Source of the DNA: an uncultured Clostridia bacterium
Lineage (GTDB): Bacteria; Bacillota; Clostridia; Oscillospirales; Oscillospiraceae
Length of the DNA stretch: 37,129 nt
Assembly: GCA_947649615.1 (NCBI GenBank)
Contig: CANSSG010000026.1
Location: 1 to 37,129, forward strand
Direction: 5' to 3'
In this document: in pieces, positions 1-37,129 of the stretch
How positions within the stretch are numbered: the first letter of the stretch is position 1
How the letters are laid out: every line of letters begins with the position of its first letter
Position numbers and translations under genes: made by a program
Notes under the pieces: model-generated
What the model was told of the DNA's origin: nothing
The model's input: the letters and a program-made list of their open reading frames with translations, nothing else
The model's database searches: none

Positions 1-1
1 A

Positions 2-61
2 CTTCGCGCGTTCAAACAAAAACGTCCACAGGAGTTGATCGCCCTGGAAAAAACCCTTTAG
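2..61 (+). CDS. Possible 3' end of a gene cut by the window edge
   Basis: Frame 2 reads 19 codons from the window edge to a TAG stop (59-61), ending ...LIALEKTL. The short stretch is rich in charged residues and looks like an ordinary protein C-terminus, and the perfect hairpin at 130-155 would then separate two convergent genes. Against this, frame 1 is open for the whole first 2.3 kb as antisense shadow, so openness alone proves little here. No family can be named. Low confidence. Confidence 0.3.
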   Translation, partial: LRAFKQKRPQELIALEKTL

Positions 62-129
62 CGCCGGTTGCAAACGGAGGTACCTTGACAAGTGAATACA
101 GCAGGAAAATAGACATCTTCACGCCACGG

Positions 130-155
130 GGACCGGGACCGAACGGTCCCGGTCC
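130..155. terminator. Perfect hairpin after hppA
   Basis: An 11-bp perfect stem (GGACCGGGACC / GGTCCCGGTCC) with a GAAC loop lies 16 nt past the hppA stop codon. Neither side has a long T run, so it is a weak intrinsic terminator by the usual rule. It could serve convergent transcription from both sides. Confidence 0.5.
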
Positions 156-171
156 AACGGGAAGATTTCGG

Positions 172-2283
172 TTATCCAAAGAGGTGGAAATGGACTACCA
201 CGGTGGCAAAAACGATGGAGACCATGCTCAGCAGCTTAATCAGGATGTTGATGGCGGGACCGGAAGTATCCTTGAAGGGGTCGCCGATGGTGTCGCCCAC
301 GATGGCAGATTTATCGTTCTTGCTCCCCTTGCCGCCGTAGTGTCCGGACTCCACGTATTTCTTGGCGTTGTCCCAAGAGCCGCCGGAATTGGACATAAAC
401 ACGGCCAGCAGGAACCCGGAAGCCGTCGCGCCGCACAGCAGCCCGATAACGCCCGCAGGACCCAGCAGCAAGCCGCCCACAATGGGTACGCCCACCGCGA
501 TCAAGGTCGGCACCACCATCTCCTTCAAGCTGGCCTTGGTGCAGAGGTCAACGCAGCGGGCAAAATCCGCGTCCACCTTGCCCTCGATAATCCCGGGCAT
601 TTCCTTAAACTGCCGCCGGACTTCCAGCACTACGCTGTGGGCGGCCTTGCCTACGCTGCCCATGGTAATGGCGGCGAAGATAAACGCCAGGCATGCGCCC
701 ACAAAGATGCCCACCAGCACCACCGGATTCATCACGCTCATATCCAGCGCCATGTCCGGGGCCAGGGTCTCCACCTTTTCCACGTAGGAGGCAATCAGCG
801 CCAGCGCCGTCAGCGCGGCGGAGCCGATGGCGAAGCCCTTGCCGGTAGCGGCGGTGGTGTTGCCCAGGGAATCCAGCGCGTCAGTCCGCTCACGGACAAC
901 GGGGTCCAGGCCGCTCATCTGTGCGATGCCGCCCGCGTTGTCGGCAACAGGCCCGTAGGCGTCGGTAGCCAAAGTGATTCCCAGCGTGGACAGCATGCCG
1001 ACCGCCGCCAGCGCGATGCCATACAAGCCCATGGCGTTCCGCGCCCCATCGGTCAGCCCCAGCCCGGATACATAGTAAGCGATCAGGATGCACCCGCTGA
1101 CCGTCAGCACCGGCAGCATAGTGGAGCGCATGCCCAAGCTCAGGCCGTCAATCACCAGCGTAGCGGTACCGGTTACGGAGGAAGCCGCCAGGCTTTGGGT
1201 CGGCACATATGTATCGGAGGTGTAGTACTCCGTAAACCGTCCGATCAAAACGCCGGAGAACAGCCCCGCCAGGATAGCCACATACAGCCCGATGTAATCC
1301 TTGCCCAGGAAGAACCACACGATAGGGAAGGCCGCCACGGCAATAATGACTGCGGACGTATTGGTACCCCGGCGCAGGGCCTTCAGCAAGGTCATCTGGT
1401 CGGTAGACTCCCCCGTCCGAACCAGCAGGGAGCCGATAATGGAAGCCACCACGCCCACCGCCGCAATCAGCAGGGGTACCGCGAAGGCGCTGAGGTTATC
1501 CACGGACTCAATATACCCGAAGGCGATAACGCCCAGGGAGCAGGAGGAAATCAAGGAACCGACATAGGACTCATAGAGGTCGGCGCCCATACCGGCCACG
1601 TCGCCCACGTTATCGCCCACGTTGTCGGCGATGGCGGCGGGGTTCCGGGGGTCGTCCTCGGGGATGCCGGCTTCCACCTTGCCCACCAGGTCGGCGCCCA
1701 CGTCGGCGGCCTTGGTAAAGATGCCGCCGCCCACACGGGCGAACAGGGCCATAGAGCTTGCGCCCATGCCGAAGGTCAGCATGGCGGCGGTGATGTCATT
1801 AAGCGGCAGGTCGAACACGTACTTCAGCAGCAGGTACCATCCGGAGATATCCAGCAGGCCCAGGCCCACCACGGTGAAGCCCATGACGGTTCCGGCGGAG
1901 AAGGCCACCTTCAGGCCGGAGTTCAAGCTCTCCCGGCAGGCGTTGGCCGTACGGGCGTTGGACGCGGTAGCGATTTTCATGCCGACGAAGCCGCTCAGGC
2001 CGGAGAAGAAACCGCCGGTAATAAACGCGAAGGGTACGAACCAGGTCAGAAAGCCCAGCGCGGCCATCAAGCAGAAGACCGCGAACATACACGCGAAGAA
2101 AATCATAACGACGCTGTATTGCCGCCGCAGGTAAGCGTTGGCCCCCTGCCGGATAAACGAGGCGATCTTCTTCATTTGGTCGGTACCCTCGGAGAACGAG
2201 AGGGCGCGTTTCGCCATAAACACGGCGAACAGCAGGGCGCAGATGGAACCCAGTGCAGAAAAAATGATAAAGTACTGATTCAT
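172..2283 (-). CDS. hppA: Membrane-bound K+-dependent, probably Na+-pumping pyrophosphatase
   Basis: Integral membrane enzyme of 703 aa that couples PPi hydrolysis to ion export. The family signature DVGADLVGKVE is at residues 194-204, followed by the Asp-rich PPi/Mg loop (DNVGDNVGDVAG, 220-231). The GNTTAATGKG segment (474-483) has Ala and Gly where K+-independent enzymes have Lys and Thr, which marks the K+-dependent class. In ...DLYESYVGS (235-243) a Glu sits at the helix-6 gate position used by Na+-PPases, with Gly four residues later where H+-PPases carry Glu, so Na+ transport is inferred. The start ATG at 2283 follows GGAGAAACGCT. Upstream in-frame codons lack a ribosome site and were left out. 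A 273-nt structured gap separates it from the mgtC-like gene, so it may have its own control. Confidence 0.96.
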   Translation of the reverse strand: MNQYFIIFSALGSICALLFAVFMAKRALSFSEGTDQMKKIASFIRQGANAYLRRQYSVVMIFFACMFAVFCLMAALGFLTWFVPFAFITGGFFSGLSGFVGMKIATASNARTANACRESLNSGLKVAFSAGTVMGFTVVGLGLLDISGWYLLLKYVFDLPLNDITAAMLTFGMGASSMALFARVGGGIFTKAADVGADLVGKVEAGIPEDDPRNPAAIADNVGDNVGDVAGMGADLYESYVGSLISSCSLGVIAFGYIESVDNLSAFAVPLLIAAVGVVASIIGSLLVRTGESTDQMTLLKALRRGTNTSAVIIAVAAFPIVWFFLGKDYIGLYVAILAGLFSGVLIGRFTEYYTSDTYVPTQSLAASSVTGTATLVIDGLSLGMRSTMLPVLTVSGCILIAYYVSGLGLTDGARNAMGLYGIALAAVGMLSTLGITLATDAYGPVADNAGGIAQMSGLDPVVRERTDALDSLGNTTAATGKGFAIGSAALTALALIASYVEKVETLAPDMALDMSVMNPVVLVGIFVGACLAFIFAAITMGSVGKAAHSVVLEVRRQFKEMPGIIEGKVDADFARCVDLCTKASLKEMVVPTLIAVGVPIVGGLLLGPAGVIGLLCGATASGFLLAVFMSNSGGSWDNAKKYVESGHYGGKGSKNDKSAIVGDTIGDPFKDTSGPAINILIKLLSMVSIVFATVVVHFHLFG

Positions 2284-2386
2284 AGCGTTTCTCCTTTTCT
2301 CTGATTTTTGATCTATCGCAATTCCCCGGTTGCGCACCCGGAGAAACGGACCCGAACGGCCCGCCTGCGGCAGGCCCTTGGAGGTT

Positions 2387-2433
2387 CGAACCACTGATTG
2401 AGGAGGTTTGAAAACCTCTCAACCAGTGGTTCG
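2387..2433 (-). other. Long hairpin in the hppA leader
   Basis: On the minus strand this folds into a stem of about 21 bp (GAACCACTG... / ...CAGTGGTTC outer arms, AGGTTT/AAACCT inner arms) with one G-U pair, a one-base bulge and a 2-nt loop. It lies about 100 nt before the hppA start codon. It is not followed by a T run, so it is not an obvious terminator; RNA stability or processing roles are possible. Confidence 0.6.
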
Positions 2434-2462
2434 GGAAGGAGTTTGCGAATCAACTTATACGA

Positions 2463-2554
2463 TTCCCCAGTTGGGAAAGCACGAGCGTTACCGGGCAGCA
2501 GTCCCGGAACAGCAAAAGCTTTCGTCTCGTGTACAAAGCTCTTTCAAGAAAGAG
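2463..2554 (-). promoter_or_regulatory. Structured segment between mgtC-like gene and hppA
   Basis: Read on the minus strand, this 92-nt stretch holds a hairpin directly after the mgtC-like stop (CTCTTTC/GAAAGAG, 2539-2554), an enclosing stem CACGAG/CTCGTG (2480-2485 with 2526-2531), an inner CCGGG/CCCGG stem (2491-2507) and a TTCCC/GGGAA hairpin (2463-2477). The nested arrangement resembles a multi-helix RNA leader for hppA, but I could not match it to a riboswitch class. No convincing -35/-10 pair was found in the gap. Confidence 0.4.
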
Positions 2555-2556
2555 GA

Positions 2557-3285
2557 TTAAATACGGCTCCGGTCGGATGTGACGGAACTGGTATGGGGGT
2601 CCGCGCTGAGGTCGGACATGAATTTCCGCAGGCGCTCATCCGAGTGCCGTCCGCCAAAATCCGCCTTAAAACGGATTTTGAACCCAGCCTTCACCTCGTC
2701 CACATGGATGCTGTTGAGCGTGGCGTCGGCGTTCCCCGCCAAGGTATGGATCAATTCCAGCGTCCCCGCCACATCGGCGCAGGTCACGGAAAACAGATAC
2801 AGCGAATACCGGTTGTGCAGGATCTTCTTTTGCAGCCACTCAAACACAATGAGGGTGACCAAAATACAGATTCCGCCCACTACCGCCACCATATAGTATC
2901 CGCCGCCTACGGCAACGCCGAGACAGCCGGTGGCCCAAATACTGGCGGCGGTCGTCAGGCCCTTGATACTTGGCCCTTCCCGCATAATCGTCCCCGCGCC
3001 CAAAAAGCCCAGCCCAGTAATGACCTGCGCGCTCAAACGGGCGGGATCCGGGGTCGCGCCAAAGGGGCGGTACTGCCAGAAGATGAGTTGGCTGGTGGTC
3101 ATGACGGCGCAGGCCCCCAGGGCCACCAGCATATGGGTGCGCATACCGGCGGGGCGGTGGGTATACTCCCGCTCCGTACCGATTACCGCGCCAATCAGCA
3201 TGGCCAGCAGCATCCGCAGCCCAATATCCAGGGGCGTCAAGGCCAGTGAAGAGACGTCCACTACCGCCACAGGTGTATTTACCAT
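2557..3285 (-). CDS. MgtC/SapB-family inner-membrane protein
   Basis: 242 aa. The N-terminal ~145 residues form about five hydrophobic segments and carry the family hallmarks: an IGTERE motif after the first helix, HRPAGMRTHMLV, and GLGFLGAGTI followed by KGLTTAASIWATG. The C-terminal ~95 residues form a soluble domain of the size expected for the ACT-like domain of the longer MgtC proteins. In other bacteria MgtC proteins are linked to Mg2+ limitation and modulation of ATP synthase; the role here is unknown. ATG at 3285 follows GGAGGAAATATCATC. It lies 36 nt after the phosphoglycerate mutase homologue and is probably cotranscribed with it. Confidence 0.9.
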   Translation of the reverse strand: MVNTPVAVVDVSSLALTPLDIGLRMLLAMLIGAVIGTEREYTHRPAGMRTHMLVALGACAVMTTSQLIFWQYRPFGATPDPARLSAQVITGLGFLGAGTIMREGPSIKGLTTAASIWATGCLGVAVGGGYYMVAVVGGICILVTLIVFEWLQKKILHNRYSLYLFSVTCADVAGTLELIHTLAGNADATLNSIHVDEVKAGFKIRFKADFGGRHSDERLRKFMSDLSADPHTSSVTSDRSRI

Positions 3286-3321
3286 GATGATATTTCCTCC
3301 ATCAGCGAAATGCGCCAGGCA

Positions 3322-4890
3322 TTAGGTATACTGGGTCCCTTTGCCCAGGGTCAGGCATTCATAAGCTTTTTGAATCTTCGTGTAGTTGCCGTCCCGGTCC
3401 AGGGCGATGCCCCGGCCCACGCCGTCCACAATCTTACCCCGGCCAATTTTCCCCAGCCGCTCCTCCAACTGCCGGAGCATGGCGGGGGCGGAACCTGGCT
3501 CGGTGCTGCGGCCGTCGAAGATGATGTGCAGATAGATTTCCTCCACACCCTCCGCCATTTCCACCAGCATCAGCGGATAGTCAATACACCCGTGGCTGGA
3601 TTTCTCCGTAAGGTAGCTGAGCAGGTGCAGGGGCGTATGGTTCTCCCGGGCGTTGGCAATGGCCTGCAAGAACACAGGGTTGGTTTTGAAGGAGCCGTCC
3701 TGGATGGCCCGGTCCATGCGGACGTCGTCCTGGGCCACCACCCGGCCCGCGCCCAGATTGGAGTGTCCGGCCTCGGAGTTGCCCGGCTTTCCGGCTTGCA
3801 GGCCCACGTCCTCCCCGGATGCCCGGAGCCTGCTGTTGGGGTATTTGGCCAGCAGGCCGTCCCAGGCGGGGGTGTTCGCGGAGTAGATGGCGTCCTTTTC
3901 ATCGGCGGTGCCGTAGCCCCAGCCGTCCAGGATGATCAGTATCATCTTCCGGTTCGTGAAATCCGCCGTATCAATCAGGCTCCTGCCCGTCATTTCCTCC
4001 GGCTGCTCCAGCCCCAAAACGCGCAGGACGGTGGGCGCGACATCCCCCAGCCGCCCGTCGTGAAGCTTCACCTCCCGGCCCTTGGGGTCCAGGACGATGA
4101 AGGGTACCAGGTTGGTGGTGTGGGCCACATGGGGCTTGCCTTCCTTATTATATAGGGTTTCAATGTTGCCGTGGTCGGCGGTGACGGCTACCACGTAGCC
4201 GTTGGCCTTGGCGTACTCCGCCACCTTGCCCACGTACTCGCTGACGGTGGCGGCGGCGGCCAGCTTGGCCTGGGAATTGGAGGTGTGGCCGATCACGTCG
4301 CCGTTGGCGAAGTTGGTGAGGATGAAGTCATACCCCTGGTCTACCGCGCCCTTCACCTTCTCCGCCACCTCCGGCAGGCTCAGCTCCGGCTGCTGGTCGA
4401 AGGGGATGCCCTTGGGAGAGGGGACGCATACGTCGTCTTCTCCCGGGAAGGGCTGGTTATAGCCGCCGTTGAAGAAGAAGGTTACATGGGCGTACTTCTC
4501 CGATTCCGCGCAGTGGAACTGCTTCAAGCCCGCGTCGGAAATGACCTGGGCCAATGGCTTTTGTACCTTTTCCGGCGCAAAAGCAATGGGCAGATCCTTG
4601 AATTTGTCATGGTACATGGTCATGATGACGAAGTTCAGATGCTCCATATAACCCCGGTCAAAGTGTTTGAAATCCGGGTCTACGAAAGCGTCGGTCAGTT
4701 CGATTTCCCGCTCGCCCCTCCGGCAGCAGAAAATTACCTGGTCGCCGTCCTTGATTTTCCCCACAGGGGTCCCCTCGCCGTCTACCTGGGCCAGCGGCTC
4801 CAGGTAATAGTCGGTCTGTCCCTGCTGGTAAGCCTGCTCCACGGCCTGGGCCAGCGCCTCGCCGCCCCGCAGGATGGTTTCTTCACGCAT
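3322..4890 (-). CDS. gpmI: Circularly permuted cofactor-independent phosphoglycerate mutase homologue
   Basis: 522 aa, close to the family's usual 505-515, but in swapped order. Residues 1-306 match the canonical region from about residue 205 to the C-terminus: GDQVIF with R58 and R61, EKYAHVTFFFNGG with K132, metal ligands D198 and H202 (GDVIGHT), D239-H240 (ADHGN), H257 (AHTTN), and the normal end EEMTGRSLI. After a short linker, residues 316-514 match the canonical N-terminus: MILIILDGWGYG (metal D322), the phospho-acceptor S372 in NSEAGH, H433, DGR (R461), R493, R499, ending AYECLTLGKG. The new termini thus fall inside the phosphotransferase domain, and the phosphatase domain becomes continuous. 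Asp after DGR (usual DGRDT) is Ser462. The ATG at 4890 has an AAGGAGG site 11 nt upstream, supporting this N-terminus. The family interconverts 3- and 2-phosphoglycerate using Mn2+; activity here is inferred. It sits between HAD and MgtC-like genes. Confidence 0.9.
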   Translation of the reverse strand: MREETILRGGEALAQAVEQAYQQGQTDYYLEPLAQVDGEGTPVGKIKDGDQVIFCCRRGEREIELTDAFVDPDFKHFDRGYMEHLNFVIMTMYHDKFKDLPIAFAPEKVQKPLAQVISDAGLKQFHCAESEKYAHVTFFFNGGYNQPFPGEDDVCVPSPKGIPFDQQPELSLPEVAEKVKGAVDQGYDFILTNFANGDVIGHTSNSQAKLAAAATVSEYVGKVAEYAKANGYVVAVTADHGNIETLYNKEGKPHVAHTTNLVPFIVLDPKGREVKLHDGRLGDVAPTVLRVLGLEQPEEMTGRSLIDTADFTNRKMILIILDGWGYGTADEKDAIYSANTPAWDGLLAKYPNSRLRASGEDVGLQAGKPGNSEAGHSNLGAGRVVAQDDVRMDRAIQDGSFKTNPVFLQAIANARENHTPLHLLSYLTEKSSHGCIDYPLMLVEMAEGVEEIYLHIIFDGRSTEPGSAPAMLRQLEERLGKIGRGKIVDGVGRGIALDRDGNYTKIQKAYECLTLGKGTQYT

Positions 4891-4906
4891 AATTGCAGCG
4901 CCTCCT

Positions 4907-5638
4907 TTATTTCAGCGGCGGGAAAATATCCAGCAGCTTCGCAAAATGGTCAATAAACAAATCGGGCTTGTTTTCCTCCGTGACTTCCTGGGGCTTTTTC
5001 CCCGGGTACTGCACGCCAATAGTCATACCCAACCCCGCCGCCTTGGCTCCCACGATGTCGCGGGCCAGGTTGTCGCCTACATAGCAGGTCCGCTTGGGGT
5101 CGCTGCCGCACTCCTCCAGGGCGTAGTAATAAATGGCGGGGTGGGGCTTGCGGATGAGGCAGACGGAGGATTGCTGCACCGTCTTGAAATAGGGCCGGAG
5201 CTGGTCGCGATCCAGCCATTCGTCCACTTCCTCCGTGCCCACCAGGTCGCTGACAATGCCGAGGGTATAGCCCCGGGCGTACAGCTCCTTGACGGTTTCG
5301 GCGCCGCCATCGGTGACAACCCGCTCGCCCTTGGTCCTGCGGTAGGCGTAGGTCATTTCCGCCGCCGCCGCTTCCACCTTTTCCTTGGGGAAGTCGTAGG
5401 CCAGCCAGCGGGTCCACAGCTCCTTCACAGGGGCTTCGCAGTAGAAGGTAAGCGCCCATTCCCGGTATTTGTCATAGCGGGGTTCGATGACGTCCCGGTA
5501 AAATTCCGCCGGGCCGGCGTCCACGCCCAGAAGGCGGGTGATGGCGGCCTTGGCTTCCAGCTGGTAGGCTTCATCCTTGCGGATGACCCGGAAGGTGTCC
5601 CCCAGGTCTATAAAAATGGTGTCGATTTGCTTTTCCAT
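4907..5638 (-). CDS. HAD-superfamily hydrolase, tandem paralogue 1
   Basis: 243 aa, first of four related HAD proteins. Motif I is D11-L-G-D-T, so the nucleophile Asp is present but the usual second Asp (+2) is Gly13. Motif II is the Ser of LGIVSD, motif III the Lys of IRKPHP, motif IV the GDNLARD acid pair. Between motifs I and II lies a helical cap with the conserved YDKYREWAL and LWTRWL segments shared by all four copies. Expected reaction is phosphate-ester hydrolysis of a small metabolite; the substrate cannot be told. ATG at 5638 is preferred over a TTG nine bases upstream because AAAGGGG lies 9 nt before it. It is 16 nt upstream of the phosphoglycerate mutase homologue. Confidence 0.85.
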   Translation of the reverse strand: MEKQIDTIFIDLGDTFRVIRKDEAYQLEAKAAITRLLGVDAGPAEFYRDVIEPRYDKYREWALTFYCEAPVKELWTRWLAYDFPKEKVEAAAAEMTYAYRRTKGERVVTDGGAETVKELYARGYTLGIVSDLVGTEEVDEWLDRDQLRPYFKTVQQSSVCLIRKPHPAIYYYALEECGSDPKRTCYVGDNLARDIVGAKAAGLGMTIGVQYPGKKPQEVTEENKPDLFIDHFAKLLDIFPPLK

Positions 5639-5658
5639 ATGTACCAACCCCTTTCCTA

Positions 5659-6381
5659 TTACTGCAAGATGGGAAGGCCTAAAATGTCAGAAAACGCATG
5701 CACGATGTAATCGGGCCGGTTTTCATCGGTGATGGTCTTTTTCGCCAGCTTCTCCGGGCTGATGAACAGGATGTTGGACCCGATCCCCGCCGCCTTGGCG
5801 CCGGTGATGTCCCGGCCCAGGTTGTCGGCCACGCTGACGCACTCGTCAGGCGCCAGCCCCAGTTCCGCGCAGCCTATGCGGTAGATTTCCGGGTCGGGCT
5901 TGCGGATATGGCACACGGAGGAGAGGACCACGGCGTCGAAATACTGGGCCAGGCCGTCCTCCCGGAGCCAGTCGGGAATCTCGTTTTCACCAATCAGGTT
6001 GGAAATGATGCCCAGGCGGTAGCCCCGGCCATACAAGCCGCGGATGACTTGCAGTCCGCCCGCCACCACGCGGCGCTTGCCCTTGACCTGGCGGTACTGG
6101 AAGGTCAGTTCATGGCATACGCGCGCTAGGGCGGCAGGGTCCATTTCCGGCAGCAGCCACTTGTGCCACAGTTCGAAGTCGCCGGCTTCCTTGTTCTCCG
6201 ACAGCGCCCAGTCGCGGTAGGGCAGGTAGCGCTCCTCCACCATGTCGGTGAAGGGCTGCACGTCCTCCCGGCCTGCCAGCTCGGCCATGCGCTTTTTGGC
6301 CTGCTCCTGGTGTTCGGGGGCCTCGTCGCAGATGCGCAGGGTGCCGCCTAAATCAAAAAATACGCCCTTGATCTTCTTCAT
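5659..6381 (-). CDS. HAD-superfamily hydrolase, tandem paralogue 2
   Basis: 240 aa. Motif I is D10-L-G-G-T, lacking the second Asp; motif II Ser in LGIISN; motif III Lys in IRKPDP; motif IV ADNLGRD, where the usual Gly before the first Asp is Ala. It shares the cap segments YLPYRDWAL and LWHKWLL with its neighbours, so the four genes arose by tandem duplication and then diverged considerably. ATG at 6381 follows AAGGATGGGG. It lies 20 nt before paralogue 1 and 15 nt after paralogue 3, consistent with one transcript. Substrate unknown. Confidence 0.85.
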   Translation of the reverse strand: MKKIKGVFFDLGGTLRICDEAPEHQEQAKKRMAELAGREDVQPFTDMVEERYLPYRDWALSENKEAGDFELWHKWLLPEMDPAALARVCHELTFQYRQVKGKRRVVAGGLQVIRGLYGRGYRLGIISNLIGENEIPDWLREDGLAQYFDAVVLSSVCHIRKPDPEIYRIGCAELGLAPDECVSVADNLGRDITGAKAAGIGSNILFISPEKLAKKTITDENRPDYIVHAFSDILGLPILQ

Positions 6382-6396
6382 AGACGCACCCCATCC

Positions 6397-7128
6397 TTAC
6401 CCTCTGGGAGGGAACAGGTCGAGCAGGTCCCGGATGGCCTTGATGCGGTAGTCCGGCATGACAGTGGGGGCCTTGCCCTCGCGGTCGGCGGTGCCGGCGT
6501 CTTCGTACAGGATCATGCTGCCATATCCGGCGTCTACGGCGCCCTCCACGTCCCGCACCGGGTTGTCGCCTACGTAGGCGCAGTTCTCAGGCGCGGAGCC
6601 GATGCAGCGGGAGGCCAGCAGGTAAATGGCCGGGTCGGGCTTGCGCAGGCGGACCTTTGAAGACAGGATGACGGTTTTAAAGCAGTCCGCCACGCCGTCA
6701 TGGCACATCCAGTCGGGGATTTCCGTTTCGGTAATCGTGTTGGCGATGATGCCCAGCTTGTATCCCCGCTGTTTCAGAGCCAGGAGGGTTTCTTTTACGT
6801 CGTCGTGCGGCACCCTGCGGCCGTCGTGGTCCCGCCACAGGCGGGTCAGCCGCGCCGCGTTTGGCGCAATCCGCTCCGCCGGATAGTCCGGCAGCAGGTA
6901 TTGCAGCCATAACTCCATCTCGGATACGTCCAGAAGGGTGTCCTTTGCCCACTTCCGGTATGCTTTCCAGTTGGCGGTCAGCTTTTCGAAGAACACATCG
7001 TGGCCTTCCTCCGCCCCCACCAGTTCCATCAGCGCCTTGTCCGCCGCCGCGGCAAATTCCGCGTCCTCCACTACGAAGCGGAGCGTTGCGCCTACGTCGA
7101 AAAAGATCGTGTCTATGTTGCGGTTCAT
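6397..7128 (-). CDS. HAD-superfamily hydrolase, tandem paralogue 3
   Basis: 243 aa. Motif I is D11-V-G-A-T and again lacks the second Asp. This copy also has Ala in the motif II Ser/Thr position (LGIIANT), making it the most eroded of the four. Lys in LRKPDP and the GDNPVRD acid pair remain. The cap carries WKAYRKWAK and LWLQYLL as in the paralogues. The ATG at 7128 follows AGGAGGACTACCT; an upstream in-frame extension begins inside the hairpin at 7164-7191 and has no ribosome site. It may have reduced catalysis or a binding role; that is inference. Confidence 0.83.
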   Translation of the reverse strand: MNRNIDTIFFDVGATLRFVVEDAEFAAAADKALMELVGAEEGHDVFFEKLTANWKAYRKWAKDTLLDVSEMELWLQYLLPDYPAERIAPNAARLTRLWRDHDGRRVPHDDVKETLLALKQRGYKLGIIANTITETEIPDWMCHDGVADCFKTVILSSKVRLRKPDPAIYLLASRCIGSAPENCAYVGDNPVRDVEGAVDAGYGSMILYEDAGTADREGKAPTVMPDYRIKAIRDLLDLFPPRG

Positions 7129-7163
7129 AGGTAGTCCTCCTGTTGATTTTTTTGCGGGGGCTG

Positions 7164-7191
7164 TTCTTTTCTTTGTGGACAAAGAAAAGAA
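7164..7191. terminator. A/T-rich perfect hairpin between HAD paralogues
   Basis: A 12-bp perfect stem (TTCTTTTCTTTG / CAAAGAAAAGAA) with a TGGA loop occupies the 79-nt gap between paralogue 4 and paralogue 3. It could be a partial terminator or mRNA-processing signal within the operon. It resembles the CTTTTT/AAAAAG hairpins at 9463-9493, 21351-21380 and 21761-21786. Confidence 0.5.
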
Positions 7192-7207
7192 CCAAAAGAA
7201 AAACTTT

Positions 7208-7984
7208 TTATCTGCCCGATGGGCCTTGGGGGCGCGTGTTTTCTTGCTGGATGATGGCGGGGATCTCGTTTAGGCTTTCAATAAGATAGTCGGGGGCCAG
7301 GCCGCTGTTTTCTAAGCCTTTATCGCGCTTGGCCGCGCCGGGGTTCTTAATTTGGATCATTAAACGCCAGCCTGCGCTGCGGGCGCCGGCTACGTCCCGG
7401 GATAGTGTGTCGCCTACGTACGCAAGCTCTGGGGGGGATAGGTGCAGGCGGCGTTCCGCTACCCGGAAAATCTCGGGGGATGGCTTGCGGATGCCGGTTT
7501 CGCTGGATAGGACGATGCAGTCCATGTAATCGCGGACGCCGTATTCCTCTAAAAAATGGGGCGCGACCGACAGGGATATGATGTTGCTGATTAATCCCAG
7601 CTTCAAGCCCTGGGAGCGGAGGGCGTCCAGCGTTTCCTTTATGCAGGGGCGGCGGATGACGCGTACGCGCTCGTAATCGTAGAGAAAGCTTAGCTCCTCC
7701 GCAATGGGGGATAGCTTTTCGGGGCTTATGGCCCAGTCTTTTAAATACCAATTGCGCCATATTTCCGCCGGCGGCAGCTCGCGCAGGTCTTTTTCTGACG
7801 CGCGCTTGTAGGCTTCGCCGTTTTCATGGAGCTTCTTTGCCAGCGTTTCTGGGGGGACGGCCAGCGCAATGCCGTAGTCCTGCAAACGGTCCAGAAGGCG
7901 GCGGGCAAACCATATGTCCCGCCCCTCCGGGGAGTCCGCTGTATGTAGGGTGCCGCCCAGGTCGAACAGGACCCCTCGTATCAT
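7208..7984 (-). CDS. HAD-superfamily hydrolase, tandem paralogue 4 (first gene of operon)
   Basis: 258 aa. Motif I is D8-L-G-G-T without the second Asp; motif II Ser in LGLISN, Lys in IRKPSP, motif IV GDTLSRD. Cap segments include LPPAEIWRNWYL, comparable to the other three. The ATG at 7984 follows GAAGGAGGGCGAGACAAA; the longer open frame upstream runs across the promoter at 8055-8083 and is not coding. As the promoter-proximal gene it heads the HAD/gpmI/mgtC-like transcription unit. Its last residues (after the HAD core) are an unconserved polar tail. Confidence 0.85.
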   Translation of the reverse strand: MIRGVLFDLGGTLHTADSPEGRDIWFARRLLDRLQDYGIALAVPPETLAKKLHENGEAYKRASEKDLRELPPAEIWRNWYLKDWAISPEKLSPIAEELSFLYDYERVRVIRRPCIKETLDALRSQGLKLGLISNIISLSVAPHFLEEYGVRDYMDCIVLSSETGIRKPSPEIFRVAERRLHLSPPELAYVGDTLSRDVAGARSAGWRLMIQIKNPGAAKRDKGLENSGLAPDYLIESLNEIPAIIQQENTRPQGPSGR

Positions 7985-8054
7985 TTTGTCTCGCCCTCCT
8001 TCCGGCTGCCTGCCGCAGCGGATTTCAAACGTTTCCGTTCTTGTCGTTGCCAAG

Positions 8055-8083
8055 ATTGTATCGCATTTCCCCGCGTTTGTCAA
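8055..8083 (-). promoter_or_regulatory. Sigma-A promoter of the HAD operon
   Basis: On the minus strand, TTGACA (8083-8078), a 17-bp spacer and TACAAT (8060-8055). Near-consensus with ideal spacing, giving a leader of roughly 65 nt before the ATG at 7984. Confidence 0.85.
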
Positions 8084-8153
8084 CCGCGTTTCTGGCGTTT
8101 TCCTTTGAAACTGCTGCGGCTGGGCTGGATATGGGCGGTTTTTGTGCCGGTTC

Positions 8154-8200
8154 CCGCAACTTTTGCGGCGCTTTCGCTTCGGTTTGCGGAAAAGTTGCGG
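8154..8200. repeat. Inverted repeat in divergent intergenic region
   Basis: CCGCAACTTTT (8154-8164) and AAAAGTTGCGG (8190-8200) form an 11-bp perfect stem with a 25-nt loop. It lies between the divergent HAD and LacI-type promoters, upstream of both, so it is not a terminator for either. A protein-binding site or insertion remnant is possible. The rest of the 7985-8388 gap holds only the two promoters and a candidate operator. Confidence 0.45.
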
Positions 8201-8277
8201 ATACATGCGGCGGGTGGGTGCGGTTTTATAGGTTTTTCGTCTTATTGACTAGTTTTTTTGTCGGAATCTGTGCATAA

Positions 8278-8301
8278 GTACAGAAATTTCGGAAATTGTA
8301 C
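8278..8301. promoter_or_regulatory. Candidate operator upstream of the LacI-type gene
   Basis: Imperfect palindrome with outer GTAC/GTAC and inner GAAATTT / AAATT arms around CGG, directly 5' of the -35 box of the LacI-type gene. LacI-family regulators often bind such sites and control themselves; the assignment is by position only. Confidence 0.35.
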
Positions 8302-8311
8302 TAAATTGCTC

Positions 8312-8340
8312 TTGCAATTCTGTGCGGCAGGCTTTACAAT
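8312..8340 (+). promoter_or_regulatory. Sigma-A promoter of the LacI-type gene
   Basis: TTGCAA (8312-8317), 17-bp spacer, TACAAT (8335-8340). It would start transcription about 40 nt before the ATG at 8389. Confidence 0.75.
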
Positions 8341-8388
8341 GAGTTTGCGGAAAAATGTTCGGAATATTTTCGTGATGGAGGCCGTCAT

Positions 8389-9393
8389 ATGAAGAATGTT
8401 ACCATCAAAGATGTTGCAAAAGCGGCCGGGGTGTCCTATTCGACCGTCTCCCGCGCACTGTCCGGCAGTCCGGAAATCAGCGTGGACACCCGCGAACGCA
8501 TCCTTCAGGTCTGTAAGGAAATGAATTACACCGCCAATACCGTCGCCCGCGCTATGGTTATGAAAAGCACGAAGCTGCTGGGCCTGATCCTTACGGGGGT
8601 CAATAATCCGTTTATGTCGGATTTGGCCTACCATATCGACCGGCAGGCCAGGGCCAGGGGGTACAATATTATTTTGTGCAATTCTTCCAGGGACCAGGAA
8701 CAGGAAAAGGAACTGTTTGAACTGATGATCGGACGGCAGGTGGACGGCATCATCCTCGTCCCCTCCGGGCCGGAGAGCTATGAACGGCTGCGGCCCTACC
8801 TCTCCCGTCTCCCTACGGTGTTCGTGGGGGAGAACCTGCGGGAGGTGCCGGAGAGTTATGTCTCTGTGGACAACTACCGGGGGGCTTACCTGGGGGTCGA
8901 GTACCTCTATGGCCTGGGGCATCGGGACATCCTTTACTTCGGGCGGCGGCGGGGCAGCACGACCCATCAGCTTCGCTCCGAGGGCTATACCGCCGCCTGC
9001 CTGGATTTGGGGCTGGCGCCCCAGTATTGCAATAATACGTTCCCGCTGACTTCCATCAAATACGGCTATCAGCTTGCCAAGCAGCTTTTTGCCCAGGAAC
9101 GGAAGTTTACCGCCATCTTCGCCGCTACGGATACCAATGCTTTGGGCATTATGGGCGCGGCGGAGGAAAACGGCATCCGGATTCCGGAGGATGTTTCCTT
9201 GCTGGGGTTTGACAATATCCGGTATTCCAGCTTGCCCAGGATCAATTTGACTACGATTGAACAGCCCATGAAAATGCTGGCCTCTGTGGCGGTGGACAGC
9301 TTGCTGGATAAGATTCAGAGCGAACTGGCGGGGTATTCCCATCGGATCTTGACGCCGACGCTGATCGAGCGGTCGTCCTGCCGGGCGGTTTGA
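8389..9393 (+). CDS. LacI-family transcriptional regulator
   Basis: 334 aa. N-terminal helix-turn-helix (VTIKDVAKAAGVSYSTVSRA, residues 4-23) and hinge with the ARAM/KSTKLLGLI transition, then a periplasmic-binding-protein-like effector domain (about 62-330) containing GVNNPF, DGIILVPSG, a GHRDILYFG segment and the late DVSLLGFDNIRYS motif typical of the family. Such proteins bind operator DNA and release it on binding a sugar or nucleoside. No sugar-use genes adjoin it, so the ligand and targets are unknown; the two neighbouring operons and itself are the closest candidates. ATG at 8389 has GGAGG 7 nt upstream. Confidence 0.93.
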   Translation: MKNVTIKDVAKAAGVSYSTVSRALSGSPEISVDTRERILQVCKEMNYTANTVARAMVMKSTKLLGLILTGVNNPFMSDLAYHIDRQARARGYNIILCNSSRDQEQEKELFELMIGRQVDGIILVPSGPESYERLRPYLSRLPTVFVGENLREVPESYVSVDNYRGAYLGVEYLYGLGHRDILYFGRRRGSTTHQLRSEGYTAACLDLGLAPQYCNNTFPLTSIKYGYQLAKQLFAQERKFTAIFAATDTNALGIMGAAEENGIRIPEDVSLLGFDNIRYSSLPRINLTTIEQPMKMLASVAVDSLLDKIQSELAGYSHRILTPTLIERSSCRAV

Positions 9394-9400
9394 TGTGTGT

Positions 9401-9427
9401 CAAAAAAGATGCTTCGCATCTTTTTTG
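9401..9427 (+). terminator. Terminator after the LacI-type gene
   Basis: AAAAAAGATGC, loop TTC, GCATCTTTTTT: a perfect stem ending in a T run, 8 nt past the stop codon. The A tract makes it usable on both strands. Confidence 0.85.
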
Positions 9428-9462
9428 AGGAAAAGGATCGGGCCGAGCGCGGCCCGCAAAGT

Positions 9463-9493
9463 ACTTTTTCGACGTACACGCCGCCGAAAAAGT
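9463..9493. repeat. ACTTTTTCG/CGAAAAAGT hairpin
   Basis: Nine-bp perfect arms with a 13-nt loop, one of several hairpins in the 9394-9631 gap. Just before it, GGGCC/GGCCC (9440-9455) forms a further small stem. Similar ACTTTTT/AAAAAGT arms recur at 21351-21380 and 21761-21786. Confidence 0.5.
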
Positions 9494-9505
9494 GATTAAA
9501 TTTTA

Positions 9506-9524
9506 TTCACGCCTTCGGCGTGAA
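9506..9524. terminator. Hairpin TTCACGCC/GGCGTGAA
   Basis: Perfect 8-bp stem with TTC loop, followed by CTCC/GGAG and a T run at 9539-9544 on the plus strand. It may act with the next hairpin to end transcription from the LacI-type gene. Confidence 0.5.
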
Positions 9525-9552
9525 CTCCTGCGGAGGGCTTTTTTGACAGTCT

Positions 9553-9595
9553 GAGACGTAAAGGCGCCGCGCTTTGCGCGGCGCCTTTACGTCTC
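9553..9595. terminator. Very strong 20-bp hairpin after cbiB
   Basis: Perfect 20-bp stem (arms 9553-9572 and 9576-9595) with a TTT loop, lying between the convergent LacI-type gene and the cobalamin operon, 36 nt past the cbiB stop. It is directly preceded by TTTTTTGACAGTCTGA, a motif that recurs before another hairpin near 18345. Neither flank has a good T run after the stem for the minus strand. Confidence 0.65.
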
Positions 9596-9631
9596 TGTAT
9601 GTGGGCTGCGATTGGCGGCATGTTCTGCGTA

Positions 9632-10609
9632 TCAGATCATTGGAAAGACGGCCCGCGCCAGCAGGCGGGCGCCGCCAAACAGCAGCCATGATAAAAACGC
9701 CGTCCCGTACATGAGACGGCAGGCCCGGCGGATGTCGCCGGGGGCAATCTCCCGGATTGGGTCGCCGATGCAGGGCTTTTTGTGCAATGCGCCGTGGTAC
9801 CAGGCGTCTCCTGCAAGCCGCAGGCCCAGAAGGCCCGCACAGGCCGACTCCGTTTGGGCGGAGTTGGGGCTTGCATGCTTGTGGCGGTCCCGGAGGAATA
9901 TCCGCCAGCCGTTGGGAAGGTCAAAGCCCTGCGCCCAGCCGGACGCCAGCATCAGAAGGGCCGATATCCTGGATGGGAAATAGTTCATTGCGTCGTCCAG
10001 CTTCGCCGGGATGAACCCTATATCCCGGTAGGGCGGCTCGATGTAGCCCAGCATGGAATCCATCGTGTTGACCGCCTTGTAAAAAAAGCCTAAGGGCGCG
10101 CCGCCTATGGCAAGAAACAGCAGCGGGGCGGTAACGCCGTCGGAGGTGTTTTCCGCTACCGTCTCTACAGCCGCCCGGGTGATGCCGGAAGCGTCCAGGC
10201 GGGCCGTGTCGCGGCCGACAATCATGCTTACCGCCCGGCGCGCGGCCTCTACGTCCCCACCTTCCAGGGCGGTGCAGACCTTCATGCTCTCCGTGCGCAG
10301 GGATTTCGCCGCTAGAATCTGCCAGCACATCAGGCTCTCTACCAGCAGGCGGAGCCAAGGGCTGAACGCCTGGCAGAGATGGAGGATGGCGGCCGGTACG
10401 ATGGTGGAAATGGATGCTACGGCCAGCCACAGTGCGCCGCCGGCCCAGCGCTCGCCGCTGGGGGTGGCGGGGAAAAGCCGCCGCAGAAGCTTTTCGCCAA
10501 GGGATATCAGCTTCCCTATCGCTGCTACCGGGTGGGGGATGCAGTGGGGGTCGCCTACGATCAAATCAATCACAAAACCCGCCGCCAGGGCGCACAGCGT
10601 CCCATCCAT
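9632..10609 (-). CDS. cbiB: Adenosylcobinamide-phosphate synthase
   Basis: 325 aa membrane protein that attaches the aminopropanol arm to adenosylcobyric acid. Typical family features are LIVGDPHCIPHPVAAIG near the N-terminus, IVGRDTARLD, VAENTSDGVTAPLL, KAVNTMDSMLGY and a C-terminal hydrophobic segment. The ATG at 10609 shares its A with the TAA stop of the preceding fusion gene (TAATG), so translation is coupled; an upstream in-frame start inside the neighbour is disfavoured. Last gene of the cobalamin operon, ending before the hairpin cluster. Confidence 0.93.
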   Translation of the reverse strand: MDGTLCALAAGFVIDLIVGDPHCIPHPVAAIGKLISLGEKLLRRLFPATPSGERWAGGALWLAVASISTIVPAAILHLCQAFSPWLRLLVESLMCWQILAAKSLRTESMKVCTALEGGDVEAARRAVSMIVGRDTARLDASGITRAAVETVAENTSDGVTAPLLFLAIGGAPLGFFYKAVNTMDSMLGYIEPPYRDIGFIPAKLDDAMNYFPSRISALLMLASGWAQGFDLPNGWRIFLRDRHKHASPNSAQTESACAGLLGLRLAGDAWYHGALHKKPCIGDPIREIAPGDIRRACRLMYGTAFLSWLLFGGARLLARAVFPMI

Positions 10610-12594
10610 TACGCGTCCCCCCGTCCTTGGAATAGGAACAGGCACACCGGGTTCCCTCCCGCCATGAGATGGTATGGACCCGCTTCGCGGCTGCGGGCCG
10701 CGGTGAGGGAAACCGCTTCCGCCTCGGAGAAGCGGGGGTCCTTCAGCAGCGCTGTCAGCTCTGCCGCCGATTCCAATGTTGCCGCCGCCGCCGCAAGGCG
10801 GACGCCGGGGTTTTTCATCAGCAGAAGGTCTACGATTTCCCGGAGCTGGCCGGAACTGCCGCCCAGGAAGGCGTGGGTGGGGGGCGGCAGGGCGGCGCAG
10901 GCGGCGGGGGCCGTGCCGGGGACGGCTTCCAGGTTGGAGAGGTGGAATTTCTTCCGGTTTTCCTCCAGCAGGGACAGCGCGGCGGCGTCCTTCTCAATGG
11001 CGTATACCTTGCCCTCCCGGGCTTGCAGGGCCAACTCCACGGAGACGGAGCCGGTGCCTGCGCCGACGTCCCAGCAAACTGCCCCGCGGGCCGGGCGCAG
11101 CAGGGAGAGGGCGCAGGCGCGGATTTCGCGCTTGGTCATGGGGATTGCCCGCCCGTCCGCCTTTTCGCCCCGCTGGAAGCAGTGGTCCGGCAGGCCGGGC
11201 GTGAAGGGCCGGGCCTGGGGGTTCTCAATCAGGACCGCGCTGAGGGCGTCAAAATCCTTTTCCGCCAGTTCGCGGGCGGGGCCTTGGGTGATGCGCTCTT
11301 CCGGATAGCCCAGGCGTTCGCCGACGCTGACAAGGACTTCCGGCAGACCCGCCTCCGCCAGCGTCCGGCAGAGGTCTGACGCGCCGCGCCCGCCCCCGAC
11401 CAGGGCGAATACCCGGCGGTTCTGCCATACGTCCGGCACGATGTCCCGGGCGCGGCCGTGGAGGCTGACGGGGACGGCGTCTTCATAGGAGACGCGGAGA
11501 CGGGCGCACAGCGTTTGCAGGGAGCTGACGCCGGGGAGGACCTCCGTCTCGCAGTCCGGGAGAAGGGGGAGCAGGCGCTTGGCGCCGCTGAAAAATCCGG
11601 CGTCGCCGGACAGGGCTACCGCAAAACGGCGGCAGGCCCGCTTCCCGCGGATGCAGGCGGCAATGGCCTCCGGCGCGACCGCTTCCACCCGGTCCTGGCC
11701 GGGGCGGGCGGCTGCTTCCAGCATCCGGGGTGCGCCAATGATGCAGTCTGCCGCCGCCAGGGCTTTGGCCGCTTCCACCGTCATGCCGTCCCCGCTTCCG
11801 GGTCCTATGCCTACCAGGGAGACCTTGGGGCGGAAGCGCAGGCCAAAACGCCCGGTCAGGAAATCCAGCGCCGCCGCAAAATCCAGGCCCTCGCGCTGGG
11901 GGGGGCGGCCTACTACCACCAGGACCGCGCCCGCTTCCCGGGCGGCGGCGGCTTTTTCATGGAAGCCCCCGGCCCCGCCGGCGTCCTTCGTTACCATGTA
12001 TTTGGCGTTGACGCTGCGCAGCATGGCCGCATTCAGTTCCTTGGAAAACGGGCCTTGCATCGCCAGTACGCGGTCCGGACCCAGGCCGGCCTCCCGGCAG
12101 GCGGCCAGGGACGCTTCCATAGGCAGCACCCGGGCGTAGGCGCGCTGGGCGAAGCTGGGGAGGGCGGCGTATTTTGACAGCTCCTTGCTACCGGTGGTCA
12201 GAAGGATGCTCCCTTCCGTATGGCGCAGGAAGCTTACGGCTGCGGGAATGTCCGGAACCCAGACCGCGTCCTCCGGCGCGTCCTCGCAGCGGCGCAGCAG
12301 GCGCAGGTAGGCCGTCCCGGTTTCCCGGCAGGCGTTGGCGATGTTTTCCGTCGCTTCCACCGCGTAGGGGTGGGTGGCGTCAACTACCAGGTCGTATTTT
12401 TTCAGGCGGAACCGCCCCGCCATCTCCGGCTCCGACAGCCGTCCGGTGAAGACCGCCAGGCCGGGGCGGGGCGGGAGGAGCGCCCCGCCGTACGCCGTGG
12501 CCACGAAGGCATCCGCCTCCACAGGCTGCCCCGCCAGCAGCGCCAGCAGCTCGCGGCCCTCCGTGGTGCCGGCGAAAACGCACAGGCTATACAT
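10609..12594 (-). CDS. cbiJ/cbiET: CbiJ-CbiE-CbiT triple fusion of cobalamin biosynthesis
   Basis: 661 aa joining three enzymes. Residues 1-245: cobalt-precorrin-6A reductase (FAGTTEGRELL, DATHPYAVEATENI, TGSKEL, VTKDAGGAGGFHEK). Residues about 257-465: CbiE, a tetrapyrrole methyltransferase starting VSLVGIGPGSGDG with the ALSGDAGFFSGA and LPGVSSLQ loops. Residues about 470-661: CbiT, the decarboxylating methyltransferase with MTKREIRA and the SAM motif WDVGAGTGSVSVELA (508-522). The methylations at C5 and C15, decarboxylation and reduction are consecutive late steps of ring modification, so the fusion could channel intermediates. CbiET fusions are common; CbiJ on the front is less so. ATG at 12594, AGGGGG 6 nt upstream, overlaps cbiH by 8 bp. 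Confidence 0.94.
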   Translation of the reverse strand: MYSLCVFAGTTEGRELLALLAGQPVEADAFVATAYGGALLPPRPGLAVFTGRLSEPEMAGRFRLKKYDLVVDATHPYAVEATENIANACRETGTAYLRLLRRCEDAPEDAVWVPDIPAAVSFLRHTEGSILLTTGSKELSKYAALPSFAQRAYARVLPMEASLAACREAGLGPDRVLAMQGPFSKELNAAMLRSVNAKYMVTKDAGGAGGFHEKAAAAREAGAVLVVVGRPPQREGLDFAAALDFLTGRFGLRFRPKVSLVGIGPGSGDGMTVEAAKALAAADCIIGAPRMLEAAARPGQDRVEAVAPEAIAACIRGKRACRRFAVALSGDAGFFSGAKRLLPLLPDCETEVLPGVSSLQTLCARLRVSYEDAVPVSLHGRARDIVPDVWQNRRVFALVGGGRGASDLCRTLAEAGLPEVLVSVGERLGYPEERITQGPARELAEKDFDALSAVLIENPQARPFTPGLPDHCFQRGEKADGRAIPMTKREIRACALSLLRPARGAVCWDVGAGTGSVSVELALQAREGKVYAIEKDAAALSLLEENRKKFHLSNLEAVPGTAPAACAALPPPTHAFLGGSSGQLREIVDLLLMKNPGVRLAAAAATLESAAELTALLKDPRFSEAEAVSLTAARSREAGPYHLMAGGNPVCLFLFQGRGDA

Positions 12595-13318
12595 TCCGAT
12601 ACCCCCTGGGCGTCACCATCTTCCCGGCGATGGAGGCCGTCTGGCTGTTGCCGATGAATACGGTGCAGAACATGTCCGCCTCATAGGCGCATAAGTCCTT
12701 TAAAGAAAGAATAGCCGCTTCCTCGCCCGGACGTCCGATATTGCGGACTACGCCGCAGATGAGGGATTCCGGCAGGGTCTCCAGCAAAATCCCACAGGCC
12801 CGCCGCAGGTGGCCGGGCCGGCCCTTGCTGGCCGGGTTGTAGAGGACGATGGCCAAATCCGCCGCCGCCGCCGCCGCTAAACGCGCTTCGATCTTCTCCC
12901 AGGGGGTCAGGCGGTCGCTGAGGCTGATGACCGCGAAATCGTGGGTCAAGGGCGCGCCCAGTACCGCCGCGCCGCTACAGGCCGCCGTCAGGCCGGGGAT
13001 GACGGCAACCGCCGGGTCCGCCTCCCCGCCCCGTATCTGGTAAATCAAGCCCGCCATGCCGTATACCCCGCTGTCGCCGGAGCACACCATGGCTACATCG
13101 CGCCCCGACCGGGCCGCGTCCAGCGCTATCCGGCACCGGTCCGCTTCCTTGGTCATGGGGGTCGTGATAAATTCTTTGTCCGGATACCGCTCCCGGACCA
13201 GGTCCACGTAAACGTGATAGCCTACGATCACCTGGCACTCACGCAGGGCGCGGTCCGCCCGGACCGTCATGTTGCCGTAATCGCCGGGGCCTATGCCCAC
13301 TACCGTCAGTTTACCCAA
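12587..13318 (-). CDS. cbiH: Cobalt-precorrin-3B C17-methyltransferase
   Basis: 243 aa SAM-dependent tetrapyrrole methyltransferase that methylates C17 with ring contraction. Motifs are VGIGPGDYGNMT (N-terminal), CSGDSGVYGMAG, IPGLTAACSGAAVLGAP followed by DFAVISLSDRLTPW, and LYNPASKGRP, the last two characteristic of CobJ/CbiH. It starts with TTG at 13318: GGGAGG lies 6 nt upstream and no ATG or GTG fits. The 8-bp overlap with cbiG and with the next gene indicates coupled translation. Confidence 0.94.
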   Translation of the reverse strand: MGKLTVVGIGPGDYGNMTVRADRALRECQVIVGYHVYVDLVRERYPDKEFITTPMTKEADRCRIALDAARSGRDVAMVCSGDSGVYGMAGLIYQIRGGEADPAVAVIPGLTAACSGAAVLGAPLTHDFAVISLSDRLTPWEKIEARLAAAAAADLAIVLYNPASKGRPGHLRRACGILLETLPESLICGVVRNIGRPGEEAAILSLKDLCAYEADMFCTVFIGNSQTASIAGKMVTPRGYRNV

Positions 13319-14336
13319 AGCGCACCTCCCAATGCTCTGCCGCCGCTGCCACGGTCACGCCATGGGCGGCGGCCTTTTTTACTATCATCTGCCCGCCGCC
13401 CGCCGCCGCCGCCCGCTCGCAGACGTTGTCTGCGCCGGTCACGCGCTGGACGAACGGCGAAGCGGCGAAGGTCCCCGGTACGGCTTGCAGCTCCGGGGCG
13501 GAGTGGCATGCCAAGGGCCAGTTCCGCTCCCGGCAGAAGGCCAGAAGGCCGGGTTCGTCCTTCTTAAGGTCTATGGTGGATACCCCCGCTACCGCCGCCG
13601 GGTGGATGGAGGCTTCCGCCAGGACCTCGTCCACCAGAGCCGCAATGGCGGAAGCTTCCGTCCCGCGGCGGCACCCAATCCCCAGGCGGACCACCGGGGG
13701 GATCAGCCGCAGGGTGGTGGCAAAGGGGCTGTTCCGCCGCCAGGTGATGTAAATGCCCACCGTGCCGCCCTCCCCTGAAACCAGGCCGGGGGGCAAGGGT
13801 CCGGATAGGGGGAAATCACTCAAAAGCGGGACGCTTCCTTCCAAAATCGCGGCGGAAACCGCCTTTGCCTCCTGGATGCCGTCGATATATAAGCCGTTTT
13901 CCGCCGCCCAGGCGTCGGCGGAGAAGCGGCCGTTGACATCCGTGGCGGTGCTGACCGCCGCCAGGGCGCCGGTGCGCTCCGCCAGCTTTACCGCCAGGGC
14001 GTTGGCCCCGCCGATGTGGCCGGAGAGCAGCGGGACGGCGCAGCGCGCCAGCTCGTCTATTGACAACACGGCGGGGTCCGTCCGCTTGTCCCGCAGGTGG
14101 GGCGCGATGGCCCGGACCGCGATGCCGCAGGACCCTACGAACAGGATGGCGTCCGCCCACTGGAACACCGGGCCGCAGAAGTCCGCCAGGGGGGGGACGG
14201 CCGGTTCCCAGGGCGGGTCCGCCAGGCGTTGGGGCGCGAAGAAACGGACCGCGTCCCCTCCGCCCGAGAGGGCCTCCGCGCAGCGGCGGGCCGTGGACTG
14301 GCCCTGGCGGGTGAAGGCGAAAACGGCAAGGTTCAC
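13311..14336 (-). CDS. cbiG: Cobalt-precorrin-5A hydrolase
   Basis: 341 aa enzyme that opens the delta-lactone of cobalt-precorrin-5A and releases acetaldehyde, a marker of the anaerobic route. The N-terminal domain has FVGSCGIAVRAIAP and LLSGHIGGANALA (104-116); the C-terminal CobE-like domain begins near LGIGCRRGTEA. Starts with GTG at 14336, overlapping the cbiF stop in GTGA, with a GGAGG run just upstream. Confidence 0.93.
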   Translation of the reverse strand: MNLAVFAFTRQGQSTARRCAEALSGGGDAVRFFAPQRLADPPWEPAVPPLADFCGPVFQWADAILFVGSCGIAVRAIAPHLRDKRTDPAVLSIDELARCAVPLLSGHIGGANALAVKLAERTGALAAVSTATDVNGRFSADAWAAENGLYIDGIQEAKAVSAAILEGSVPLLSDFPLSGPLPPGLVSGEGGTVGIYITWRRNSPFATTLRLIPPVVRLGIGCRRGTEASAIAALVDEVLAEASIHPAAVAGVSTIDLKKDEPGLLAFCRERNWPLACHSAPELQAVPGTFAASPFVQRVTGADNVCERAAAAGGGQMIVKKAAAHGVTVAAAAEHWEVRFG

Positions 14337-15091
14337 GCCTCCGCCCCCTTACGGTACTCCGTGGTGAAGCCCGGATCGTAGAGCTTGGAGCGCAGGTAGC
14401 CGCCCCCTAAACAGCCGCCTACAATCAGCAGGGAAGTTTTGGTCAGGCCGTTGCCGGCTACCGTCTGCGCCAGCGTCCCTACGGTGCAGCGGAAAAGCTT
14501 TTCCTCCGGCCAGGTGGCCTTGTAGACGACCGCCGCAGGGGTGTCGGGCGCATAGCCCCCCGCCAGGAGGTCTTCTTGCAGCTTCCCGGCCAGGCTGGCG
14601 CTGAGAAACAGCACCATGGAGGCCTGGTGGGACGCCAGGGCGCGGATGGATTCCCCCTCCGGAACCGGGGTCCGCCCGGCGGCGCGGGTGATGATGACCG
14701 TTTGGCTTACGCCGGGCAGGGTGTACTCCGCCCGCAGGGACGCCGCCGCCCCGCAGAAGGAACTGACCCCCGGACAGACGTCGTAGGGGATGCCCAGTTC
14801 CTCCAACTGGTCGAACTGCTCCCGTACCGCGCCGTAAATGCTGGAGTCGCCTGTGTGCAGGCGGACTGTGGCCTGGCCGCGCTCCTCGGCGGCTTTTATT
14901 ACGGCTAAGACCTGCTCTAAGGTCATCTCCGCGCTGTTGTGGATGGCGCAGCCTGGTTTTGTATATTGCAGAAGCGCGGGGTTGACCAGGCTTCCGGCGT
15001 AAATGACTACGTCCGCTTCGCCCAGCAGCCGTGCGCCCCGGACCGTAATCAAGTCCGCCGCGCCGCTGCCCGCGCCTACGAAATGTACCAT
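14333..15091 (-). CDS. cbiF: Cobalt-precorrin-4 C11-methyltransferase
   Basis: 252 aa SAM-dependent methyltransferase acting at C11. It shows VGAGSGAADLITVRG, VIYAGSLVNPALL, HTGDSSIYGA, CPGVSSFCGAAASL and the RTPVPEGESIRAL segment that separates CobM/CbiF from its relatives. ATG at 15091 follows AAAAGGAGACGACGAC; a 24-nt gap separates it from cbiD, the only real gap inside the operon. Confidence 0.94.
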   Translation of the reverse strand: MVHFVGAGSGAADLITVRGARLLGEADVVIYAGSLVNPALLQYTKPGCAIHNSAEMTLEQVLAVIKAAEERGQATVRLHTGDSSIYGAVREQFDQLEELGIPYDVCPGVSSFCGAAASLRAEYTLPGVSQTVIITRAAGRTPVPEGESIRALASHQASMVLFLSASLAGKLQEDLLAGGYAPDTPAAVVYKATWPEEKLFRCTVGTLAQTVAGNGLTKTSLLIVGGCLGGGYLRSKLYDPGFTTEYRKGAEA

Positions 15092-15115
15092 GTCGTCGTC
15101 TCCTTTTGGTGGTTT

Positions 15116-16249
15116 TTATGGGGTCTCCCGCAGCTTCGCCAGCAGTTCCCCGGCGCTGCCGGTGCGGGACAGCTCGCCGCTGGCCTTGGAGAAGAGGATG
15201 GCCCCCGTTTCCATGCCCCCCTCCACCCTCGCCGCAAGCTGGCTGGATATGCGCTGGGTCAGAAGGCGGAAGGCTGGCGCAAAGCAGCCGGCCTCCCGCA
15301 GGATGCGGACGGCCTCGTCGCAGGCCGCGCATTCCAGGATTTCTCCCGCCCTTACGCTGTCCAGGCCCGCCGCCGCGCCGCAGGCCGCCAGGATATCCAT
15401 CCGGCAGTCGCCCCAGCGGGAATGGGTGTTGAACATCCCCCCCGCCAGCTTCACCAGCTTCCCTGCATGGCCCACCAGCAGCGCGCCGCGAAAGCCTAGG
15501 CCGCGGCAGAGGTCCAGGGCGTCCCCTATAAAATTAGAGGTCTGCACCGCCAGCGAGGGATCCATGCCAAGGCTGTCCCGGATGTACTCCGAACCGTAGT
15601 TCCCCGGCGTCAGCAGCACGTAGGCCGCGCCGCCCTCCCGCCGCTGGCGCAGCTCTACGGCTATCGTGTCTATCAGGGCTTGCTCGCTCATTGGCTCCAC
15701 GATGCCGGTGGTCCCCAGGATCGAGATGCCCCCGGTGATGCCCAGGCGGGGGTTGAAGGTCTTTTTTGCCAGGGCTTCGCCCCCTGGGACGAAAACCGTG
15801 GCCTTCAGGCCGGAAAAATCGTCCGCCAGCCGCTGGATTTCCTCCATGCCCTCCCGTATCATCCGGCGGGGGACGCTGTTGATCGCCGCCGCCCCCACCG
15901 GCTGGTCCAGGCCAGGCTTCGTGACGCGGCCTACGCCGGGGCCGCCGTCGATGGAAATGCCCGGGCGCGCCTGCCGCTCTACGGTGGCGAAAATCAATGC
16001 GCCGGTGGTGGCGTCGGGGTCGTCGCCGCCGTCCTTCTCAATGGCGCAGGTGACGGCATTGCCGCAGGCTTCTATCTCGCGCACCGGCAAAACCAAGCGG
16101 ACGCCCTTCGGCGTGGACAGCTCCACGCGCTCCAGGTGGCGCCCGGTCAGAAGCATGTACGCCGCCGCCTTCGCCGCCGCCGCTGCGCAGGAACCGGTGG
16201 TGTAGCCCAGGCGGAGGCGTTTGCCGCCCTTGACAATGTATTCCTCCAT
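15116..16249 (-). CDS. cbiD: Cobalt-precorrin-5B C1-methyltransferase
   Basis: 377 aa. CbiD methylates C1 in the anaerobic pathway and is unrelated to the other methyltransferases. The diagnostic RLGYTTGSCAAAAAKAA lies at the N-terminus, with GISIDGGPGVGRVTKPGL, GTTGIVEPMSE and a C-terminal VGHAGKLVKLAGGMFNTH. ATG at 16249 shares a base with the cbiC stop (TGATG); a GTG one codon upstream is an equal alternative. Confidence 0.94.
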   Translation of the reverse strand: MEEYIVKGGKRLRLGYTTGSCAAAAAKAAAYMLLTGRHLERVELSTPKGVRLVLPVREIEACGNAVTCAIEKDGGDDPDATTGALIFATVERQARPGISIDGGPGVGRVTKPGLDQPVGAAAINSVPRRMIREGMEEIQRLADDFSGLKATVFVPGGEALAKKTFNPRLGITGGISILGTTGIVEPMSEQALIDTIAVELRQRREGGAAYVLLTPGNYGSEYIRDSLGMDPSLAVQTSNFIGDALDLCRGLGFRGALLVGHAGKLVKLAGGMFNTHSRWGDCRMDILAACGAAAGLDSVRAGEILECAACDEAVRILREAGCFAPAFRLLTQRISSQLAARVEGGMETGAILFSKASGELSRTGSAGELLAKLRETP

Positions 16250-16872
16250 CACCGCTTGATTTGGTAAAGCATGGCGTTGCAGACCGCCGCCGCTACGTTG
16301 CTGCCGCCCTTCCGGCCCTTGGCGACGATGTAGGGGACGCCGGCGGTCATGATGCGCTCTTTGCTCTCCTCTACGTTCACAAATCCGACCGGGACGCCGA
16401 TGACCAGCGGGGGGCGGAGCTTGCCGGCCTTTATCAGGTCATACAGCGCGAACAGGGCCGTGGGCGCGTTGCCGATGGCGAAGATGCAGGGCTTGTCCAG
16501 CGCCGCCGCGCGCGCCATGGATACCGCCGCGCGGGTGATCCCACGGGCTTGGGCCTCCTCCGCTACACTGGGGTCGGACATGAAGCAGTGGACTTCGCCG
16601 CCTAGCTGGGATAAGATGGATTTATTGATCCCGGCGCGGGCCATCTGGGTGTCGGTGACGATGCTGCACCCGCCCCGCAGGGCCGCGACGCCCTGGGACA
16701 CCGCGTGGGGGGATATGCACAGGTTATCCGCGTAGTCAAAATCGGCGGTGGTGTGGATGACCCGCTTGATGACCGGTTCGTTCTCCGGGTCCAGGGACCG
16801 GCCTTCCAGCAGCTCCGTGATGATCTCGAAGCTGCGCTTCTCAATGTCCGTTGGCTTCCAAATTTCCGGCAT
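16249..16872 (-). CDS. cbiC: Cobalt-precorrin-8 methylmutase
   Basis: 207 aa. CbiC/CobH moves the C11 methyl to C12 to give cobyrinate. Seen are the catalytic-His segment RVIHTTADFDYADNL, DTQMARAGI, the FAIGNAPTALFAL motif and GVPVGFVNVEESKE, all family signatures. ATG at 16872 lies inside the 3' end of cbiA (32-bp overlap), with a GGAGAAG site upstream. Confidence 0.95.
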   Translation of the reverse strand: MPEIWKPTDIEKRSFEIITELLEGRSLDPENEPVIKRVIHTTADFDYADNLCISPHAVSQGVAALRGGCSIVTDTQMARAGINKSILSQLGGEVHCFMSDPSVAEEAQARGITRAAVSMARAAALDKPCIFAIGNAPTALFALYDLIKAGKLRPPLVIGVPVGFVNVEESKERIMTAGVPYIVAKGRKGGSNVAAAVCNAMLYQIKR

Positions 16873-18223
16873 GGCCTTGCTTCTCCTTTACACAGGCGTC
16901 ATAAAAGTTCTCCGCAAAACGCGGGTTGGCATAAAAATGAAGGTGGGGGTACCCGGCGTAGAGCGTCTTTGAGGCGTGGACGCAGGGCCAGGCCCGGCCC
17001 GTGGGCTTCCGGGCGGTGAAGGACGCGCCGGGGTGCGCCGCGTCCCAGTGGTGGAACTCGTGCGCCCGGATTTCCTCCCCGGGTCCGCAGAGGAGGTTCC
17101 CCTCGTTTGCCCGCAGGGAGACGTAGCCGAAACGGGTCAGCCTGCCGTTATCCCAGCATTCGCCGGGCAGGAAGCCCGCCATGGGCCAGCCGCCGATTTC
17201 CTCCGTCAGATACATGAAGCCGCCGCACTCCGCGATGCAGGGCAGGCCGCGCTCCAGCGCGGCGGCTATGGCGCGGCGCATAGGCCCGTTGCGGGAGAGC
17301 GTTTCGGCGTAAAGCTCCGGATAGCCGCCGCCCAGGTATAGGCCGTGGATGTTCTCCGGCAGCTTTTCGTCCGACAGGGGGCTGAAGGGGATGAGGCTGC
17401 CGCCCATCTTTTCCAGAAGGTGCAGGCTGTCCTCGTAGTAAAAGCAAAACGCTTTGTCCCGGGCGACGGCGATGCGTACCGGCTCGCGGCGTTGAAGCCG
17501 GATTGGCTCGTACGCCAGAGGCGGCGCGGTCTCCGCCAGGGAGAGCAGGGCGTCCAGGTCGATGGTTTCTTCCGCCTGCTGCGCCAATGCCTGCATCTTT
17601 TCCCGCAGGCCCTCTACCTCTGCGGCGGTTATGAGGCCCAGGTGCCGGCTCCCCAGGACGCATGCGGGCATCTCCGGCAGATAGCCCAGAGGTTCCACCC
17701 TTCCGCTGAAGCGGCGGCGGATTTCCGCCGACAGGCTTTGATACGCGGCCGCAGTACACCGGTTTAAAATCACGCCGCAGATGCCGCTGCCGGGCTGAAA
17801 GTCCAGAAAGCCCGCTATGACCGCCAGGGTGGATAATGCCGCGCCCCTCGCCGGTACGGCCAGCACCGCCGGCGTGTCCGTCCATGCCGCCGTCTCCCAA
17901 CTGCTGGCGCGGCTGGTGTCCAGGCCCGCGCCGTCGTAATAGCCCATGGCCCCCTCGATGATAGAAATGTCACAGCCGCCGCCGTTTTCCGCTAAAAGAC
18001 ACCGCATGGTGTTCCGGTCAAAGAAAAATGGGTCGAGGTTCCTGCTTTTTGCGCCAATAATCTGGCTGTGGAACATGGGGTCGATATAGTCCGGCCCGGA
18101 CTTAAACGCGCCTGTCCGCAGGCCGCGGTTCACATACGCCTGTAGGATGGCGCAGGCTGCCGTGGTCTTCCCGCACCCGCTGCCGGTACCCGCAAGCAGG
18201 ACGCGCGGTGCGCTGGCCTTCAT
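16841..18223 (-). CDS. cbiA: Cobyrinate a,c-diamide synthase
   Basis: 460 aa ATP- and glutamine-dependent amidase. Walker A AGTGSGCGKTT (11-21), then FKSGPDYIDP and EGAMGYYDG; the class I glutamine amidotransferase domain has GLYLGGGYPELYAE, the nucleophile Cys333 in AECGGFMYL, and HEFHHWD near the C-terminus. The ATG at 18223 has AGGGGG 7 nt upstream. Two ATGs further up lie in or at the promoter -10 box (18255-18260) and cannot be translated from it. First gene of the operon; cbiL, a cobaltochelatase, cbiP and the cobUST genes are not in the window. Confidence 0.95.
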   Translation of the reverse strand: MKASAPRVLLAGTGSGCGKTTAACAILQAYVNRGLRTGAFKSGPDYIDPMFHSQIIGAKSRNLDPFFFDRNTMRCLLAENGGGCDISIIEGAMGYYDGAGLDTSRASSWETAAWTDTPAVLAVPARGAALSTLAVIAGFLDFQPGSGICGVILNRCTAAAYQSLSAEIRRRFSGRVEPLGYLPEMPACVLGSRHLGLITAAEVEGLREKMQALAQQAEETIDLDALLSLAETAPPLAYEPIRLQRREPVRIAVARDKAFCFYYEDSLHLLEKMGGSLIPFSPLSDEKLPENIHGLYLGGGYPELYAETLSRNGPMRRAIAAALERGLPCIAECGGFMYLTEEIGGWPMAGFLPGECWDNGRLTRFGYVSLRANEGNLLCGPGEEIRAHEFHHWDAAHPGASFTARKPTGRAWPCVHASKTLYAGYPHLHFYANPRFAENFYDACVKEKQGHAGNLEANGH

Positions 18224-18254
18224 TTCCGCGCCCCCTTCCTCCAAGTTTTTCTTC

Positions 18255-18283
18255 ATTGTAACGAGTTGTGAAAGTTTTGTCAA
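18255..18283 (-). promoter_or_regulatory. Strong sigma-A promoter of the cobalamin operon
   Basis: TTGACA (18283-18278), 17-bp spacer, TACAAT (18260-18255) on the minus strand. Transcription would start near 18248, leaving only about 25 nt before the cbiA ATG, too short for a cobalamin riboswitch. Confidence 0.88.
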
Positions 18284-18344
18284 CTGGGTATATGGGGTGG
18301 GCCGGGGTTAAAGTGCGGCGGTTCAAAAAAGCGGCGCGGCCAGC

Positions 18345-18387
18345 TTTTTGACAGTCTGAAGCCCTCCGGACGTCCGGAGGGCTTTTT
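18345..18387. terminator. Palindromic hairpin preceded by repeated TTTTTGACAGTCTGA motif
   Basis: A 26-bp perfect palindrome (18359-18384, arms AAGCCCTCCGGAC and GTCCGGAGGGCTT) with T5 after it on the plus strand. It follows TTTTTGACAGTCTGA, the same 15-mer that precedes the hairpin at 9553-9595. It lies 25 nt past the DUF815-type stop and before the cobalamin promoter, so it may insulate the two minus-strand operons, although the minus-strand flank is not T-rich. Confidence 0.6.
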
Positions 18388-18411
18388 GCGGGGGGCTTGG
18401 GGGTTAGGGGG

Positions 18412-19608
18412 TTAAGGCTCTTCCGCTGCGGCGAGGGCGTCTACAAATTGGCGCGCCGCCCGGGGGGAACGGCCGCCCCGGGTCAGGGCGAAACGCTCCG
18501 CCTGGGCTTCCAGGTCCGGGCGGCCCAGGCCGCGCTGCGCCGCCAGGCGGCGGACGATATACAGGTAGCCCGCCTTGTCCGGCTTTTGGAAGGTGACGTG
18601 CAGGCCGAAGCGCTCCGACAGGGAGACCGTCTCCTGCATGGACTCGCTGCGGTGGACGTCGTCCCCTTGGCGGTTGGCGAAGGTCTCCTTGACCAAATGC
18701 CGCCGGTTGCTGGTGGCGCATACGATTACGTTGCCGCCGGGGGCGGCGGCGGAGCCTTCCAGGGCGGCTTTCAGGGCGTTGCAGCCCTCGTCCCCCTCCT
18801 GGAAAGACAGGTCGTCGATAAACAGGATGAATTTCAGCGGGTTTTCCGCCAGTTCGTCCAAAAGGGCGGGCAGATGGCGGACCTGGCCGCGGTGCAGCTC
18901 GATGACGCGAAGGCCCTGGCTGTGCAGGGCGTTGCCCGCCGCTTTGACCGTGGAGGATTTGCCGGTGCCTGCGTCGCCGGAGAGCAGCATATTTGCCGCC
19001 GGACGGCCTGCCAGCAGGGCGCGGATGTTGCCAAACACCAAATCCCGCTCCCGCTGGTAGCCGGTCAAATCCCCGGGCAGGACGGGGTCCGGGCGGCGGA
19101 CCGGGGCTATGCCGCCCCCGCCGTCCAGGTAGAACATGTGGGCTTGGGCGAAAATGCCGTAGCCAAACCGGTTCAGCTCCGCCAGCCGCAGGGGATAGGC
19201 GGCGGGCAGGTTGACCTCCGTGGCGTAAAAGCCCGGGTACGTGTCCTGGTTCCGCAGGCCGTCCAGCAGATAGCCGGGCGTTAACTCTGCGGCGTCCTGC
19301 AAAATCTGAAGCTCCCGCTTCAGGCAGTCTTCCATACATACCGGCGGCTCTTCCCCACGGCCAACGGCGCGTACGTATGGCGTATCGGCGGTTAGGGCCT
19401 GCTCCAGAATGCAGCGGCCTATGTCGCCTTCCGAGACCGCGTAGAGCGCGGAGATAAAGGCAGCGTAGCTGGCGGCGGTATTCCGGGCATCCCCGCAGGC
19501 GCGGCACGCCAGATAGGCGCACAGGGATTGGAGCGGCTCCTGGGACAGCAGGGGGCGGAAAATGGCCAGGGTGTTCAGGCGGGCCAGGAGGCTTTCAAAT
19601 GGCTCCAT
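18412..19608 (-). CDS. DUF815-family AAA+ ATPase
   Basis: 398 aa. The family-specific segment PGDLTGYQRERDLVFGN (178-194) leads into Walker A GDAGTGKSST (211-220) and Walker B ILFIDD (261-266), followed by a sensor-like VIVCATSNRRH. The N-terminal ~175 residues are a helical region without recognisable motifs. DUF815 proteins are predicted ATPases of unknown function. The ATG at 19608 overlaps the ilvD stop (TGATG), so it is translationally coupled to ilvD. Confidence 0.9.
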   Translation of the reverse strand: MEPFESLLARLNTLAIFRPLLSQEPLQSLCAYLACRACGDARNTAASYAAFISALYAVSEGDIGRCILEQALTADTPYVRAVGRGEEPPVCMEDCLKRELQILQDAAELTPGYLLDGLRNQDTYPGFYATEVNLPAAYPLRLAELNRFGYGIFAQAHMFYLDGGGGIAPVRRPDPVLPGDLTGYQRERDLVFGNIRALLAGRPAANMLLSGDAGTGKSSTVKAAGNALHSQGLRVIELHRGQVRHLPALLDELAENPLKFILFIDDLSFQEGDEGCNALKAALEGSAAAPGGNVIVCATSNRRHLVKETFANRQGDDVHRSESMQETVSLSERFGLHVTFQKPDKAGYLYIVRRLAAQRGLGRPDLEAQAERFALTRGGRSPRAARQFVDALAAAEEP

Positions 19609-21263
19609 CAGTTCAGCACCGCCCCCTGCGCACCGCTGGACACCAGGGCCGCGTAACGCTTTAAATAGCCGCTTAAAGGCTTCGTTTTGGGGACGAAATC
19701 ACGCATTCTGGCGGCAAGCTCCTCCCCGCTTACCAGCAACTCCAGCTTGTTGGCGGGGATGTCGATGCGGATGATGTCGCCTTCCCGGACAACGCCGATG
19801 GGACCGCCGCTGGCCGCTTCCGGCGAGACGTGGCCGATGCAGGCCCCACGGGTGGCGCCGCTGAAACGGCCGTCCGTAATCAGGGCGACGCTGCCGCCCA
19901 GGCCCATGCCCATGATGGCGGAGGTGGGGTTGAGCATCTCCCGCATGCCGGGCCCCCCCTTGGGGCCTTCATAGCGGATTACGACCACATCGCCGGGATG
20001 GATGGCGCCGGCGTTGATGGCGGCCTGGGCATCCTCCTCGCACTCGAATACCCGGGCGGGGCCTTCGTGAACCAGCATCTCCGGGGCTACGGCGGAACGC
20101 TTTACAACGCTGCCCTCCGGCGCCAGGCTGCCCCGCAGAACCGCGATGCCGCCGGTGGGGCTGTAGGGGTCCTCTGCCGGGCGGATGACAGACGGATTTT
20201 GATTGACGCTCCCGCTGATGTTTTCCCCCATGGTTTTGCCGGTGACGGTAAGGCAGGCCAAGTCCAGCAGGCCTTTTTTCGACAGCTCGCGCATGACGGC
20301 GTATACGCCGCCCGCCTCCTCCAAGTCCTCCATGTAGGTTGGCCCGGCGGGGGCCAGGTGGCAGAGGTTGGGGGTTTTTTCACTGATGGCGTTGGCGATG
20401 CCCAGGTTGATCTCAATGCCGCATTCATGGGCGATGGCCGGGAGGTGGAGCATGCTGTTGGTGGAACAGCCCAGGGCCATGTCCACCGTCAGGGCGTTTT
20501 GAAAGGCCGCCTCCGTCATGATGTCGCGGGGCTTGATATCGTTTTCTACCAGCTTCATGACCGCCATGCCGGCGTGTTTGGCCAGCTCAATGCGGCTGGA
20601 GTACACGGCGGGGATGGTGCCGTTGCCCCGCAGGCCCATGCCCAGGGCTTCCGTGAGGCAGTTCATGGAGTTGGCGGTATACATCCCGGAGCAGGAGCCG
20701 CAGGTGGGGCAGGTTTTGCATTCGTACTCCCGGAGGGTTTCCGCGGTCATCTTTCCGGCGTTGTACTGGCCGACGGCTTCGGAAATCGTGGAGAAGCTGG
20801 CCCTGCCGCCGCCTACGCGGCCCGCCAGCATGGGTCCTCCGCTGACGAAAATTGTGGGGAGGTTCAGCCGCGCCGCCGCCATCAAAAGGCCGGGGACGTT
20901 CTTGTCGCAGTTGGGAACCATCACCAGGGCGTCGAAGCCGTGGGCCAGGGCCATAGCTTCGGTTGAATCGGCAATCAGGTCGCGAGTGGCCAGGGAGTAT
21001 TTCATACCCTGGTGGCCCATGGCGATGCCGTCGCAGACGGCGATGGCGGGGAATACGATGGGGGTGCCGCCGCCCATGGCGACGCCCAGCTTTACCGCGT
21101 CTACAATCTTGTCCAGGTTCATGTGGCCGGGGACAATCTCGTTGTAAGAACTCACGATCCCCACCAGGGGTTTTTGAATTTCTTCCTCGGTCAGGCCCAG
21201 GGCGTGGTATAACGCCCGGTGGGGGGCGTTCTGCGGGCCTTGCTTAAGAGAGTCGCTTTTCAT
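19608..21263 (-). CDS. ilvD: Dihydroxy-acid dehydratase
   Basis: 551 aa; makes the 2-oxoacid precursors of valine and isoleucine. Fe-S and active-site motifs are PNCDKN (C119), [19 protein letters not shown] (C191 region), [11 protein letters not shown] and [20 protein letters not shown]. At the third ligand position the sequence reads VPGHMN, as in the oxygen-labile E. coli enzyme (VPGHVH), and not the PCN of the [2Fe-2S] plant/mycobacterial type. ATG at 21263 follows GAAAGGAGGCCCATCT. It is separated from ilvC by 554 nt of hairpins, so it may have its own promoter, which I could not find. Confidence 0.96.
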
Positions 21264-21279
21264 AGATGGGCCTCCTTTC

Positions 21280-21300
21280 TTCGCGCCCTTCAGGCGCGAA
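21280..21300. repeat. TTCGCGCC/GGCGCGAA hairpin in the ilvD leader
   Basis: Perfect 8-bp stem, CTTCA loop, beginning only 16 nt upstream of the ilvD start codon and touching its ribosome-site region on the minus strand. A second stem, CCGGGGC/GCCCCGG, lies near 21332-21352. Confidence 0.5.
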
Positions 21301-21350
21301 AGATAAATTTTCTTTAACTGACCCCGGGGCCTGCCCGGCCCCGGACCCTG

Positions 21351-21380
21351 GGTTACTTTTTGTGTGAACAAAAAGTAACC
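21351..21380. terminator. GGTTACTTTTTGT hairpin between ilvC and ilvD
   Basis: Perfect 13-bp stem with GTGA loop; A6 follows on the plus strand and TTTAAACC/GGTTTAAA (21390-21408) forms another stem beside it. Belongs to the group of hairpins with ACTTTTT/AAAAAGT arms. Confidence 0.55.
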
Positions 21381-21433
21381 AAAAAATCATTTAAACCTGC
21401 GGTTTAAAAATCCCTTATTTATTACGGGGTTTT

Positions 21434-21702
21434 TTATTTTACGCTACGACCTTTGGACTTGTTGTTCTGTCTCCAGTGCGTTGGGCCGATGCCGGTGCTT
21501 GCTTCTGCGCACAGTTCTATCGTGGTGCTGGTTGCCGCGTGAGACGCGGCACGGGGATTGGTGGGCGGCGGGCGCAGCGCCGGGAGTACCCAAAGCAAAA
21601 AAGGTAGGCACCTGCAAAATGCTCGTGGGTAGACGCAGCATCCGGCGCACAAAGTCCACGCACTATCGGCAGAACACCAGCAGCGTACCAAAAGGAAAAC
21701 AA
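21434..21702. other. Spacer without a convincing gene, possible repeat remnant
   Basis: Part of the 554-nt gap between ilvC and ilvD. Several short frames are open on both strands (up to 85 codons), but they begin at TTG codons with no ribosome site, overlap each other and are rich in Cys, Arg and Pro, which suggests chance openness in GC-rich DNA. The stretch may be a dispersed intergenic repeat; that needs a genome comparison. Confidence 0.4.
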
Positions 21703-21724
21703 ACCAAAGATTTCAGGAGGGATC

Positions 21725-21750
21725 CTTAAGGGGGGCCGGCCCCCCTTAAG
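21725..21750. repeat. 26-bp perfect palindrome downstream of ilvC
   Basis: CTTAAGGGGGGCC / GGCCCCCCTTAAG, arms directly abutting. It lies 68 nt past the ilvC stop and just beyond the hairpin at 21761-21786. Confidence 0.6.
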
Positions 21751-21760
21751 TAAGTTTTTG

Positions 21761-21786
21761 CTACTTTTTCCTTACGGAAAAAGTAG
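21761..21786 (-). terminator. Hairpin downstream of ilvC
   Basis: CTACTTTTTCC, loop TTAC, GGAAAAAGTAG, a perfect 11-bp stem about 32 nt past the ilvC stop, with a CCCCC/GGGGG stem (near 21794-21809) between. On the minus strand it is followed by CAAAAACTT, not a T run, so termination is plausible but not certain. Confidence 0.5.
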
Positions 21787-21817
21787 GACCCCGTCCCCCC
21801 GCAGGGGGAAACTCATT

Positions 21818-22858
<1,041 letters not shown>

Positions 22859-23368
22859 TTACAAATTTGTGACTTTTCGAATCGTGTCCGCCCCCCGCTC
22901 CAGGGAGACAACCCCCGTGCGGCAGATTTCTAATATCTCGTAGTCCCGCATGAGGTCAATAAAATCGTCAATCCGCCGGCTGTCCGCCGTGACCCGCAGG
23001 ACGATGGAGTCCCGGGTGTAGTCCACCGTCTTTGCCTCAAAGGCGTCCGCCGCCGCACGGATGTCGCCCCGGCTGGCCGGGTCGTTTTTCAGCTTGATGA
23101 GCAGAAGCTCAAAGCTGACCGCGTTCTCGTTGTCCAGTTCCCGGATGGAGCATACGTCCGGCAGCTTGTAAAGCTGGTCCACAAGCTGCTGCTTCGTCAC
23201 CCGCTCGCCGGCAAACTGCACCGTGATGCGGGAATAGTCCGGGGACTCCGTTTCGCTGACGGTCAGGTTGTCAATATTGAACTGCCGCCGCCGGAACATG
23301 CTGGTGACCCTGTTTAATACGCCGAACTGGTTGCGCACCAGGACGGCTACGGTGTAGCGTTTATCCAT
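22859..23368 (-). CDS. ilvN: Acetolactate synthase small (regulatory) subunit
   Basis: 169 aa. N-terminal ACT domain (VAVLVRNQFGVLNRVTSMFRRR..NIDNLTV) that senses valine in the family, followed by the C-terminal IlvN domain with KLPDV, SRRIDDFIDLMRDYEILEICRTG. The ATG at 23368 lies one base after the ilvB stop (TGACATG) and has AGGTGG upstream. A GTG three codons earlier is also possible and would overlap ilvB by 8 bp. Confidence 0.94.
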   Translation of the reverse strand: MDKRYTVAVLVRNQFGVLNRVTSMFRRRQFNIDNLTVSETESPDYSRITVQFAGERVTKQQLVDQLYKLPDVCSIRELDNENAVSFELLLIKLKNDPASRGDIRAAADAFEAKTVDYTRDSIVLRVTADSRRIDDFIDLMRDYEILEICRTGVVSLERGADTIRKVTNL

Positions 23369-23369
23369 G

Positions 23370-25037
23370 TCAGCCACCTACCTTTGTGATCATGTCGTCC
23401 ATGCTCCCGCCGGGAGGCAGCATGGGGAGTACAAATTCATCCTGCCCTATGGCGCAGTCGATGAGATACGGACCCTGGTACTGGAAGGCCCGGCTTAACG
23501 CCGCGTCCAGGACTTCCAGCGTGTCCGCCCGTTCCGCCTTCGCGCCGAAGGCTTCCGCTAGCTTTACAAAATCGGTTTGACGGGCCAGGACGGTGTTGGA
23601 GTAGTGCTTGTCAAAGAAAAGCGTCTGCCATTGGCGCACCATCCCCAGGACGCCGTTGTTGAGAAGAAGGATCACCAGAGGGACCCCCTCCGTGACGGCG
23701 GTGGCAAGCTCGTTGAGGTTCATGCCAAAGCTGCCGTCGCCAGTGACCAGGACGGCATGTTCCCCTGTGGCCATCTGCGCGCCGATGGCCGCGCCCATGC
23801 CGAAGCCCATGGTGCCTAGCCCGCCGCTGGACAGGAACCGCCGGGGCTTGCGGAAGCAGAGGGTCTGGGCCGCCCACATCTGATGCTGGCCTACGTCCGT
23901 GGCTACGGGGGTGTCCTCGCGGAGGTGGCGGTTTAAGACCTGCATGGCGTTGCGGGGGGTGAGGCCGGGGCGGTTGTCCCGGTTCCGCTCCTCCTCGGAC
24001 TGGTAGAGGGCGATGGTTTGACGCCACTCCGGATGCCGGGCCGGTTCTACATAGTCCACCAGCTTTTGCAGCGTCAGCTTTAAGTCGCCGCGCATGCCGT
24101 GGGACGCGGGGACGTTCTTGGACAGCTCCGAGCCGTCTACGTCGATGTGGATGATCTTCGCGCCCTTGGCAAATTTCGTCCGGTCGCCGGTGACGCGGTC
24201 GTTGAAACGCGCGCCCAGGGCAATGATGCAGTCCGAACGGTGCATGGCGGTGGAACAGGCGTAGTGGCCGTGCATCCCCTGCATCCCTAAGAAACGGGGA
24301 TGGCCTGTGGGGATGCAGGAAACGCCCATCATCGAACAGCCTATGGGCGCGTCGATCTTCTCCGCCAAGGCCAGAAGCTCCTCCTGCGCCCCGCTGGACG
24401 CCAGGCCGCCGCCGAAATAGATGAACGGGCGGTGGGCGGCGTTGATGCAGGCGGCGGCGTCCCGGATGCGGACTTCCTTCGCCGCCTGGGGCGGGGCGGG
24501 AATGGCCGGGGGCTGGGGGGCGTAGTCACAGCGGGCAATCTGGATGTCCTTTGGCACGTCCACCAGCACTGGCCCGGGACGGCCGGAGATGGCGAGGCGG
24601 AAGGCTTCCCGGATGGTGTCCGCCAAATCCTCTACCGCGCCGACAAAATAATTATGCTTCGTGATGGGCAGGGTGATGCCCGTGATGTCGATTTCCTGGA
24701 AGGAATCGGTGCCGATCTGGGCGTTCATCACGTTGCCGGTGATGGCTACCATGGGGACTGAGTCCAGGAACGCCGTGGCGATGCCTGTGACCAGGTTGGT
24801 GGCCCCGGGGCCGGAGGTGGCGATAACGACCCCGGGCTTCCCGGTGGCCCGGGCGTAGCCGTCGGCGGCATGGGCCGCGCCCTGCTCGTGAGCGGTGAGG
24901 ACGTGCCGCAGCTCGTCCTGATATTCGTAGAGGGCGTCGTAAATGTGGATTACCTGCCCGCCAGGGTAGCCAAAGACGGTCCGGCACCCCTGCTCGATCA
25001 AGGCCCTTACAACGATTTCTGCGCCGGTCAGGTTCAT
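23370..25037 (-). CDS. ilvB: Acetolactate synthase large subunit
   Basis: 555 aa thiamine-diphosphate enzyme forming acetolactate from pyruvate. The catalytic Glu is in AHEQGAAHAADGYAR; other motifs are GPGATNLVTGIATA, GTDSFQEIDITGIT, FAD-region GARFNDRVTGD, and the ThDP/Mg motif GDGSFGMNLNELATA...NNGVLGMVRQWQ. The ATG at 25037 is preceded by AAAGGATGATACCT; an ATG three codons earlier (25046) with GGAG is an alternative. First gene after the T-box. Confidence 0.96.
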   Translation of the reverse strand: MNLTGAEIVVRALIEQGCRTVFGYPGGQVIHIYDALYEYQDELRHVLTAHEQGAAHAADGYARATGKPGVVIATSGPGATNLVTGIATAFLDSVPMVAITGNVMNAQIGTDSFQEIDITGITLPITKHNYFVGAVEDLADTIREAFRLAISGRPGPVLVDVPKDIQIARCDYAPQPPAIPAPPQAAKEVRIRDAAACINAAHRPFIYFGGGLASSGAQEELLALAEKIDAPIGCSMMGVSCIPTGHPRFLGMQGMHGHYACSTAMHRSDCIIALGARFNDRVTGDRTKFAKGAKIIHIDVDGSELSKNVPASHGMRGDLKLTLQKLVDYVEPARHPEWRQTIALYQSEEERNRDNRPGLTPRNAMQVLNRHLREDTPVATDVGQHQMWAAQTLCFRKPRRFLSSGGLGTMGFGMGAAIGAQMATGEHAVLVTGDGSFGMNLNELATAVTEGVPLVILLLNNGVLGMVRQWQTLFFDKHYSNTVLARQTDFVKLAEAFGAKAERADTLEVLDAALSRAFQYQGPYLIDCAIGQDEFVLPMLPPGGSMDDMITKVGG

Positions 25038-25072
25038 AGGTATCATCCTTTCTCCATAAAGTACAGCCGAAA

Positions 25073-25110
25073 AAAACAAAATCCTGTCTCTTTTGATAAA
25101 GAGACAGGAT
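25073..25110 (-). terminator. T-box leader terminator
   Basis: On the minus strand a perfect 13-bp stem (arms 25098-25110 and 25081-25093, loop 25094-25097) is followed by TTTTGTTTTTTT. This is the terminator half of the T-box switch before ilvB. Confidence 0.92.
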
Positions 25111-25355
25111 CATTGATACAACGATCTTGCGGTACCACTCTTTTTGCCGCCGGGGCGGCCGCTCAGCGTGACTAACATCACTCCCCAGGATAACGGTAGG
25201 GCGCCGTCCGTCCTACTGGAAGCGCCGCTTCGTTCAGACCGGCCGCTCCGGGGTGACTGCGGCAAAGCGTCCCTACGCCGGCTCGCACCATCCGCCGGTT
25301 CTCTGTGCCGGGTACCGCTTCCCTTTTTCCCCTTCGCCGCGTTTGTGGCTGTTTT
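25111..25355 (-). promoter_or_regulatory. T-box riboswitch controlling ilvBNC
   Basis: The minus strand shows the T-box sequence AGAGTGGTACCGC (plus 25129-25141), which pairs with the acceptor end of uncharged tRNA, shortly upstream of the terminator. Further 5' are the stem I marks CAGAGAACCGG and GGTGCGAGCCGG (AG bulge/distal loop) and GGTCTGAACGAAG after stem I. The specifier stretch reads ..GCAGTCACCCCGGAGC; by the usual pattern of specifier followed by ACC..GGAGC the codon is GUC (Val). Uncharged tRNA would let transcription continue into ilvB. Confidence 0.92.
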
Positions 25356-25360
25356 GTTTG

Positions 25361-25388
25361 AGTATAACAGGATTTCGGGATTTGTCAA
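25361..25388 (-). promoter_or_regulatory. Sigma-A promoter of the T-box-ilv operon
   Basis: TTGACA (25388-25383), 16-bp spacer, TATACT (25366-25361) on the minus strand, about 260 nt before the leader terminator. Confidence 0.83.
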
Positions 25389-25432
25389 GGGGGAAAATCT
25401 GGATTGGCAGGGTGAATTTGCACAAAAAGCGC

Positions 25433-25461
25433 TTGACAGCACAGGAAAAATATGGTATTAT
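25433..25461 (+). promoter_or_regulatory. Sigma-A promoter of the small secreted protein
   Basis: TTGACA (25433-25438), 17-bp spacer, TATTAT (25456-25461). Its -35 box lies about 45 bp from the -35 box of the divergent ilv promoter. Confidence 0.85.
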
Positions 25462-25532
25462 TTAAACAAGACAGTGGTCAGAGGGATGTTCGCTGGCCGC
25501 TGGATACATATTTTTTAAGGAGGAATTAGAAC

Positions 25533-25802
25533 ATGAAGCGTACAAGAAAATGGTTAGCCCTGCTCCTGGCGATGGTAATGGTCTTTTCCCTCTTGGCAGT
25601 AACGGCTGCCGCCTGCGACCTAGAGGACGGTCACGTACATACGGAAGCGTGTGAAGAGGGGATTATGCCCCATGGCCCTGTTGGCCCTCCGGGTCCACCG
25701 TGTCCAATTTGCGGTAGTACTACTAAGCGTGTGCAGATTGGCGTGGGGCCTGAGGGACCCGTATATGATTATGTGTGTACTTATGCGCAATGTGGGCAAT
25801 AA
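25533..25802 (+). CDS. Small secreted Cys/Pro-rich protein, unknown function
   Basis: 89 aa. A clear signal peptide: KRTRK, then about 18 hydrophobic residues and an AxA-type site (VTAAA) near residue 27. The mature ~60 residues hold a His/acidic stretch (DGHVHTEACEEG), a Gly-Pro run (GPVGPPGPPCPICG) and six Cys in total, among them a CPIC pair, which could bind metal. AAGGAGG lies 9 nt before the ATG. Its stop is 2 nt before the next ATG, implying one mRNA. I do not recognise the family; a lipobox reading of AAAC is possible but atypical. Confidence 0.75.
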   Translation: MKRTRKWLALLLAMVMVFSLLAVTAAACDLEDGHVHTEACEEGIMPHGPVGPPGPPCPICGSTTKRVQIGVGPEGPVYDYVCTYAQCGQ

Positions 25803-25804
25803 GT

Positions 25805-27247
25805 ATGGCTCGTTTTAAGTCTCTTCTCACCAGCAGGGGGCGCTATGCACTCCCCCTGCTAGCCCTAAGTTTTCTTATATTGTCCGCCTGCGGCGACCAG
25901 GCGCGTCCTCCTAAGGTGGAAGAGGGCGTACTGACATACGCGGCGCTGAATCCGCTAAGCGAGGAACTTGCTGAGTCGGTGGAAAGATTCAATAAGGCCC
26001 ATTCTGATGTGAAAATCGAAATACAGGACTACTCAGACGAAAATGGGGTAGAACGCCTTCTGACAGAGCTCTCGTTAGGCTGGGTTCCTGATATCATGGA
26101 GATGTATCGTATTGGCGGTCGAGTTGCCGACAGAATCGGTACTGACGTTCAATATAATTTTTATCATCATCAAGACCATCAGGCAGATAATTACTGGATG
26201 CCATACCGCCAGATGGCACAGAAAGGATATCTGGAAGACCTCTGGCCTTATATTGAAAACGACCCGGATTTAGGGTTGGACGCCGTTCTTTTACCACCGT
26301 TGAAAGCCTCTGAGGCAAACGGTGGTCTTTATATGCTTTTTGGCGAGGTAGCAGTCATTACGCTGATGGGGCCGGAATACATCGTAGGGGACCGTCCCGG
26401 CTGGACGCTGGACGAACTTCTGGAGACCTTTTCCACCATGTCTCCGGAATCCACCGTCTTGCGCCATAATACCACCAGGGACGAAGTGTTTTTCAGGCTG
26501 CTCTCCGCACAAGTCAACCAGTTTGTAGATTGGGCAGCAAAAGAAACATCCTTTGAAAACGAGAAATTTTACGAACTGGTAGATTTTTTGGAAACATTTC
26601 CCGATAAGCTTGAAACAAACCAGACCCACAGCCAAATAGTGGCGGAGTGCGCCCGGCGGATGCAGGAGGGCGAGCAGATGTTGGAGGTAGCTACGTTAGC
26701 TATGGTGCCTGATGTGGCAAGAAACGATACATTTTTTAGGGACCGTTCCACCTATATCGGCTACCCAACGCTGGACGGCAGTTTGGGCAGTATGTTTACC
26801 CTCCACGGGGAAATACTCTCCATGTCTGCCACTTGTCAGAATAAAGACGCGGCATGGGAGTTTATGCGTCCTATCCTTACGCAAGTATACAGCGGCGAGG
26901 AAATGACGTATATGCATCAATATGCGCTGATAAAAATTCCGATTAACCTGGAAAACTACCATGCTGGAAATGAAGCCGATTTGGAAAATCCCTATATCTA
27001 CACCCATGGTCCTGCCGGTGTTGACTATCCTGAGGCATTTCAAATCGGCCCCATCAAGGACCCAGAATACATCACCCGCTTCGATGAGGTTGTCCAAAAT
27101 ACCAGCCAGATCTACTGGCCGGACGATGAGCTGGCGAATATCGTTTGGGAATGCCTGGGGCCGTACTTTGCCGGGGACAGAACCATGGAGGATACCGTGC
27201 GGATGCTGGACAGCCGCGTGGGGCTGATGATTAGCGAGCGGCAGTGA
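25805..27247 (+). CDS. Extracellular solute-binding lipoprotein (ABC-type), orphan
   Basis: 480 aa. Lipoprotein signal with lipobox LSAC (Cys29), then a family 1-like solute-binding fold: LTYAALNPLSEELAESVERFNKAHSDVKIEI near the start, VPDIMEMY, a central hinge around PGWTLDELLETF, and late ATCQNKDAAWEFM typical of sugar/oligosaccharide binders. No permease or ATPase gene is adjacent, so the transporter is elsewhere or the protein senses a ligand. The ATG at 25805 has no good ribosome site and probably relies on coupling to the small upstream gene. The DNA is visibly more AT-rich than its neighbours, which may reflect a different origin. Confidence 0.85.
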   Translation: MARFKSLLTSRGRYALPLLALSFLILSACGDQARPPKVEEGVLTYAALNPLSEELAESVERFNKAHSDVKIEIQDYSDENGVERLLTELSLGWVPDIMEMYRIGGRVADRIGTDVQYNFYHHQDHQADNYWMPYRQMAQKGYLEDLWPYIENDPDLGLDAVLLPPLKASEANGGLYMLFGEVAVITLMGPEYIVGDRPGWTLDELLETFSTMSPESTVLRHNTTRDEVFFRLLSAQVNQFVDWAAKETSFENEKFYELVDFLETFPDKLETNQTHSQIVAECARRMQEGEQMLEVATLAMVPDVARNDTFFRDRSTYIGYPTLDGSLGSMFTLHGEILSMSATCQNKDAAWEFMRPILTQVYSGEEMTYMHQYALIKIPINLENYHAGNEADLENPYIYTHGPAGVDYPEAFQIGPIKDPEYITRFDEVVQNTSQIYWPDDELANIVWECLGPYFAGDRTMEDTVRMLDSRVGLMISERQ

Positions 27248-27269
27248 GACACCCTTTGCCTTTTAAGAA

Positions 27270-27300
27270 GAAGACGCGCGGCGTTCCGCCGCGCGTCTTC
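27270..27300. terminator. Bidirectional terminator between convergent genes
   Basis: Perfect 14-bp stem (27270-27283 with 27287-27300) and TTC loop in the 65-nt gap between the solute-binding protein and the aminotransferase. On the minus strand TTAAAAGG follows the stem. Confidence 0.8.
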
Positions 27301-27312
27301 CTGCTGAAAAGC

Positions 27313-28503
27313 TTACCGCTTGTTATACGCTTCGATGCCAAGGGCCAGCAGGTCCATGGCGCGCTCCAGGTCCTTCTGCTTGAGGACGTAGGCAATGCGG
27401 ATCTCATTGACCCCCTTGCCCGGGGTGGCGTAGAAGGGTCCGCCGGGGGCGAACATGACCGTGTCGCCATGGTCGTCAAAGTCCGTGAGCAGCCACTTCT
27501 GGAAGGCGTCCGCGTCATCGACGGGCAGCGCCGCCATGATATAGAACGCGCCCTTGGGACACTCGCAGATTACGCCGGGAATCTCCTTGAGCTTCGCCAC
27601 CACCGTGTCGCGGCGAAGCTTGTACTCCTCCCGGACGGCGGCGAAGTACTCCGGCCCGACGTCGTACAGCGCGGCGGAGGCGACCTGGTCCAGGGTGGCC
27701 ACGGACAGGCGGGCCTGGCAGTACTTGATGGCTTCGCCCATCAGCTCCTTGTTGCGGCTGATGATGCAGCCGATGCGCGCGCCGCAGGCGGAAAACCGCT
27801 TCGACACCGTGTCGATGACCACGACGTTCTCCGCCGCGTCCGCGAACTCGCCCAGGGATTGCAGGGGTTCGCCCGCGTAGACGAATTCACGGTAGGCCTC
27901 GTCGCCGATGATGAACAGGTCGTGCTCCTTGGCGATATCTACCATCATCCGCATTTCCTCCGGCGTCAGCACCGCGCCGGTGGGGTTGCCGGGGTTGGTG
28001 CAGACAATCGCCCGGGTGCGGGGGGTGATCTCCGCCTCGATCTTGGCGCGGTCCGCGTAGTGGTAGCCCTCGTGGGGGGAGGTGTGGATGGGGTGGATGG
28101 ACGCGCCGCAGGTGTTGACCATGGTGTTGTAGTTGGGATAGAACGGCTCCGGAATCAGAATCTCGTCCCCGTCGTCCAGGATGCAGTTGAAAACGATTTG
28201 CAGCGCCTCGCTGCCGCCGGTGGTGATCAGGATTTCGCTCTTTTCAAAGTGCATCCCCAGGTTGTCGTAATACTTCTGGATGGCGTCGATGACCACCGGC
28301 AGGCCCGGGGAGGGGGCGTACTCCAGAACCGGCTGCTGGAAATCCCGCACCGCTTGGAAATACTGGGGCGGGGTCTCAATGTCCGGCTGGCCGATGTTCA
28401 GGTGGTAAATCTTCTTCCCCGCCTGCTCCGCCGCTACGGCGTAGGGGTGGAACTTCCGCATGGGGGAAAGGCCGCACTTTTTGACTTTGCTGGAAAATTT
28501 CAT
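27313..28503 (-). CDS. Class I/II pyridoxal-phosphate aminotransferase
   Basis: 396 aa, aspartate aminotransferase fold type I. PLP Lys235 in TVSKRFSACGAR, NPGNPTG (Asn173), GDEAY (Asp201), TTGGSEAL near residue 95-101 and the N-terminal LNIGQPDIETP. The cysteine after SKRFSA is unusual but not at a catalytic site. Substrate cannot be assigned from sequence; relatives include aspartate- and aromatic/branched-chain-type transaminases. ATG at 28503 follows TGAGGGATAAAAAT; a TTG five codons upstream is rejected. It lies 34 nt after the phosphohexomutase and likely shares its transcript. Confidence 0.92.
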   Translation of the reverse strand: MKFSSKVKKCGLSPMRKFHPYAVAAEQAGKKIYHLNIGQPDIETPPQYFQAVRDFQQPVLEYAPSPGLPVVIDAIQKYYDNLGMHFEKSEILITTGGSEALQIVFNCILDDGDEILIPEPFYPNYNTMVNTCGASIHPIHTSPHEGYHYADRAKIEAEITPRTRAIVCTNPGNPTGAVLTPEEMRMMVDIAKEHDLFIIGDEAYREFVYAGEPLQSLGEFADAAENVVVIDTVSKRFSACGARIGCIISRNKELMGEAIKYCQARLSVATLDQVASAALYDVGPEYFAAVREEYKLRRDTVVAKLKEIPGVICECPKGAFYIMAALPVDDADAFQKWLLTDFDDHGDTVMFAPGGPFYATPGKGVNEIRIAYVLKQKDLERAMDLLALGIEAYNKR

Positions 28504-28537
28504 ATTTTTATCCCTCAATCATTCTAGCCGGCGGCCG

Positions 28538-30265
28538 TCACTTTTGCAGCGTGGCGACCCACTGGCTGTATTTCTCAATGTTGGCGTCCCGCCCGGCGGC
28601 GTCCGCGCCCTTGGTCAGGATGTATACCTTGATCTTCGGCTCTGTGCCGGAGGGACGGACGATAATGGAGGTGCCGTCCGCCAGCTCGAAGCGCAGCACG
28701 TTGGACCCGCTCAGTTCCATGGAAGACCGGCTGCCGCTGGCGCAGTCGGTGACGCTGCCGTCCTGGTAGTCCTTGAACTGAACCACCTCCACACCGGCGA
28801 TCCCGGCGGGAGGGTCCTCCCGGAGGGACTTCATCAGCTTCGCCATGTCCGCCAGGCCGTCCAGGCCGGGCATGACCAGGTTGTGGGTCTTTTCGCCGTA
28901 GAAACCGTGCTTCTCGCAGAGGGCCTGGTAGGCGTCCAGCACCGTCATGCCTTTGGCGTAGTAGTGCGCCGCCATCTCGGTGAGTAGCAGGGAGGCCGTC
29001 ACCGCGTCCTTGTCCCGGACGTAGTCGCCCAGCATGTAGCCGTAGCTCTCCTCATAGGAAAAGACGACCTTGCCCTCGCCGGCGCCCTCCAGGGCGTTCT
29101 TCTTCTCCGCGATGAACTTGAAGCCGGTGAAGGTGTCGTAGCAGGCCGCGCCGTAACTCTCCGCCACGGCCTTGGCCATCTCGGTGGTTACGATGGTCTT
29201 GAGGGCGACGGGGTTTTGGGGCAGCTTGCCGGTGCGCTCCATGGCGCCCAGCATGTAGTCCAGCAGCACCACGCCGGTCTGGTTGCCGGTCATGACCTTG
29301 TATTCGCCGTCCTTGTCCCGGACCATGATGCCCACCCGGTCGCTGTCCGGGTCGGTACCCAGGATGAAGTCCACGCCGTTTTCCTTGGCCAGCGCCACCG
29401 CCAGGTAAAAGCCCTCGGGGTTCTCCGGGTTGGGGGATTTGACCGTGGGGAAGCTGCCGTCAATGACCATCTGCTGCGGCTCGCAGAGAAGATGCTTTAC
29501 CCCCGCCCGCTTCAGGGCCTCCGGCACCAGCTTGTGTCCGCAGCCGTGGAAGGGGGTGTAGACCAGCTTGAAGCTGTCCGCTACGGCGGGGATGGCCTGC
29601 CGGTCAATGACCATCTCCATCACTTCCTTGAGGAACGCCTCGTCCGTCTCCGGGCCGATGACCGTAATCAGGCCCTTCGCAACGGCTTCGTCATACGGCA
29701 TGGTCTTCACGCCGGTGAAAATATCAATCTTTTCCAACTCCGCGGCAATGGCGGCGGCATGCTGGGGGGGAAGCTGGGCGCCGTCCTCCCAATAGACCTT
29801 GTAGCCGTTGTACTCCTTGGGGTTGTGGCTGGCGGTGACGTTGATGCCCGCCTGGCAGCCGTAATGCCGCACGGCGAAGCTCAGCTCCGGGGTGGGGCGC
29901 AGGGATTCGAAAATGCGCACCTTGATCCCGGCGGCGGCGCAGACCTCGGCGGCGGCCCGGGCAAACTCCATGCCGTGGAGACGGCAGTCCATGCAGATGG
30001 CAACGCCCTTTTCCTTGGCCTCCCCGCCCTCGGCGCAGATGACGTTGGCGAAGCCCTGGGTGGCGTGGCGCACCACGTAGAGGTTCATGTGGTGCAAGCC
30101 CATGGCCATGGTTCCCCGCAGCCCGGCGGTGCCGAACTCCAGGGGGCCGTAGAAACGGCTCTCAATCTCCTTGGGGTCGTCCTGGATGGCCGCCAGCTCC
30201 GCGTGTTCCTCCGGGGTGAGGACGCCGCTGTTCAGCCATTTTTGGTACTCCTGTAAGTAGTCCAT
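28538..30265 (-). CDS. pgcA: Alpha-phosphoglucomutase/phosphomannomutase
   Basis: 575 aa, the long bacterial alpha-PGM type. Phosphoserine loop TASHNPKEYNG (Ser146), N-terminal FGTAGLRGTMAMG, metal loop GTDPDSDRVG (Asp305, 307, 309), sugar-binding FSYEESYGYM and the phosphate-binding IVRPSGTEPKIKVY near the C-terminus. Converts glucose-1-P and glucose-6-P, feeding cell-wall and polysaccharide precursors. ATG at 30265 with AGGAGGAG 9 nt upstream; an N-terminal extension upstream overlaps the promoter and is excluded. Confidence 0.94.
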   Translation of the reverse strand: MDYLQEYQKWLNSGVLTPEEHAELAAIQDDPKEIESRFYGPLEFGTAGLRGTMAMGLHHMNLYVVRHATQGFANVICAEGGEAKEKGVAICMDCRLHGMEFARAAAEVCAAAGIKVRIFESLRPTPELSFAVRHYGCQAGINVTASHNPKEYNGYKVYWEDGAQLPPQHAAAIAAELEKIDIFTGVKTMPYDEAVAKGLITVIGPETDEAFLKEVMEMVIDRQAIPAVADSFKLVYTPFHGCGHKLVPEALKRAGVKHLLCEPQQMVIDGSFPTVKSPNPENPEGFYLAVALAKENGVDFILGTDPDSDRVGIMVRDKDGEYKVMTGNQTGVVLLDYMLGAMERTGKLPQNPVALKTIVTTEMAKAVAESYGAACYDTFTGFKFIAEKKNALEGAGEGKVVFSYEESYGYMLGDYVRDKDAVTASLLLTEMAAHYYAKGMTVLDAYQALCEKHGFYGEKTHNLVMPGLDGLADMAKLMKSLREDPPAGIAGVEVVQFKDYQDGSVTDCASGSRSSMELSGSNVLRFELADGTSIIVRPSGTEPKIKVYILTKGADAAGRDANIEKYSQWVATLQK

Positions 30266-30312
30266 GATGGATCGCTCCTCCTTCTCTCTTGCAAGCAAGC
30301 AGTGATAGGGAT

Positions 30313-30341
30313 ATTGTACCAAATTATCCGCCGGTGTTCAA
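30313..30341 (-). promoter_or_regulatory. Sigma-A promoter of pgcA
   Basis: TTGAAC (30341-30336), 17-bp spacer, TACAAT (30318-30313) on the minus strand, with transcription beginning about 40 nt before the ATG. Confidence 0.8.
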
Positions 30342-30371
30342 GGGGAATTCTGTGAATTTTGCGGGCAATAA

Positions 30372-30402
30372 CGCCGCAGGCCCGTTTTGGACGCCTGCGG
30401 CG
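30372..30402 (-). terminator. Terminator after sleC
   Basis: CGCCGCAGGC / GCCTGCGGCG, 10-bp perfect stem with an 11-nt loop, 23 nt past the sleC stop; TTATTG follows on the minus strand. Confidence 0.7.
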
Positions 30403-30424
30403 CTTTTCCGGCGGCGGCTCCTGC

Positions 30425-31663
30425 TCAGGCCAGGCCCGACACCGCCACGAAGACGTTGGAAATCTCGTACCATCCGGCGAAATCCACGCTGCCGGTCTGG
30501 GGGAGGTGGAAAATCTTCTGGAATTCCGTCACCGCCTCCTGGGTGGCGGGTCCATAGACGCCGTCCGCCGGGATCTTGGGGATGGCGGGGTAGTTCTGGG
30601 CGATGCGGTTGAGCTGCACCTGGATGGTGCGCACCTGCTCGCCCTCGCTGCCCAGGGTGAGCACCTCGCCGCCGTAGGAGATGGGGACGCCCTCCACCCG
30701 CTCCGCGCTTTTCAGGTAGACGTCCGAGCCGTAATACTTGCGCAGGATGCTCACCGCGTCCCAGCCCTGCTCCCCCAAGGCCTGGGAACCCCACTGGCTC
30801 AGTCCGCCGCACTGCACCCGCCGCCCGTCGCAGTATTGGGCGAATAGGGGCTGGGCAATGCCCTCCTTGGTGATGTAGGTGGTGAAGAGGTCGTCTACGA
30901 CGACGCCGATTTCCTCGAAAATGGTGCGCCCGTAGGAGAAGGACTGGTCAAAGGCGGTGGAGCTGGTGATGGTGAAGTCGTAGCCCTTCCCCCGGTACCA
31001 CTCCGTATATACCCGGTTGAGGGTGAAGGAGAGGATGGCCAGCACGTTGGCCTTGATGGCTTCCGTTTTCCAGGTGGAGTAAATCTCGCTGCATGCCACG
31101 TTCTTTATGTAGTCCTTGAACCGCACCCAGTAGTCCGGGGCGGTGGGGTCGTCGGGCCGCCCGGCGTGGACCACCACGTACTCCGGGATTACCGGTTCCG
31201 GCAGCACCACCAGGCCCTCCGGCTCCGGCAGGGGCTTGACCTCCGCTTCCGGCTCCCGGGTGGGGGGCGGACCCCAGAGGGCGTGGGGGGCCAGCAGCAG
31301 GTTGCGCACGTTGAAGCTGCCGGGCCGGACCGGGGAGAGGGCCGCCCGCTGGATGGACCGGCCGGTGGGCATGACCTCTACGCCCCCGATGTGGAGGGTC
31401 TCGCGGTCCTCCGCCGTGATGGTGACGTTGTAGACGGCGTATGGACGCTGGTCCGATTCCCCTTCGGCCACCGACAGCTCGATGGGCGGCGCGGGCAGCT
31501 CTATGAAGGGCGTCTGGCCCGAGGAGTCGGTGGAAGCCTCCTCCAATACCTTGCCGTCCACGGGGTCGCTGACGCGGACCCGGGCGTTGGGGATGGGCGA
31601 GGGGTCCTCCCCCGCCGTGACAAAAATTTGCAGATTGCCGGTGTCTAGGTAAGCTGGATTCAT
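30425..31663 (-). CDS. sleC: SleC-like spore cortex-lytic enzyme
   Basis: 412 aa. Three regions: an N-terminal Ig-like/carboxypeptidase-regulatory-type domain (about 9-105), a SpoIID/LytB-like middle (about 180-315, with KDYIKNVACSEIYSTWKTEAIKA split across 183-205, and CGGLSQWGSQALGEQGWDAVSILRKYYG ending near 312), and a C-terminal peptidoglycan-binding repeat (about 335-385, DGVYGPATQEAVTEFQ). This is the layout of clostridial SleC, a zymogen that Csp proteases cleave during germination and that then degrades cortex peptidoglycan. It has no signal peptide, as expected for a protein made in the mother cell and placed on the spore. Two csp genes lie divergently 86 bp away. ATG at 31663 with AAAGGAGG upstream. 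Confidence 0.85.
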   Translation of the reverse strand: MNPAYLDTGNLQIFVTAGEDPSPIPNARVRVSDPVDGKVLEEASTDSSGQTPFIELPAPPIELSVAEGESDQRPYAVYNVTITAEDRETLHIGGVEVMPTGRSIQRAALSPVRPGSFNVRNLLLAPHALWGPPPTREPEAEVKPLPEPEGLVVLPEPVIPEYVVVHAGRPDDPTAPDYWVRFKDYIKNVACSEIYSTWKTEAIKANVLAILSFTLNRVYTEWYRGKGYDFTITSSTAFDQSFSYGRTIFEEIGVVVDDLFTTYITKEGIAQPLFAQYCDGRRVQCGGLSQWGSQALGEQGWDAVSILRKYYGSDVYLKSAERVEGVPISYGGEVLTLGSEGEQVRTIQVQLNRIAQNYPAIPKIPADGVYGPATQEAVTEFQKIFHLPQTGSVDFAGWYEISNVFVAVSGLA

Positions 31664-31688
31664 ATCGGCAGTCCTCCTTTCCGTATAC

Positions 31689-31697
31689 TATCCTATG
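31689..31697 (-). promoter_or_regulatory. Candidate sporulation sigma -10 site before sleC
   Basis: The minus strand reads CATAGGATA, fitting the CATAnnnTA -10 of mother-cell sigma factors, about 25 nt before the sleC ATG. No good -35 was found at the expected distance. The 86-bp divergent region must also carry the csp promoter, which I could not place. Confidence 0.3.
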
Positions 31698-31749
31698 CGG
31701 GCGGATGCGCCGGGACACCGCCTGTATCGGATTTGGATGGGAGGCGTGT

Positions 31750-33306
31750 ATGGAATATATCATTAAATATACCGGCGATATCCTCTCGCTGGGCTACCCA
31801 ACGGAGCTGCTGGATGCGCAGTTTGCCGTCATGGAGGTGGAGGCCGGGGCCGCCGTGCGGCTGCTGGAATACCAGCAGGTGTCCTGCTATGAGCCGGCCC
31901 GGTACCTCAGCCCCCTGGCGGACAGAAGCATGGAGGCGGCCTGCATCCCGCCGGTCCAGCGGAAAAATGGGCTGGAGCTGACGGGGCAGGGGGTGCTTAT
32001 CGGGTTTGTGGATTCGGGGATTGATTTGAGCCATCCGGAGTTTCTGGGGGAGGATGGGAACAGCCGGGTGGTGGCTTTCTGGGACATGACCCAGGAGGGG
32101 ACGCCGCCGGAGGGCTTCCTTCACGGCGCGGCCTACACCGGGGAGGAAATCGCCGCCGGGCTGGTTTCCCCCGCCGGAGGGAGCGGCCACGGCACCGCTG
32201 TGGCCGCCGTGGCCGCCGGGCGCAGCGGCGTGGCCCCGGAAGCGTCCATCGCGGCGGTGAAGCTGGCCAGCGCAAGGACAACCGATATCATGCGGGCGGT
32301 GAAGTACCTGATGGACCAGGCGGAGGAAAGGGGGATGCCCTGCGTGGTGAATATCAGCTACGGCACGAACTTCGGCTCCCACCAGGGGCAGAGCCTTTTT
32401 GAAGCCTACATCGACCAGGCCGCACAGCGGGGCCGCAGCGCCGTGGTCTGCGCCGCCGGGAATGAGGGAAGCGGCGCCCACCACTTCCGGGGGCAGCTCA
32501 TGGAGGGCGGGAGCGTGGATGCGGAGTTTACCGTCTCTACCCGGAGGGAGATGGTGTATCTCTCCCTGTGGAAGAGCTTTGCCGACGAGGCGGTGCTTGA
32601 GCTGACCCTGCCTAATGGGCAGTCTACGGGGCCGCTGACGGAGGGTACCAGGTTTTTCCGGTTCGGCTCCATTCGGGTGTCGGCGTTCTATGGCGTCCCT
32701 ACCCACTACAGCGCCTCGCAGGAAGCCATCTTCCTGCTGGAAGCCCCGCCGGGGGAGCTGGATGGGCTGTGGAAGCTGCGGTGCCAGGGGAAACGGGTGT
32801 CCGACGGGCGGTTTGACATCTGGCTGCCGACCATCGAGGAGGTCAGCGACCGGACCGCCTTCCTCCAGCCAGAGCCGGATTTGACCATCACGCTGCCCGC
32901 TACGGCCCTTTACCCCATCTCCGTGGGGGGATACCGGACGGAGACGGAGACCGTCAGCCCCTTTTCCGGACGGGGCGATCAGGGCTGCTGGGGGCGGGTG
33001 ATGCTGGACCTGACCGCCCCGGCGGAGGGCGTCCGCTCCGCCAAGGCCGGGGGAGGCTACGATGTTTACACCGGCACCAGCATGGCCGCGCCCTTCGTCT
33101 CCGGCTCGGCGGCGCTGATGATGGAATGGGGCATTGTCCAGGGGAACGACCCGTTCCTTTACGGCCAGCGGGTGAAGGCGTTTTTGAGCAAGGGGGCGCT
33201 GCGCAGCCCGTTTCTGACCTACCCGAACCCCCAGTGGGGATACGGGCGGCTGAATCTGTGCGGGACTATGAACGAATTGGTCAATCATGTGGAAAGGGGG
33301 CTGTAA
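31750..33306 (+). CDS. csp: Csp-type subtilisin-like germination protease, first copy
   Basis: 518 aa peptidase S8. Short N-terminal pro-region (about 1-70), then the triad: Asp88 (GFVDSGID), His147 (GSGHGTAVA), Ser444 (GTSMAAP), with AAGNEG carrying the oxyanion Asn. An insert of roughly 130 residues (about 250-380) between AAGNEG and the Ser region matches the jelly-roll domain of clostridial Csp proteases. No signal peptide. In Clostridia Csp proteins cleave pro-SleC when germinants are sensed. All three catalytic residues are present, so it should be active (CspB-like). ATG at 31750 follows GGGAGGCGTGT; an upstream in-frame extension is disfavoured. Confidence 0.88.
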   Translation: MEYIIKYTGDILSLGYPTELLDAQFAVMEVEAGAAVRLLEYQQVSCYEPARYLSPLADRSMEAACIPPVQRKNGLELTGQGVLIGFVDSGIDLSHPEFLGEDGNSRVVAFWDMTQEGTPPEGFLHGAAYTGEEIAAGLVSPAGGSGHGTAVAAVAAGRSGVAPEASIAAVKLASARTTDIMRAVKYLMDQAEERGMPCVVNISYGTNFGSHQGQSLFEAYIDQAAQRGRSAVVCAAGNEGSGAHHFRGQLMEGGSVDAEFTVSTRREMVYLSLWKSFADEAVLELTLPNGQSTGPLTEGTRFFRFGSIRVSAFYGVPTHYSASQEAIFLLEAPPGELDGLWKLRCQGKRVSDGRFDIWLPTIEEVSDRTAFLQPEPDLTITLPATALYPISVGGYRTETETVSPFSGRGDQGCWGRVMLDLTAPAEGVRSAKAGGGYDVYTGTSMAAPFVSGSAALMMEWGIVQGNDPFLYGQRVKAFLSKGALRSPFLTYPNPQWGYGRLNLCGTMNELVNHVERGL

Positions 33307-33308
33307 CC

Positions 33309-35021
33309 ATGCGCTTGTCGCCGGAAACCATGGAATTTATCCAAGCGCCGGATACCGTCGATTTTATCGCCCGGGCTACCGACGCGTTTTTTGAGTACGC
33401 CAGAAATTCCACCGAGGTGGTGCTGGGGCAGACGCTCTCCGGACGGTATGTGCTCAGCTACGTGAAGCGGGAGAATTTCCAGAAGGTGGCGGACGCCCTG
33501 GGCGCGGCGTTTATCAGCTCCGTGCCGGTGGTGCTGGGGCTGCTGGACCGGCCGGCGCTGGACGCGGCGGGGGTCTCCCAGGTGCAGAGCCAGCCGTACC
33601 TGAACCTGAAGGGCAGGGGGGTGCTGCTGGGCTTCGTGGATACGGGCATCGACTATACCCAGGACGTGTTCCGCTACGAGGACGGCACCAGCAAGATCCA
33701 GTACATCTACGACCAGACCGCCGGGGGAGACCCGCCCCCTGGGTTCCTCATCGGTCGGGAGTACAGCAAGGCGGATATCGACGCCGCGCTGGCTTCCGAT
33801 ACCCCCTATGAGCTGGTACCCCAGCGGGACGAGGACGGGCATGGGACGTTCCTGGCCTCCGTGGCGGCGGGGAGGCAGACGGAGGAGTTCTCCGGCGCGG
33901 CCCCGGACGCGGAGATTATCGCCGTGAAGCTGAAAAAAGCGCGGCCCTTTTACCGGGAAAAGTACTGCGTCCCGCCGGAACAGCAGAATGCTTATGAATC
34001 CAGCGCCGTCATGCTGGGGGTGGAGTACATCCTTCGGAAGGCCAGGGAACTGGACCGGCCGGTGGCCATCTGCATCGGCCTTGGCACCAACGCCGGGGGG
34101 CATGACGGGGCCAGCGTCTTTGAGGAATACCTGGGGGGCGTGTCTTTGCAAAAAGGCGTGTGCCTGTGCGCGGCGGCGGGAAATGAAGCGGAGGCCCGCC
34201 ATCACACCGGCGGCGTCCTCCAGCCGGGGGAAGAGCCGGGACAGGTGGATCTGAAGGTGGGGGAACGGGCCGGGGACGTGTACCTGGCGGTGTGGAACAC
34301 GGTGGCGGACCGGCTGTCGGTGTCGGTGCGCTCCCCCTCCGGGGAGCTGGTGGGCCGGGTGCCTGCAAGGCCGGGGACCGCCCCCGCGGTGGATGTGAAG
34401 CTGGTGCTGGAAGCGGCCAGGGTGCAGGTGGAGTACCATTTCCCCGTGGAGGGCAGCGGGGGGCAGCTGACCGTCATTCGGATATTGGGGGCTACGCCGG
34501 GGGTATGGAGCATCCGGCTCCATGGGGACATCCTCCTTAACGGGGGGTACCAGGTGTGGCTCCCCATGACCGGGTTTGTGTCGCCGACGGTGGAGTTTTT
34601 GGCCGCTACGCCGGATTACACCATCACCAGCCCCGCCTCCGCCGTGGGGGTGATCTGCTGCGGGGCCTATGACAGCGCCAGCAAGAGCCTGTACGCCAAG
34701 TCCTCCCGGGGACCATCCTGGGATGGGCGGATCCTGCCGGATCTGACCGCCCCGGGAGTGGGGGTGGGCGGCGTCTATCCCTACGGACCCGGCATCATGA
34801 GCGGCACCAGCGCGGCGGCGGCGGTGCTGGCGGGGGTCTGCGCACTGCTGCTCCAATGGGGCGTCCATGAGGGGAACGACCCGTCTATGGGTACCTACCA
34901 GATCCGGGCGTACCTGATCCGCGGGTGCCTGCGGCGGCCGGATATGGCCTACCCGAACAACCAGTGGGGGTATGGGTCCGTACAGCTTATGCAGAGCTTC
35001 CATCTGATGCGGGAACTGTAA
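33309..35021 (+). CDS. csp: Csp-type subtilisin-like germination protease, second copy
   Basis: 570 aa, paralogue of the preceding gene. N-terminal pro-region (about 1-95), triad Asp111 (GFVDTGID), His178 (DGHGTFLAS), Ser501 (SGTSAAAA), AAAGNEA, and the Csp insert domain (about 310-440). The Met that normally follows the catalytic Ser is Ala here. In C. difficile one Csp (CspC) is a catalytically dead germinant sensor; this copy keeps the triad, so it may be active, or its divergence may reflect a sensor role. It starts 2 nt after the first copy's stop with GGAAAGGGGG upstream; the longer open frame starting inside the first gene is excluded. Confidence 0.86.
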   Translation: MRLSPETMEFIQAPDTVDFIARATDAFFEYARNSTEVVLGQTLSGRYVLSYVKRENFQKVADALGAAFISSVPVVLGLLDRPALDAAGVSQVQSQPYLNLKGRGVLLGFVDTGIDYTQDVFRYEDGTSKIQYIYDQTAGGDPPPGFLIGREYSKADIDAALASDTPYELVPQRDEDGHGTFLASVAAGRQTEEFSGAAPDAEIIAVKLKKARPFYREKYCVPPEQQNAYESSAVMLGVEYILRKARELDRPVAICIGLGTNAGGHDGASVFEEYLGGVSLQKGVCLCAAAGNEAEARHHTGGVLQPGEEPGQVDLKVGERAGDVYLAVWNTVADRLSVSVRSPSGELVGRVPARPGTAPAVDVKLVLEAARVQVEYHFPVEGSGGQLTVIRILGATPGVWSIRLHGDILLNGGYQVWLPMTGFVSPTVEFLAATPDYTITSPASAVGVICCGAYDSASKSLYAKSSRGPSWDGRILPDLTAPGVGVGGVYPYGPGIMSGTSAAAAVLAGVCALLLQWGVHEGNDPSMGTYQIRAYLIRGCLRRPDMAYPNNQWGYGSVQLMQSFHLMREL

Positions 35022-35105
35022 TGCGGTTTCCGGAAAGAAGTTGCTGCCAATTGATATGAAAAATACTGCACAAAAGCTGTGTTAAATAATTGTCAATCCC
35101 GCCAA

Positions 35106-35134
35106 TTGCATTTTTCCGGGAAATTTGCTATGAT
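35106..35134 (+). promoter_or_regulatory. Sigma-A promoter before the Mn2+-type riboswitch
   Basis: TTGCAT (35106-35111), 17-bp spacer, TATGAT (35129-35134), with the riboswitch beginning about 10 nt downstream. Confidence 0.8.
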
Positions 35135-35143
35135 AAACATGTC

Positions 35144-35251
35144 AAAAGGGAGTAGTTCCCCGGTTCCCCCGGGGCGCGCACCGTCAGGACGGCGCTTCGG
35201 CGCCCGGGACGCGCGGAAGTCCCAGGCCAGGATTTTAACGAGACTTTTACC
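35144..35251 (+). promoter_or_regulatory. yybP-ykoY (Mn2+) riboswitch
   Basis: The 5' strand AAAAGGGAGTAG and the 3' strand AACGAGACTTTT match the conserved P1 and loop L1 of the yybP-ykoY class (AAAGGGGAGUAG ... GAGACCUUU), with a GC-rich pair of internal hairpins between. The 3' strand of P1 is also the 5' arm of the terminator at 35240-35273, so metal binding that favours P1 would block termination and switch expression on. Such switches sense Mn2+ and usually precede metal-efflux genes (MntP, TerC-type, P-type ATPases); here the next gene is a flotillin. Confidence 0.85.
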
Positions 35252-35273
35252 GCAAGGTAGAGGTCTCTTTTTT
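35240..35273 (+). terminator. Riboswitch terminator
   Basis: GAGACTTTTACC, loop GCAA, GGTAGAGGTCTC, then T6: all 12 positions pair, two as G-T. Mutually exclusive with the riboswitch P1 helix. Confidence 0.9.
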
Positions 35274-35315
35274 CGTACCCGGGTACGGAAAACGGCTCCC
35301 CTCTGACAGCGGGCT

Positions 35316-35480
35316 TAGGGCGTGTTTGAAAAATGTTAAAACGCCCAAAGGGCGGATATTTTTCCGCTGTACAGCGTTAAAAAATCTTGAAATACACAAA
35401 GTATTCCTGCGATTTTTTGCCTTGTCCATCGAAAAAATCTCTCGCTTTTGGTCATTCCGCCATTTATCAAACAAGCCCTA
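35316..35480. mobile_element. MITE-like element with terminal inverted repeats
   Basis: 165 bp bounded by TAGGGCGTGTTTGA (35316-35329) and TCAAACAAGCCCTA (35467-35480), inverted repeats of 14 bp with one mismatch. The interior is AT-rich, non-coding and holds a CGCCC/GGGCG stem. No clear target duplication is visible. It sits between the riboswitch terminator and the flotillin ribosome site, so it lengthens the leader of that gene. Confidence 0.65.
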
Positions 35481-35518
35481 GAAGTAAGAAACAAGTGGGA
35501 TTTTTAAGGAGGAGAAAC

Positions 35519-36991
35519 ATGGAATTTTTGCTGAAATATTTACCGTTCATTATCATCGCCGCCCTGGTGCTGGTTCTGTTCTTCATGGGCTACCTGAAAG
35601 CGCCGCCGGATACCGCGTACATCATCTCCGGCCTGGGCCGCAAGCGCATCCTTATCGGTAAGGCGGGCTGGCGGGTTCCCTTCTTCGAGCGGGTGGATAA
35701 GCTGTCCCTGCGCATTATGCAGGTGGACGTGAAAACCAGCGAGGCGGTGCCGACCAATGAGTTCATCAACGTCACCGTGGACGGCGTGGCCAACGTGAAA
35801 ATCAGCTCCGACCCCGAATTGCTCAAGCTGGCCGCCGAGGCCCTCCTGGGCAAGCGGCCCGAGGAGCTGGTGAGCTTGGTTACCCAGGTGTTGGAGGGCA
35901 ACATGCGGGAGATCGTCGGTTCCGTGGGCCTCAAGGAGATGGTTCAGGACCGCCAGGGCGTGGCGCGGAAGATCACCGAGAACGTGGTCCCCGATATGCG
36001 CAAGCTGGGGCTTGAGGTGGTCAACTTCAATATCCAGAACTTTAAGGACGGGGCCGGCACCATCGAGAATATGGGTATCGACAACGTGGAGCAGATCCGC
36101 AAAAATGCCCAGATCGCCAAGGCCAACGCCCAGCGCGACATCGCCATCGCCACCTCCCAGGCCCAGCAGGAGGCCAACGCGGTGAAGGTCCAGGCGGAGA
36201 AGATGATTGCGGAGCAGGACGCGGCCCTCGCCATCCAGCAGGCGGAAATGAAGGTCAAGGCCGATACCAAAAAGGCCGAGGCGGACGCCGCCTATTCCAT
36301 CCAGCAGGAAACCCAGCGCAAAACCATCGAGGTCACCCGGGTCAGCGCCGACATCGCCCGGAAGGAGAAGGAAGCGGAGCTGGCCGACCGTGAAATCGCC
36401 CTGAAGGAGCGCCAGTTGGACGCGGAGGTCCGCAAGCAGGCCGACGCCATGAAGTACAAGGCCGAGAAGGAAGCGGAAGCCGAACTGGTCCGCCGCCAGC
36501 GGGACGCCGACGCCAAGGCCTATGAAGCCGTCAAGGAGGCGGAGGCGCGGAAGGCGGAAGCCGAAGCCGTCCGCTTCTCCATGGAGCAGGAAGCCGAGGG
36601 TATCCGGGCCAAGGGCCTGGCCGAGGCGGAAGCCATCGAGAAAAAGGCGGAGGCCCAGAAGAAGATGGGCGAAGCCTCCGTGCTGGAAATGTACCTCACC
36701 GCCCTGCCCGAGGTGGTGAAGAACGCCGCCGCCCCCCTGGCCCAGACAGACCGGATCGTCATGTACGGCGATGGGAACTCCACCAAGCTGGTCAAGGACG
36801 TGATGTCCTCCGCCAGCCAGGTGATGGACGGGGTCAAGGAATCTACCGGGCTGGACCTCACCGCCCTGCTGGCAGGCGTGGTGGGCGGACGGATGGCCGC
36901 GTCCCAGCCTGTGACAGTGGAGGTCAGGAGCGCGGACGGCGAAGCCAGGGCCGCTTCCGCACCGGAGGAGGAGCCAGATAAAGAAGTATGA
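35519..36991 (+). CDS. Flotillin-family membrane scaffold protein
   Basis: 490 aa. One N-terminal membrane segment (about 6-24), an SPFH/band-7 domain (about 28-200; VPTNEFINVTVDGVANVKI, QVLEGNMREIVGS, LGLEVVNFNIQNF), then a long Ala/Glu/Lys-rich coiled coil (about 205-425) with the repeated KAEAEA pattern of flotillins, and a low-complexity tail. Flotillins organise membrane microdomains. ATG at 35519 has AAGGAGGAG 4 nt upstream; the longer open frame is translated MITE and is rejected. Its only visible promoter is upstream of the Mn2+-type riboswitch. Confidence 0.92.
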   Translation: MEFLLKYLPFIIIAALVLVLFFMGYLKAPPDTAYIISGLGRKRILIGKAGWRVPFFERVDKLSLRIMQVDVKTSEAVPTNEFINVTVDGVANVKISSDPELLKLAAEALLGKRPEELVSLVTQVLEGNMREIVGSVGLKEMVQDRQGVARKITENVVPDMRKLGLEVVNFNIQNFKDGAGTIENMGIDNVEQIRKNAQIAKANAQRDIAIATSQAQQEANAVKVQAEKMIAEQDAALAIQQAEMKVKADTKKAEADAAYSIQQETQRKTIEVTRVSADIARKEKEAELADREIALKERQLDAEVRKQADAMKYKAEKEAEAELVRRQRDADAKAYEAVKEAEARKAEAEAVRFSMEQEAEGIRAKGLAEAEAIEKKAEAQKKMGEASVLEMYLTALPEVVKNAAAPLAQTDRIVMYGDGNSTKLVKDVMSSASQVMDGVKESTGLDLTALLAGVVGGRMAASQPVTVEVRSADGEARAASAPEEEPDKEV

Positions 36992-37004
36992 TTTTCCCTG
37001 TGGG

Positions 37005-37129
<125 letters not shown>

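Follow-up and report, generated by a model that had tools for sequence, protein, structure and literature searches.

A gene at 3322..4890 on the minus strand of a 37,129-nucleotide stretch of DNA from an uncultured Clostridia bacterium of gut type (the window) encodes, with near certainty, a cofactor-independent phosphoglycerate mutase (iPGM) with its halves in swapped order. Judging from sequence, we think it likely that the product folds into a two-domain, metal-dependent phosphotransferase, is probably active, descends from iPGM through one ancient event of circular permutation and acts on a substrate other than 3- or 2-phosphoglycerate. The permuted enzyme probably has a new job rather than a glycolytic one. 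We describe it as a neofunctionalised phosphotransferase of permuted order whose substrate is possibly 2,3-bisphosphoglycerate; the substrate part of this description is speculative.

The open reading frame starts with ATG and encodes 522 amino acids. A ribosome site before the start had been proposed in an earlier note made from the sequence alone, and AAAGGAGG is indeed located 10 nt upstream of the ATG (4901..4908, minus strand). On the plus strand, frame 1 across 3322-4890 is interrupted by a stop, and the plus-strand ORFs overlapping the gene were taken as shadows. Alignment with the iPGM structure 1ejj yielded two matches, in which 1ejj 218-509 corresponds to residues 15-306 of the permuted protein (230.6 bits) and 1ejj 4-213 to residues 314-521 (144.5 bits). 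Residues 1-306 (3973..4890, minus strand) represent the old C-terminal part of iPGM, namely the rest of the transferase domain and most of the phosphatase domain, and residues 314-522 (3325..3951, minus strand) the old N-terminal part. The gap between the two matches, residues 307-313 (3952..3972, minus strand), links the old C-terminus to the old N-terminus. This linker is seven residues long and not about nine, and the cut lies at approximately 1ejj 214-217 and not near residue 205, as the earlier note had it. The reversed domain order claimed there was borne out by profile searches as well. PF01676 and PF06415 each match the protein in two stretches; the best PF01676 stretch (profile 64-251, the C-terminal part) lies at residues 105-295, and the best PF06415 stretch (profile 2-131, the first part) follows it at residues 393-520. 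TIGR01307 positions 214-504 match residues 14-306, and the protein scores 492.7 bits with this model, over the cut-off of 330.65; with NF003897 it scores 414.7, below the cut-off of 862. The iPGM-type order of phosphatase N-part, transferase domain and phosphatase C-part is not found in this protein.

When the former N-terminal half was folded alone, a weak model was predicted (pLDDT 71.0, pTM 0.58), as expected because this half consists of pieces of two domains. In a Foldseek search with this predicted half alone, iPGM structures ranked first. Matches in the PDB down to E 0.001 comprised 12 distinct sequences; the two alignments inspected show canonical order, which is also indicated for the remaining full-length PDB iPGMs by their best-stretch columns. 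No match was obtained in the viral structure library at E ≤ 0.001, and neither RNA families nor tRNAs were detected in the window. Swapped homologous halves within one ORF, a junction that recurs in independent genomes and a predicted fold that appears intact together characterize the gene as a circular permutation.

The permutation, first noticed in a single protein, was confirmed and turned out to be no one-off: it defines a family that comprises at least two deeply separated branches. Judged by motif order, every one of the 80 best matches (out of 571 in named genomes) is permuted, and among these 80 are the isolates Oscillibacter valericigenes An860 and An890 and Oscillibacter sp. 1-3. Metagenome relatives are labelled Oscillospiraceae, Clostridia, Clostridiales, Lachnospiraceae, Bacillota and the like, several of them from gut or rumen by title. 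The 89 permuted loci, some of which are the same contigs, reduce to 81 distinct open frames, of which five are truncated or broken. The spacing from the MxG to the DGWG motif is 19-22 residues in all relatives in which both motifs could be matched (88 of 89). The junction is present in 80 of the 81 distinct frames, the exception being L076 with a gap at this position. Lack of support for the junction had been named in advance as an observation that would speak against a permutation, and this outcome did not occur. Assembly or binning chimerism of two gpmI fragments could be suspected, since many source genomes are metagenome-assembled and L076 has its gap exactly there. Nevertheless, a junction shared by nearly all frames across many assemblies, the isolates included, halves with identities of only 47% and 40% to the own canonical gpmI, and clade-specific residues make this extremely improbable, and we rejected it. 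One relative (L150:3083-4828, minus strand; 581 aa) carries an insertion of about 60 residues before the junction, at positions corresponding to residues 270-278 of the window protein.

The permuted gene is patchily distributed. In genome samples confined to the window's phylum and with the own genome counted, it was found in 5 of 25 searched members of the window's genus, 6 of 300 genomes of its family (E ≤ 1e-80) and 2 of 394 genomes of its order (E ≤ 1e-85); of the 398 genomes in the phylum sample, 12 carry it (E ≤ 1e-85). All of these 12 except the own genome belong to a second branch, which occurs in other families of the phylum, has 40-45% identity and shares the same cut; in the class of G718, 3 of 17 genomes are carriers. 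For a phylogenetic tree, canonical order was restored and 118 rows were thinned at 93% identity to 83 sequences. All permuted proteins group together with UFBoot 100, their common stem measuring 0.97 substitutions per site; the tree separates permuted sequences from canonical ones plus 1ejj and contains no deeper outgroup. Each of the two permuted branches is likewise supported with UFBoot 100. Because dS between genera is high, dN/dS was used within the genus only. Six pairs gave 0.108-0.146 for the permuted gene and 0.020-0.053 for canonical gpmI; the permuted gene is under purifying selection, with looser constraint than the glycolytic gpmI. A phage or plasmid origin was considered and rejected. 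The viral contig collection contains no relative of the protein, and none of the 44 matching plasmid and 22 matching phage records reaches 60% identity; those listed (15 and 10, respectively) all match in two pieces, as canonical gpmI does.

To compare residues, 87 distinct permuted sequences were aligned with 30 of 32 canonical ones, L031 and L173 being left out because they failed the splitting rule. The 1ejj residues that we take to be catalytic or substrate-binding are retained, in agreement with the earlier note. D12, S62, H123, K336, D403, H407, D444, H445 and H462 are invariant in all 87 permuted and 30 canonical sequences, and R153, R185, R191, R261 and R264 are invariant wherever a letter exists. 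The metal and nucleophile set (D12, S62, D403, H407, D444, H445, H462) is complete in both branches, with Ser372 (codon 3775-3777, minus strand) aligning with S62, and the substrate residues H123, R153, R185, R191, R261, R264 and K336 are all kept. In contrast, position 154 is Ser in 85 of 85 permuted proteins with a letter and Asp in 30 of 30 canonical ones. In the window protein this is Ser462 (codon 3505-3507, minus strand), already recognized earlier as replacing an Asp of the DGRDT motif; D154 is, we assume, a substrate residue. Moreover, G121S, V122S and S124G are found in 87 of 87 permuted and 0 of 30 canonical sequences, N259C, F260R, P262G and A265E in 86 of 86 and none of 30, and H125 is replaced by C, S or N in permuted proteins. 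No canonical-order gene with permuted-clade residues was present among the 30 aligned. By the 1ejj residue roles that we assume, the changed positions presumably line or neighbour the substrate pocket. Invariant catalytic residues with fixed changes nearby suggest that the phosphoryl-transfer machinery was preserved and its surroundings rebuilt, including one extra invariant Arg.

These changes, together with the other PGMs of the carrier genomes, lead us to read the name phosphoglycerate mutase as a statement of ancestry and not of activity. A canonical iPGM was found in 18 of 21 permuted genomes tested, in G020 as two contig pieces and in G293 with only 40% identity to the own gpmI; the remaining three have apgM over the cut-off. 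The own genome has both, apgM and a canonical gpmI at G000:C3:110392-111897. The dPGM model TIGR01258 was over the cut-off in none of 11 genomes. Since all 21 carriers hold another PGM, replacement of the housekeeping enzyme was rejected. The role apart from glycolysis suspected in the earlier note gains support from the same two observations, the alteration around D154 in every member with a letter and the presence of other PGMs.

In the window's branch, the permuted gene closes a LacI-linked operon of HAD paralogues and usually lies near a PfkB kinase gene. Neighbours were counted in those 45 of the best-80 loci that exceed 14 kb and encode a full-length protein. Four HAD paralogues precede the gene on the minus strand: HADa (4907..5647, motif I DLGDT; 41 of 45 loci), which adjoins it in most loci, HADb (5659..6381, DLGGT; 41/45), HADc (6397..7182, DVGAT; 44/45) and HADd (7208..7984, DLGGT; 38/45, a label which in these counts takes in more distant HADs). 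The HADd ORF reaches 8206, but its likely start is the ATG at 7984, after GGAGGG. A divergent LacI-family regulator (8389..9393, plus strand) is present in 45 of 45 loci. Between them lies the palindrome AAACGTTT (8027..8034), a candidate LacI operator, which is found in 57 of 67 LacI-HAD intergenic regions and in about 1% of mononucleotide shuffles; the one copy in the window would by itself be unsurprising, as 24 of 100 shuffles contain at least one. A promoter-like site (TTGACA-17-TACAAT; 8055..8083, minus strand) with 11 of 12 consensus bases precedes HADd; such sites are consensus matches only, five in 9.6 kb compared to a shuffle mean of 3.1. Of the operon partners named earlier, the four HADs proved to be core partners, while the MgtC family protein (2557..3285, minus strand; 19/45) is an accessory, variable neighbour and not a core partner. 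An H+-pyrophosphatase (172..2286, minus strand, ORF extending to 2394; PF03030, 859.5 bits) is similarly variable (16/45). PfkB is encoded in 42 of 45 loci; the window's contig starts just past the pyrophosphatase gene, so that a PfkB gene, if present, lies off its end. Also variable are ABC importer genes (ATPase 19/45, substrate-binding protein (SBP) 20/45) and a transketolase pair accompanied by an iron alcohol dehydrogenase (16/45).

Phosphatases of the HAD superfamily carry the motif I DxDxT. In the operon HADs, DxGxT and not DxDxT was found in all 287 sequences with a recognizable motif (298 examined), from which it follows that these partners may be non-phosphatases or may turn over substrates that carry a good leaving group. 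The transketolase pair is split, was identified by reading the sequence, and lies with the iron-containing alcohol dehydrogenase gene downstream of the permuted gene in loci L085, L087, L090-L093, L095, L097, L098, L100-L102, L110, L111, L113 and L116, several of which are labelled Oscillibacter or Dysosmobacter. On the other side, a cobalamin cluster (CbiB, CbiJ fusion, CbiG, CbiD, CbiC, CbiA-type; 9632-18283, minus strand) adjoins the LacI gene of the window.

The second branch has a different operon. In families f67, f80 and f92, the order is GntR/UTRA regulator, cyclic 2,3-diphosphoglycerate synthetase (cDPGS), SBP, fused permease, ATPase and permuted gene; family scans were carried out on the genes of G718 and other genomes were assigned by similarity. 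The 447-aa operon protein is a cDPGS by sequence (1.3e-133 to PDB 8ork), and no Pfam model was over the cut-off on four such proteins (L130:3864-5207, L129:3916-5256, L134:1067-2398, L139:3143-4522). The SBP is closest to 4r72, which we take to be AfuA, and to the PLP-binding protein 6wce; its other relatives of solved structure mostly bear iron-binding names. Of the 398 genomes in the phylum sample, 8 (four genera, three families) have cDPGS, and seven of the eight also carry the permuted gene, six by search at 1e-85 and G746, missed at that threshold, by its operon. In six genomes both genes lie on the same contig and in the same operon. Measured against 13 carriers in 398 genomes, with G746 added from its operon and the two 398-genome samples taken as identical (their counts and listed handles coincide), this co-occurrence gives a Fisher value of 4.6e-11, or 4.7e-9 without G746, with kinship ignored. 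Contig ends affect single cases: the G985 contig breaks off within the ATPase gene, G940 has cDPGS and a truncated permuted gene on separate contigs, and in G893, with no cDPGS found, the ATPase gene adjoins the permuted gene and the contig starts there.

Linkage to cDPGS is restricted to part of this branch. None of 10 permuted genomes tested in the window's order, the own genome included, has cDPGS, so that the idea of a 2,3-bisphosphoglycerate (2,3-BPG) substrate rests on part of one branch. At the cut-offs used, cDPGS was also absent from 19 genomes without the permuted gene, all of the window's class and unmatched to the distant families. NF003259/PRK04220, presumably the 2-phosphoglycerate kinase (2PGK) model, was over the cut-off in none of 10 genomes, with one weak match in G746. 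In the four genomes of genus g322 of family f86, the permuted gene has different surroundings, and no cDPGS was found save a weak match in G731 (2.7e-6). The gene immediately after the permuted one is phosphohexomutase-like in three of four f86 loci read. These genes (L131:9926-11638, L132:6890-8602, L154:2142-3854) encode PGM_PMM domains and are 66-71% identical to each other.

Based on these data, a route to the present enzyme can be proposed. A short linker would have joined the old N- and C-termini, and new termini would have opened within the transferase domain. In the reaction, Ser372 at the two-metal site would take up phosphate from the substrate and afterwards pass it on, either to water or to another hydroxyl. 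The substrate would be a compound other than 3- or 2-phosphoglycerate, perhaps a phosphorylated one that resembles glycerate and bears an additional negative group. For the cDPGS-linked branch, 2,3-BPG would be the best candidate because of the extra Arg, the lost D154 carboxylate and the linkage to cDPGS and an importer. Since cDPGS is missing from the window's branch, the substrate there may differ; this branch may use a related phospho-compound together with the HADs and the PfkB kinase under the LacI-type regulator. A wider proposal sees in the permuted clade a new family of enzymes that turn over 2,3-BPG or cyclic 2,3-diphosphoglycerate (cDPG) in Bacillota-type bacteria, with one branch using cDPGS and a phospho-compound importer, for instance for salvage of methanogen cDPG, and holds that permutation and residue change around the substrate predate the split of the two branches. 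Taken as a whole, this proposal is possible but doubtful.

As the Arg/Lys/His set for the substrate is fully kept, phosphoglycerate may continue to serve as substrate. The protein could be a permuted PGM isozyme, perhaps differently regulated, that converts 3-PG to 2-PG for a side pathway, and the retained metal ligands, Ser62 and substrate contacts of 1ejj as well as the score over the TIGR01307 equivalog cut-off are consistent with this. We consider it unlikely, because Ser replaces D154 throughout, many adjacent positions are altered and every genome tested has another PGM. Furthermore, the labelled neighbours include no glycolysis gene, although many ORFs are unlabelled and the transketolase pair occurs in 16 of 45 loci. 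A catalytically dead regulatory paralogue would fit the shared operon with HADs that lack the second motif-I Asp and the altered residues beside the substrate set, but seven metal and nucleophile residues invariant in both branches render it very unlikely.

Two further explanations place the enzyme at a 2,3-BPG node. In the catabolic direction, cDPG or 2,3-DPG would be imported, for instance after lysis of methanogens, a reversed cDPGS would yield ATP, and the permuted enzyme would remove or move a phosphate to give 2-PG or 3-PG. The GntR/UTRA-cDPGS-importer operon speaks for this, and the lack of a 2PGK-model match over the cut-off argues against the methanogen synthesis route. According to PMC1224877, the cDPGS of Methanothermus fervidus works reversibly, and Methanobrevibacter smithii accumulates cDPG. 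On the other hand, cDPGS favours synthesis, which is exergonic by about 10 kJ/mol (PMC12136491), the cDPGS of another methanogen looks irreversible, and import of cDPG or 2,3-DPG is putative. We regard this explanation as rather unlikely. In the biosynthetic direction, the permuted enzyme would be a 1,3-BPG to 2,3-BPG mutase that feeds cDPGS and replaces 2-phosphoglycerate kinase. A cDPGS without a 2PGK-model match over the cut-off would be accommodated, and losing the D154 carboxylate while gaining an Arg (F260R) would suit both an acyl-phosphate donor and a second phosphate. It is nevertheless quite improbable, since the importer is left unexplained and the window's branch has no cDPGS. A neofunctionalised phosphotransferase with a substrate other than 3- or 2-phosphoglycerate is the reading that we prefer.

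The iPGM ancestry of the protein is plain. It shares both domains, the metal ligands, the nucleophile Ser and the seven substrate residues with iPGM (GpmI; TIGR01307; 1ejj, 1o98), and is 40-41% identical over the larger half. It differs from iPGM by the swapped halves, the termini at 214-217, the fixed D154S, F260R, N259C, P262G, A265E, G121S, V122S and S124G, its own operons and its coexistence with canonical GpmI or apgM. Because the defining order of parts and D154 are absent, we would not file it as an iPGM. With the archaeal-type PGM apgM (TIGR00306) and phosphopentomutase it shares the alkaline phosphatase superfamily core, but the match to apgM is much weaker (31.2 bits, cut-off 320). 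Methanogen cDPG metabolism (2PGK and cDPGS) resembles part of the distant branch in its cDPGS; it differs in that cDPGS is accompanied by an ABC importer, a GntR regulator and the permuted enzyme in the distant operon, no 2PGK-model match was over the cut-off, and the window's genome lacks cDPGS. The closest solved relatives of the distant SBP recall AfuABC and P5PA, which PMC4546632 and PMC8427247 describe as ABC importers of phosphorylated small molecules; the iron-binding names apply to most of the others.

The earlier note knew of no described natural permutation of this family, and none was found in the literature searched, which included passages of PMC2876114 and had most subscription journals outside it. 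The permutation coincides with changed substrate-side residues and offers a testable case of rearrangement combined with neofunctionalisation. To our knowledge, it is rare for a two-domain enzyme to be naturally circularly permuted with the cut inside one of its domains and for this arrangement to persist throughout a clade. Annotation is affected, too: as the equivalog cut-off of TIGR01307 is passed, permuted genes are likely named gpmI. In PMC10690619, the solute cDPG is called exclusive to hyperthermophilic methanogens. The linkage of the permuted gene to a bacterial cDPGS raises the question of whether bacteria make or consume cDPG.
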